Origin: Eretmocerus hayati
Taxonomy: Eukaryota > Arthropoda > Insecta > Hymenoptera > Aphelinidae
Assembly (NCBI GenBank): GCA_029851415.1
Contig: CM056744.1
Coordinates: 87,576,907-87,640,906, forward strand
Length of the DNA stretch: 64,000 bases
Reading direction: 5' to 3'
Position numbers and translations under genes: made by a program. Of the stretch, positions 1 to 64,000 are shown one piece after another. Below the pieces are notes generated by a model. It saw only the letters and a program-made list of their open reading frames with translations, made no database searches and was not told the origin of the DNA. How positions within the stretch are numbered: position 1 is the stretch's first letter; every line of letters begins with the position of its first letter.

Positions 1-3000
1 CATGGATCAAACATGTTATCCGTCAAATTCGCAAATATAACGGAATGATCTTTCCGAATACACACCGAGAGTCACTCGGTGTTCGTAATTCTGACAAGAT
101 TCATCGAGGTCGTTATGCACTAACTCAAATCTGTGTCCGATTATCTTGATGTCAAGCATCATGGCACGAGCTTTATAAAAGGGTTATCAAGCTTCATGAA
201 GCTCTACGATTGTGGATTCGGTTATCCTAAAGGGATTACAGGAATCCCAGATTTCGAGGACGTTTTTAAAATTTTTTTTTGATTAAAGCTTTTCCAGCCT
301 TTTTACAGAACTATTCAGATTTCGAGGAGTTGTTTCGGAAATCTCTCATGCGACTCACATATCAAACTTCGAGACTCGTGTCGATAGAAGCTTTTACTCC
401 CCAATTGAAAGTAGCTAGAACTTCCACGTAATTCCGTACGGTGAGTATATACTCACTGTGAGATTTCTCAAAATTTGCTATTGATACCAGTATCAATCCG
501 TTACTCTGTCGGTCTACCAGGATTCTACCGTCTGCATTCGTCCCAACGATCTGCTTCTGGTGACAGATGAAGTGTATCTATACATGCGATTTACCGTTTT
601 GACTTAATCCAAAAGATTTTGAGAATTCTACGTGATATTCCAACGAACTCATGAGTATAGAGAACTTTTATCTACTCCGAAATGGAAGTTGATCCTCATA
701 CATCCATCAGGCCCGAATTATAATACCATATTCTGAAAGATTAGAACTTTCTGCATCGATTGAATATACCCCATCAACTTCTTGGAGTTAATTGGAGTTT
801 GAGAACGAACGTGAGTAGAACTCAATTATTATGAAAAAACATGACAAAATTCAGAAAAATCGATTGTTCTTCGAAATCTCTCTACAGACTTTTCTTGATT
901 CTTGTTGGAATATGGCCGACATATTACCCCAAAACATATCCTACAAGGATATCCCACGTTCACGAACCTTTCACTGTTTCGGCTTCCTAACTCACCGTAT
1001 GCAGCGTCTTCGCCGAAAATTGTGTCAAGACTGAGAAAAATGACAAATTTTGGTTGAATATAGTCTCGATTGTTCCTCGTGTGAGATATCGGTGAGATGA
1101 TAAGGTTCCCTATTAGCAAGCATCTCGAGATGCATAAATTTGAATTATTAGCATCCGCAAATTATAGAATGGAAGCAGCTATGAGACAGTACTGGTAATA
1201 GTTTGAGATGAGTAGGATTTCACATGAACTGAGTAGATTGGAATAGCATCGTACATAGGAAAAGCGCAAACGCAGGCTCAAGCATGAATACGCACAAGCT
1301 TGAATGCATCCCCCTGCTTTCTTAAGCTCACTTGCAAACACACGGTACATTTGGAAGCTGAAGCTAATACAGGGGCAGAAGATTTGAGCGCACTCCTGAA
1401 GCCGTTGATCCACTGCACACCTGTGCATGAAAGTGTAGCTCAGTATCTCAAAAGCGAAGAAGAACAGAATGTTTTTTCTCTTCAAAAGTTGTTCTCTTAT
1501 TTTCAGCCTATTTAGTCGGTTACGTATCTCGAGCTCGTTTTAGTGTTAAGAAATGGAACATCAAGAGTACAGCCTAAATGCATTGACTCATGTTTCTTGT
1601 AATTCTCAATAAAATTCTATGGTCTTGTTGATTGAAACATTTTTTTATTCTCACGTCTAAGGTCTCAATGTGTCCATACGTACACAATATTCTAATGAAC
1701 TATCACTTACGATCCCATGACCCCATTCGGTTATGGTCTCGCTTTTCGCTCTTGGAAGCATTTTCCGCTACTACTAAAATTATTTATTAGTCGTGACAAT
1801 TGGACAAAATAAAAATTCACGTATCAAGATCAGGGAATGTTGATGTTCTTATCTTCCTGTAAAACACTCACAGATAATGATCATAATCTTGTGTTCATTA
1901 TCCCTAAAAGAAACCAGGAACCTATCGAATCATTTCATATTTCCATCACACGTCCAACAAGAGTTGCAAACAGCAAAAATCGAGCATGCCCGCATAATTC
2001 TACGCTTTGAATCGACCGGCCGATAGACATTTCGAACCTTCTCCATCATGGTCATTCAGTAAATTTTAACTCCCAAATATAAAACTATTTTCTTGCAGTA
2101 TTCATTGTATGATGAGATGTTATACTCAATTGCGAGATGCAGCTCCACATTCCTTAAGGAAATAAAGCAGCAAGATCAAGTAGATGTTTTTCATTAGCAA
2201 GTACTCGTGGCGGAAGTTGAAGATAGCCACAATGTTGCACAAGTACAAAGTAACCGTAGGCAATGTGGTTCAGCCATCTTAAGGAGAAACGTAGCCATCG
2301 GGTAAGATGGAAACTTTCGAACGAATTAAAAACTCGAACTCCTTTCTTATGCATGCTTTATGGACTTTCCAAAACAAATGAACACTGAATTCAATTATGC
2401 CCCGGACCGCTCTTTCTTAGTTCAACAGCAAGACTTTACCAGACGCAAATTGTTCAGCGCAAAATGCGAGAAGAGGGCCGAGCGCGTACTCTTGAGAAAA
2501 AGGGAGTGAGCTGCATTCTCGCACTGTCTGAGCACTCTTCCTCCCTCTTTCTCTCTCATGTCTTTTGTAGTGGGCACCGAATGCTTTTTAGAAATCCCCC
2601 TAATGGCACTCAGCTTGCGCTTAATCAAGTTGGCGGGAAGCTTCGTTGCCAACACTGCCGCTGCAGGCTGTGCACGCTCACGCACAGCAGTAGCGCTAGC
2701 GGATAAACATGACAAACTACGAGAGATCCCGCGAGGCTTTCTTACTCCAAACGCGCAAGAGTACTGACTCGTTGTCGACGATGAGAAAGCCTTCCATTAT
2801 ACAGAACTTATTTGACTGACAAAGTTAAAAGCTGTTTATTCGGAGGAAACATTCGGCAGTTCTGTACTCGTCACTATTTACCGACCGCGAGATTCACAAA
2901 GTTTCTCTATTGTTAGCGAGGAATGAGGCCACTTGCGTCAATCTGTTTGAATTATCTCTTATTGGCTTACGCTCTATCCGGTCACTTGAATTTAGATACA

Positions 3001-3238
3001 TGTCTGACTATTCCCGAGCTATACTACTCACCAACATTTTTTTCTTGTCTTTCAAACAACTCTGACTCTCAGTCATCTTGACAATTCGCTCAGTGAAGAT
3101 TCAGAGGGTATGATATGAGGAAGTAACAAACCGCGATGAATTGACGAGATTCCATCCTTGGGATTGGTTATTTGCTAATATAAATTTCATCATGATTCTT
3201 TGTGGTCAACAACAGATAATGATGAATCTCGAAAATTG
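1..3238. other. No recognisable gene
   Basis: I see no coding region, RNA gene or bounded repeat that I can defend here. The sequence is AT-rich with scattered short open frames of under 110 codons that resemble no family I know. A somewhat more GC-rich patch near 2460-2760 is open on both strands, which argues against either strand being a real exon. Confidence 0.6.
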
Positions 3239-3240
3239 TA

Positions 3241-3456
3241 GTCCGGTCTCCAGCCACCCTTCCGCATGTCCGTGAAATCCAACTTCGGAACGATCTGTCT
3301 CAAAAACTATTCGGCGAAAAGTGTCCACCTTCGTCTTGGTTTCAATCAACACACATATAGATTCGAATAAGACAAAGGTGGACACTCTATACCGTGTTTT
3401 GTATTAGATTGGTACTATTAGTCACGGACATACGAAAGGGTTGCTGGAGACTGGAC
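3241..3456. mobile_element. TA-flanked MITE, 216 bp
   Basis: The left end reads GTCCGGTCTCCAGCCACCC and the reverse complement of the right end reads GTCCAGTCTCCAGCAACCC. The match runs for about 35 bp (to TGTCCGTGA) with five mismatches. A second inverted block (AGTGTCCACCTTCGTCTT against AGTGTCCACCTTTGTCTT) lies further in. The dinucleotide TA sits on both sides (3239-3240 and 3457-3458). TA duplication and short terminal inverted repeats are typical of Tc1/mariner-type non-autonomous elements. There is no coding capacity. Confidence 0.8.
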
Positions 3457-3458
3457 TA

Positions 3459-4857
3459 TTGATTTTGTTATTCTAATAATGCTGCCGAGGGATCACTTAG
3501 GCGAGGCTATCTGTAGTTTTGGAGAGATACCGAGGGAGTACTGACCGAATACCGCTGAGGTACTGCTCAAGTCCTCATCAAGAGCTGATTACGGGCTACT
3601 CTACTCATCATAAACTTTGCGACAATGAAAGCATGCTGATGATGATGGGAAAGTCCCTTTCCCGACAAAGCGACTTCTCGGAATCTATGCGCCAGACAAC
3701 AATTCTGAAAGAATGATTTCGAAGAACACCAAAATTGTTAACTTTATTGGGACTTGCATGACTTTTATCGTTGTTTCCCGAGCCCGTAGATGCTAGTGGA
3801 AAATTAGAAAACTTTGGGAATGTTCACTTTCATCTACATACCTGCAGTTTTGACGCAAATGAAGATACAATGATTCTGCACACGACATCTGGCAGAAAAA
3901 ATACTGTGAGTAGATATCTTCGATCATCATTGAATTTCCACGATGGAACTCATGAGCTATCTAAATACTCAAAATTGTGGGTTCTCTCCAGAAAGAACAC
4001 CAAAAATGATGCGATCTATCCCTTTGGGTATTTTGATAGCCCATACGTCCGCAGACGCAGGTTGTAAGAGATAATCAGAAAATAGCTACGAATAGAATCA
4101 TTTCTGCTGTGACGGGTAAAGTCCCATCACCTTCTCCTCGGCAGTAAATATCATACATTATGTTACTACACATGTATATAGCTCATTTTTACATGTGCAA
4201 CGCATCGTGCAGCAGAAAAGAGAGTCAGCACCCAGTAAGTCCATCAAATAAGAGAGAGATAGAGACATGCGTGCGCGCCAAAGGAATGGCCACCCAATCA
4301 GAAAGCAGTTCCGATCCTTGGCTGCCAACGATACTCGCATGAGCAGCAGACTGTTTCCGGCCGTGAAACGCGACACCTCGTCCTCCAAACTTTGGGTGTA
4401 TGTAGCCCTCGTGTTGCGTGTGCTCCGGAACGCCATCGACCACCCTGCCTGATCAGCAAACGGTGACCCCTGGGCAACCCGACCACGCGTGATCCACGGA
4501 GCTCTCGGGGGGCGCTTTTACCGACCTGGATCTGACCTCCCAGATATCTTTTGCGGCGTATTTGAGCAAACGAGCGAGCGCTAATCATAAGCACTGGTGA
4601 AATGTCTCTCTCTATTTGTGCGGCTCTCTCTCTCTCTTGGGATATATCACGTGATGCGCTCACGCCCGGATGCATCTTGCTAATTTTACGGCCAAATAAA
4701 CTCATTTTTTGTTAAATTCACTTGGCGACTTTATCAATGTTTAAGTGTTAACCTCGTGTTGTCGTATCAACTCATTGAATGCGCTTACGCTTGTTACGGG
4801 CGCAAGATACACAGACGTCCGCACTTCAGGTGTATGACATATAAAGACCGTCGCTTG
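3459..4857. other. Unassigned, with a CpG-rich patch
   Basis: No gene recognised. The stretch from about 4260 to 4700 is clearly richer in G+C and CpG than its surroundings and carries CT runs (4605-4640). A 135-codon minus-strand frame (4298-4705) crosses it, but it has a low-complexity arginine/serine-rich composition and no recognisable domain. A promoter or a transposon 5' region would fit equally well. Confidence 0.4.
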
Positions 4858-4938
4858 GTGCGGCCGGACTATAGCTCAGTCAACAGCGTGTTAGTCTCTT
4901 GATCAAGAGGTCGCCGGATCGTTTCCCGGTGGCCGCAC
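4858..4938 (+). tRNA. Degenerate tRNA-like unit (tRNA pseudogene or SINE head)
   Basis: GTGCGGC at 4858-4864 pairs perfectly with GCCGCAC at 4932-4938, forming a seven-base acceptor stem. Inside are an A-box-like TAGCTCAGTCAAC and a B-box-like GGATCGTTTCC, the internal RNA polymerase III promoter elements. A TTTTT terminator begins at 4939. The cloverleaf is not healthy: about six extra bases sit between the acceptor stem and the D arm, the anticodon region is a 14-base palindrome (CTCTTGATCAAGAG) that cannot form a normal 5+7+5 arm, and the T stem has four pairs. I read it as a tRNA pseudogene or the head of a tRNA-derived SINE. No anticodon can be assigned. Confidence 0.5.
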
Positions 4939-4943
4939 TTTTT

Positions 4944-7900
4944 AACCAGTGCACGAAGAAGAATAAAATCATAACACGCTATGGGCGACAAGCACCAGCT
5001 GACAGGAGTCTGGTGACGAAAATGACGTAGCCAGAGGCTGACTCGGGCGAGCTGCATTGTACTCGGCGGACTCGCATAATAATTTAAGTGATCGGATAAT
5101 ACCCCGCCATACTGCTTCATAAGATGCCGTTTGTAGAATTATCGTATCTTTATTTTCGACAAAAATGTGAGAATGCAATTGAAAGATGTCCTGATTTTCT
5201 AATATTATCTACGGACTTCGGAAGGATCGATACAAATCATGCGAGCTCCTCAAAAGCTAGCATCGTTCCTGCTCTCTGAGATTTCCCTCCCAAAATCGTC
5301 CTCCGACGTGTACACGACACCTCATCACTATCTCGAGCAAAGGTAATTGTATTTCCACTGTTCCAATATTTTTGAACTATAGTGTATATCATACAAATCT
5401 CACCATTCTGTTTGTAAGATGATGTGGGAATCAGATCGTACATCTATGAGTTGATACCAGGGCTTCACCCTATATGTAATTTACAAGGAGTGATTCTTCC
5501 AACAATCTAAGGTACTATCACATTCTTATTTTGTACTGATGATGGAGTAGATTCATGAAATACTAAAATTTAAATCATGCAAATCTTATTATACTCATGT
5601 AGGCTCGTGGAAGTATATTTTTCCCTGCAGGGATGGAACCCCTCTGTAGGTCACATTTTGAATTTGAGACAGCTAAATCTACAATTCGAGATGAGTCCTG
5701 AACCATCGAAAACATCATCGAAATCACACGAGTAGGATTCACCCTCTACTTAACGCAAGTGTTGTCAAGGTACGACTGAGATCAAATACTTCGAGCACTG
5801 ATCTGGTACTGATAGCTTGCTGTAAGGGCGGTCCTTGGAGATGGAGTATGAAAGTACCCATGTAACATTGGTAGAGTACAAGGATCATATTCGAGAAGCA
5901 TAGGTCATCGCCAATCGACTTGAATGAAAAGAAGCCAATCAGATAACTGCATTCGAATGAGCAAGTTTTGCTCTGCCTTCATTGAGTAGTCGATCATTGT
6001 CTGGTAACAATGTTTGTGCAGATTCATCCTAAACACTGACTGATTTTGAATTATAAGTTCCACTGTCTTCATCTCGAAATCTCTGTTTTGTCATCACAAA
6101 GCTGTTGAGTTCTCGAATGCATATATCGTTGCAATTCGCAAATCTTAACTACCCTCTTCTCAATGTGTACAAAATGTATCATTATTAAGGCCTGAATTTA
6201 TTTCCGAATGAGTCTCTCGGTCGTCAACTTATTCAACTCCCTCCCAATCTGTGACGGTTTTGATAACTCGTCACTTGCAGGTGAAGCCTTCTTTCATTTG
6301 AGAAGCTCATGGAGTGAGCGATTGCTGTAATTGTTCAAGAATTCAAAAGAGGAGAGCACTGAATAAGCACACGCTTGACTGAAATGAAGAACAAACGGAC
6401 ATTCATTGGAGAAAAGTATTCACAAGTTGGTCTGCTGATCGTTAGGGTAAATGAAGCCTGAGAACGATCATCGAGGGCGCATTTGGAATAATACAGTCTG
6501 ACGCAGGTTGGTCACTCGATCTCGGATCGAGCACCGGCCCTCGCAGCTCACAATAATCAGGTAGCTTGCAGCTGTCTCAGACGACGATGAAATCGGTCGT
6601 TGACTTCGTCACAGAATATATGAATTGTACGCACCTGAGCCCCGGCTGAATTGTGCCCAGAACGGGCTCCGCGTGGCGTGGACAACGAGCATGATGACAA
6701 GCTCGATTGACGCGTGCAAATGCTCCGAAACGTCACGACGGAATGTAAGAGCAAAAGGTTGCCGGCCAGAGCAACATTGACTCGCGTCGGGAGCGGCTCA
6801 ATATATGGGGCGCGCGGGCCTTACCATTGTGCCATCTCTGTCTCTCGCTCGCTCTTACCTAGCTCAACTGTACAGCACTTTTTCTCGTGCTCCGGCTGTG
6901 ACATGAAGAAATTATTATTATAATATCCGGTCCAGGAAGAGAGGGAGACGAACTGACTCAGTCATCGCAATTCAATCTTCGGTGAACCTACCAAGAGTTT
7001 CTATCAGTTTTTCCCCCTTATCTTATTTAAACATGCTTTTATGAGCAATTTTTGTCTTAATCTTTTTCATAGCGATCAATATTGAAAGCTTGACTATAAG
7101 TGAGGACTAGGTACATTAAAAGGTCTTACTTACTAAAAATCTTCTCATGGCATCAGTTTTGACTTTCCATCAATGGGGTTAGAATGGAAATTGGAGCCAC
7201 CACGTGAACATGTCGGCTTATTTCAGCTGCGTATATTCATTTAAAACAAAGTATCACGAGTATTACTCTCCCAAAAAGGCATTCATGATATCCGTGACTA
7301 AGTTCCATTACGATTGATTCTTCCCGAACTCCAACCCTTCAAAAAATCTTCAAAAATGGCGTTCCCTATCTCTTCACATGAGATTAATGATGCTTGAAGC
7401 TCTCTCCAGATACTGCAATCAATCACTATGCAATGCCAAGTTTATCAAGTTTCATCACAAATTATGAGAAAAACTTCAATATGTATTCAGGACCAATTCA
7501 GCTATCTTTTGATAATCGTGATGGTACTCAAGATAAGTTTGGGATTCAAATCGTGCTCAAATCGCTCGGTGCTGCTCGACGAGGAACACAATAAGCAGAA
7601 ACTCGAACAGCTGTGCATAGTTGCGATAATCAATTCGCCGAAGCCCGAGTGAACACGTGTGCATCAGTTGCGTGCAAATAACGTAACGAGAGAGACAGAG
7701 AGAGAGAGTGAGATAGTTGCAACTCCTCTGAGGATTTTCCGTTAGCTCTGCTGTAGACTCCAGAGTGGCAAATGGCCCGCGGAAATCGCAGCGAGTTACG
7801 TGTATGACGGAGAGTTTAAGCGAGTTGAATGGTTATATGCATAAGACTGAGAGATTTTGAGCTCATGTATGCGACAGCATAGATGCTTTGAACATTTCTA

Positions 7901-10626
7901 CATCCATATGAGAATGGGTAGGATCTCAAACGTGCTCTTGCATAGATCAGACTAGACTGATTTTGGGAGAGAGGTTGGTAGCACTGGTATGGCAGGTTGC
8001 ACGAAGAGGATTGCTAGTTCAAAATTCATTATTTCCGGCCGAAATAAACTGGAAGGTGAAGGTGGGAATGACTTTACCTTTGAAAGAATTCGTTCTAAGG
8101 AAATTGATTTTAATCATAATGCTGATTTGAAATTTGAATTCCTAGAATAAAATTGAGAAATTCCGAAAAATTTCTATAGGCGTCGCGAGCTTATATTGAA
8201 TTTCCCTCCACGTCAGGCGCATGTTTGAAATTCGGAGCTATCTGACTCTCGAAAGGCGATGGTGACGTAAAATACCCCACCAAGGGATTTGGAAAGAGTA
8301 AAAAATGAAGTCCAGATAACAGCCATTTTACTTCAAATATGGGCAAATCTCACGAGCTAGGCGATTTGACCGAGCCGGTTATTCTTCACGTTGGGACGAA
8401 AATAATTTCATTTTTCCACCCCTTACGCTGGAGCATATCAAAGATCTACCCATACTCGACGATACTGCTGACATTCGGAGTCCATTATTTGCTCCAGCAA
8501 GGTGCTAGAATAAGCTTTCTTATGAGGAAATTCGAATTCTCGACCGAGCAGAGGAAAAATCTGCTTACGCTTTAGATCGTGGCAAGCGGGGTAGTTTACC
8601 GATGAGTCTGAAATTCGGATGGATGGTATATGATGAAATGGAGAATGAGACACTTTTTGCTTGAGGCAGTGCCTATCGATGCATCAGAGTGGCGATAATT
8701 CGTCAAAGTGAGCGTCGTTCTTAAATTTTTTCCAGTACCGCTGTTATAATGGATACAGCACTCAGGGCGGTTGATCATTTGCATATGTAAGAATGGGAAA
8801 TGGGAACTCGTTCAATCAACAAAAATCTGCGAATCCAGCTCAAGAGGAAGAAAGCTTGATTCTGAATGATAGGCTTACAATGAGAGAAGTTATTCCCGCG
8901 TCAATCCGGTAAAAAAACATCCCTACCCTAAATGCATCTCAGTCCCGAAACGAGATCCATAAAAATTGACAAATAGTGGAATGAATATTCTGGTGACTGA
9001 GGCACATCTCCAATTTGTAACACAGACCTTCAGATGACACCGCAGATTGTTAAACTTATCACTTTTCTACTTTACCAAAGATGCCATGGATTCACCTAAA
9101 CATGTACTGATAAGAATAAGTAGAATATGAGACTTCCATTTGGATACATTGCAAAATGTTCTTTTCCCTTACAAATCCACGGCGGAGCTGCGAAGTGATT
9201 GACGCGAGCATTTCATGATTTTTGAAGGATTACTTTAACCGAGGGAAAGCCAACGGGAGGCGTGTTGATATCCCGGAATTCAATAAATTCTTTAATTGAG
9301 ACGACCTACTTCAAAAGATTCGCCCATATCCAACTCAAAAATACTTGAGTACAATGTGCGCAAATATCCATGGGTGATTCCTCTCGGCGCCGCATATTTT
9401 TGGTTCAAAGAATTCCACGTTCATCCCCTGCTTGTCTATTACCGCTTCTTGTGAGCACACCCTAGCAAGCAGCATCGCCAGCATTTCACCCCAATAAATT
9501 CTCCGGATTATTACTTCAGCGAGAGTTTTTGCGACTCCCAACTCATCCTCTCCCAACCTCCATCACCATCATACAAAACTGCCAGATAAAAAGAAGGATA
9601 GAACCAATGGGGAGCCAAAAAAGGCGTACGCATCTCAGCGATTCCACTCTCACTTTATCTCTCACTAGAACGGTGATTCGATCTAGAGATTCTCGTGCTA
9701 TAAGAGTTTCTATTCGCTCGCTAAAAGGAGTATCGCGAGGAAGCAAATTGGCCGGAAGTGGTGAATGGCGGTGGCATCGGAAGTTCAGTAGGGAGTCAGA
9801 ACTCTCCACCAAAATGCAATGCTTGAATCGTACCCTATCTGTTGAGAAGAGGGTCGCAAGAGAGCGAACCAAAGAGGGGCAAAATCGCAGGAAGCCATAC
9901 GCGACCGGCATGTTGTCAGTGGCGACGCTGCTTGACGTCTATACTTACTGGCTGAATGCCAATGTTTGTTGACTGGAAATTTAGCGTCTCGCAATTGTCT
10001 TGGCTACGTGCCATAGACTCCTTACGCGCTACGTGAAATTTGGCCTCATTGTCGCGAGTGCGCTTACCTAAAAAAAAAAAAAAAACACTTGAGTATGGCA
10101 GCAAATGAATGGCACTCGGACTCTAACCTACAGTAGGTATACTCGATGAAAATCGCATTGCATCATGAGTTTTGGTGTCTTTGCCCTCGAGAGACCGGGC
10201 CAACGATGCTATGGATTTTCATGTGCGTCGGCTTGAATGCTTCTAGTGACTGCGCATTCGAATCTCGCGAAATAATCATATGAAAGATGCACTCACTGAC
10301 TCTGCTACTGTTGCTGCTGTTGCTCTACTTTCTCTAGTTAGAATTATGAATGAGCCATGCTGAGAAGCTGAGAGAGATGAAGGTTTTTGAGGATTAAAAT
10401 TTGAAACATGGTGAACTGGTTTGTATATAAAATCTTGAATTGATGAGAGACCTATCGAAAATTCATGACTTACTCGACTAGAAAATTCCGTGAGAGTTTT
10501 TATTAAAGGAATGGAGGGAATCAATCGTTTTTTTCACCAGACATTGTAGGCATTCTGCAAATTTCATTCTACTGCGAGATCCCATCTCCTTTCGTGAGTT
10601 TGGAATGTAGTATTTCAAAATGCTCT
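4944..10626. other. No recognisable gene
   Basis: Long AT-rich stretch with only short, unrecognised open frames. GA-rich simple sequence lies at about 7688-7715. A GC-richer segment at about 6480-6900 ends in CT-rich sequence and has no domain in any frame. At 9529-9972 both strands are open for over 120 codons with low-complexity Arg/Ser composition; I do not call either. Confidence 0.5.
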
Positions 10627-10664
10627 ACGAATATCTCGAATTCATTTGAATTCGAGATATTCGT
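10627..10664. repeat. Perfect 17-bp inverted repeat (hairpin)
   Basis: ACGAATATCTCGAATTC is followed after four bases (ATTT) by its exact reverse complement, giving a 17-bp stem with no mismatch. It contains two EcoRI-type palindromes. There is no T-run after it, so it is not a pol III terminator. Function unknown. Confidence 0.85.
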
Positions 10665-13254
10665 GAGGCATAGACATGAAGCAAGCAGCTCTCATAAACA
10701 CTCCACACAATAGCAGCATTGATTTGGTCCCTTTTTAGCAAGTATAAAGAAGCTAGTACTGTGCAATCTCTGATGACTATCAATAATCTTCATACCAAGG
10801 TGAACGTCTGGATTAAGTCTGTTGAGGAATGAATCTAATATTCCATGACATCAATTGAAACTCTGAGCTATTGAGACTGATTAATTAGAGCGTCTGACAC
10901 ATTATCCTTCCGTCGTTCGGGTGAATAATTTCGTGCAAAATTTTGCTTGGTTTTGATAGTCATGGGTGCCAAAGAAATTTTGCTGACTTTGATGGAAGAC
11001 CGAGAAGGCCGACTCCGAGGCAGACTATGAGGGAAAGCCGGGCAGCAGATCTGCAAAAGTCTTTCATTTTATGATTTTGAATTCATTTTCACTTAAACTC
11101 GGCGATGCAATATTCCAAATAAGCAAAAAAGCTCGGGAAAAGAGAGTGATTGGACTGAGAGATCAAATGCAACGAGACTATTCATCATTCTCAAAGTGAA
11201 TATTAGATTCCATATGATTTTGTCAGGACGAGTAGTATAACACTGGTCAAAACTTCTAATAGGAAGATCCCAACATTGATGCCTTTGATGTCATTCAAAC
11301 CTATAAAACTACATGTGAACAGGAGAATGCGTAATTGTTGAGTGCGATCGAAACTCATACATATAATATGAAAAAGGAGAGGATGATTTTGAAACCATTA
11401 CTGAACTCTGGATGAGTATTTCATAATCTGACAAAGGGATGAAAGGATTGAGTGAATGGAAGCTCAAAGATTTGAGTCAGCCACGAGCAATAGAGACTAA
11501 CAGAGAAATCCCTGCATAGTCTCTTTCTCTCACATCAACTTTGCATAATCGGATCGCAGTACTACGCCGCATTTGCCACATTGGTTCATACAGAGAGCAT
11601 TCTTATGCTAATTTCATGTTATCAAACGACGTTGTCATTGCAGAGTCATGTTATCTTTTAGGATCAGAATGTTCGTGTAATTCGACGAAGATTACTCCAT
11701 TTAGATTTTATTCGTTGATAAATTGGATAATCTCTATTAGATGTGGCCGGGAGCTGGTGTGCAATACAGTATACATTGGAAAATTCTGAATGAAAATTTT
11801 TCTTTCGATGACTCAGGTGATGACTGGAAGCGATACAGAAAAAATCGTTATTCAGAGCTTGCGAATCTCACATTGGAAACTAGAAGGAAATGAAATTCCA
11901 TTAAGTGGATGTCCATCTTCGACCATTCGGATACCGACAACCTCTCAATGGAACTGAGTTCTCAAATAACTCCGTGAATTTCCAAGATTTAGTAGATCTA
12001 TTAAGTGATGCATGTTCTCAGAGACTTAGAAAATCGGCGTTCTTTTCCAGATTTGCAATATCTCAAGATTTCATTGAGAATTTCATGAACTCGGCAATGT
12101 CGATGAGTGTCCAATGTCGATAAGACTCCGACATCCCCTCAATCTAGGTTCTATCTCATTGTACGTCATTGCATTCATATTAAAAAATTATACTGACAAG
12201 TCATTGATCATGAACAAAGATACGTGTGTTCACTCCAGCGATACAAAGTCTCTCGAGAAATTGAGTTTGTCACATCAATATCCATTCCGGGCTCCAATTC
12301 TAACCATCTCCGTCATCTAGCAACAATCATGCTCCAACCACCCGGAATGAATATATTCTCAAATTGAGGTATCGCGAAATTCTCAAAGATGTTCCAACAG
12401 AAGCTCATATTGCAAACTCAAGCTTTCTGCATCAAGCACCCTCAATTTCATTACTGTTCACCCCTCCCAGAAGTTTCTTCACTCTTCGTTGACTCTACCT
12501 CTTCAATTTTTTACACCGTCGCATCCTTTTCCTCTTCATAGCAGAAGAGAAAAAGATGTAAAGAAAGAAAGAGAAGATAGGTTCGCAGTAGATGAGGAAC
12601 AAGGAACCCATTACCTCTTCACGCATAGCTCATACGTCATACTCTTGAATTTCCATAAGAGAGAGGGTCGAGCGTTGCGTCGGTCGTTGCTATATTGCCA
12701 CCTCTGTGCGCCTAGTTGTTCGTTGGAGATGCAAATCGTTCTAACGTGAATGCGGATGTGTGACTGAACTCGCCCTTGGTAATGCATACGTAAAAGCTAC
12801 TCGACCGTAATTTTGAACATTCTCGTATGGATTGACATCCATTTAGATACGTATACCTGCAATATGTACGTTCACGAATTTTAGTTCAACGTTATGGTCT
12901 TGGCTAGATTGACTCATGGACCGTATATGTTTTGTATGATCTGGACCTATTCTTATCACGCGTGGTTTCCTTTAAATTTTGCGACGGCAGATGAGTATCA
13001 TGATACGCTCGTTGTAGGTGTCATAAAGTGTTCCCATTCTCATACTCCATATCCATAGTTTTCATGTAAACTACTGTCAAATATCGACCAGCTTTTCAAT
13101 TCTCTATCCATTACTTAAAAAGTTCTCGCTTAGATCAGCATCGTGAACGCCAATCTTATTCAACGTTCCTTTTCACACGTGTTGTTCCGAATAAGTCAGT
13201 CTCAGATATCATCACCGATGAGACTCACTGTTGGATATGTAAACTAACAGCAGT
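10665..13254. other. No recognisable gene
   Basis: AT-rich sequence. Open frames of 60-86 codons at 11541-11789, 11905-12123 and 12489-12749 show no recognisable domain, clear start context or matching splice sites. I see no bounded repeat. The 5' part of the non-LTR element that follows may extend into the last few hundred bases, but its coding frames cannot be followed there. Confidence 0.5.
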
Positions 13255-14400
13255 CACCCTGTTCAACTTCTCGAAGCCGGGGTGGAGGCGAAAGCCGGGC
13301 ACCCGAGATATGAAGGTCGAATTCCTGGTAAACTTCTCAAAAGCGTTCGATACGGCCTCACACAAGCTACTCCTCGAAAAACTCTGTGCTCTCAACTGTT
13401 CGAAAAATGTGATCAGATTGTTTGCTAGTTACCTATTTAGCAAGACACAATCATCAAGAAGCGGTCAATTCCACTCGTAGGAGCTGTCAACATCATCCGG
13501 CGTCCCCCAATGTAGTGTGTTAAATTCTCTACGGTTCACCATTTTCATAAATAAATTGCCACGAGTACTGAGACACTGCAATCACATAATCTACGTAGAT
13601 GATACTCAGATCTATCTGCACTGTCACCAGCATGAGCTCATTGAATACGTTGGCTTGTTAAACGCTGATGCAAACAAAATATTTCAGTGGGCCCAAGATA
13701 ACTTGCTGAAATTGAACCCTTACATAACACAAGTTATCATATTCGGTGGCTCTGCTGTGAATCATGAATCACTGCCTAAAATACAAATCAACAATGTTTT
13801 GATACCATACCAGACCTCGGTCCCAGATCTTGGACTCAAGGTCAACCAAACACCAAGCTGAGATGATCGGGTCAATGCGATATCATAAAGAATACATGGT
13901 GTACTTGACGTTCTTCTATTTCATCTACATGCACTTTGGCGTGATCTCCGCCGCAGACTTGAGGAAACACTAATCTTTCCTTACTCTGATTATGGCCATG
14001 TTGTATGCAGCGATGTAAACGCCACACTATATCGCGAACTTCATCGACTATTGATTGCCAGCACTCAATCCGTGTATGGCAACCATACCACGGCGAGCAC
14101 CAATCACCCCTTTCTGACCTTCACTGGAATGGCGAAGCGTGGAAAACCACAAGAAACCTCTCACAGTCTTGCTAGCTGTCTACATTACTAGTGATGGTGA
14201 ACCCACGCCTTTTACCAACCTTTTTCCGCTGCGATTTGACAACCCCGACCTTCGTACCTCGAGCCGTCTCGTGCCCCCACCTCTTCTTCTGAAAAACCCT
14301 CAAACAACTTTTCATTTAAAGTCCTCCTACCTCACAGCATCAAAACTTTTCAACTCATCCCTCACACATATAACCTTGCAATCTGCAAATCATTAAAATT
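13255..14400 (+). pseudogene. Non-LTR retrotransposon reverse transcriptase, broken (CR1/Jockey-type)
   Basis: Remains of a non-LTR retrotransposon polymerase in several frames. Around 13325-13440 one frame reads NFSKAFDTASHKLLLEKL, matching the conserved DFSKAFDT...H..LL block, but the usual first aspartate is asparagine. A frame near 13490 gives SSGVPQCSVLNSLRFTIFIN, the usual SGVPQGSVLGPLLF block. It runs into YVDDTQIYLH at about 13588-13617, the catalytic YxDD box, then the LKLNP..TQVIIFG block. Further frames to about 14400 look like the divergent C-terminal region. Frameshifts and stops break the chain at about 13480 and 13861. The YxDDTQIY signature is typical of CR1/L2 and Jockey-related elements. 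The endonuclease half is not visible, so the copy is probably 5'-truncated. Confidence 0.85.
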
Positions 14401-14815
14401 TCTCGTGAGTGCATCGCTTTCAATAGCTGAAAACCAGGAGTATCAGGAACGAGCCTCACGCAAAGTCCGAAAGCCGCTTATACATCTTCTCCCTTCACGT
14501 TCGCTACTACGGTCTTCCTGTGACCAATACACATGTAGCGACTAATTATACTCATGTTCACTTCACACTTTTTGTTTCAATTCAATTCAAAATTCGTTCT
14601 CGCTTCTTATTGTACTGCAAAATGGGACTTCCTATACTCACTGGAGTGGAGTACTTGTTTTGTATTATATCATGAATTGCTTTCACTTTTCTACATAGAT
14701 ACTGATTAGGTTAATTCAATCTCTATCGAATTCATACTTATCTTGATTGGATTCATTCATGTGATTCTACCTCTTGTGACATCTATAACAAAGCTAATAA
14801 AGGTACTACCCCAAA
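14401..14815 (+). other. Probable 3' region of the non-LTR element
   Basis: No open frame of note. This directly follows the reverse-transcriptase remains and contains AATAAA at about 14796 just before the next element, so it could be the 3' untranslated tail of the retrotransposon. I see no poly-A tract or target duplication that would fix the boundary. Confidence 0.35.
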
Positions 14816-14823
14816 GCCCCAAT
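14816..14823. repeat. 8-bp target site duplication, left copy
   Basis: GCCCCAAT immediately before CACGATC. The identical octamer follows the element at 15574-15581. Confidence 0.85.
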
Positions 14824-15573
14824 CACGATCTTATATACAGGTCTGGGCACTCTATACAACAAACCCGTTGCGTTCCTTAATTGGGGGCTCGACAAGATGG
14901 CCGCTCAGCCAGGAGCGCTCTGATTGGTCGGCCGTGCTTGTTGGTAAACATAGCAGTCAATGCATATCAAATTAAACTAAATATTTTTTTCGATCGACAT
15001 TTGGTATTTATTCGTTTCGTAAAGGAGATTCGATGGTGATGGATAATGCAGCAATTGTATAATGAATTAGCAATCCTCAAATCATAACGAGTTTGAATGA
15101 TATGGCTGTTCAGTGCATGATAGTTGCGTTAAGCAATTAGTTTGTGGTCTACATATGATGTAGAAAACAAATTTAAAAAATTGTATATATTCGAGTCACT
15201 GACATTACTTGGAGAGTCTCTAACTGGCATGTTGTAAATACACTAAACACTCATATTTGCATATCGCCGTATTTGACAAGAGTACTACCATCATGCAACA
15301 TGGGGCATCACTTCACACTAAATTAAATAACATTAACACTCATGATCACAGCATCTTAATATGATTGACCACCTATACAATTTTTAGAGGGATTGATCGG
15401 TAGAATCTAAAAATCCAAAAACGGTTATTGTCGGCGTCGACTGCTGTGTTTACCAACAATCACGGCCGACCAATCAGAGCACTTCCTGGCTGAGCGGCCA
15501 TCTTGCCGAAATGCGACTCAAAAACGCGACAGTCTTCCCGTATGGAGTGCCCAGACCTGTACATAAGATCGTG
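14824..15573. mobile_element. 750-bp non-autonomous element with 130-bp inverted repeats and 8-bp TSD
   Basis: The left end CACGATCTTATATACAGG and the right end read in reverse (CACGATCTTATGTACAGG) begin inverted repeats that continue for about 130 bp. They include the shared blocks GGTCTGGGCACTC, CAAGATGGCCGCTCAGCCAG and GCTCTGATTGGTCGGCCGTG, and end at TTGTTGGTAAACA. Both sides carry the octamer GCCCCAAT. Eight-base duplications are characteristic of hAT and P superfamilies; the CA start and GC-rich target are compatible with P. The 490-bp interior is AT-rich and non-coding, so the copy depended on a transposase made elsewhere. The superfamily assignment is inference. Confidence 0.85.
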
Positions 15574-15581
15574 GCCCCAAT
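15574..15581. repeat. 8-bp target site duplication, right copy
   Basis: GCCCCAAT directly after GATCGTG, matching 14816-14823. Confidence 0.85.
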
Positions 15582-16209
15582 AAATGCTGCATCAATCAGT
15601 CATTCCCATAAAAACCTCCGAGTGCGCATAAGGAGTATACCACCTCTATAAGCTTTTGAATTGTATGTATTCTGAATAATTCCACTCCAATGTATCCTCT
15701 CTGTTCTTATTTCCGAAATTCTCATAGTACCGCCACTGAATTTGATGATGATTCATAACTCTCCTCGCACTGATATATCCATTCGACCCTCAAACAGGGT
15801 AACCAGGGTTTATCCTCCGCCCTCAATGAATCTGAATCAGTCAATCGATTACTCATTCGCTCACCAAACTGCTCTTTTAGCTAATCATGTACCTACCTTG
15901 GGATCATTTTCTTCTTTTCGCTCACCCCGCCTAATCTTATTCTGACTCGCTCATTGACTCGCTTCCTCATCATTAAATCATCGCCACTCGCCTTCTTACC
16001 TATCTAGTCACTCATTCACGCATTCAAGCAAGCATTTGAGCACGAGTACATGCGGGATCAAACACACACATACGCCCACACCCTGTAGCATTTGAGAAAA
16101 TGCCAAGATCTTATGTACGGTGTAGCCATGCCCATAGTTTTGATCTAACGAGTGATCAAGAAAAAATATAACATCTGTTCAGAATAACAATGACAATGTA
16201 GGATGATGT
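15582..16209. other. No recognisable gene
   Basis: Short low-complexity stretch rich in CTCAT and TCACTC-like sequence (about 15900-16030). No domain or repeat boundary seen. Confidence 0.5.
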
Positions 16210-16760
16210 GGTGGTGCAGATCGAGGACTAGTAGAAGTTGAGAAAAGCCTTATAATGGGACGCATCTCATGAGACTATGAACTAACCAGGAGAGGTCACC
16301 ACATCCGGATCACGGATTTGGCTGAAACTTTGGTAATAGTCTTTTTTTAATGCCAAAAGATGAAACCTAAAATTATAGACCCTAACGCTCAAGCATTCCC
16401 GAGCAACAGCCAAGGACATTAGCATTGCAGGTATACCTATATGTATAATTTTCAACATGGGCCCATATGTACAATGCCATTGCCTGAAGATGTAGCTCGG
16501 AAACGCTTGAGCGTTAGGGTCTATAATTTTGGATATCGTCTTTTTGTGCTAAAAGAAGACTATTCCCAGAGTTTCAGCCAAATCCGTGATCCGGATGTGA
16601 TGACCTCTCCTGGTAAGCAATTTCGTGTGTCACATGAATGTGCGGTTGCTACTGGTGTTTGGTGCTCGTAAATCAGCGAGCATCAGAGATCCAAACATAA
16701 CTCGAACGGAACAGAGATATCCCTAGAATTTTCTCTAGAATGATGACACAATTCTAAACA
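16210..16760. repeat. Dispersed repeat, copy 1 (split by a MITE)
   Basis: The flanks of the MITE at 16286-16613 align with 18150-18380. Shared landmarks are GTTGAGAAA, GAGACTATG, TGCGGTTGCTA, TTGGTGCTCG/CTGGCGCTCG, AGCGAGCA/AGCAAGCA and GATGACACAATTCT. The two copies are in the same orientation about 1.6-1.9 kb apart. Neither has a clear coding frame. They could be a dispersed transposon fragment or flanks of an old tandem duplication. Confidence 0.65.
16286..16613. mobile_element. 328-bp MITE with TAA target duplication (PIF/Harbinger-like)
   Basis: Long inverted arms: the left starts CCAGGAGAGGTCACCACATC and the right in reverse starts CCAGGAGAGGTCATCACATC. Both continue through GGATCACGGATTTGGCTGAA and AATTATAGACCCTAACGCTC for about 115 bp. 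TAA lies on both sides (16283-16285 and 16614-16616). The related copy at 18150-18380 lacks the insert and runs GACTATGTACAGAGCAATG where this copy runs GACTATGAACTAA, then the element, then TAAGCAATT. That empty site fixes the boundaries. TWA duplications are typical of PIF/Harbinger MITEs; that assignment is inferred from TSD alone. Confidence 0.85.
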
Positions 16761-16879
16761 TTCCGCCTACTTTGGTCAGTTTAACCAGTGATTACAAGGA
16801 GTGATGACTAAGGCTTAAGATGGAAGTAAACTAAGATGAACCGATGACTTATAACTGGAACTGCTAGGCGTAATATACC

Positions 16880-17556
16880 CTAATGAGAGCCAAGACACAT
16901 CTGATATATGTTAAACACGGTGAGATATTGCGACAAAATTTGAATCAGATGAAAGTTTCCATGACACGAGGTGTCTAGCCGGAGCGCGACACCCATTATG
17001 GAACAATGCACGATGACTTGTTCTAAGGATTCTTTGACAGACCATACTTGCAAGGAAGACTGTGACGGAGCTGTGCCCGTTAAATAGGTATTTGCCAAGA
17101 TATCTCGATAGAGCGCAGAATCCGATAACTCGATTCCACGTGCTGTGGTGTCTTGACGAGTGTCAAGACTGTATGAGATCTGAAAGCAGCTAGGAATTTT
17201 GAAGGCTTCCAAAATCGTCTGATCCTGTACATAAGCCCGGGCAAACCCAACATCCGTAGGTAGCCTTATCACAGTAGAGAGGTTGGATTGCAGGTGATAT
17301 GTCAGACAGCCTTATAGTGTTGCACTAGAACCAAGCGATGCATAGCAGCCATGTTGATAATGTAAACAAACTGCCAGTTGATGTCTATCTCTCCCTCCCC
17401 GTACCTGTAACATACGTTATCATGCTTTGTGGTAATGCGATATTCTGCACCAATAGAGATGAATTCCACGTTGATAACTGCTATTGTGCTTGATGCTGCT
17501 GCAAAACCGCTGGTCATGAGAAGAACGTTCCACAATTTGTAAATAATACTGATCAT
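16880..17556 (-). CDS. Hypothetical two-piece coding region with a possible signal peptide
   Basis: Not recognised. On the minus strand an 84-codon frame (17556-17302) begins with a hydrophobic stretch resembling a signal peptide (MISIIYKLWNVLLMT) and continues with GAEYRITTKHDN and DINWQFVYIINMAA. A second frame of about 130 codons lies immediately downstream (to 16880) and is open from about 17310, in a different frame. It ends ...NIYQMCLGSH. The two could be one gene with a frameshift or a small intron, but I find no clean GT-AG pair joining them. The pair sits between the two copies of the 16.2/18.2-kb repeat. It could be a decayed secreted-protein gene or chance frames. Confidence 0.25.
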
Positions 17557-18149
17557 TCTTGATCTTGGAGGATGGGATTCTTTTAACGGGAGGGAAATAC
17601 TTTCATGAGATGTTGAATACTAATGTATTTACGACATTTTGTCGACTAACAGTCGACCCTTTATGCTATATGTACATTTGGAAATCTATTCTATGACAGC
17701 TAACACAATTTCGACAGTAATTCTACATCAGATATTTTATACTATAGTTTGTGGGATGTAAGATCGTAGTATCCAACATCTCATGAGAATGTTCGACTCT
17801 TATTACTTTTTCCTCCAAGGCCAAAACAAATCAGTACTATCTGTCAATTAGCGAGGGCAAGAAGCCTATTTTGGCATTTGTCTCATAATCTGGGTAGCAA
17901 TCATGTTCCTACGTCTCAAACGCCGCGTTTACTGCGAAGAATGAGAGGGTGGTGATCTAAGCAAACCAGGAGCCTTATTGTTTCGAATCACCACTCAACC
18001 ACTGCACAGTTATACTCACATCGCCACTGTACGAAATGAGCTACTCAATATAACGGTCGAAACGCTTTCAAACTGTACTGCTCCGATTTTACTGCCACTG
18101 ATGTTACCCGCACTTGGAGGGACAAGTGTCCCAAACGATGATGATGACG
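17557..18149. other. No recognisable gene
   Basis: AT-rich sequence with a short GTCGACTAACAGTCGAC palindrome near 17641. No frame with recognisable content. Confidence 0.5.
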
Positions 18150-18380
18150 TCATAGTGTAGAAATCACGTAAGTTGAGAAAGTCCTCATGATGAGTCTAAT
18201 GCCACGAGACTATGTACAGAGCAATGTAGCCTGTCGCACAAGAATGCGGTTGCTATTGATGTCTGGCGCTCGCGGATTAGCAAGCAATAGAGATCTTAAA
18301 TGACCTAAATTCTCGCGGTTGTAAGAGTTGTTCGAATGATTAACCATCTCTAAAGAGATGACACAATTCTGAACATCACT
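18150..18380. repeat. Dispersed repeat, copy 2 (empty site for the 16286 MITE)
   Basis: Direct-orientation relative of 16210-16760, running uninterrupted through the position where the other copy holds a MITE. Landmarks are GTTGAGAAAGTCC, GAGACTATGTACAGAG, TGCGGTTGCTATTG, GGCGCTCGCGG and GATGACACAATTCTGAACATC. Confidence 0.65.
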
Positions 18381-19149
18381 CTCAATGTGCCAGGAGTCAT
18401 TAAATTTGTCGTCGGAGCACCCTCAATCATCATCTATCCAACTATTCTAATGAAAGAAGTGATGTTTCACCGATGTCTGAACCTCCACTTAGTCATTCCT
18501 GATATGCAATTTGACTTTCGCCTCGTAAGTAGCGTTTTAGTCATCATTCGTCACGAATCAATGTACTCGACCCCTCACCGTGGTTTCGTAGCCACTGTCC
18601 AAAATCCATTCGGGTTGCGGCACTACACATGCTTAGATCCCGCTTCATCAAGGCTCACCAAGAGTATACACATAGAGCGTGAACTCGTTGCGGCATGACT
18701 GCGTATATGTACAAGCACTGCCCCGCCGCCACCACCGACTCACCGACGGGAATCAGCGCGAGTCGATGCACCGCCCGACCTGCACCAGCGACCGCACGTC
18801 TGATGGATGGACAGCAACAGCTCAACCGCGTGAAATCAATTTGTAACCAACCGAAAGTGGGAGACAGAGTGGGAGAAAGCAGCGCACTGCGTTGCTATGT
18901 ATCAGAGTGGGTAAAATTTAGCATCCAATGGAATCATGCGACAGACCTTACTCTCGAAATGAGCCCGCTCATCGAATTTCCGACAGACAATTTTATTCTC
19001 TACCATAACGTTGGCATGTAACAAAAACCGTTAGGAAGGCCGATTGAATTCTAGTCTAATCGTCATCACCGAACAGCGCTGAACTTGATCCATGACATGT
19101 TGGTTTGTTGCCAATCAGTGACGAGTTGAACAAATCGATATCTGAGAGT
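18381..19149. other. No recognisable gene
   Basis: Two overlapping-end frames of 103 and 108 codons (18387-18698, 18695-19021) are open on the plus strand, but neither shows a known motif, and the second is locally GC-rich with low-complexity Ala/Arg/Thr content. I treat them as unproven. Confidence 0.4.
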
Positions 19150-19572
19150 GAAAAGGAACTATCTCAAATCGTATGACTCAAAAGCAACTATCTGTAAATA
19201 TGTGGTTGAAAGGAACTATCTGAAAATTTTTGGTTGCAAAGAACTATCTCGATTTGTCTGATTTAAAAGAAACTATCTGAAAATGTCTGGTTAAAAATGA
19301 ACTATCTGTGAATTTCTGGTTTCAAAAAAACTATGTGATAGTTCTTTTTATACCAGAAATTCACAGAAAGTTCCTTCCTAGACCAAGAATTTTCAAATAG
19401 TTCCTTCCAAATCAGACAAATTCAGATGATTCTTTCCAACCAAAAATGTATAGATGGTTCCTTTTAAACCAGAATCTCACAGATAGTCCCTTTCTGAAAC
19501 AAAAATTTTCAGATAGTTCCATTCAACTCTTACAATTCTCAATAATTCCCTTCAGCCAAAAATTTATAGATA

Positions 19573-20339
19573 CAGTACTCTCCGCTTAATGTGATCACAT
19601 CGGGACAAGAAATTTTGATTCTAATAAGCGGATGATTCTAATACCCGGACAAGATATATTATCATCAATTCACGTTAATTATGGAAGTATAGCTAAGAAA
19701 CATGGAATTTCCATCATCACTGAACTCATTTCATTAGTGAAAGGTAAAATATTGGCATTCTGTACAATCGTCAACAAAACACGAAAAATCACCTGCGCTA
19801 TCTTATTTGGAAAAAAAATTTATTTCTCTTTTCCACTTCTTTTCCTCTTCCGATTTTCATTGACATTATTCAATGCATCACTCTCGATTTCTTTTTTCGA
19901 CTTCAACAGCTTACTGAGCGAAGATTGGGGAATCGCAAGCTGTAACGCAGCATCCCGCTGACTCGTGGCTTTTGGTAAAATAACATATTTTGCGAACAGT
20001 TGCAATCTTTCGTTCACACTGAGATCGGCTCGCTTGCTCATTTTGGCGAATGTTTAGAACAGAGTCGCGATCAGACAAAGACTGAGACGGAAAGATACTA
20101 CATGATGTATACTAGTGTAGATAGTGTGAATATATCGTCAATAAAACGCCTTTCTTGCTTTGTAAATATTCCAACTAGCTCGCGAAGTGGACTTGGCGTG
20201 ATCCCATTAACCGAAATTTTGAGCACAGTTTCCGATGAATTTTACGTTGGTCAATATACAAGCGGGTCGGGACCAGCAGTTCTGATCACAATAAACGAAT
20301 GATTCTATTATCCGTGATCACATTAAGCGGAAAGTACTG
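19573..20339 (-). mobile_element. pogo-like DNA transposon, internally deleted
   Basis: The left end is CAGTACTCTCCGCTTAATGT and the right end in reverse is CAGTACTTTCCGCTTAATGT; both go on GATCAC. TA flanks both sides (19571-19572, 20340-20341). CAGT ends and a TA target are typical of the pogo/Tigger branch of Tc1/mariner. At 767 bp the copy keeps only the N-terminal part of the transposase (see 19820-20041) and lacks any DDE catalytic region. It inserted into the minisatellite, whose units resume directly on each side. Confidence 0.9.
19820..20041 (-). pseudogene. pogo-type transposase N-terminus (helix-turn-helix only)
   Basis: A 73-codon frame starting MSKRADLSVNERLQLF. It reads as the N-terminal Psq/CENP-B-like helix-turn-helix of pogo transposases: LSVNERLQL (helix 1), QRDAALQLAIPQSSLSKLLK (helices 2-3, recognition helix near residues 38-48), and a basic tail RKRKRSGKEK before the stop. 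Family members continue for 350-500 residues with a second helix-turn-helix and a DDE domain, all missing here. It can at most bind DNA. It lies between the two terminal inverted repeats of the host element, which supports the identification. Confidence 0.8.
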
Positions 20340-20428
20340 TAGTTGCTTTCTGAAACTGAAGATTTCAGATAGTTCCTTCTAAATCAGACGAATTCAGATA
20401 GTTCCTTCCAAGTAAACATCTTTAGATA

Positions 20429-21263
20429 CCGTCACATTGGGTAGTTTTGGTACGATTTCGTTACTTTTTATCTCGTTCGGCTCGGCATTTTAACATGCAT
20501 TGACAAAACCTACATCAATTAGTAGTCAATCCAAAGCTTACAGTCTCAGCTTCCGATTGATGGGCTACAAAGTTCAATTTGATGTGTCTAAGCCGGAGTT
20601 ATCAGCAGTTGAAGAAGTGTACCAAAGTTAGACCCCAATGGGGCAACTTTGGTACTCTTACAGGATATCTCAATTCTACCCACCACCATGCGAGTGAATT
20701 AATTTTAATCATTCAGAAGTTTTATTTTAAGCTGTTTGAAACATTTCAAAACCTCATAGACCATCACTCGACCCAAGATGAGATGGAAAGAAGCTGTCAT
20801 AGGAAGGCGTACTGGAGTTACCCTATCCCCATGCTTCTTACCTAGAGTGGGGTAACTTTGGTACACTTCTTCATGGTTTTTTCTTTGTTTCTCATTCATC
20901 AAAATCCCAAATGCCTCAAGTACCCCAATCTAACGATGGTTTCTTCGATGTGATGATATATGTGGTCGAAATGTAGCATTATTCATCCGTAGTTCGTTCG
21001 GGAACAGTTCTTGCCAGGTTTTTAACTGGACCACTCACGTATCGATGCTAAATCACCCTTTGGATGAAGAGCTTCAATAAGCAACTACAATCATTTACGC
21101 GGGATCTACGGTGGCTCAACGAACTGTTCATGCGTGTGTCAAGAGGGGAGAATAAGTTCCAGAGCAATACAATCATTCACCTTGCCGGACGCAGCTTTGA
21201 AAGTCATTTATCGAAGGTATACCACTGTTGCACCCACTGTACTAATGTTACCCAATTTGACGG
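20429..21263. mobile_element. 835-bp TA-flanked MITE with internal copies of its end motif
   Basis: The left end CCGTCACATTGGGTAGTTTT and the right end in reverse CCGTCAAATTGGGTAACATT form about 25 bp of inverted repeat, followed by GGTAC/AGTAC. TA is on both sides (20427-20428, 21264-21265). Inside, variants of GGGGTAACTTTGGTAC occur again at about 20638-20658 and 20847-20867, so the end motif is repeated internally. It interrupts the same minisatellite as the pogo-like copy just upstream. No coding region. Confidence 0.75.
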
Positions 21264-21399
21264 TAGTTCCTTTTACAAAATTTTTTAGATAGTTCCTTTC
21301 AAGTTTTACGATTTCAGATATTTCCTCTTTACTCTGAGCCATCGAAATTCCTGTTCTTTTGACGGAGTTTGTTCATCTAGGCCATATGATTTGACAACA

Positions 21400-21790
21400 A
21401 AGCGTGAATTTCGATTCCAAGAACGTACCAGCAATAGAGATATTTCTACGTGCAAAGATTCGAAAGATCATTGGGCTATTTTTAGGACTCACAGTTCATT
21501 ATAGCCGTTCATCGAAAATTTTTTGTGAACTCTGCCCTAACGGATCAACTCTCGAAGAAGAACACTCCCTCCGTTTAGAATTCGGAAGAGGACATAGCCT
21601 TCTATTCTCCAAAGGAAGGTATTTGCTCATAAGTCTTTTTAGCTCATCCTGATTTCAACCGTTCTCTTTTTGTGCACACCGATGCGTCCACCACAGCTCT
21701 TGGAATACATTCCTTTCAAGGCGATACAGGCCGAAATTTACCTGTAGCATGAGCGTCAAGGATGGTGAACGATTCTGAGCAATCGCGCTT
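21400..21790 (+). pseudogene. Ty3/gypsy-like pol fragment (RT connection and RNase H start)
   Basis: One frame gives IRKIIGLFLGLTVHYSRSSK (about 21455-21515), the L.sFLGL..YYRrFI block that follows the reverse transcriptase of gypsy elements. After a frameshift the next frame gives AHPDFNRSLFVHTDASTTAL (about 21635-21700), the PDF..pF.L.TDAS..a.G start of RNase H, then GRNLPVA and ASR. Stops and frame changes make it a pseudogene. The catalytic RT boxes upstream are not visible. It may belong with the integrase remains at 24.9-25.5 kb on the same strand. Confidence 0.7.
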
Positions 21791-21799
21791 CGCAGAAGC

Positions 21800-24565
21800 G
21801 CTTGCATTGTCGGGTGTTGCCTTCAACACTCACCATTGATGAAATATTTGTTCAAAAGTTCTTCCACATTCATAACCGACTCGCGAGCCTTAGTACGGTC
21901 AAATATTCCGAAGAAATGAGACATTATTTCCGTCTTATTATATAAATTGAATTTCCGATTGTGCATCGTGTCGTCAGATTTGATCTGAATATAGCTACCG
22001 TGTCACAAAATCCTGTCGATGTAACGCAAGATGAAAGTACAAGATGATATCCTGATATTGACAAAATTGAGTAATGGGACTTGGACACGGATGCATTATT
22101 ATAGGTTTGCTGTGAAATTCTGGAGTCTTGACTCGGCTGACCGATAACAAGGAGAGAATTTGACATTTGTATACGGAGTACAGGTCATTCGTCCCTGTTC
22201 CGGTTGCCCCAATGGGCGTGGGGCAGCGATATGCTATGCCAGCGAGTCAGCTCAGGGAGAAGTCAATCCCAAGCCACAAGTGGTCCAAGAATGATTCATC
22301 CCTCCTCTTAAGAGGATGAAGTACCCTCGTGGGTTATCAGGTGGGCTCGTGCTAGTTGGCTTATTCTAAGTGTAGATGGCGACACTTAGAATGAGCACCT
22401 CGTTTGTGATTTTCCATTGTTGGCAGCACTGAGGTCTTGCCACGAGTCCCCAACAAAGACGAGTTGCTCGAACAAAAGTCTGCGCTCAAAAGCTGAGACA
22501 ATATATGTTGATACACGTAGCAATCAGCATTGCAACGTGATCAAGTGATGAAGTCACGCTCAGAAGCGTGAACTATTATAGTTGTGATCCACTTGAGCTT
22601 CGACCGATGCCGATTCGGTCGAGTTTCGACTGATTCTCGCCGGTCAATTTGCCGCGGGTCTGAAGTCAGTCGATTTCGATCGAACCGCCCCAAAATTCAT
22701 TCGAACTAGTGTGGTTCAACAGTCGAGGCTTCGACAGGCAAAGTCAGGCAAAGTCGGTCGGAAAGATTTGGAGAGTGAATAATATCAAACTCTCTTCATA
22801 AAGAGAAGGTATTTGCAATCAATACATCCACGCTCACAAACGTACGTATAAGTAACTTGAAAATATTCCTCAAAAGGAGCAATCCTTTTCCAAGTTGTTG
22901 GGATGAATTCAGGAATTCATGTTTGCATGTAATAGTATGTTCACTTTCACAAACGTGGATAGTTTTGGAATACACTCAGCTCCTTTTTAATCAAAACGAA
23001 TCCACAAATTCTCGCCTTTACATTCAATATATTCACCTCAAAAAAGTCAAACTTTTCCAAATCAAGGTGGATTCATGAATTCTCTCCTTGCCTTTCGGTA
23101 TGAATTTCACGCTCAGGAACATGGATAATTTGGAAACACTCTTCAATAATAGTGAATCAGTACTGGAGTAAATTTTTCATAGCCAATATGAATTCAAAAA
23201 TCCATGTCGACTGCAAAAGTATCAACCAGACATTCTTCAACAAGAACAAGATTTTGATTCACACTGTCTCAAAACTTCTGATCACAACCAGAAAGTCATC
23301 ATTCTTTGAGACTTGCCATTGGACAGTTTTGAAGTTAATGTCCAAAAACAAGAACAGGCCTTGCGCTCTCTTGGAAACCAGGTTGGTTCGCATCAATAGA
23401 TGACCATCTGCTCCCATATTCATCAATATGTACTAATTTACTCTTTGAATAGTGATGTAAAAGCAATAAATTGACATCTATAATCAGAACTAATCAAACT
23501 CGCAGTACAAGTACTTACATCAACCATTAGTGGGGAAAAGTGGATTATTCTATGGAAATAGAACCAACAAAATAGAGCTATCAAAGACATCTCGACTCGT
23601 TCCTAGGAACCTTAGAAACTACTGAGAATTCAAACTCTCTCTACGATTCTTCGCCATGAGTGCATACTCATCTTTCATTCACACTCGGGAAGTCTAAGAA
23701 TGGTAAATGGAATTTCCAAGATTTGCAAATGCCTCAAAGGGGATGATCAAATACTCAGAGACCAAGAGTAAAGACAGAGACAAAGTTCGAGGTTGATATC
23801 ACTTGCGGATATTGAAGAACAATGATCAGCAACACCACTGTAATAGTTTGTAGATGATCATTCCAGTTTGCAAACCGTAGACCATAATTTTTACAATATT
23901 TTGAATCCAAAAAAAGCGTCAATGCGTCCTTATTTGAATATTTGGGTGGGTATTTCTAGACTGACACAAGGGAGTCCATACCATAATATAGGGAAAACAT
24001 GCAGTATTGCAACGTCACCCATGCCGTCAGGATACAACCAAGAAGCTCCACTTTGGTCTCACTAATTTCCAAGAAGACGTGCACCCCTCCGACACAATGA
24101 ATTTCCAGAATCTGGACTATACTTTTGTTATTCTGATGAATAACAAAGTTGTGCTTGGAGAAGGCCGGGGCATTTCGGAGAGACCTGTTTTCGTCCTCCA
24201 TGCTGCTGCCCGTTTGCGAGGGAACCTGCAGCACATCCCCGGCGCACACACAATACCCAACACTCACTCATGCACTCTTGCACGACCACAATACTCTAAT
24301 TTTCCACCGGGAAGTCACGATTCTTCCACGATACGCCGGCTACGAGGCACTTGTGGCATGCGGAGATGCGGGAGAGCCGCAGTCTGTCTGCTAGCAGCCG
24401 ACGGCCCCCCGCAGCTCGCCGTGCTGCCAATCGATGCAGTACAATTCTCGAATTTGGAATGCAAAATATTTGTGCTTGTACTACCATCATCGCAGTCCTA
24501 GAACTGCGCTTCCAAAATTTATCGGATTAATTCGAGATTTTGGCCAGAGATAGATAAAAACTGTA
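21800..24565. other. Unassigned, possibly decayed LTR retrotransposon
   Basis: No recognisable gene. A short hairpin (ATTCTAAGTGT...ACACTTAGAAT, 22364-22393) is present. Diverged units of about 165-170 bp seem to recur around 22830-23140 (TTTTCCAAGTTGTTGGGATG against TTTTCCAAATCAAGGTGGATTC). A GC-richer stretch at 24170-24490 is open in two plus frames but carries no domain. Its position between gypsy-like RNase H and integrase pieces suggests old retrotransposon DNA with insertions. Confidence 0.35.
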
Positions 24566-24720
24566 GAATTGTGGGAAAGTCTTTTCCAGGGCGATCCAGC
24601 ATCCAGAATTCTTATATGTACAGTATAATCGTGGCCTAACCTCGAGGGGTTTCTGCTCTCAAGACAGTTTGTGAAATCTAGAGATCGTTTGAAAGCAAAT
24701 CACTGACTTTCCCACAATTC
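24566..24720. mobile_element. 155-bp TA-flanked MITE
   Basis: GAATTGTGGGAAAGTC at the left end and its exact reverse complement GACTTTCCCACAATTC at the right end, 16 bp without mismatch. TA flanks both sides (24564-24565 and 24721-24722). Non-coding. The TA duplication suggests a Tc1/mariner-type source. Confidence 0.8.
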
Positions 24721-24879
24721 TATGGGTTTCTACTATTCCTGGCAGGAATTTGGAGTCAATTTGATGAAATTTGAGCCCGTAGTTTTGGGACTACGGTTTT
24801 GGCGGAATTTAGCAGACGAATTCCGGCCGGTATTCGCCATCCTCTTAAGATACCAAATGGTGACCAGCCAACAGCACAC

Positions 24880-25480
24880 GAACAATCCCGCTCTCCAATG
24901 GAGAACTGAGACTCGTCTAGGCATCCTCAAAGCCCAGGGAATCTGTTGGTTCCTTGGACGAATCGCCTACACCTCTTGGCGAATCACCCACGAGGGCATA
25001 CCTGACCGAGGTGCCACGACTCGCTCAATCTCTGGGCATTATGGCTGTCATGGCCACTGGATGGAGGTGTGCTACTCAATTGATATGCGAATGCAGTTTC
25101 AATTGTTCGAGTCAACTTCTGAGGCCGTTGCAATTGCCTGCTTGACAGAACTGATTCATGAGCACGGATGTCCTAAAGTAATCAAATTTGACGAAGGGAG
25201 TGATTTCAAGAGCCAAAATTGAGGAATTACTATGGAATCTTCGGTTTCCAATATCACACAACCTCGAAATTTCGTTCGCGGTAGTTCGCGGTCTTTTGGT
25301 GCTCTAGAGAGACCCATCATACACTGATAAGATATCTCGAAAGTGTTATCAAAGAGGGGCATGAGATTGACAGAATGGAATGTTACGCCTAGTGTCAGTG
25401 TGGATTTGACACTGTGTGGCCGCAAACTCGGTGGTGGGTGGATTTTACATAGGTTGATTCGAGTCAATGAGTGATAGCAA
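24880..25480 (+). pseudogene. Ty3/gypsy-like integrase, frameshifted
   Basis: The frame at 25060-25220 reads MRMQFQLFESTSEAVAIACL, then LIHEHGCPKVIKFDEGSDFKS, matching the integrase core block ...pl.s.tAe.va..l...i...G.P..i.sD.G..F.S; D of KFDEG would be the second catalytic aspartate. A second frame then gives SFGALERPIIHTLIRYLESV, corresponding to the nG.lER.h.tLk..L region that carries the catalytic glutamate (E of LER). At least two frameshifts separate these pieces, and the HHCC zinc finger cannot be traced convincingly. The similarity is moderate, so retrotransposon integrase is secure but the clade is not. Confidence 0.65.
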
Positions 25481-27050
25481 TGAACGATTATGTAAAGAGA
25501 TCGTCCTAGGAATATGATCAGATTAGATACTAGATTAGTCGATTCAATCAATTCAGATGTAAAATTCATGTGGTGGATTTTGGTATTTTGATTGTCAATT
25601 TACATTCATGCAATGTTTCTTGTAAAAATCAACTCCTGAAGAGGCCTACAGACCCTGGTAGACGAAACGTCGTGAATGAACAGGTCTCTTCTATGGGGAC
25701 CATAGTGTTTCAACAGTTTCCAAGATTCAGTCCTCAAAAATCGCACGAAGTACCTATCTCATCGTATTTTCTCAAGAACGACAAACAAGAAGTATCGTTA
25801 TTAGATACTAATTTATTGTCTGCCACGGCTGTAGTAAATGAAAGATTCAGAGAATCAAGCAGCGAAAATTGAGAGACGTTCTCGGTTCAGTGCCTAGCAG
25901 TCAAACGCAGTTTCTTGGATCTGCAGGTCTTTTCACATGCTATACTCTTTTCCGAATCGTGGGGAACGAGTATTTTCCCTTCGTTAGGCGAAGCAAGAGC
26001 TAATTCTATGACCAGTCATGAAGTGACACTTCCAATGACAGAAATCAGGGATATTTATATTTTTACATTTTGATCTTCAAAAGATGTTCATCATCTTTCA
26101 TTCATGGTCAATAAGATATCAACGTAGGTGACGATGAGTCACATATGCACCTTAATTTCTACATCTGCCAGTTCCACCATGATTTGATACATAATATTGG
26201 TGACATCGCGCATATCGGAAAATCGGTTCCACCCGTTGCGCCCACCATGCACGATGAATTTATTCCATTCCACTCGAATTCTCATCCAATTGGGACTCAA
26301 TGACAGCTTCTGAATTACTCATATCATTCGATTTGTATTCGTTTACTGGTGGTTCAGCCCAAATCGTGGAGGGATTTGATATGAAAAGTAAAATGTCGAC
26401 AAGAATGTGCAAAAATCGGTTAGGAAGTACTAGAAAAGGTAATAGCTAGACAAGGTGATTTTTTCACATAGGACAGTGAAACAATGATTCTAAGACTCAT
26501 CTCAAACTCTGGACCTTCAAAATTCCTGCGTGAGACGTGAATAAAATTCCGTGATTGTGGCGCAAAATGTCCACATTCCCTTAATAATATCAACACGCGT
26601 CATAATAACGTCGTGACTCGATGAAAATTTCAGCCTACAATTCTGATCATTCATATAATATAACTGATCAATCGATCACCGTGCACTTACGACACTAACG
26701 CCTCACACTTTAGCGGACAACTAAAATCAGGTACCGGCTACCCGCTTCAACCTTTTCGCAACAGACATGCTCAGTGATGGAGTGGCAACAAAATTGGACT
26801 GCTGATTCAAGCAATGAATGAGTAAGAGCGATCACGTGTGGAGTACGCGCTTAATGGAGATCGAAAGGTAGAATTCAACTATCTCTCTCTCTCTCTCCCT
26901 TATCATTCACACATCTCAGACGAGACCTCCGAAACCATGTGATCGTATCAAACCAATATTGAACTCATTTGATAGATTGTGAGGGAAAAATTCAAATTCA
27001 CGTACGACATGGTCGCTTCATCGTTCTTCCGAGTCACTAACGCCACTCTC
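25481..27050. other. No recognisable gene
   Basis: A 100-codon plus-strand frame at 25570-25872 follows the integrase remains and could be the eroded 3' part of the same element, but it shows no domain. CT microsatellite at 26880-26898. Nothing else defensible. Confidence 0.4.
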
Positions 27051-27382
27051 ACAAGGGGGGACCACGGGGTCCGGGTCGCCAATCCCCCCCAAGATTTTTT
27101 TACAGTTTTGTATCACCTAGAATATGAAGAATCCAGAGTAACTCCGTCAAATGGGTCTCCTGTCCAAAGATACAGCCACTGAGATCAACATTGCTCATAT
27201 AGGCCCATGTTAAAAAGTGATATATATAGATATATTGGTATGACTAACGTTTTTGCTTGTAGCTCCGGACAGGAGGCCCATTTGACGGAGTTACTCTAGA
27301 TTCTTCATATTCTAGGTGGTAGCAAACTGTGAAAAAACTTTGGGGATGATTGACGACCCGAACCCCGTGGTCTCCCCTTGTT
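27051..27382. mobile_element. Fold-back element, family F (about 330 bp)
   Basis: The left arm starts ACAAGGGGGGACCACGGGGT and the right arm in reverse starts ACAAGGGGAGACCACGGGGT. The arms match for about 130 bp, through CACCTAGAATATGAAGAATC and GAGTAACTCCGTCAAATGGG to CTCCTGTCC, leaving a short loop. Because the arms are long, each strand shows the same translated peptide (DHGVRV...), which is a repeat artefact and not a gene. Motifs in the arms recur in the nested element at 31.8-32.1 kb. No convincing target duplication. Confidence 0.75.
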
Positions 27383-28827
27383 AGACAGCAATCGTGATTT
27401 GAACAAATTTCCAGCTGCGATTGTATCAATCTTCGAGGTTCACTCATCCAATCTGGTTCAACTTCCGACTGAGAAAAAGTTTCTTCATCTCTGCGTCAAT
27501 TTTTCAATGGGTGCCCTCTCGTCATACCTCACAGATGATAAGAAATCAAAATCTCATAAGATACCGTATTCAGGCCATACACTCTCGGAACACCCTCCAC
27601 TGATTAAGTCACCAACCATTCCCTTCATTCCACAAAAGAGCCCTCACGAGACCATCTAGGCTCTGTCTATGTCTGATAGTCTTAACTTTCCCAGCTTACT
27701 ATCCCAGTGATATACCTATAGCTAGTTTAAACACGAATTAATCGAGTCACCCTCTGACACCGCTCCATTTCCTCTTTGAGAAGCTAGAAAAAAATCAGCG
27801 CTAATTCTCAACCTCGTTGAAATGCCACGAGCGCGGATTACGTTCAAGTAGTAGCCCCAACCAGTAGCGCGTCGCGTTGATTACCGAAGTACAGCATTGG
27901 TTCACACCTTCCAAAGTAACCTAAGAAAAAAAAATTTGAAGAATAGGGTATGGAATAGTAAGCAAAAGAGAAGAGGATTGAGTAAAAGTGGCAAGGTAGC
28001 ACACAGTTATGTCACCACACATGCGAGCGATGTGAAGTAATGAAAAGAGCCCAGCCGGCTCTGCGGGTCGCTTCCGCGTATCGATCGCCGCAAGAGCCGC
28101 AGATGCGGCTCACCAAGAGTGTAGGTGAGGAGCTTGCGGAAACTACGAAGCTCGTGCGACTTGTGATGCACCCGGATACCAGTGGCCTCATCGTTACCCT
28201 GAGGCAACACACCCGTGATATCTTCGAGATGGCCTAGCTCGATCCTGTCCACGAGAACGTTTTGACTGCATACGCTTGAGTGACTTGTGTTTACATATGA
28301 ATGAATATATATTGAGGATTAGTTGCTCCAGGCGATACGAGTCTGACTATCTAGATTTGGGAATAGACCGAGTTTTGCAACGATGAAATGGTGATCATAT
28401 ACAGTGGTGCCTGAGGTAGATGGCTACTTTCTCCTCTTATTTGATCGCATACGACGTTGAGTGAGAGATAGAGTGATGTATGGGTTTTGTGGAGTCTAAA
28501 AGGAGCATTGAGTTCTCACCATGCGAACGCAAAGGGGATGAATCAAATTCTGAGGGACTATCGTCTCCCAAACTGAGACAAGTTTGTTTCGATGAATGTT
28601 ATCCCTAGGGAATATATATATGAAATTTCAGTGCTCTTGGCTCATCTTACATGCGCTTGGGTCGAAACTTCACACGATCCTGGATCATTCAATCAAGCTC
28701 ATCGTGCAATTTTAATTATGAAGGTTGACGAAATCGGGGTACAGCGTGATGATGGTTAGTTGAGGGGAATTCGTTTTATCTCATCAGCCCCAGAGATTCT
28801 TGTGAGATCATAGATTCTCGTAATGTA
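27383..28827. other. Unassigned, with one GC-rich open stretch
   Basis: From about 28000 to 28250 the sequence is GC-rich and open on both strands. The plus frame has 65 codons (MKRAQPALRVASAYR...); the minus frame has 81. Neither matches a family I can name. It might be part of an unrecognised retroelement, but I do not call it. The rest is AT-rich and empty. Confidence 0.35.
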
Positions 28828-29941
28828 CAGTACCCACCAAAAATAATGGAACATCGATTATCGCACTATAACATCGACTGCTCGAAAACTATTGGTCGTA
28901 CGGCAGTTTTGAAAGAAGCATTTTTAAGATCGGAAAAAATGCTAACTATTCATGTACTTCAAAAAATTGTTCATGTATTCTTCATGTCCAGAATTCACTG
29001 TCAAAAAGTGAAATTTTTCAAGTCACGTCAATCGCCTGTAATTTTCACTGGCATGGACGGATCTAAAAAAACTCAACGGGATCTTGTAGAGCTTTCTAAG
29101 ACCTTCAATTTCCTCTCCCTAAAAATTCTCTACGATGATGTTAAGCCAAACAATCGCTCTCAGACGACAACGATGTAATATGCGTGCTACCTGTATGGTT
29201 CCAAGGGCGTTCCGCCTCATTTTGATTCGACCTCGTTTGTGGACATGAAATATGACTTTGAAAAAATTTCAAAGGACACATTATCGTCGTAGAATTGTCT
29301 GAACTCTCAGAAAATGTGGTTGAAATCGCTCTGAAATCCGCTCCTGGAGAGCTACGTTCGTTTTTCTTCATATGATCGTGATTTTTCACTCAGAACAGTG
29401 TTTGAATCGAACTTAGCTATTCAGGAGCGCATTTTCGGGCTGTTTCATCTACATTTCACGAAATTTCAGACAATTTTACGTCGATAATGTGTCCTTTGAA
29501 ATTTTTTCAAAGTCATATTTCATGTTCACAAACGAGGTCGAATCAAAACAAGGCGGAACGCCCTTGGAACCATACAGGTAGCACGCATATTTCATAGTTG
29601 TCGTCCGAGAGCGATTGTTTGGCTTAAAATCACCGTGGAGAATTTTCCAAAAACGAAAATTGAAGTTCTTGGAAAGCCCTTTAAGATCCAGTTGAGTTTT
29701 TTCAGATCCGTCCATGCCCGTGATAATTACAGGCGATTGACGCGACTTGAAAAATTTCATTTTTTGACAGTGAATACTAGACATGGAAAATACATGAAAA
29801 AAATTTTTGAGGTACAGAAAAAGTTAGCATTTTTTCCGCACTTCAAAATCCTTCTTCCGAAATCACCATACGACCAATAGTTTTCGTGCAGTCTATGTTT
29901 TAATGCGATTATCGATGTTCCATTATTTTTGGTGGGTACTG
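28828..29941. mobile_element. 1.1-kb near-perfect fold-back element with Tc1-like ends
   Basis: The ends CAGTACCCACCAAAAATAAT (left) and, in reverse, CAGTACCCACCAAAAATAAT (right) resemble Tc1 termini. TA flanks both sides (28826-28827, 29942-29943). The arms remain alignable for about 475 bp each (to about 29304 on the left and from about 29466 on the right), leaving a loop of roughly 160 bp. Arm landmarks are GTACGGCAGTTTTGAAAGAA/GTATGGTGATTTCGGAAGAA and AAAGGACACATTATCG. The 110-codon frame at 28846-29178 and its mirror at 29784-29476 are the same arm read twice, not transposase. A transcript through the element would fold into a very long hairpin. Confidence 0.9.
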
Positions 29942-29943
29942 TA

Positions 29944-31831
29944 CAGTTTCAACTATTTGTAACTTGACAGAGTACAAACAATGCTTCGATAGGTCACAGA
30001 ATATGCAATCTCCAATATTATACAAATCTCCATACCTGACATTGAGGTCGACACATTTGTCGATGAAATGTCGCAAGATTGAATTATCATTTTTCGATTC
30101 ACCTCTCCTGAGTGGTTGCCTACATCCACAAAATGTAGACTATGTATCAAGAATAGTCAGAGAAATCACGAACCTGATCGGAGGGATGTGAATAATTTGG
30201 AGGTATCGAAGATGACTGCCTGTAATTAGGACCATGTAACTGACAACTCCACATATGAGACATTTATGAATTTTTGGGTATTGAGTTGAATAAGAGATGC
30301 ATCTAACCACAGATCTCACCAATTTGTGTCTCCTCCTATATGAGCGAGGGGATATCGAGGAGAGACGCCTGGATTTGCTCACAAAAAGGACAAGATATTG
30401 GATCACAAGACTGATTTCGATTGACAGAAGGTTGGGAAAACAAGAGACTATCTCCATTTTCATCATTCTCATAATTCATTATCAGGCCAAAATAGGGAGA
30501 CAAGAGGAGTCTCGGAAACTAACACTATTTCATTCAACAATTCATGAAATCTCAGCACGTTTATGGACTCTGAAGTGAACGTGCTCTAGAATCTACGAAC
30601 AACTCATATTTCTCATCTCTAGTACAAGTGTATATGAAAATATCATCACTTGGCACAGGTAACCCTCAACGAGATTCAGTGCCAAATCTGTGGCCACTTC
30701 AGTTACATTTGTTTCTTATCATACGTTTTTTAATTATAATCGAGTATTATGGCGAGGAATTGAGGTTATTCAATGTGTAGATTAGGATAAACCTCAGTAT
30801 ATCGAGAAAGGGAGTTCTCAGAAATGGTAGAGGTTTACAAGATCAAACATGCGTCAATGTTGCTGGAACTCTGGTTGCAGAAATTTGGTTCTGATTCCAA
30901 AAAAACTTCAAAATCGCGTATTCCAGAGATAGATGATCTTTGATTCTACAGATGGATATCACGTAGGACCTCCAATATGTACAAATTGCCTGCCAATGTT
31001 TTGAGACCTATTTATAATGGTGCATCATGAAAAAAGGCACAAATTTCCTCGAGGATTTCCAGATACATTTATTGAAAGTGAGATATCGGTGAAGTGAGCC
31101 TCATGAGAGGAAGGCCCACATTTGAAACCTCCCAAGAGGTTGCTGAAGCTCTATCTTTACCGACCTTGGTTTTCAACACAGAAAAATATTTTGCTCATCG
31201 AATATCCAATTGTTTGGAAATACTCGTCTGTAGACGTCTCCGCATGGGCCAGATCTACCCTCTCTTTTTTTACCAATTTCAGAATACCAATCTCAATTTT
31301 CGGCCCCCAACGTGGAAATTCGCATAGCTCCGATGCAAAGTCAATCAGGGCTAAATGAAAAACACGTGTCACCTCATTTAAGCTCTAGAATCATATACTT
31401 CATTGCGGAGGGAATCTAATTTCTTGACCTTACTTCATTGGACGATCTTAACTGGAATATTCCTTCTGTGTATGATAAGGGGCAGAGAAGTTCATTCCAA
31501 GGCACCAAAGTGGCAACAGGGATGAATACTGACTCGTCTCTTTCATGTTTGGCAGTCGCGAGCCCGAGATAAACGTATATGGTTTGACGCCATACAGTCA
31601 TGTGTCAGTCACTAGAACCAGCTCACACGCGGGTCCCTAGGTCGATAAAAGTAGAGCTTCCCAACATCCTCTCGGTCACACGGATATATTCCCTGCCCAG
31701 AATCCTATAAGTGCATGAGAGATGGATGATAAGAACAAACAGAAAAATCCTTCAAAATGTTAATCTTGTGCACAGTATTCGGAAAAAGTCCGGTGAAAAT
31801 GTTTAATATCAGAATATGGAAGATCGATATA
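29944..31831. other. No recognisable gene
   Basis: AT-rich sequence with short unrecognised frames only (for example 30140-30472 minus, 31094-31372 both strands). No bounded repeat seen. Confidence 0.5.
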
Positions 31832-31885
31832 CTCACGAGGAGAGGTTCAACCTTGCGGAACTATGGAACTCTGGGAATCATCTTG

Positions 31886-32066
31886 TTTTGGTGCAAAATG
31901 AAGATCTTCTAGGGTTTGATCCCATGGACCTTCTACTCATAGGTCCATTTTGGAGAATTGTGTATATCGATATGGTAACAATGCTAACCTCCATAGTTGT
32001 ATCTCGGGATAGGAGGCCCATGGGATCAAACCGTTGGAGATACCTTCATTTCTCATCAAAACAACC
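31886..32066. mobile_element. 180-bp inverted-repeat insert, related to family F
   Basis: The left arm GTTTTGGTGCAAAATGAAGA and the reverse of the right arm GTTTTGATGAGAAATGAAGG lead into a shared GGTTTGATCCCATGG-CC block. The corresponding position in the right arm of element H (around 50186-50190) has no such insert. The core (CCCATGGGCCTCCTATCC...GATAC) resembles the inner part of the 27051-27382 arms. No clear target duplication. Confidence 0.55.
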
Positions 32067-32095
32067 CTAGTAAAAATAAGTGCCTCGTGATCATA

Positions 32096-33989
32096 CAGGA
32101 GTCCCTTGTTATCCGCGGTTGCCCGATTTGCGACCATCCCTTGCTATCCGCGGGCCGAGTGTTGTTATCCGCGGGCCCATGCCCGTGATTGATATAGAAT
32201 AAATCCATTTCTGTGCAATTTCACTCGTGACGAGTGATGCGCGACCTTTCAGAATACCATCCGCCCCTCATGTGTTACGTTTGGATGATACTTTCTTACC
32301 TGAAAAGGCTTGAAACATGGATTGGCGATACATATTCTTTAGTCAGTCAAAGTTTTGAAGTATAGAAGACTGTCGAATTCGTCAAAATTGGTTATGCGCA
32401 GGTTTACACCATCATTTCTGCAGTAATTTTATATATTATGCTCTGGCATTTTTGATCAACCGTACGTTTTAATATTTTGACAAAGTTCTCGATATTTGAA
32501 TCATTCTCTACATGTGAATCTGATGTTGACATCCTTCGAGCCATTTTCATCAATATTCAGTCTGCGTGCAATGTTGACACACATTGTTTGCTATTCTTGA
32601 CCTTTATTCCTTTATATGCTGATGAGCCCATCGGTGCACTGGGACGATAATCCAGGATGCAGCTCATCTATATGTGTGCGCGGAAATCGGCGATCAGGAA
32701 CTCAGCAGCTTCTCGCGGATGTATTTTGATGATTATTGATCGGCTTGAGCGATCATTGGGAATCGTGGGAAGGGTGAAATGGTGTGCCCGACGCACATTT
32801 AGATTTTTGAATATGAAAGGCTACGATATAACGGATGCGGACGCTCGTACAACATAAATTAAATGCACACGCACACACACAGTAGTTGATATCAGATCAA
32901 TCGATCGGGTACATCGAAGGTCAATGGGCGCCGCGCGGGGCGCGCGAGCGCTCGCGGGCCAAAAAGGCGAAAAAAATGACGTTGCGGAATTATGAACTCG
33001 CCATGGACTGGTTAAGGACTAACTTATTTTAGCTTGCAGCCCTATTTATAGGCTGACTTTGGCGGGCAGGTCGTGAAATTGCAAAACTGACGTTTTACCG
33101 ATCCTACGAACGTAGATCGGTACAAATCCGGTTTTCCCTAAAAAACAAAATGCCAATAAAAATCGCGATAAAAGTGAAAACACCATTCATCCGAAAGTAA
33201 ATCGGGTAAAGGGCCGTTCCTACATTATTATGGCTACGATTGTTGATCGGCCAAATCGCCGCTCCTACAAGCTCATAAATCCTGTAGAAACGGCGATTCC
33301 ACCGTTTCTGCCGAGTTCGTGTACTTTTGTTTACCCGCCGCCGTCGAATAGTAGTTAACATTATTACTAACATCTGTTACTTAAGATTATCACGCTGGCC
33401 CGGGTCGGAGTTGTGTGAATACCATGTATGTTCGGCGAATTGCTTGCGCGGCAAATGAAAATGAAGAAACGCGTTTCTCAATTTTGAAACTTTTTTTGAA
33501 TCCTCGTTTTCATTTGCTAGAAAAGATATGGCTCCATCTGAACGGAACAATCCAGCCCCAACGTTGTGCGAGCTTCAGATTTGGCGATGGTTCGTGATCC
33601 AATCATGATTCGGAGTCTGAGCTTCAAGCATTTTCTCGATATGGGTGTGAAGATTTGCGAGGAACTCCACAGAGATATTTTGAGACGAGCGAAGCAGTCG
33701 GAGATGACAGATTTTTTCGAGAAATAGATTTACTTTCGAATGAATTTTACGAAATTTCGTCATTTTTATCTATTGTACATCATCCTCATGTACTATTTGA
33801 CTCGTCATTTTGTGACAACAATGTTGAATGAATAAAAACTATGCATGCATAGCAATTTTTCTCGTGATTTGCACAGATTGTCGAACGTAACCCCCTATTT
33901 CCCATAAGACCAAGGTCTTATTATCCGCGGTTTTGTTATACGCGGTACTCCTTCCAAGCGTGACCCCCGCGGATAACGAGGGACTCCTG
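32096..33989. mobile_element. Tigger/pogo-like DNA transposon, decayed (1.9 kb)
   Basis: The left end CAGGAGTCCCTTGTTATCCG and the reverse of the right end CAGGAGTCCCTCGTTATCCG both continue CGG. TA flanks both sides (32094-32095 and 33990-33991). TTATCCGCGG recurs three times in the left end, as expected for Tigger-like subterminal repeats. The mirror-image right arm of element H (about 50150-50165) reads GATCATATATGAACATG in reverse with no insert, so an empty site is present in the same window. Only a transposase C-terminus can be recognised (33598-33727). Confidence 0.85.
33598..33727 (+). pseudogene. Tigger-like transposase C-terminal remnant
   Basis: The frame reads SLSFKHFLDMGVKICEELHR, then RRAKQSEMTDFFEK and a TAG stop at 33727. 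A short tail of the type (K)QS.(I/M)TDFF.K just before the stop is characteristic of pogo/Tigger and jerky-type transposases. The upstream DDE and CENP-B domains cannot be traced between 32200 and 33590, so this is a remnant. It lies just inside the right end of the 32096-33989 element, as expected for the C-terminus of a plus-strand gene. Confidence 0.55.
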
Positions 33990-34161
33990 TATATGAACAT
34001 GTTCCCAGCCGAATTGTGGTCACCTATGACCATGTATGACTTCAGAAAATATTATGTCTCCATGGTTAGTCATAGGTACACAAAGCCAACTCGTACATTG
34101 GCCGCAGGGTATTTTGATCAAGTGGTAGTACATGACATTTTCAATATCGGATGGAGGCCTA

Positions 34162-35195
34162 CACTGTAAAAAATTGGTTGACTTTCCACCAAAATCGTGA
34201 ACCAGTGGTTCGTTGTCAAAATCAACCAGCTGGTTGGAATTCAACCACTGGTTGGAATTCAACCACTGGTTGACTTTGTCCCCACAGCGAATATATAAGG
34301 ATGAATGCGGCGCCCACGATATTGGTCGATGGTGGTCTCCGGTTGACACTTTTGATTCGGAAAAACAAGTTTCGTCATTTTTTTTCATAAACAAAGAGGG
34401 ATAAACATTAGCCCCGGTCGCGTATGGACGACAAAGCGGGTTGCCTGTCCTACAGGAGTCGAATACACGTCGTATAAAGCTGGAGGGATGGATAGATGGA
34501 CGGATGGGGTCGGAGGATAGATGGGATGGATGGATGGATGGATGGATAGAACGGACCGGAATGGGGCAAAATGGAACGGAATGGGGCAAAATGAAACGGA
34601 GTCAAATTGGGTGGAGGGGAACGGAACTGGCTGGGGTGGGGCAAAATGGAACGGGGTCAAATTGGGTAGAGGGGAACGTAACTGGCCGGTATGGGGCAAA
34701 ATGGAACGGGGTTGAATTGGGTGGAGGGGAACGGAACGGAATGGAATTGAATTGTATGGATAGGAGAGATCACCCCATCAATACCACCCATGCCATCCGT
34801 TCAGCCATCCATCCACCCGATCCAGCCATCTATCCCATCGATGCCATGCATGCATTCATCCCATCCGTTCATCCATCCATCTACCCCATCAAGCCATCAC
34901 TGTAAAAAATTTCTACCAGTGGTTGCAGTTTTGACCTCAACCACTAATTGACTAACAATCGAAGCACTGGTTGGCTTTTTCCCACAACGAATATATAAGG
35001 ATGAATGCGGCGCCCCTGAGATTCGTCGTGGTCCCCGGAGAACTTTTTTTGGGTCGGAAAAACAAGTTTCATCATGTTTTTTCACCAACAAACAGGAATA
35101 AATCTCAGCGCCGGTCGCGCGAGCATTTTCGGAAAAAAATTCAGGTTAAGCATCGTTTTTGCGATTCATTATCCGGATAGGTGACCGCTTGACTG
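34162..35195 (+). repeat. Left terminal inverted repeat, with two stacked CACTG ends
   Basis: Outer end at 34162, then palindromic AACCAGTGGTT, AACCAGCTGGTTGG and CAACCACTGGTTG motifs (34195-34275), a TATATAAGG box (34293-34300), GGATGG and GGGGCAAAATGGAACGG minisatellites (34480-34760), and CCATCC repeats to 34897. A second end, CACTGTAAAAAATTTCTACC, starts at 34898 and is followed by its own CACTGGTTGG motif, TATATAAGG box (34993-35000) and a diverged version of the same downstream domain. Homology to the right arm stops after GACTG at 35195. Confidence 0.85.
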
Positions 35196-38100
35196 AAGCT
35201 GCCTAGTCCTACTCGCGTATGTCCAATTTTCAATACGAAAGCCCACAGGATCTCCGTGTTATTGGGTTCTGAAAGCCACCCTAGTCCCGTAGTTGACCTC
35301 AATCAACTCACAAGAACGCGAAAATTCGTTGTACCTCTAATTAAGTCACACTCGGATGTTTTCGAAGAAATTCTCCTAAATCGTTCCGGCTTATTCTGAG
35401 TCATTGATGTTGCTGGACAGAAATGTCTCAATTTGAACGCCCAAAAATTGTCAAACTATCAAAGTTGAATTTTTCTATGTAATCTTATGAATCACAATTC
35501 TTCCCCAAAACTCTTCCACTGTGGTTTCCAGATTACTTTGTAGTCACGAGAATCTTTGTTCTGAGAACTTTTTCATGTGTCGGGGAGTGGTTTTTCCACC
35601 ATTCGCCAACAAATATAAGAAAGTATCGATGCGTCATAGGGATGGCTGGCTTCAATATTGGTAGATCAGCGAGATAAAGCATAGTGTTACCACAAACAAA
35701 ATCCCATAAAATCACTTCAGTCTTATAAGAGCAGACTCCTTGAAATAAGAGCGAAAATCACTGAATAGCTCTTTAAATATGACACGTCTATCATCTCTAG
35801 AAATGAGAGATTTCCTCCCAAAATGAGAGAGTGATCCTCTCAAAATGAGAAGACAGCGTTATTCAAGAGAACAGGCTCACTTTCAAGTGTTTGATACCAT
35901 GATTCGAGGGATGGAGATCGCGGATGCTTGCAAATCTTAGGGCTCGAATTTTTTATTTCAAAGTGCTCGACGTCTCAATGGATGCTTGAAGATGCAGGTG
36001 CAGTTAATGAACAGCACACGGAAAGATATATAGCGTTGAGTATTTCGAATGTTAGCCAACAAATCTTCAGTTCGGTTCGTTGAACTGCGTTAGAATCCAA
36101 GGTAGCCCAAGAAACATCGACCTCTAGCGTAATTTAGATAATTTAGATGTGCTCAACGATACTCGGATAGCTCTGAGATCTAGACTCCCCCCCCCCCTCC
36201 CCCCACAGTTTCTCATTTCGATATTACAAACGGGTCAAACTTGCTCGCGGCGCCCGAACTCCACATCACCATACTTTGAATCTCTTCTTTTTTATTTTAT
36301 CTCTACTTTTTTACGACTGTCTTCTAATCAACACTGAACTCACTCATCATTCTTTGAAATTGAGAAAGAGTACCGGCAACTTACAAAATTGAGTTCCAGA
36401 TACATTTTTTCTCACAAATCCGAAAGCTGAAGAAAGTCTGAACAAGCCTTATAATTAGAGCCTTCGGTACGGATTGGTTGAACAGGAACAAGAATGGGCC
36501 TTCAATCGTTGACGTGTTGGATGAATTAGAGACATGATCTGAAATATGTCACTATCGCCTCTAGTCTCATTTTCACCTGACCTCTAACCAAACCTCATTT
36601 CTAATCTGAGAATCAATCTCTCTCATGCTCAGCTCATCTCTTCGATGAAGAAATAGCCTGTGAACTCTAGATTTTCATCAACGAGAAAGGATTGCTCAAA
36701 TGATGAAAATCTTCATGAGTATCTTTGTATAAACCATAGTATCTATATTCAACGTAAACTCTCTCAATGAGCAAAATATCCCCGCAATTTCTCTAGGTTA
36801 TTGATGAATACTCTTAAACTTGCTTTGTTACTCGATTTGTCAATCGCTCTCAGATACGATTTAACTGGAATTCGAGTCACAACAGAGTGAAGTTAGATTT
36901 TTCATATTCATTCTACATTTTTGCATCCAAGTTTAACTCATAACTCAAAGATCGATGTCGTCCAACAGAAAGACGTAAGTGGTGAGGTGACCTATCACTG
37001 TAAATCATGGTATTGACGGACAAGTATAACTTGAATCGTGCGCTGTGTTCCAAAATCTTTAGGGTTCTTGAAAAACCTTTCAATTTTTGAATGTCGAACG
37101 AGAGAAAAGACGTCACCTTGCTAGAATCACGATGTTTGGGAATTAACACAGTAACCCTGGTACAAAATAATCAAGTATCAGCATTCTTTAGCTGAGAAAC
37201 ACTTGAGATAAGTTTCTATAACTGAAAGAGTTCAATGAACAAATATATTAGGAAAAGGTTATGTATGTTGTCATTACAGATTTCGTCTCTCATTCTGAGA
37301 AGCAAAGACTATTTTTGAATAAGGGGGAGACAATTCCCCTCATACCATCTTCGAGCCATCAAAATAAGACATTTTTTGTGAATGTCACTTTATTTTCTTC
37401 GCCTTGAATCTTTCATTACAGACTATTCATCTAACGAACGGATTAATGGCAGTATTAAATAATCACAATATTTAATCTCCGCCATGTTTCAAGTTGTGCA
37501 TGTACATCTCTGAATAGATAATAATAAATACAAAAGGATCAGTATTCAGTTATTCATCACTATTGAGTTCTCATTAGCTAGGACGATGTACATACTACAA
37601 TATAAATTGTAGATGAGCAATCTTTTGAGTCACGACTCCGGTTACAAGTACTGGAGAATAAAAAGAAACGTTATAACATTCAACGAAATAATCTTCCATC
37701 TACCAATCAAATAAATTCTGAATTAGGTCATCGATAATACTGTCCTGACCAGTTTCGAGCAGCTACATGTGCCAGCTCACAAAATTGTTCGTTTTCCGAA
37801 ACTAAGGTCGAATCCACCTTGTAATTGAAATATTGAAATCGACACATTCCTCACATGAAACCATAAATAATGTATAGTAACATTCAACACAAATCGGTGA
37901 AGACTAAATTCCGAGCTTACGAGTCGATTCAGCTACAGCTCGATACTCTCTCTTGTTTGGCGATAACAAAGAATACACTTAATGATAACGATCACAGAAA
38001 AATTGGTCAGATATTCAAACGACTTAAAAACTAACACGTAACAGTTTTTCAAAAGAAGAGAAAAATAATTCTGAAAGTTCCGTCTTGAAAGTCATTAGTC

Positions 38101-38563
38101 GGAACCTCTCTTACAAATAATATCATGTTCATCGTCTTAACTAGTCGATGATGTAAGAATTTCTTTCCATATAACTCCACGAAGAACTGTCTAACAGACA
38201 TTGTATCATGACTAGTGAAGACGTATATGTTCTAAGATAACTTAATTCATCATTTCAATACATCAGTCATGTGAATATACCAATTACTCTAATAATCTTT
38301 CGCGTTGGAATCGTTTTGGCAACATAATTGTCTTGTTGTGATGGATGAAAAACAATGTCGATGGATAAATCTAATGCTCATCATCTCTGTCTATCAGTAA
38401 TCTAAGAAAGATTGGAAAACACTTTTGTCGGATGAGTTTGGTGTAAACGCACAATACTCGGCTAGTTTAGTCGCTTCTTGAGGCCATTGTAAGAGTAATA
38501 GTCTTGATATTACATTAAAAATATTCGGGAAGAATTCTCAAGCGAGATAATCATCTCCCGTAA
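35196..38563. other. Element interior without recognised genes
   Basis: AT-rich sequence downstream (3') of the SAMD3-like gene. A C-tract occurs at about 36187-36203. GAGAGATTTCCTCCCAAAATG-like short repeats sit at 35800-35860. No open frame over 80 codons resembles a protein family. It may include 3' untranslated sequence of the gene ending at 38564. Confidence 0.45.
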
Positions 38564-41500
38564 TTACTTAGCTGAAACTTCATTTGAGGAAAACTCTAAT
38601 TTGAAGACACTCGAGAATGAACTCAAATTTGTTACGAGGGTCCTTACATGAGAGTTGACTGCAAGTACCTGTCGACTTCGTGAGGTGTCTTTCTTGGTTC
38701 CCGGAGTCTTGGGTACTATCCGCAATAACAACCTGCAACGGATGGATTATTTTTAATAGGGTATATGCCTATTGAATTTTCAAATCGAATTCGAAGATAC
38801 GATTCGATAGAAGTATATGTAAAGATCAAATATTACATCTGCGTGAGTTCCAGAGTTTTTTCTATTTCTCGCTTGTAGTCGTACCCAAAGATGTAGTATG
38901 ATAAGAAAGTCATCAAGATTCCTTCAAGGAAGTTATTGCACTTGATCAAATGTGTTTGCTCGATGACAACGTAGTAGCATACTCCACTGTAAATGTTAGT
39001 ACCTCCAATCACCAATATTGGATGGTCGGTAAGAGCTGCATTTCGGACATCGTTTGGCTGAGATTCTGGCTGTTAATCATATTTTCAATTTAATTACTAG
39101 TATTCCTCATCTAATGCTGTATTTGATAGGGAAACATTGGGTGATGTGAGGGAAATAACTTGATTCAGTTTGGAGCTGACAAGATTCCATAGTGAGACAC
39201 GAGCAGTGTAATTGATAGTCATAAACATCATTGAATTTAATGTAATATCTAATCAATATGAAAACTCATTCGAAGTATAGCCCTTGGATTTCAGGATCAA
39301 TCAATGAAACATGATAACGACTACAGTTTGCCCTTGGCCCTTTCAAAATCTATGATTGCATCGTCTGAATAAGAATAAGCAAGTCCAAACATATATTTCC
39401 ACGATCCAACACATTTAACCGTTCAGTTTTTAATTCTAGGCTGTCACAAAATTGTGTTGGGAAATTAAAAGATTGGCATCGGTCGATTTGATGAGGTTAA
39501 TCTCTCCAAGACCTGATACGATTCTCCACTGTCTTACCTTAATAACTTTGTAGAGATGAGAAGAATTTTCTTTGAAATAGAGGAGTAGCAGGGGGATGAC
39601 AACTGCATACAGCGGCTCTTGACTCTTTTCAAATTCTACAGCATCATCAGCTTCATCGGATATTTGTTGAAAGTCTGAGCACCGTTTAGTATGATACAAA
39701 TGACTCTTGAAATACAGTCTCATCTCCTTGAAAAGTGTCCGCATTGATTCCATCCATACTTCATCGACATTTTTACCAAGCAAAATTGAAGAATGTTGCT
39801 TGAGACATCGACAGTCATCTAGAAATGGCCAATCTTTGAAAATTTCGTGAAGATTCCTCTCCTCTACCGTTAGAAGTTTTCTCTGTGTAGGATACGTCTC
39901 CTTCATTAGCAGTAGAATTCTTTCGTCATTGCGTGGGTTTGGGTTGGTATAAAGTTTAGCTAGCTCCTTCCTTTTACAGTCTTGCGAGTCGGGTGTTTCT
40001 TCCCCGGACAAATCTGGTGCGTAAGCTACGCAACCATATTCATCATGCTCACGATTCTGAGCGAATACTTTACGACGACGTTCCAACTCATCTGCGTCGT
40101 TATCTTTTATACGAAGTCGTTTTTTCGAGCTTCCACTCAGTTTACTCTTCTTAACCTGGACAGCGTTGTGAACTGCCGTGACTAGCAGATTGAATCCATC
40201 ATCCCACTTAGTGCCTGCATACAGCATGGCCATTGATTGAGGGTATTTATCACATACCATTCTACAAAGTAGTCTTTCTGTTGAACGTCTTGTATCGTCG
40301 AGATCTTCGATCAAGTAGTCTCTTATGGCATAAGCAATCGCTTTTCTACGCTCTGCAGTCAAGCACGTTCCTTTTTCGCAAAAATTGATAATATGGTCTG
40401 GTATTCTAATCATTACTCTGCTAAAATCCACATCTGACTCCAGCAAATCTGAAATCAGAAAATTTATTTCTTCTGCTAAGACATGGTATCCGAGAACTGT
40501 TCAACTGATGGTTTAATCTGCAGAAGGGCAGCTAAAAAGTTACGCGAGAGACAATATTGTCGTGCGAAGTTTTATAAAATGCACGATTTGAGGATGGAAA
40601 GTAATTCAAGAACAATGTATGCGAACTCAACTGTTTCAATGCATTCAGATAAAGAAGAGTTCATGAGCGTGTGAAGCACTGGTTGACATGAGACTAATGT
40701 CCTTATTCGGGAATCAATTACATACCGGTCAAATGAAATCAATAATGAGCCATAGAATTAACGTGGTTGAGTTGGAAAATGATTCTGCACCCCTGTGAGT
40801 GTGTCGCATGATGAGGGAACTTTTTTTATTTTACTAACCTTCACGAAAGGCAGCGGCAGGTTGCGGTAGCGCTCGAGCCGTGGCGTGAGAAGGCCTTCCT
40901 TCGGCTTCATCCACGTTCATCGTTTCATTCAAGTCATTTCTCTCCACAATCAGTACGAGCTGCATAGGATCACCATTGCTTTCTGCTGCGAATTCGACCA
41001 CATCGTCGTCTACAGGAGTCTTGCCATCTGCCATAAGAAGCTAGAGAAACGGGAGGAAAGTTATTTTCAGAATAAGATCGATGCCGAAGAATAATGAGAT
41101 CGCTTGCAGCAAGGCGGGCTTATGGACTTTTACGATTCAAGAACACTCCAACTGAATAATATTCGAACGAGGAGTAAGGAGTCTGTGTATATGATTCTAT
41201 TCGCCCTATTCGACAATGGTGGCACTATTCACGTACTCCTCAGAAGGAAGGCTTGGATGAATCAATGAATTTCACAATTTAATTCAACGTTGTACACATT
41301 GAATTTGTATCGCAAAGTTTCACTTGATGCCGATAACGACGGGGAATAGAAATACTTGGTCGACCATTTCACTTCATGATCATGTCAATTAATAAGTTTA
41401 TGAATTGTAAACCTCATAAACAAAAATCAACTCCGAGTGAAAAATACGAGTGCAAGTATTACGCCATGCAATCAGAATCGATTATGATAAGAGAATTGAT

Positions 41501-41794
41501 CTCTATGAATGTTGAAGTTTTGCAAACCTTGCTAAGGGCGTCAAAGTTGAAAGAGTTTCAAAATGATATCGAAAAAAATGAAGTTACTCACTCCCAAAGT
41601 GATGAGTCGGGTTATGAACAATCGACATTCATACACTCAAGTCTTTGATCTTGGATTGCTACCAACATATTTACCTGGCAATTGCAATTGACATCTAGCT
41701 TTTTCTTGGCTCCAGTGAGCACTTGCTCAGCTGTGTCACCTTTGACCATGACAGACTTGGTGTTATTCTCTGTTTGAACTTTAAAGAAAGGCAT
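38564..41794 (-). CDS. CIDE-N/PB1-like plus SAMD3-like element protein (5 coding exons, 544 aa)
   Basis: Proposed coding exons: 41794-41675, 41040-40839, 40448-39538, 39069-38837, 38732-38564. Every junction is GT-AG and the phases (0, 1, 0, 2) keep one frame to the stop. Exons 1-2 join as ...LDVNCNCQ/LLMADGKTPVDDD, a ubiquitin-fold domain of CIDE-N or PB1 type (the L..DGT.VDDD block). Exon 3 has LTAERRKAIAYAIRD, then GCVAYAPDLSGEETPDSQ, LLMKETYPTQRKLLTVEERN and WPFLDD. Exon 4 gives HPILVIGGTN, YYVVIEQ and FLSYYIFGYDY. These blocks match animal proteins annotated as SAM domain-containing protein 3-like, which accompany EnSpm transposases. No SAM domain is visible. A TTTTTTTCCAG acceptor at 41819 implies a further 5' exon. 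Molecular role unknown; a DNA-binding or assembly partner of the transposase is inference. The last exon is the least certain. Confidence 0.75.
41376..41648 (+). CDS. Possible small ORF inside an intron, opposite strand
   Basis: A 90-codon plus-strand frame in the first coding intron of the SAMD3-like gene. Its composition is hydrophilic (for example LLRASKLKEFQNDIEKNEVT) and less biased to Phe/Ile than chance frames in AT-rich DNA usually are. A second plus-strand frame of 63 codons (40483-40674, with a basic RRAAKKLRERQYCRAKF stretch) lies in the next intron. They could be two exons of a small antisense gene of the element, but I find no convincing splice pair, and chance remains likely. 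Confidence 0.2.
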   Translation: MIMSINKFMNCKPHKQKSTPSEKYECKYYAMQSESIMIRELISMNVEVLQTLLRASKLKEFQNDIEKNEVTHSQSDESGYEQSTFIHSSL

Positions 41795-42104
41795 GATGTC
41801 ATCGGTGAACAGATAACACTGGAAAAAAAGTAGAGGCATTTCAAAATTTGCAAAGTGTTGCGTTTTCCAACAGCGTAATCAAATCTAGCTAATGAGATAG
41901 TTTGAAAAATACAAACTTTTGGAGTTTATGTCTGATGAATCATGTGAGAGGCCATTTATTGCTAAAGAAGTCTCAAAAAAATGTTCCTGATACAAAATCA
42001 ATTTCAGAATGAATTTAGTGTTCATAATTATGTTTTAGTAGCATCACGACTATGTTGCAATAACTATAATCTACCGGTCTTCAACATCTTGACTGATTAT
42101 ATAT

Positions 42105-44801
42105 TCATGTGTGCTGAGAGACAAAACCATACTTGGGTTTCACAAGTAACTTATTCTTCCAACGATATTCATGCATAGGCTTATAGCTCATGATTTGAGA
42201 GAGAGCTATGCATTCATACTTCAGGCGGGGCCCTAGCTCATATGCTCTCACTGATGGGATGAAATCTGACTCAAGCACTTCCATCAAGAAGAAAACGTCC
42301 GATTCATTGATGGACATGATCAAAACGATTTTTCCCAACTCTACCATGTATTGATAATTAGCTTGGCGAATAGCCAAAATTTGACCTTTTCTGTACTCGG
42401 TGCCCTTGAATACTATGCTACCGCAGCACTCGTAAATATCTGGAGAACTAATTGCTGAAGTGATGGCTTCAACAACAGAGTCGTTGTAAAGAGAGAGATT
42501 GAGTGTATTCATTTCACCCAAGTCCAACAAGGGACGAGCATCACCCCCCAGCCTCACATAAGCCTGATAGAGCTCATGTTTTTCTGCTGCTGTCTTTATA
42601 GGATTCTTGAAATTGAGCATGATCCTCATCAATCTCTTGAAATATTTGTGTTTCTGTTCAAACCCCATGGTCCAAACTTTGATGAGCGGACCAAACTGGA
42701 TGATGAGCCAGACATAATGTGCCAAATAATGATGCTTAGGTCGCAATTTGACTGAGGGGAACTGAGATTGCCTCATCTCCAAATAAAGGTCAATGCAGAA
42801 ATTGAGATAAGGCAGATGAGATTCGTGAATCGAAGGTGCACATATTATTTCCACAATTTCTGTAAGCAACAAAGTCAGTTGCCACACCTCATCATCGACA
42901 TCCTTAACTTTGTCTAGGATAAGTACTGGAAAAAGACGAATAAAATTCCAGACCTGACATGCGCCACCATTTATACGGTCCTTGTCAGCGGAAACCTCAC
43001 AAGGCTTGTCTTGAAGATCTTTTGAGGAGTAAGGAAAGTCCTTGATACGTTGGTTCAGTAATTCAAAATCAAACCATTCATTTTTCACAAAATAGTCAAT
43101 GTAAAGCTTCAAATCATAAGATCCGAAGCCTTCAAAGACGTCGTGACCTAAGCAAGGAGGTAAAAGAGGATCAGCTACGTGAACAACATCAAGTTCATTA
43201 AATTTTGAATCGAATTTGACTCCTAGATGACTATGTTTATTGCCTTTGTCTCGTAATGCTTTTTTGTAACCTTCAACTGTTCGCAGCTCGTAATTTCTTG
43301 TGGCACCACCTTTTTTTTCAAATTCTTCTCGAGTGATAAGGCAGAATCTGCAAAAATACTTGGCACAGCTGAAATTCTCCACATGACCTGCGAGACCGTG
43401 GCTTCCAAGATTATCACCGCATATGTGACATACAGCACCTTTGATTATTTTATCTCCAACTCTGACACCCTTTTCAAGCTCCTTCAAATCTTGAACAATT
43501 CGGCCGTAGACAATATCATGATCGAAATCTTTTGCTTTGCATAAAGCAACAAGTTTGACGCTGCTTGGATGACTTTGAACGTGATCGGGAAGTCTACCTA
43601 TCCTCATATAAACCGCTAACAACTTGTGTTTCTTCTTCGCTGGGCCAATAGGAACCACTATTTCAAGTTCGTCCTCGTAGAGTACAATTTCCTCTGCATC
43701 TGGATTATCTTTGAAGTACTGTCTACTCTTGTGCAATTCTCCGTCGTGAGAATCTTGGAGAAGTCCTTCAACTCTAGCGGGCCGAGGCTGGTTCAATTCG
43801 GCTCCAATAGATTTGTCAGTATCTACAAAATTTAGCGTTTTAGGGATTGGAATATAAGCGAAAAATGTTTCCTTATCCTCGTCAATAACCAAGTATTCGG
43901 GTGGCACATGGTCAAATTCTGTCTTGTAAAATTTCTGACGCAGATAGGAACTATGCAACTTCTTGTAGCCTTCATTCACAGGATCTTTCTTGAACGTTTC
44001 GATAAAAATACTATTCAATCTGTCTGGATCGATATTTTCCGTGGCCAAATTCTGGAATAACCTGTTTTTGATCAGTTCTTGAGCTTCATTATGATGACTC
44101 GTCGATTCACGAGCAATGTAATCCACAGTTTTTGCAGCCACCATACACTCCGATTCTAACTTCAAATGAAATTCGGCTAAACGTTTTATATATAGATCAG
44201 TTGCTTCCTTATCACTCAAGCCAGCATTCTGGTCTTCATCTCGTCCAGACCCATCCTGATGTGATCCATGATCATGCTGTTGGTGATCTTGGTCCATACG
44301 ATTTTCATCGGACCGATGAGGGGCAGTCAATATTGAATCTCTCGTCCCGTTTCGAGGGTTCGGCACATTTTCAGACACATGTTGGATATTGGAACGACTT
44401 TGGTGAGATCGTGTTAAATGACTGCTGAAAGAATTCATCAGTTTGTACTTTTTCTTGCATCCCCTCATTGGACACTCGATTTCTTGATTACTCTTCAGAT
44501 GTACTCTTAGATGTTTCATAAGCAACGTCAACCTATCGAATTCTTTCTGGCAAGTGGTGATGGTGCAAACAAATTTTCCAAACTCGTTCGCTACGTGTAT
44601 GGCATTGGAATCTTCTTCTTTGAAACATAATTTATGTACTTTTTCAAGGTGTACTTTGAGATGCTTTCGTGTTCTGAAAACACTGCAACATTTATTGTGC
44701 CCGCAATGGATAAAGTTTGTAACGCTACGGTGAAAGAGATGGTGTCGTAAATGAGTTTCAAGATCACTCGACTTGAAATCACACGCTTTGCAATAGAACA
44801 T
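42105..44801 (-). CDS. EnSpm/CACTA-type transposase with N-terminal C2H2 zinc fingers (898 aa)
   Basis: Single uninterrupted exon. The frame is open from 44855, but I prefer the ATG at 44801 (MFYCKACDF) because relatives start directly at the first zinc finger. Four C2H2-type fingers occupy residues 1-135 (CKAC...H, CGHNKC..HLKVHLEKVH, CTITTC..HLRVH, CPMRGC..HLTRSH). An acidic, His/Gln-rich linker follows (about 140-200). The catalytic part starts near 370: VLYEDELEIVVPIGPAKKKH, KLLAVYMRIGRLPD, CHICGDNLGSHGLAGH, YFCRFC, PPCLGHDVFEGFGSYDLKLY and KPKHHYLAHY-like RPKHHYLAHYVWLI, then FGPLIKVWTMGFEQKHKYFK. These are the conserved blocks of animal EnSpm transposases; the acidic residues of YEDE, GDN and HDVFE are candidate catalytic residues. 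It should bind element ends and cut DNA in the nucleus. The lack of any stop or frameshift suggests recent selection. Confidence 0.9.
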   Translation of the reverse strand: MFYCKACDFKSSDLETHLRHHLFHRSVTNFIHCGHNKCCSVFRTRKHLKVHLEKVHKLCFKEEDSNAIHVANEFGKFVCTITTCQKEFDRLTLLMKHLRVHLKSNQEIECPMRGCKKKYKLMNSFSSHLTRSHQSRSNIQHVSENVPNPRNGTRDSILTAPHRSDENRMDQDHQQHDHGSHQDGSGRDEDQNAGLSDKEATDLYIKRLAEFHLKLESECMVAAKTVDYIARESTSHHNEAQELIKNRLFQNLATENIDPDRLNSIFIETFKKDPVNEGYKKLHSSYLRQKFYKTEFDHVPPEYLVIDEDKETFFAYIPIPKTLNFVDTDKSIGAELNQPRPARVEGLLQDSHDGELHKSRQYFKDNPDAEEIVLYEDELEIVVPIGPAKKKHKLLAVYMRIGRLPDHVQSHPSSVKLVALCKAKDFDHDIVYGRIVQDLKELEKGVRVGDKIIKGAVCHICGDNLGSHGLAGHVENFSCAKYFCRFCLITREEFEKKGGATRNYELRTVEGYKKALRDKGNKHSHLGVKFDSKFNELDVVHVADPLLPPCLGHDVFEGFGSYDLKLYIDYFVKNEWFDFELLNQRIKDFPYSSKDLQDKPCEVSADKDRINGGACQVWNFIRLFPVLILDKVKDVDDEVWQLTLLLTEIVEIICAPSIHESHLPYLNFCIDLYLEMRQSQFPSVKLRPKHHYLAHYVWLIIQFGPLIKVWTMGFEQKHKYFKRLMRIMLNFKNPIKTAAEKHELYQAYVRLGGDARPLLDLGEMNTLNLSLYNDSVVEAITSAISSPDIYECCGSIVFKGTEYRKGQILAIRQANYQYMVELGKIVLIMSINESDVFFLMEVLESDFIPSVRAYELGPRLKYECIALSQIMSYKPMHEYRWKNKLLVKPKYGFVSQHT

Positions 44802-44877
44802 TTTCGCAGATATATTGATATCTGAATGATAGCGCAAGGTTTCAGAAATGATCACAGCGTTCCGGCATCTGTTGACA

Positions 44878-46221
44878 AGAGGAGAATGCAGTGATTCATC
44901 ATTCTAAAAGTATGGTGCTGAAATAGTCCATCGGTACAATAAATGCAATACAAACCAAGTGATTTCAGAGAGACATTGATTCTAAGACGGTATGGATAAA
45001 ATAATTAAAAAAAATGTTCAGATTTTTCCTCTCATTGCTTGCTTTCCCAATATGACTTAGGCTGAAAAAATGTCTGTTTTTAGAAGTTGTCGAACCTTAG
45101 AGTTTGCATTCCCTGACACCCGTTAGTTCCCTGTTTTTTTAATGATGTAACAAAATTTCCACACAGTCAACCCTTGGAAATTTGGCAGATGTCCTGATTC
45201 GCATATGCTGGCGCTGGCCAATTTATCAGCATCTTGTGTAAATGATATAAATCACTACATCGCCAAAATTCACCATCTGTCTCTCAACATCGTGTAGATT
45301 ACTGACTAAAAAGTGTTTCGAATGAAGAAAACTAAACAACTGAATTAAAAAAGAAAAACTAGACATTGCAGGGGCAAAGATTAGCCAATGAAATTCATTA
45401 AAAATTCAACACGAGTGTGAATATAGATCTGTTCTATCGTATCTAATTCATCACCCTTCATTCAAGTGGTTTAAATGTATAATTTTACCTCAAGGTCAGA
45501 TGCAAGAGCAGTTGGATTTAGAGGTGAAGATGATGCTCTGTAGATCCTTGATGATGTGTTTGTCCAGCCTTGTCTCAGCGTTATTGATACACACCCTAAG
45601 ATGGTGATCAGAGATTCAATTAGGAAGTGTATAGCTAAGAAAATTTCCGATATTCTAGAAATAGCTCATCTATATGGCCATTGAACAAATATTCATTCAG
45701 GACCAGAGTGTAAACAAAATCGAATATCATCATCATTGTGAGGCGCTGGCTGAAAAACACTGGTAGATGTGTCGGCTCCAGTTGATATTATTAATAGGTA
45801 TAGATGCCGTAAACAAAGGGAAAAACAACATGGCGGAGATGACTGCTCTTTTATATTAGATTATACATGCTCAAGATGTCACCATTTCATTGCATAGTTA
45901 CGGATCCTTTTTTTTTTTTTTTTTTCTTAATAAATATACGGATCTGAAGATAGCATGAACACAAAGCTCTCAACTATAACGCAGCAAGTACGTGGCGAGA
46001 GCCCCAGTTAGAACTAGAATAACAAATGCAAAAATAATGCCTATATATGAGAGGATCGCGAGTAGTCCAGCGTTAATTAAAATGACAAGTCTATAGAAAT
46101 TCCCGGTTGAGCGCTCCATCCAAATTCGATTCATCTAGCTTGCCAGGAGATGGAAAAAGAATTATGCTCGGAATTAGGCAAGTGTGGAGCCAATCACACG
46201 AATGAGTTGAAGGTACTTACC
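44878..46221 (-). other. Probable 5' intron and leader region of the transposase gene
   Basis: On the minus strand a perfect donor CAG/GTAAGT lies at about 46221 and a plausible acceptor CTCTTGTCAACAG at about 44878, just upstream of the transposase start. The interval is AT-rich, has a T-tract (45909-45926) and no open frame of note. Splicing of these sites is inferred, not shown. An upstream ATG (ATGCCGGAAC...) would begin right after the acceptor and stop after eight codons. Confidence 0.4.
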
Positions 46222-46680
46222 TGATAGACGTGTCAATCAGTGCCCGAAATGCAAGAGTTCAATCTCTCGTACTCGCGAACTCGCGTCTCGTGGTCTCAAG
46301 CGATTTTGCCTTGTTGCCACCGATCGTTGCTGCGCCGCCGACCGATCCACGATGACACTCCGCTGTGCTCCGCCGGGCTCTCGTTTGGAGCTGATTCCGA
46401 GTGTTGTTCGAAGCACAATACGTGGCTTGGCACGATCTTGACTTAAGCTGCTCGGTGCCTCACTGACGGGATTAACAACAACGTCGTCCACAAGAAGATC
46501 CCGCTTCCGACCCGGCGTGACGGCATCTCTGGGTTGCGGCACAAGCGCGAGCAAAGATGTTAGGTTAGGTTTACCGTAATACGGCAGCTTCAGCCTCTGC
46601 AGCTCGGACGGCACTGATCAGCACTGATGATCCTCATGCGCGAGCGCGCGAGCTGCCGTTTCGCCGCGGAGACGAAGATT
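46222..46680 (-). promoter_or_regulatory. GC-rich candidate promoter and 5' exon of the element genes
   Basis: The stretch is CpG-rich (for example GCGCGAGCGCGCGAGCTGCC in the plus strand near 46638-46660) inside AT-rich DNA and ends, on the minus strand, at a consensus donor CAG/GTAAGT. A 125-codon minus frame (46614-46237) begins inside and stops just before the donor, so any translation there would be a separate upstream ORF. It shows no domain. I favour a transcription start region with a mostly untranslated exon that could splice to the transposase exon or to the acceptor at 41819. Confidence 0.4.
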
Positions 46681-46975
46681 TGTTTGTGTTTACGTGCGCT
46701 GTTGCTGTAAGCTTACTGCATTCCAATCAAGATTCGATCAACCACGAATTTCTAATTCCTTCGCTTGTTAATGTCATACTTATTCTGTATCTCCCTGAAA
46801 ACTACTTTTTGCACAGTTTTTAACGCAATTAAAAATTTCTCGAGCATGTATCGATTTTTCTATTCAGGGCGTGCTTGAATTCAACTATTCACCTGTATTT
46901 TATACCCAAAGCATCCATTCATGGCGGGGCATAAGTTTTCATCACAAATAAATCTCTATTTCATTGATATGTGTA

Positions 46976-47640
46976 CGGGTAATTCCACGAGATTACGATA
47001 GACAAAATGGGTTGGGTATCAGATTCCTTTTTCAATTAATTTTTTCGATTCTATAGGTCAAAAAATTAGCATCTGGCACCATAAATAAAATTGAAAATTT
47101 TTTTTCGGACGCTGGCGCATGAATCAAGATTCGGTTTTAAAATTTTATTTGCAAAATTTTGGTAAATTTTTTTTAATAAAATCGTTATGACTCTGAAACG
47201 AGTCTAAGTAGAGGAACGGGGTTCAGTGCATCTGAAAGGTGAGTAAAGAATCTATCGAAAACCACCTTGAAATTTCGGTTTCCATGTCACCTCGATTATA
47301 TATGGGTAATTCCGCGAAAATCATCTTCGACTCTTTCTCTCACAAAGCTATTATTTGGTATGCTCAAAAGTACATTCTTTGATGTAAGAAGTTGTGCTCT
47401 CTTCGAAAAAAATACTTTCATTCTGCATTTCTGGGTTCTACGGTCTTGTTTGAGCGTTTTTTGCAGATAAAATTTAAAAAACCGAATCTTGATCTATGCG
47501 CCAGCGTCCGAAGAAAATTTTTCAATTTTATTTATGGTGGCAGATGTTCATTTTTTGACCTATAGAATCGAAAAAATTGATTGAAAAAGGAATCTGATAC
47601 CCAACCCATTTTGTCCATCGTTTTCTCGTGGAATTACTCG
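46976..47640. mobile_element. 665-bp TA-flanked MITE inside the EnSpm-type element
   Basis: The left arm starts CGGGTAATTCCACGAGATTA and the right in reverse CGAGTAATTCCACGAGAAAA. They then share ACAAAATGGGTTGGGTATCA and GATTCCTTTTTCAAT for more than 180 bp, including TTCGATTCTATAGGTC and CGGACGCTGGCGCAT. TA is on both sides (46974-46975, 47641-47642). A third copy of the end motif, TATATGGGTAATTCCGCGA, lies in the middle at about 47296. No coding capacity. Confidence 0.85.
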
Positions 47641-47642
47641 TA

Positions 47643-48595
47643 TGTCGCTCCTTGATCACGACCATAGAGATATGACAGATTCTGTAATACCTTGATCACG
47701 ACTGGTGACAGCGATAAATTTCTCCCAACCCATCTGGAAGTGTCGCAGATGGATTCATAGTCAACATCTGGTTTCACTTTCAATTGCTTTCTTCGGATTC
47801 CCCGTGTCGAACGTGGGGCTCCACCGGGATTGAGCTAATTGAGATAATCTAAACTAGATTTCAGTGATGATGAGGAACCTACAAGTAAGACAAGACATTG
47901 GGCTATAATATTTCTCAATTAAAAACACGATCAATAGCGATGATGCAGAAAAATGCTGGATTTACATTTCCTATTATGGTCTACATAACTCATTTCAATC
48001 CCCGAGTTATAGTGATCCGACCCCGATGCCTGACTTTCTCCGCCAACTTGGTCGATTTCAAGATGGGATGACTTAATAAATTGAAACAGCTGTGTAGCCG
48101 AAATATACGAGGTAACGGTCGTCGCAGTAAATTTGCGATGTAATCGCAGATAAAATAGAAACGTACGAAAATTTGTTCGAAAGTCCGGCGGATGTCATGC
48201 ATGATGGTCTCCAGGAGCCAAAATTGTTTTACAGCCACAAATATGAGAGGAAGAGGAGGAGAATAAGAAATTATAATTAAGAGGCAAAATTTTCCAAGTA
48301 CTCTTTTTTCTTATGCCCACAAAGTATAATAGTTCATACATTTAGATACGGGGGCGGGAATGTTCGTATTCGTGGACTGAATAATATTCCCCGGGGTCTG
48401 AGCCAAATGCGGAGTCGGGGTCGGCCTTTGAAATGTAATATCGCATGGATTTACTCGATACTCTGATAGTAGCATCTACGCAGATGCGAGAGCTTGGCAG
48501 ACGGAGAAACGTCGATTTGACCCAATAATGTCCCTGGGAATCCACTGAATGGGTTCCGCATAACATCCATAGGTAATAGTAGGATGGCAGAATTT
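47643..48595. other. Element interior without recognised genes
   Basis: No protein-like frame recognised. A GC-richer stretch at 48345-48560 contains no domain. The sequence leads into the stacked repeat units of the right end. Confidence 0.4.
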
Positions 48596-48861
48596 TCTAC
48601 GCAACCTAAGCGTGGCAACATCAGCAGAGCGGTCCCCAATCCAGATAACGAATCGTGAAAACGATGTTTAACCTGAATTTTTTCTCCGAAAATGCTCGCG
48701 CGACCGACGCTGAGGTTTATTCTTGTTTGTTGGTGTAAAAACGTGATAAAACTTGTAAAAAGTCAGCCGGGGACCACCATTGTCCAATCTTATGGGCCCC
48801 GTGTAATACCCATATCAGAAGAAAGGAGAATTTTTTACGCGAGCTGTAAGCGTGGTAGCCC
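48596..48861. repeat. Additional partial copy of the end domain, right side only
   Basis: CTACGCAACCTAAGCGTGGCAAC at 48599 and ACGCGAGCTGTAAGCGTGGTAGC at 48837 start two tandem units about 240 bp apart. Both go on GGTC(C/A)CCAATCC(A/G)GATAA(C/T)GAATCG, AAAACGATG(T/C)TTAACCTGAATTTTTT and AAATGCTCGCGCGACCG(A/G)CGCTGAG. The second unit belongs to the terminal repeat; the first is a more diverged copy that lacks a CACTG end. The right side therefore carries three stacked end domains and the left only two. Confidence 0.75.
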
Positions 48862-49959
48862 CAGTCAAGCGGTCACCAATCCGGATAATGAATCGCAAAA
48901 ACGATGCTTAACCTGAATTTTTTTCCGAAAATGCTCGCGCGACCGGCGCTGAGATTTATTCCTGTTTGTTGGTGAAAAACATGATGAAACTTGTTTTTCC
49001 GACCCAAAAAAAGTTCTCCGGGGACCACGACGAATCTCAGGGGCGCCGCATTCATCCTTATATATTCGTTGTGGGAAAAAGCCAACCAGTGCTTCGATTG
49101 TTAGTCAATTAGTGGTTGAGGGAAAAACTGCAACCACTGGTAGAAATTTTTTACAGTGATGGCTTGATGGGGTAGATGGATGGATGAACGGATGGGATGA
49201 ATGCATGCATGGCATCGATGGGATAGATGGCTGGATCGGGTGGATGGATGGCTGAACGGATGGCATGGGTGGTATTGATGGGGTGATCTCTCCTATCCAT
49301 ACAATTCAATTCCATTCCGTTCCGTTCCCCTCCACCCAATTCAACCCCGTTCCATTTTGCCCCATACCGGCCAGTTACGTTCCCCTCTACCCAATTTGAC
49401 CCCGTTCCATTTTGCCCCACCCGTTCCATTTTGCCCCACCCCAGCCAGTTCCGTTCCCCTCCACCCAATTTGACTCCGTTTCATTTTGCCCCATTCCGTT
49501 CCATTTTGCCCCATTCCGGTCCGTTCTATCCATCCATCCATCCATCCATCCCATCTATCCTCCGACCCCATCCGTCCATCTATCCATCCCTCCAGCTTTA
49601 TACGACGTGTATTCGACTCCTGTAGGACAGGCAACCCGCTTTGTCGTCCATACGCGACCGGGGCTAATGTTTATCCCTCTTTGTTTGTGAAAAAAAATGA
49701 CGAAACTTGTTTTTCCGAATCAAAAGTGTCAACCGGAGACCACCATCGACCAATATCGTGGGCGCCGCATTCATCCTTATATATTCGCTGTGGGGACAAA
49801 GTCAACCAGTGGTTGGATAGGTAGTCAACCACTGGTTTGTGCCAAAAATAAACCAGCTGGTTGATTTTAAACCAGCTGGTTGACTTTTGGCATAAACCAG
49901 TGGTTGAGGGAAAAACTGCAACCACTGGTTGCAGTTTTTCCCACAAATTTTTTACAGTG
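48862..49959 (-). repeat. Right terminal inverted repeat, with two stacked CACTG ends
   Basis: Reverse complement of 34162-35195. From the inside out: inner end finishing TTTTTTACAGTG at 49158, minisatellite blocks 49160-49600, TATA boxes read on the minus strand at about 49059-49067 and 49777-49785, and outer palindromic motifs (CAACCACTGGTTGCAG, AACCAGCTGGTTG) up to 49959. Between the outer TATA box and the inner end the two arms differ only by about one base, one GGAT unit and a 19-bp duplication (GTGGGGCAAAATGGAACGG) on this side. The outermost 130 bp are much more different. Confidence 0.85.
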
Positions 49960-50248
49960 TAGCAGTTGGAGCCCCAAGCGCGCTCGTTTCGAAGCTTCGG
50001 ATTGAGTAAGATCTCGAGTTGGCGATGAAGTGCTTCATCCCCAACATGAATTCCTAGGATCAAGTATGGAGACCAATGACGATCTATGACTCCGGCCTCA
50101 TGGTCATAGATGGTCTTGTATGACCACAGTCCGGTCGGGAACATGTTCATATATGATCATGAGGCACTTATTTTTACTAGGGAAGATGATTCCCAGCGTT
50201 TTATAAGGATCCGTGTTCCGCAAGGTTGGACCTCCCCTTGTCACTGAG

Positions 50249-53200
50249 ACTACGAATTGTTCATATTGTTCGCTGTAATTATAAATGAGATTTCGTGTGT
50301 ATCAAGATTTTATGTGATCACATAAAAAATCGGAAAATCACTCTGAGCATCATTATGATCAAGCTCGTTTCGTTGATATTGGATTGTTTCATGCAAACTA
50401 TTGTTTGAGATGAAAATATCATATGAAAATAAGTTGTTGAATATCATGAAAAGTAACAGCCCCGATAAGTACTCAGATAGAAATTTGAATTTCAGCGGTA
50501 AATGAACAAGTCAAAGTTGGAGTTTGTTATCAGTGACGATGGAAGTTTGCGCAGCTCATATTTAAAATGCTTCTCGTATTCATTCATTATCATGGGATGG
50601 AAGAGCGGTGTGGACATTCGAACGTGCAACCAAAAGGTTATACTTCGCTCTGAATACATGAGTGAGGGATCCATGTAGACTTATTCGTATAGTTGCTCAA
50701 AACCATTTATTTTGATCCTATATGGAAAGTCATTTTACTCTACGCACTCCATTCAGAACTACCTGGCTGTATCCGCATAACTTGTGAGAATAGACTTTTT
50801 AGCGTTAATAGAAGTGTCCCGTGTGGCATGAATGCTTGGAGTTTTTTTTTTATTTGAGCAATTTTAATCTCATTAGAGATTATTTTGCTTGCGGTTTTCT
50901 AACAATCTGGATAGTCCTGGAAGACAAGGTAAGGGAACTACTCGGTACACTTTTCTGCCGAAGAGAAAGAATCAGTGTGCTCTCGACTCAATTGTCTCCA
51001 TTACAGAAGGAAAGCTTGATGATCCTTAAAAAACAATGTCACAGCATTAGACACTTGTGTTTTCCAAACGACAATGCTTTTTCGAGGTATTAAGTATATT
51101 ACTAGACTGAATGATCCAGGATTACGCAGGAGTTTACTCAAATGACTTGTGTCTATCTTCAAGCGAAGTTTTACGAAGCTCTTTTTCTCCATCTGCTTTG
51201 GATTTGGCTTAAAGTGCGATAAGATCTGTAGGAAGCTGTTCGACTTTTCCGTGTCGCTTCCCAACATTACTCTCTACTCCACCCTTCTTTTGTACGAAAT
51301 GCTGAACCATGAAGGCTGAATTCGCTCCCCTTTTTTCGTCCTCTACTTTTTTATCCTCACTCAAGACTGGTGGCGGCAACGATGGTGTCGCGCATCTCTC
51401 GACGGATTTCAGAGTCACAAAAAACTGGCTTTGCATTCATGTATATTGCCGAGAAAATGTTTGAAAGAGGGATACATTTTGTATATATGCACTCAAATAC
51501 AACAGCCTCTCACACTACTGGCTTCATATGAATATACATGAATGTTATGCAGATGCCGAGGTTTTTCTCTCGAGTTTACACTTTGGGAAAGAGGTAATAA
51601 TACCCTCCGCTCTGTTTTCAAATGTGTTTGTTCGTTTGTTTCTCTGCGGAAATTCCAAGCACATTTATCCCCGATTATTGAGATAAAAGTGAGACTGTAT
51701 TTCATTTTCTTGTGTATTCTTTCTCGCTGTGACCTCCTGGCTCATACCGGACAATTTAAGTTTTATGAATGATATGGAATATAATACACATCTTTCTTGA
51801 TGAACAGTCATTGAGTTATGAGGAAAGAGGAGCATATTTGTGCACTCTTGTACCAATTAGATTTGAACTATGCGAGTTTTTGATTGTTAAGAGTCGGATG
51901 GAGTGCCGCAGTCCAAAATCCAAAAAGTTTCTATGAAACAAAACCTCAAAGTTTACCGACGAATCATTCATCCCACTATGAATAGAGTCTGGAATAGTCA
52001 ATTCGAAAGTCTAATCCCTTGATTTCTTTCATAGAATCTGTAACATGGAATGGAAGCCAATCTAGATCATTTCAATATTGTGAGATTTTTGAGGTGCACT
52101 CCAATAACATCAAAAATCGGTCACTTTTGCTCAACTTCAATAGTTGAATTTTAGGATTAATAGTAGAACTATTCCTTAGACTTGAGTGATCAAACGTGAA
52201 AATTTATTCACAGGAAAACTGTAGTCGTACAGCACTCTGTCGAAGATGTTCTTCGGAAATATCTGCTACGACACTATCCATCTAATAATGATGAGTAACG
52301 GAGCTGTATATCTGATCAAACTCTTGTTTGGAAATGAGATGGTAAAAAAGTTGAGAGCTACAGCCCTTTTCGCTGGAAACTTTTGTCCATTTTATCCTCC
52401 CCAACAGACTTGACTCATCTCTTCTCTTGCTTTATACACCGACCGCATAGAGCAGATTTATGCTCCTTTCTAAGGAAAAGAAACATGAATCTGAATACAC
52501 CAACGCCCCAGTTTTTATCCGTGAAATGAATACTTTTTTACGGAAATTTATCAAGTGGTTGGTGAGATCGAGGCGTGTATCTCTCGACCTTTGATACACT
52601 AAATTAATCATTATCTCCTAGACTACTACTTTATTATTCACTGCTGCATTACCTTCCTTGATCTTATTCACGTATTTGAGCATTGAAAAAATGCAGAAAC
52701 AAATGAGAAGTTACCTGAGCGAGGATTACTGCAAATAATCATCAAGATGAAGGACGCACACCTGAGGATGCCAAATGGTCTTGCACCGTTCTTCTTCGCG
52801 TTTCACAATCACTGGAAAGTGCGTGTAGTACAATCCATCACACTTCGATACACGTGCGTGGAAATTTTTTTCGCATCTAAAAGATGATTCCCTGACCCGA
52901 GCCGCAAGTCGATCAACTACCGTAAGTACACTTTTCCCTACAGGGAATAATGTGGCTTCTCGGACTGCGTGGGTTTCCTTTCGTGCACAGCTCTATCTCT
53001 TCCAAGTGAATCTCACTCAAACAAAAACTTTTTCTTCACAATGATCTTTCTCGGATAAATGGTACTCACTCTCACAACTTCACGCAAGGTTGCAACCAAA
53101 ATACCTCACGCATCACGCACGAGAAATTTCCCAGTTGTTCGGTAACTTTTGCGAAATCTCCCTTCTTACATTTGTAGTGATCCCTGATTAGTATTAACCC

Positions 53201-53965
53201 ATTTGAGACGAACTATCTCTGCAATACGAACAAAATTCTCGTCCTATCAAATGTGCATGGGCTCGTATAGGCAGGTACGGGTGATTTATCGGTCGAAATA
53301 GAGCAACTCTCCGGTTCCTTTGGAGCCTAAGTATTGGTTAATATGAACTGGAAATTCTATACGAGAAGAATCAACTCGTGAGAAGCATTTCAATCCGCGA
53401 GAATGAGTAAGTGCAAGAAATCGGGCATTGATTATGATACGAAACTTCTAATTTCCATTGAAATGGCACGCAGTCAACGTTCGAATATGGCAATAGAAGT
53501 GCATTTTGACATTAATCTCTTCGTGCCCGCATCTATTTCTCATGTTCAAAAAATTTTTTTCTCCATCAATTCCATCAATTCTGACGTTGAAAAGTTCTCT
53601 GAGCTCCGAATAGATGGGAAAATTCATCGCTATAGTACATTTTTGAGCATGTGTGCTCATGTGGACACCGTGCATTCGTGGAAAGAAATTATGGAAGGAA
53701 ATTGACAGCAAGAACTTTTGAATAAATACGAACAGAATAGCATACAACCTGGTCTGATAATATAGAATTTCAACTCTAGTGACACGATTTCATGAATATT
53801 TGATCAAAACGAGTGAGTTTCCATGAATTTTCCTTTCGTAGCTATTTAGACAGATCTTAACATATGCAAACTTGAACATTAGTGAGTCTCTATTCAACAT
53901 TTTCTCATGACATGATACTTCTGTAATGAGACTGTCCTACACTTCATCATGATTGAATTTCATTA
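50249..53965. other. No recognisable gene
   Basis: AT-rich DNA. Frames of 70-100 codons at 50821-51093, 51001-51436 (minus) and 53403-53705 show no known motif, and the last is open on both strands. I see no bounded repeat or RNA gene. Confidence 0.5.
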
Positions 53966-56782
53966 TCATGTGATCTTCACAAATTGAAATTCGCATTCAA
54001 CGCAATCGTCACAAAAAATATGCCGAGAAAAACTCTCTGCGGTTCTTGTATGGAAAATTTCCTCATATTCTGGACAAACGGGCTCGCTACATTCCTCACA
54101 CACGTATCGTGTGCGTGATGTGCAAGCTGCATCACGGCATTCTGGAGCATTCTCAGCTTCTATCTCCATAGGGTAATGCCCAATCTCATCAAATCTTGAG
54201 TCCGGGGGCATCTTCAGAATAGTTCTTTTGGGCATCTTTGAAGGAGTTTCATCAGCAGTACTTCGATCAGCAGGTCGACCTCTTTCCTGTTTCCATTGCT
54301 TGTATATCAAAGCATGAGCAACTGCTGATTTGAACTCAAGGAAGGGAACGTTGGCATCCACGTTTATTTTATAACAGATCCACGCGTTGATGAGAACAAT
54401 ATTCAGAAAGCAGGAGGATATCCTCATATACCACTTTTGACTTTTGGAACCATGAGAATAGTGAGCAATCATTTGATCAGTGAGATCAACCCCCCCCCCC
54501 TCATAAATTTGTTGAATTCGTCAACTGGAAACTGGTCATTCTAACGATGTTCGTATTTCTCTCTTTCCATCCCACTTCCTGAATCTCTTTGACGGCTCTA
54601 CACCGGCATACGTTGATACTGTGTAGGCTTTCTTGTGTCTAGCCAACGTAAGGAAGTCTTATTATCTTCTGGAGTTGCCACTGACGTTGATCCCCGGGGA
54701 CTATACAATTTCTACAAGTCTACCAAATTGTCACTGACCCCTGAGAACTTATTCATCTGTACAGTTCCAAGGACAAAAATCCGTTTGGACTTGAAGTAAT
54801 CGAGTAATTTGTACGATGTGAATAGGTTATCCATGTAAAGCTTGTGATTCTTATTTTCCAGTCCATGAGTGACATTGGTCACTGAATCTCCGAAGAGGCC
54901 GTAAACGCTTCGCTCTTCTTTCGACAACTGATACATCTCAAAACAATGAACGTAGCCATTAGGGCTAGTTCTTATCCCATACTTAGTACCCCCATTTTTT
55001 GGCTCCTCCAAATACTTTCCGAGTGAACTCCGTCTTTTGGATGGGATCAGCATTTCGTCAATAGAATGACTCTCGGGAGCATCCATGGCATCGTGTATAG
55101 TACGATGCAAAACATCCAAAATAGGTCTTACTCGATAACATGCGTCACTTCTTTTGTTCTCCACTCCCTCTTGCAACGTCCACAAAGTGCAAGTATCTCT
55201 TCACAGTCGGAAACCGATTTAAAGACATGTTATCAGCGATAAAATTGATTCGCAAGCCGCTTGTACTCGACCAATACATACGGAGAGAAGGATACTCCAT
55301 GAAAATCATTATTATATTTATGCCCGAGGTATCTCTATTTCCTTTTCATCCACTTCAAAATCATTATCTCCGCAATATTTTGCATATCTATTACTTCCTC
55401 TGCAAATTAGCTCGATAATACAGGGGATAATTCCTGAAAATACTCAAATGGTATCTTACCTTGCAATTTGAATGCATATTTTCCTTCGGGGACTGAAACG
55501 ATGTTGAGGTACATGTTATCTTTGCCGGAAATCCATGAAACAATTTTGACTTCACTTTTTTTACCAAAACACATGTTCATTTTTCCCGTTCGATGCCTAT
55601 CCACGGCTCTTGCTGTAGGGGAGAGTGGGGCAAAGTGGGCACCGTAACATTACGAGGCTCTCAGTAATTCGATTCAACTCTTTGAGAAATTTGAAAGTGA
55701 CCGATCGAATGATTGAAGCCTGAAGAATGTGATTGCGTGGTCAAAAATTTTTTTACGAGCCGTATTTTTCAACGAATTCCAAAATGCTGAGACTATGCAA
55801 TTCTGCCCACTTTGCCCCACCGTAGGGTAAAGTGGGCAGCGGGTGGGGTAAAGTGGGCATTTGAAAATCCTCGCTCCCCAGTATTGTTTTACGTTAATTT
55901 GAGTATTCAGATGGATGCACGATCAAATTCTCTTTCTATTTGACTACTCATATCACTACTAATTCGAAATGTAAACAAACAATACGGCTTCGGAGAAACT
56001 GTTGTTCGAGGTAAGGTCGAGTCGGCTGCTCAACGCAGCTGCCGAAGCAGAAACCGGACGGAGTGGCGCTGCTGTCGCGACTCCATGAGAAATACACAGG
56101 AAAGACTCATGCTCACTTTACCCCACTCAAGGTGCCCACTTTGCCCTATTTCATACTTTTTTTGGAACGATGATTATAATTAATAGAGAGCATTAATCGA
56201 GATTCTGCGCATGGGACAATGGAGATAAAGGCCTGAACTTTTTGGTAAACCCATTCGTGGTATCAATTCGGTCCGTATCTTGTAAGTCGCAGCTCACGAA
56301 AATAGAGAGGAAGTCAGAATTCTTAGGCTAGAATTACGATGTTTATTTTTTCAACAACGCCAAATAATTCAGGCTTCTAACTTCTTCCAAAAATAGTATG
56401 TATGAAAAGCTTCCAAAACCAATTGGAATCACATTTTTATCTATCGCCAAATTTATTTAATCGCGATTGACCACTTTACCCGCACTGCCCACTTTACCCC
56501 ACTCTCCCCTAACTCTTCTTTTTATGATCTGAGACTTTTTTACAGACCCCTTTTCTTTTGAAGACTTCTTCGCAGCACAATCTAGATATTCCTTTACAGT
56601 GCATCTTTTTATGCGCTTTTGCTGTTTCCTAAAGAGAATTTTCTCGATGACAATGATCTGGTTTCGGGTAGACATTTATCATTTGATGTTCCTTCCCTAT
56701 CACTTCCTTCTATATCACGAAAACTAGTTCCTGAGCCCGAGAGAGCCTCGTTGAAATCCAAATACTCCCTATCAATTGTCAT
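53966..56782 (-). pseudogene. piggyBac-type transposase pseudogene, split by a MITE
   Basis: Pieces in canonical order on the minus strand. The N-terminus (from MTIDREYLDFNEALSG at 56782) is acidic and Ser-rich. After the insert at 55618-56509 come KLQGKIPFEYFQEL and, in another frame, ICRGSNRYAKYCGDNDFEV, the eTN.YA block. Then IFMEYPSLRMYWSS and LNRFPTVKRYLHFVD; then YRVRPILDVL, HSIDEMLIPSKRR (first catalytic Asp), MDNLFTSYKLLDYF (second Asp) and GGGVDLTDQM near 54490 (third Asp). A Cys-rich tail CRDAACTSRTRYVCEECSEPVC (53990-54130 area) is the usual C-terminal zinc domain. Frameshifts or stops at about 55425, 55323, 55185, 54712 and 54480 make it non-functional. I could not find TTAA-flanked ends. 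Confidence 0.9.
55618..56509. mobile_element. 892-bp TA-flanked element with internal end-motif copies
   Basis: The left end GGGGAGAGTGGGGCAAAGTG and the reverse of the right end GGGGAGAGTGGGGTAAAGTG both continue GGC(A/T). TA flanks both sides (55616-55617, 56510-56511). Variants of the end motif (GGGTAAAGTGGGCA, CCCACTTTGCCCCA) occur again in both orientations at 55804-55860 and 56111-56147. It sits inside the N-terminal part of the piggyBac pseudogene, so it inserted after or during that gene's decay. No coding region. Confidence 0.85.
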
Positions 56783-56947
56783 GGCTCCATCTGGTACTCG
56801 ATTGCATGCAAGAATATATTCTCACTGGGAAAAATTGGATTCTTAGAATTCCTAAGAAGATATATAGAGCTTACCCGTCAATGCGATATTCTCCAGCTAA
56901 CCGTCCGAGTTCGAGTGAGCTTCAACACTCCGTTCGACAGTTACCAG

Positions 56948-57221
56948 CACGGTGATATCGTTCTGCAGTAAAGTATGGCGGGAGAGCACAGATGGTGCGG
57001 CAGCGCACCGTTCGTGATCCCGCGCGAACATTCATGCCGGGCCACCCCGACAATCGTGTGGCAGGAACACGGTTTGTGTCCCAGCTCCACATTTGCTGTG
57101 GAGCTCCCCGCACAATTGTCGGGGTGTCTCGGCATGAATGTTTCCGCAAGATCACGAACAGTGTGCTGCTGTGCCATCGGTGCTCTCCCGCCATAATTTA
57201 CTGCAGAATAATTTCTCCTTG
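56948..57221. mobile_element. Fold-back MITE, about 270 bp
   Basis: The arms run from TTCTGCAGTAAAGTATGGCG (56961) and, in reverse, TTCTGCAGTAAATTATGGCG (57208) through GGGAGAGCAC, GTTCGTGATC and AACATTCATGCCG to CCACCCCGACAAT, about 105 bp each. Weaker pairing extends outward to CACGGTGATATCG/CAAGGAGAAATTA. The interior has a small GGAGCTCCACAG-type palindrome. GC content is far above the surroundings. Open frames on both strands here are products of the arms. No clear target duplication. Confidence 0.8.
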
Positions 57222-59084
57222 AGGTGGCTAAGACCATCAGCTTATAGATAGTTCACATTCTTACCATTGCCACCGACACAATTCCGCGAATGCACGGTGT
57301 ACATGTATGAGGCTAGACCTTACGAGGATCACAATTTCGTATAACACGACGTTATGAATCCGATCTTGTGGTAATAGTTTTGTGTAGGTTTGAGACGACA
57401 GTATGTTTGAGACCGGTTACATGATTTTTGAAGTTGATACTCGAGTATTGATATGAACTCTGAGCTTCTTCCGAAAATTGAATTTTTCAATATAAGCAAT
57501 TCACATCGAATAGGTAGTAAAAATGAGTCTACCAAGGAATAAACGCATGAAAGTACTTGATTTTAGGCTTAAGAAGATAGCCTCAGGAGAACTTCTGCGA
57601 TATTTTGCGAGCAAAATTCACCGTCATTATCCAAAGAAGGGTCCACGTATATTTACGAATGCGCCGAAAGGTTGAAATATCAATGTTCCCAACTTTCATG
57701 GAGAACAAACGAAAATGTCTATATCTATCGCATCCGGAGCTGTGACTCCAAAAACTAAGCACTCACGTAGAGTGAACATGATTAATTTGGAGACAAACTG
57801 TTTGTTTGGTTCAAAAGTGTTCGTACAATGAAATGGTACCGGTGAATGATTCCGCGAATTACGAGAAAGCACTATGGATCGCTACAAAACTCGGTATTAA
57901 CGATGGAGGAGGGGAAAGGGTGACTCCCCTCTGGGAACAGCTGTGGTATTGTCTTTGTAGGCCTCGCGTGATGAATATATTTCTAATAATACATCAATAG
58001 AATTTATCGACCGTTTTCGAGAAATATGATCCTAATTTCATTCGAGGAATTCAACCGTTTTGTCGACAGCAAAGGATGAATGGATTTCCGGATTTTGAAC
58101 AGAATAGTGCTCCTGAACATTAGTGAAATACCAGTTGTTTGGTTTGCTTAATTGGCTGTATATACATAGATTCTTTATAACGGTTAATCATCAATGACCA
58201 ATTATTTCTTTAATGATGGTTAATTTGAATGCATTCATCTCTCATGTTGTATGTTCACCATTTATCGTCATTTTCCACTTTTAATTAATTGTTTGTATTG
58301 AGGCCATACAAAAGCTCGTCATTACCGACCGAGCGGGTACTCATTTGAAGGAGTAGTACCAAGGCAGCCCTGTAGGGGAGGGGGGGGGGGACACAAAAAG
58401 TTACTTCGTGATAATACCGTGGTATATTAAGCGTCGAGCTGGAGGAATACGTGTTCATCACGAGCAGTGAAAAACGCGTTTCTACAACAAGACATTGTTA
58501 CTACTTCATAGAATCAACCGTAAAAAGCAGGCCATGATAGAATGTCATATCACGCTCTGAGCGTTATATCCCACAGAAATTCTGCTCATCTCACATTCAC
58601 TGATCCTTTTCACTTCATTCACAAACCGACTATCACTTACTCCAAATTTCTGGTGCAGTGGTGAACCAGAAATTCTTAGTGCAGAATCTGCCTGAATTTC
58701 TGTTTTAGTCACTTACTTTATAATAGCAGAATTGCTCCGCTCGCTGACGCTCGCTGCGCCTAAGAGTCTTTGGAGGGAGTTTGAATAGTCGAATCGTATT
58801 ATTTTTCAAAACATATATTTGATTTTGAATAAAATAAGAATTTTGTTCAAATGGCAACCATAATTAATTACAGATGCACGCTGTAACTATTTTCGTACAT
58901 GAAGTTCAATTTTCATAAATTCTACCAAGCTTCAGTCTCACTTTTCAAGGATTGATAGAGCTGCGCGGAAAAATATTAAATGGCTACAGAAAGACTCAAA
59001 AATAGCTACAACAGAAGCCCGAGCAGGGTTAGTTTGGACCAAAAAAATCTAATGAGTTGATGAGCAAAATCAAGTTTTTCTTTT
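57222..59084. other. No recognisable gene
   Basis: Only short unrecognised frames (57806-58000 plus, 57329-57535 minus). A G-tract lies at 58375-58390. At about 58660-58725 the sequence GTGCAGAATCTGCCTGAATTTCTG resembles 62150-62190, so a diverged repeat is present at both places. Confidence 0.45.
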
Positions 59085-59942
59085 TTGTTGTGCACAACTT
59101 CCTTATCACTCATTTCATTTCTTCACAACATCCGATCACCCATCCATCTCATACATCACAAACTATTCCGTCTTCATAGCATGTTACATCTCATATCTAT
59201 TTCATATTTCATCCCATTCTGTCCTTTCATACCATCTCATTTCAAACTCATCGTTTTCCATATCATTTTTTACTTCACCGCCATCTTATCTCCTCTTCTA
59301 CATCATCCTCACCACCTCATCACTTCCATCAAGGATACTATTGTTCTATAACATCTCATTCCCTTCTCTTTTCCCATCCCATCTTATACCTTCATTAAAT
59401 CTCGTCATCTTTCATACCACCCTCTATTTTACCACCATCATATCTCCTTTTTTATATCATTCTCACCAGCTCATCACACATTCGTCATTCATCATACATC
59501 CGCCAATGATCGCCTACTTGGAGGCGAATTCTTGTACGCAGGTGAGCCACCTTCGGGTGCAGAGGTTGTGTCCGAATTCAAATCCAAGTAGGAGGGTGAG
59601 GCAATCAATCAATCCATAATATAATCATGCATCCATTTTAAACATCACGACTTATTACATCTTCATTACACGTTGCATCTTATTTCTATTTCATACCATT
59701 CTCTCTATTCATATCATCTCATTTCCATCCCTACTTCTTCTTCCTCTCTTTCCCTTCTCTTTTATCATTATTTCATTCGTTACATTACATTCGTATATCC
59801 ATCTCATACATCACAGTCTAATTCATCTTCATTGCATGTCACATCACACATCTATTTCATATTCCATTCCATTCTCTCCTTTCATATCATCTCATTTCCT
59901 TCCCTACTTCTTCTTCCTCTCTTTCCCTTCTCTTCTTCCATT

Positions 59943-59981
<39 letters not shown>

Positions 59982-60070
59982 TTCATCATCATCATCATTA
60001 TCATTCATTCTCTCATCCATCACTTCCCATCATGATGATCATCATCATACATTCTCTCATCCATTACATT
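59085..60070. repeat. Low-complexity CATCTCATTTC DNA with an ATC microsatellite
   Basis: Pyrimidine-biased, tandem-like sequence built from CATCTCATTTC, TTCATATCATCTC and CACATCT words. A (ATC)n tract with one CTTC interruption lies at about 59942-60003. Long plus-strand frames rich in Ser, Ile, His and Leu are artefacts of this composition. A short 85-bp inverted repeat (CCTACTTGGA...TCCAAGTAGG, about 59513-59592) interrupts it. Confidence 0.8.
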
Positions 60071-61827
60071 TCATCCACGGACGCAAACAGAGGGACCCAA
60101 GCTTCCATCGTTGGAACAATCCATTTTCTGCACTTGCGACATCATAATACCTATGTATGGTGAGCAAGTGTAGAAAATGGTGCGAATTCGACGATGGCTC
60201 GAAGCGAAGGTTCAACAGACAGACTTTCGACAGAACTCTTACATCAATTCGAGCCAGACAAAGACAGCGGTACCCACAAAACGCTTGGAAACATAGGAGG
60301 GTTTCCATGGAACATTTGACTATTGACCCTCTAAAATAGAAAAAAATTTTTCTCATCGCACACGTTTAAGATGGGTTTCATGTGATTCTTATACCTCGAA
60401 AACATGTGAAAAAAGTGGTGCCACTCTCTTCCAAGCCGAAGTATCTGGTTCAGAACGAATTGTACGGAATTTCACACTTGAAACATTCGTGAAGCAACTT
60501 CAATCGAACAGATTCGATTCAAAACATTGTCTAGACGATCGATACGGATGATATTTTGTCTGACTTGACTTTAAGATGAATTTCATCATTGATTTCTCCG
60601 AAATTCGATGTAAATTTCCAAAATCGAGTCAAGAGCTATGAGTCTCATTTCAATTTCTAGAATACACTGTGGTGTTATTTTGTTCATTTTTCAGCCGTAT
60701 ACTATGTAAAAATCAAGAAAATCGCGATACCATCACATTTAGCGGCTTATTTAGCTTACCATCCGGATTCAAATATTTCTCCTCAGCTTCTCACAGAAAT
60801 ACCGATCGACAATTGCAACTCAGATCAGTGCGGTTATATCCCTTTTGCGATGACGAAAAAAAAACACAACATTCCAATCCTGTGCTTTACGTTTCCTGCG
60901 TATGCCATCAAAAAATGACCGTTTTGAGAGCCAGTGGCGCGATAACTTTATGAGCTTTGAAGCTTTATAAAATTTGTCCGGATCAACGCACACTCACAAA
61001 CCAAACGGGATTCGATTCGTCTTCTTCTTAACTTCGAAAACTCATTGCTAAATTTTCCGTTTTGCACAAGGCATTTCATCAATTTCGTAAACAATAGCCA
61101 GAAAAAGTTTTCCCACAAAACTCAGTTACATCGATGAATGAGAGTTAATATCATAGCCAAATCAGCGCACACCTCTGAATCAAAGATTTTCTCAAAATAT
61201 GAGATTAGTAGATGGATATATCATTCCACCGAAGTAGTTGAGGCATAGGTATTTTAGCTACAGCCTTATCAATTCAAAAAATCGCGTTGGTACGTTTGTA
61301 AACTACCCAAAAATCATCCTTTGCGGTCTGCTATTGACAAATCAGGATGCGTTTCAACAAAAAAGAATGTAGTCCATATTGAATGATGCCAAATACTATA
61401 AAATGCCACTCCTGCGCACTCCGAATAGTTCAAAATACTCTTGGAACACTGCAGTAACACAAAAGTTAAAAGTTCCGTGGAAACTCTCATAGGAGTAGCC
61501 CGTATCCCTGTGTCCGACACCATACGAAAGTAAGGTGAGCGGATGCATCAAAAAGGGATATTGGTGCGAAAACATGATAACACGGCAAGGGTACAACGAA
61601 CAGACTTTTGACAGCTTCACAAAATTTAACATCTGAAAGGGGTAAAAAATCTTAACAAACAGGTGAAACGAAACAGGTAAAATAGAATAAGTAATATCCA
61701 AAGTGATAAAAAGTCTAAAATCAAAATAGATAAAAAATCCATAGAACAGGTAAAGTATAACAAATGGAAAGAAACTGGTAAAAGAGACCCTAGATAGAAT
61801 CGTAAAAGAAATCTAGAGGAAAATACG
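60071..61827. other. No recognisable gene
   Basis: AT-rich sequence. A short inverted repeat (CATTTTCTGCACTTGC against GCAAGTGTAGAAAATG) lies at 60122-60179. Frames near 60669-60953 and 61314-61701 (minus) have no recognisable domain. Confidence 0.45.
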
Positions 61828-62010
61828 CGCAACTTTTTGGTCTTATCAAGTTAGGTAAGTAAAATCTAGGGATATTTATCTCTGGAGACAAATCAAGACA
61901 GGTAAAGTTAAGACGGCAGCGCGCAACTTTTGAGTCAGGTCAGGTTAGTAATAAATCTAGGGATATTTTTCTCTAGAGAAAAGTCAGGTCAGGTTAGGTT
62001 AAAACCGATC
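61828..62010. repeat. Two tandem units of about 90 bp
   Basis: CGCGCAACTTTT, then a GGTTAG-rich stretch and AAATCTAGGGATATTT(A/T)(T)CTCT, starts at 61828 and again at 61918. The second unit ends in CAGGTCAGGTTAGGTTAAAACC. Confidence 0.6.
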
Positions 62011-63572
62011 TAGGGGAAAAAATCTAGTGATTCCGGACACCAAACAGTCGTCACGCGACTTAATATAATGTAATTATAGCTAGGGAGTCGCCAGCGTCAT
62101 AAACCGCTTGATTATCTGTATGTTAATTTAACCTCCTAGTCTTGAATCAGGAATTCTTATTGCAAATAACTGCTTGAATTTCTGTTGTTGTCAATTGCGA
62201 CAGGGAAGTTTTCGAGGTGTCAAAAAATTCAATAATCTCAATTCATTACTATCTTAATATCAATTCCTTCTGAAACCATACTTGAAAGTAGAAATAGATT
62301 GATTTGTGATAGAATACCATAAGTAAGTGATTACCTATATGAACTTCTACATGAAAAACTAGCAGCATTCTGGTATTTCATAAGCTCCTGTTAGGGTTCT
62401 GGTCGTCCTCTGTCTCCGCTAATAGTAGCAGACGGGGGTGCAAGTGGATGCCGATAGAAATATATGGTCCCGTAGATATTCCCATTTGCTGTTTATTCAA
62501 TGGAAGGTATATTCAAATATAATAGAGAGACTTGTAATGCGTTTACGAGGCGCGGGGCGCGCCTAGATTTCACAGCTATGAGGACTGGATAAGGGGAGCC
62601 CTGCGAGTGAAGCTCGCGGAAAAGCTAGTGCGAGAAGACGCAGATGAAGACACCCAGCGCTTCCTTTCGCGCCGTATTTATTTTATTGTTGATGAACCTC
62701 CTTTTTCTAATCGCTCATCGTCGCTGGTGGGGTTTCCCCAGGACAAAGAGATGAGTTGCTATGTGCTCTCTTCTATCATATAGTTATATATGTATTGCAA
62801 TAAGTATATAATAATATATAGAGTTCACTGCGCCCCTGATACTCCTAAAATCTGATACTGGATCCAGTGTATTCCTAATGCTATGTGTTTCTCTTTGGAA
62901 GTATAACATGAAATTTCGAAATTTTCTCTGAGCGGAAATAGAACACTATGGATCTCACGACCATGACAGTCGAAGAAATCTCACCATATACAGGCGGTTT
63001 GACACGGAAAAAAATCATTCCGCTCTTATGTACTCCTTCAGAGATGACTCACAGACATCCGCACTTGGTCCAACTAGACTACCACATCATAAATACCTGG
63101 ACACCCTCCCGATATGTTAATCAAGTACCCAAGAATGGTTGCTGGTCGTCCGCATAAGTATCCGGAGTAAGTAATTAGCTTTCGAGCTGCTCTGGGTATG
63201 TTTTGTACCAGAACTTAGACCTTTGTCTCCAGGTGCGAGGTTCTGGAAATAGAAAAGAATCAAGAAGACTCTGTGATTCTCATCTCATATTGATTGTGAT
63301 AGGAAGATCATAATTTTTGAAATATTTTCGATGCAGAAACTCTGAATTTAGGTAAAATCTATGGAGAATAGCTGTGCGACGAGAGCTGTTGACATCTAGC
63401 CCCATCGAGTGACCTAGCAAAGGCAGTCGACTTGTAACCCAGCGCATATGAAAACTATATTCAACAGCGGATTAGCTTTTGGCAGAAGCGATTCCTGATG
63501 AGCTAGGGCGTCTCCGAATAACAATATTTTCTGGGAAAATACTACTTTTCTTTCTATGCTCGCCTGCAAACG
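62011..63572. other. No recognisable gene
   Basis: Mostly AT-rich with a GC-rich palindromic patch near 62549-62640 (GGCGCGGGGCGCGCC; GAAGCTCGCGG). A 69-codon frame at 62948-63157 is unrecognised. Confidence 0.45.
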
Positions 63573-63857
63573 ATGGTTGCTGGTAGCGACAGTCGCGAGA
63601 TGCTGGAACCCAGATTCCACTTTTCCACCAGCAGTACACTATCACCGACACCCGGGGCACTCGCGTCCACTCAAACACCCGAGGATAACAAATTGGACAC
63701 CCGCGATGGCACCAGGAAGCCCCAAATCGGTCACAAGGTGATGTGCCGCCGCAGCGAGGCCAAGCGTACAAACGGGTATAATACACGTTTGCGTCGTCAA
63801 TGCAAGTGGCTGCAGCAGAAGACGGACGATGCAGACGCTATGATTATGTCGGTGTAA
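63573..63857 (+). CDS. Possible exon of an unrecognised gene
   Basis: A GC-richer plus-strand frame of 94 codons with ordinary protein composition: a Ser/Thr/Pro-rich first half (TSSTLSPTPGALASTQTP) and a basic second half (RRSEAKRTNGYNTRLRRQCK, then WLQQKTDDAD). A possible acceptor GGTAG/CGACAG lies near 63585 and a possible donor TCG/GTGTAA near 63851. I do not recognise the protein. Overlapping open frames on the other strand weaken the case. Confidence 0.3.
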   Translation: MVAGSDSREMLEPRFHFSTSSTLSPTPGALASTQTPEDNKLDTRDGTRKPQIGHKVMCRRSEAKRTNGYNTRLRRQCKWLQQKTDDADAMIMSV

Positions 63858-64000
63858 ACATCACCGCCGAGTTTTCCACTTGGTTCTCATCTTTTTCAGG
63901 AAAATCGTGGAACTGTGAGTAGTTCAGGTTGTACTTAAGGATCAGACCCATAATTTACTAGAAGTCTGGAGTTGGTTGGAGTGGTTGTTTCGCCAGGAGT

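Follow-up and report, generated by a model that had tools for sequence, protein, structure and literature searches.

Plant En/Spm (CACTA) transposons carry arrays of subterminal motifs and duplicate 3 bp of target DNA, and the Transib elements duplicate 5 bp. The wider EnSpm-like, or CMCT, clade is described, in the part of PMC12730594 available, by 5'-CA..TG-3' termini, target duplications of 2-5 bp, C(2)C and H(3-4)H motifs between the second D and the last E, and a RAG1/Transib-type fold; the same text gives a 3-bp duplication for fungal EnSpm, and presents ESTA as EnSpm-like elements of rust fungi with TA duplications. In animals, SmTRC1 and other TRC elements have CCC termini, inverted repeats of 10-54 bp and 2-bp direct repeats, with several spliced transcripts reported for SmTRC1, and plant En/Spm is one transcription unit spliced to several products (PMC1636069). 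Tetris, a foldback and apparently nonautonomous element of Drosophila virilis, has long inverted repeats that themselves contain tandem repeats, and a short element with the same tips is related to it (PMC4079207).

The element described here occupies 34162..49959 (15,798 bp, no strand assigned) of a 64,000-nucleotide window, that is, the whole stretch of Eretmocerus hayati DNA that was analysed, and is EnSpm-like (CMCT clade) rather than classical CACTA. We think it probable that it is a two-gene cut-and-paste transposon of this insect, working along the lines proposed below. It stands out by its unusually long and internally duplicated inverted ends, which many short copies have in common with it in their outer part, and by an uncharacterised partner gene. 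A first-pass annotation had classed it as EnSpm/CACTA-type, which stands for an EnSpm/CACTA-like element in the wide sense and not for a classical CACTA, the ends being CACTG and the duplication 2 bp, not 3 bp. CACT termini and subterminal arrays are common to this element and plant En/Spm, and the single spliced unit of the latter is suggested here by annotation, but the plant elements combine CACTA with 3 bp where this one combines CACTG with 2 bp. With Transib and RAG1 it has in common the predicted core fold, although its duplication is 2 bp and not 5, and no RAG2-like partner was recognised in it. It shares with the CMCT clade the CA..TG termini (CACTG..CAGTG), a 2-bp duplication, the C(2)C/H(3-4)H motifs and the predicted core fold, whereas the kilobase compound arms, BAH-like domain and CIDE/PB1-like partner gene found here are absent from the description in the available part of PMC12730594. 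Compared by description, and within the same partial text, ESTA also has a mostly-TA duplication and a RAG1-like transposase, but the window element resides in an insect and has CA, TG and GA duplications too. The TRC elements are animal CACTA relatives with the same 2-bp repeats, yet their CCC ends and 10-54-bp repeats differ from CACTG ends and arms of about 1 kb; Tetris resembles the window element in the tandem repeats within its long inverted arms, but the window element has both genes inside. No published description of the element was found among the top-ranked literature matches, in keeping with the initial view that it was probably undescribed.

Its boundaries are exact. The terminal CACTGTAAAAAATT is found without mismatch at 34162(+) and 49959(-), which are the identical inverted 14-bp ends flanked by TA noticed in the first-pass annotation, and again at 34898(+) and 49158(-); with up to two mismatches allowed, the window contains 10 matches, compared to a mean of 1.14 and a largest count of 5 in 100 shuffles. 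The TA on the left (34160..34161) and on the right (49960..49961), neither of them stranded, form a target-site duplication by flank reading and by joined-flank matches. For these, the flanks (33990-34161 and 49962-50179) were joined with one TA retained and compared with the 692-Mb host assembly, where they matched an uninterrupted repeat across the junction at all 40 places scored (the best of 644 first-look candidates), with 93-96% identity and, at 38 of the 40, over all 390 bases. Since the joined flanks with one TA restore an uninterrupted repeat, 34162-49959 is one insertion with TA duplication, flush at a TA within an older repeat of the host. Beyond the ends of the element, a short inverted repeat shared by the two flanks had hinted at something larger; the empty-site comparison assigns this repeat to the older host repeat, and the larger element was rejected.

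The same ends bound deletion derivatives of 1.2-1.5 kb, in which exact 2-bp duplications are present in 25 of 26. In this sample, chosen by left-tip similarity (41 matches listed, with 40 of 1,421 first-look candidates scored), boundaries are CACTG/CAGTG as in the window element, so that the check on other copies advised at the outset met no contrary boundaries. Target duplications are mostly TA, and also CA, TG and GA; among diverged relatives, a 2-bp duplication is found at 8 of 12 end pairs. Inside the ends lie palindromic subterminal motifs (AACCASTGGTT/AACCAGCTGGTT), four at the left tip (34200..34271) and six at the right (49804..49930), both arrays unstranded. Simulation of 1,000 first-order Markov sequences gave a mean of 0.09 core motifs and a maximum of 2, against the 10 found in the 298 bp of the two tips.

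The transposase is encoded by a stop-free ORF of 898 residues (42105..44801, minus strand), and is predicted to combine C2H2 zinc fingers (residues within about 1-135), a RAG1/Transib-type DDE core (about 200-756) and a C-terminal BAH-like domain (757-888). D377, D463 and E715, presumed to be catalytic, were assigned by motif order and not by residue superposition; C484/C487 and H691/H695 are located between D463 and E715. The RAG1 likeness is recovered by fold only, not by sequence, the sequence matches among solved structures being zinc fingers and two weak CPEB1 entries in one comparison (all 24 matches) and zinc-finger proteins, as named, in a second (best 60 of 98). Neither Transposase_21 nor DUF4218 was detected in the window transposase at E 0.01, and among 23 aligned proteins they are found in one and three, respectively. 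No relative turned up when the transposase was compared with viral contigs, and none of the papers that mention both a BAH domain and a transposase deals with a fusion of the two, as judged by titles and abstract openings.

The first-pass annotation had also seen two undamaged minus-strand genes. This is correct for the transposase, whose 898-aa frame is open, but the second "gene" (39436-40413) proved to be just the principal exon of a larger, six-exon gene. For the annotated partial protein P0024 (QAD02_008708), the window supplies an exact match spread over six exons with GT-AG junctions, running from 45593 to 38564 on the minus strand: a first annotated, 5'-incomplete exon (45489..45593), a second in which the CIDE/PB1-like domain starts (41675..41818), a third (40839..41040), the main conserved exon (39538..40448), a fifth (38837..39069) and a sixth that includes the stop (38564..38732). 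The first is possibly a leader exon, the relatives P0025-P0028 starting at the methionine of the next exon, and C-termini resembling the product of the sixth are found in P0026, P0028 and P0030. This fit displaced our own four-exon splice model, and the 502-aa query derived from that model is wrong in a few residues at two of the junctions and lacks the last exon. The whole transposase gene sits inside the first intron of annotated gene 2, the transcript of which, as annotated, begins on the 5' side of the transposase and skips it by splicing. The N-terminal domain of the gene 2 protein is predicted to be CIDE/PB1-like: in Foldseek, the protein gave no match at E 0.001, and only this first domain matched. 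No Pfam family was recognised in the partner protein, which may resemble vertebrate SAMD3-like proteins, a likeness on which nothing relevant appeared among the top literature matches. At 19 of the 20 gene-2 loci found, the two genes stand in tandem, with the gene 2 homologue 0.6-11 kb downstream of a transposase.

Judging by its sequence, the element is possibly autonomous. It might instead be a relic with intact frames and an inactive transposase, the young short copies being moved by the transposase of another family, and we rate this as a serious possibility, at somewhat below even chances; it concerns activity alone and is compatible with the anatomy set out here. The open transposase frame and the exact six-exon fit of gene 2 argue against a relic, as do departures at invariant columns that are no more than ordinary (5 of 106, inside the 0 to 11 range of the relatives) and outermost 340 bases that match the consensus of short copies picked for left-end similarity with 98.5% (left) and 97.4% (right) identity. 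On the other side, the transposase has G at position 713, two residues ahead of the presumed catalytic E715, and 21 of 21 relatives aligned there have R, so that the first-pass description of the genes as apparently intact holds for the reading frames but is qualified at this residue. No other near-identical transposase copy was found in the genome among the 51 of 548 candidates scored, the closest other match being an 81% fragment with four stops. Transposases that could act in its stead are suggested by several others in the genome, 47-55% identical to the window's and uninterrupted over most of their length, and by the presence of other CACTG-ended short families. A second copy sharing arms and genes, which the first-pass annotation had looked to, was found in part: C3 has both compound arms but lacks one outer tip and, through a deletion, the gene-bearing interior. 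The 51 of 548 candidates scored include no second copy in which the genes are intact, so that the window copy itself is only putatively mobile.

The inverted repeats of about 1.05 kb reported earlier are present but not simple. Sequences 34218-35203 and 48854-49868 are 95.4% identical over 1,016 columns (97-99% in three long ungapped blocks), and each arm is compound, with an outer terminus, then a minisatellite, then a second terminus, which makes two tandem terminal modules per side. The outer left arm (34162..34897, plus strand) consists of terminus, subterminal motif array, TATA-containing block and minisatellite, and corresponds in its outer part to the left half of the short copies; the outer right arm (49159..49959, minus strand) has this layout inverted and corresponds in its outer part to their right half. 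The inner left module (34898..35203, plus strand) starts with an exact second CACTGTAAAAAATT, and the inner right module (48854..49158, minus strand) ends with an exact second terminus. In section 34421-34897, the left and right arms of the window copy are identical, yet 4-5% different from another copy, which suggests that the arms have been homogenised in part of this copy. The effect is clear only there: the adjoining outer module (34257-34420) offers no contrast, with 2/164 differences within the window copy versus 1-4 of 151-160 between arms of the window copy and of C3; within the inner module, the right arm of the window copy has 2/305 differences from the right arm of C3 versus 6/305 from its own left arm; and within C3 the own-arm contrast is weak (P 0.075). 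The architecture is as unusual for the group as first thought, with kilobase compound arms, partly homogenised and provided with a second internal terminus.

Termini that are exact and symmetrical also on the inside, and outer arms that alone look like a short copy, could be read as the nested insertion of a 14,261-bp transposon (34898-49158) into the middle of a short foldback element, the pair mimicking one element. This is distinctly unlikely, since the inner junction recurs at two other loci (on the left in L059 and, slightly altered, in L064; on the right in L059), one of them only 83-90% alike. A one-off event at the window site is therefore excluded, and an ancient nesting whose product then moved as one would be compatible. 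Further arguments against nesting are that (i) the predicted empty centre, in its single-AT version, has 0 matches in the genome at up to two mismatches, (ii) the inner flank would be AT, whereas the 33 matched duplications are TA, CA, TG or GA, (iii) each inner end has one core motif, whereas the two outer ends have four and six, and (iv) the short copies examined have no match to the innermost ~126 bp of each arm. It is scarcely credible that this is a foldback element of another superfamily that merely acquired two genes, for although its long arms with internal tandem repeats recall Tetris (PMC4079207), its termini, 2-bp duplications, motifs and RAG1-like fold fit the CMCT clade as partially described (PMC12730594), and the gene pair is conserved at many related genomic loci, as compared by their genes.

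A two-gene EnSpm-like transposon, the reading that we prefer, would work as follows. Transposase and gene 2 would be alternative products of one transcription unit, by analogy with En/Spm, with expression possibly driven by the inward-facing TATA boxes of the termini. The zinc fingers may recognise the palindromic subterminal motifs and, since these are dense only at the outer tips, the outer ends would be those that are used. The gene 2 product could be an accessory protein, perhaps oligomerising via its CIDE/PB1-like domain (a fold match for one domain) to pair or coat the ends. The arms would have originated by tandem duplication of a terminus and been homogenised by gene conversion between inverted repeats, and the short copies would be internal deletions mobilised in trans. 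In the RAG recombinase, the PHD finger of RAG2 reads a histone mark and so directs or restrains RAG1. A bolder proposal, which we regard as rather improbable, is that the BAH-like domain steers or restrains insertion via histone marks and that the CIDE/PB1-like partner from the same transcription unit forms filaments on the motif arrays, synapsing self-homogenising compound ends of kilobase length.

RAG1 descends from a transposase with a fold of this group (PMC12730594), and how RAG1-fold transposases gain partners and chromatin readers bears on the evolution of V(D)J recombination. E. hayati offers a defined two-gene insect system with one candidate master copy, young short copies and exact empty sites, and its natural end variants (outer, inner and simple-armed) are material for testing what an end needs. 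As the EnSpm-like group can bear kilobase inverted arms, annotation geared to short inverted repeats could overlook such elements; unclassified repeats are listed at 32.39% of the E. hayati genome (PMC10482854), a share to which this family may contribute. Within the window element, an internal inverted-repeat pair lies between the genes and the right arm (46974..47642, unstranded), and L064 has a sequence related to it at about the same place.

The strongest boundary evidence for the element (34162-49959, 15,798 bp) is an empty-site match in the 692-Mb, 17-contig E. hayati assembly, where the window lies at G000:C4:87576907-87640906. When 172 bases of left flank up to the TA and 218 bases of right flank after the TA were joined as a query, they matched an uninterrupted repeat at all 40 places that were scored, the top-ranking among 644 first-look candidates (93-96% identity), with all 390 bases covered in 38 of them and the remaining two beginning at base 2 and base 5. 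Since the joined flanks match uninterrupted repeats, the element inserted into a single copy of a repeat family older than itself, and what the two flanks share in inverted orientation is part of that host repeat. That host repeat (31835-31884, 32065-32095, 33990-34161 and 49960-50241) is older, interspersed and has short inverted ends of its own. The identical 14-bp inverted ends claimed by the first-pass annotation are exact at both termini, and with the empty-site matches they make its element real and well bounded. Two further exact copies of this terminus lie inside, at 34898 and 49158.

The first 239 bases of the element found at least 41 matches in the genome (40 of 1,421 candidates scored), and 26 of 28 loci read, the window among them, have facing terminus pairs 1,191-1,462 bp apart. 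Exact 2-bp duplications flank 25 of these 26 pairs (21 TA, 3 CA, 1 TG), the sole short-copy pair without one adjoining another terminus, and the CA and TG cases make the duplication genuine, beyond the symmetry of TA itself. The short copies match the outer portions of both arms of the window element, the middle being absent, and, selected as they were by closeness to its left tip, 10/26 diverge by 1.1% or less from their consensus and the farthest by 6.3%. Diverged CACTG-ended relatives gave 12 end pairs in 26 loci, eight with matching 2-bp flanks (7 TA, 1 GA), while the other four comprise a 37-bp false pairing within an arm, one pair with different ends and two with TA on one side only.

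The left tip holds four copies of the palindromic motif AACCASTGGTT/AACCAGCTGGTT and the right tip six, and the core CCASTGG/CCAGCTGG is present once per inner end and at three more places in the window beyond the arms; the 298 bp of tips thus hold 10 core motifs, against a simulated mean of 0.09. This distribution suggests that transposition uses the outer ends. The findings agree with a cut-and-paste element that inserts at staggered 2-bp sites, mostly TA, its outer termini being cut by a transposase with a predicted RAG1-like fold. The exact string TATATAAGG is found four times in the window, one inward-facing copy per terminal module, an arrangement that would suit terminal promoters.

The element belongs in the EnSpm-like CMCT group on its termini, the length of its duplication, its motifs and the fold predicted for its transposase. 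It is kept out of classical CACTA because it has neither CACTA ends nor a 3-bp duplication. As described for animal TRC elements, 2-bp direct repeats flank 7/14 SmTRC1 copies, a likeness to our element, from which TRC differs by its CCC ends and 10-54-bp inverted repeats (PMC1636069). Tetris, a foldback element of Drosophila virilis, is described with long arms containing internal tandem repeats, another parallel (PMC4079207). Three features are new: (i) the arms are compound, partly homogenised and common to several loci, (ii) there is a regular partner gene (six exons, 45593 to 38564), apparently spliced around the transposase (42105-44801, minus strand, 898 aa) and (iii) the transposase is predicted to combine a RAG1-like core and a BAH-like tail.

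The emphasis initially placed on long arms was right. The stretch 34218-35203 aligns with 48854-49868, each arm combining an outer module (34162-34897 and 49159-49959) and an inner one (34898-35203 and 48854-49158). The junction between minisatellite and inner terminus, CATCAAGCCAT|CACTG, is also carried by L059, a locus on contig C3 that has lost about 12.6 kb of interior and one outer tip, and, slightly changed, by L064 (C1:77.83 Mb), an older copy whose aligned parts are 83-90% alike (one arm read). Because this junction recurs at both loci, the compound arm is inherited within a lineage and no accident at the window site. In a third relative, L060, the arms are simple and the duplication is TA.

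Between 34421 and 34897, the arms of the window copy show 0 differences in 477 aligned bases (19 gap columns), against 19-22 differences per 460-482 sites between window and C3 arms and 11/479 between the C3 arms themselves (Fisher P about 1e-6 and 4e-7; for C3, 0.075). Such a contrast is what homogenisation between inverted arms would produce, and it is not uniform along the arm. The outer module at 34257-34420 gives no contrast (2/164 between the two arms of the window copy, 1-4 differences per 151-160 sites between window and C3 arms), the inner module of the window right arm is nearest the C3 right arm (2/305, versus 6/305 when compared with the left arm of its own copy), and over its outermost 95 bases the left arm is only about 70% identical to the right.

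A transposase search of the genome gave at least 55 hits. The window copy matches at 100%, a fragment at C1:77.85 Mb (81%, four stops) lies about 14 kb away from the arm read at L064 and presumably belongs to that element, and the others reach at most 62% identity, several being uninterrupted; the window therefore holds the sole near-identical copy found among the 51 of 548 candidates scored. Among related two-gene elements, two pairs have identical gene spacing (C1:19383901 and C1:107413092, 1,062 bp; C4:36502995 and C3:79137271, 1,112 bp); they probably belong to other families and duplicated recently. The inverted-repeat pair at 46974-47642 within the element (92%, about 0.3-kb spacer) is probably an old resident, since related sequence occurs at roughly this position in L064 too.

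The E. hayati genome is described as 53.58% repeats, unclassified ones taking up 32.39% of the genome and DNA elements 7.27% (PMC10482854), and the main texts of two papers on it (PMC10482854, PMC13116730) do not contain the term EnSpm. At about 31885-32064 in the window there is a short insertion with inverted repeats. The left flank also contains an element at 32096-33989, inserted between TA and TA, which from its ends, CAGGAGTCCC and CCGCGGATAACGAGGGACTCCTG, we take to be Tigger/pogo-like. A 1.1-kb imperfect palindrome (28824-29945, 84.6%) ends in TACAGTACCCACCAAAAATAATGG, its internal CACTGTCAAAAA strings not being its ends, and is probably a Tc1-like foldback copy. The ORF at 53966-54472, perhaps a piggyBac-like fragment, has a weak DDE_Tnp_1_7 match (E 0.0045, below the curated cut-off), and a 166-aa ORF at 24722-25222, integrase-like by eye, matches nothing in Pfam at E 1. 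Other imperfect palindromes, each 0.3-0.4 kb long and likely a short foldback repeat, lie at 16282-16617, 19145-19572, 27047-27385 and 56948-57221.
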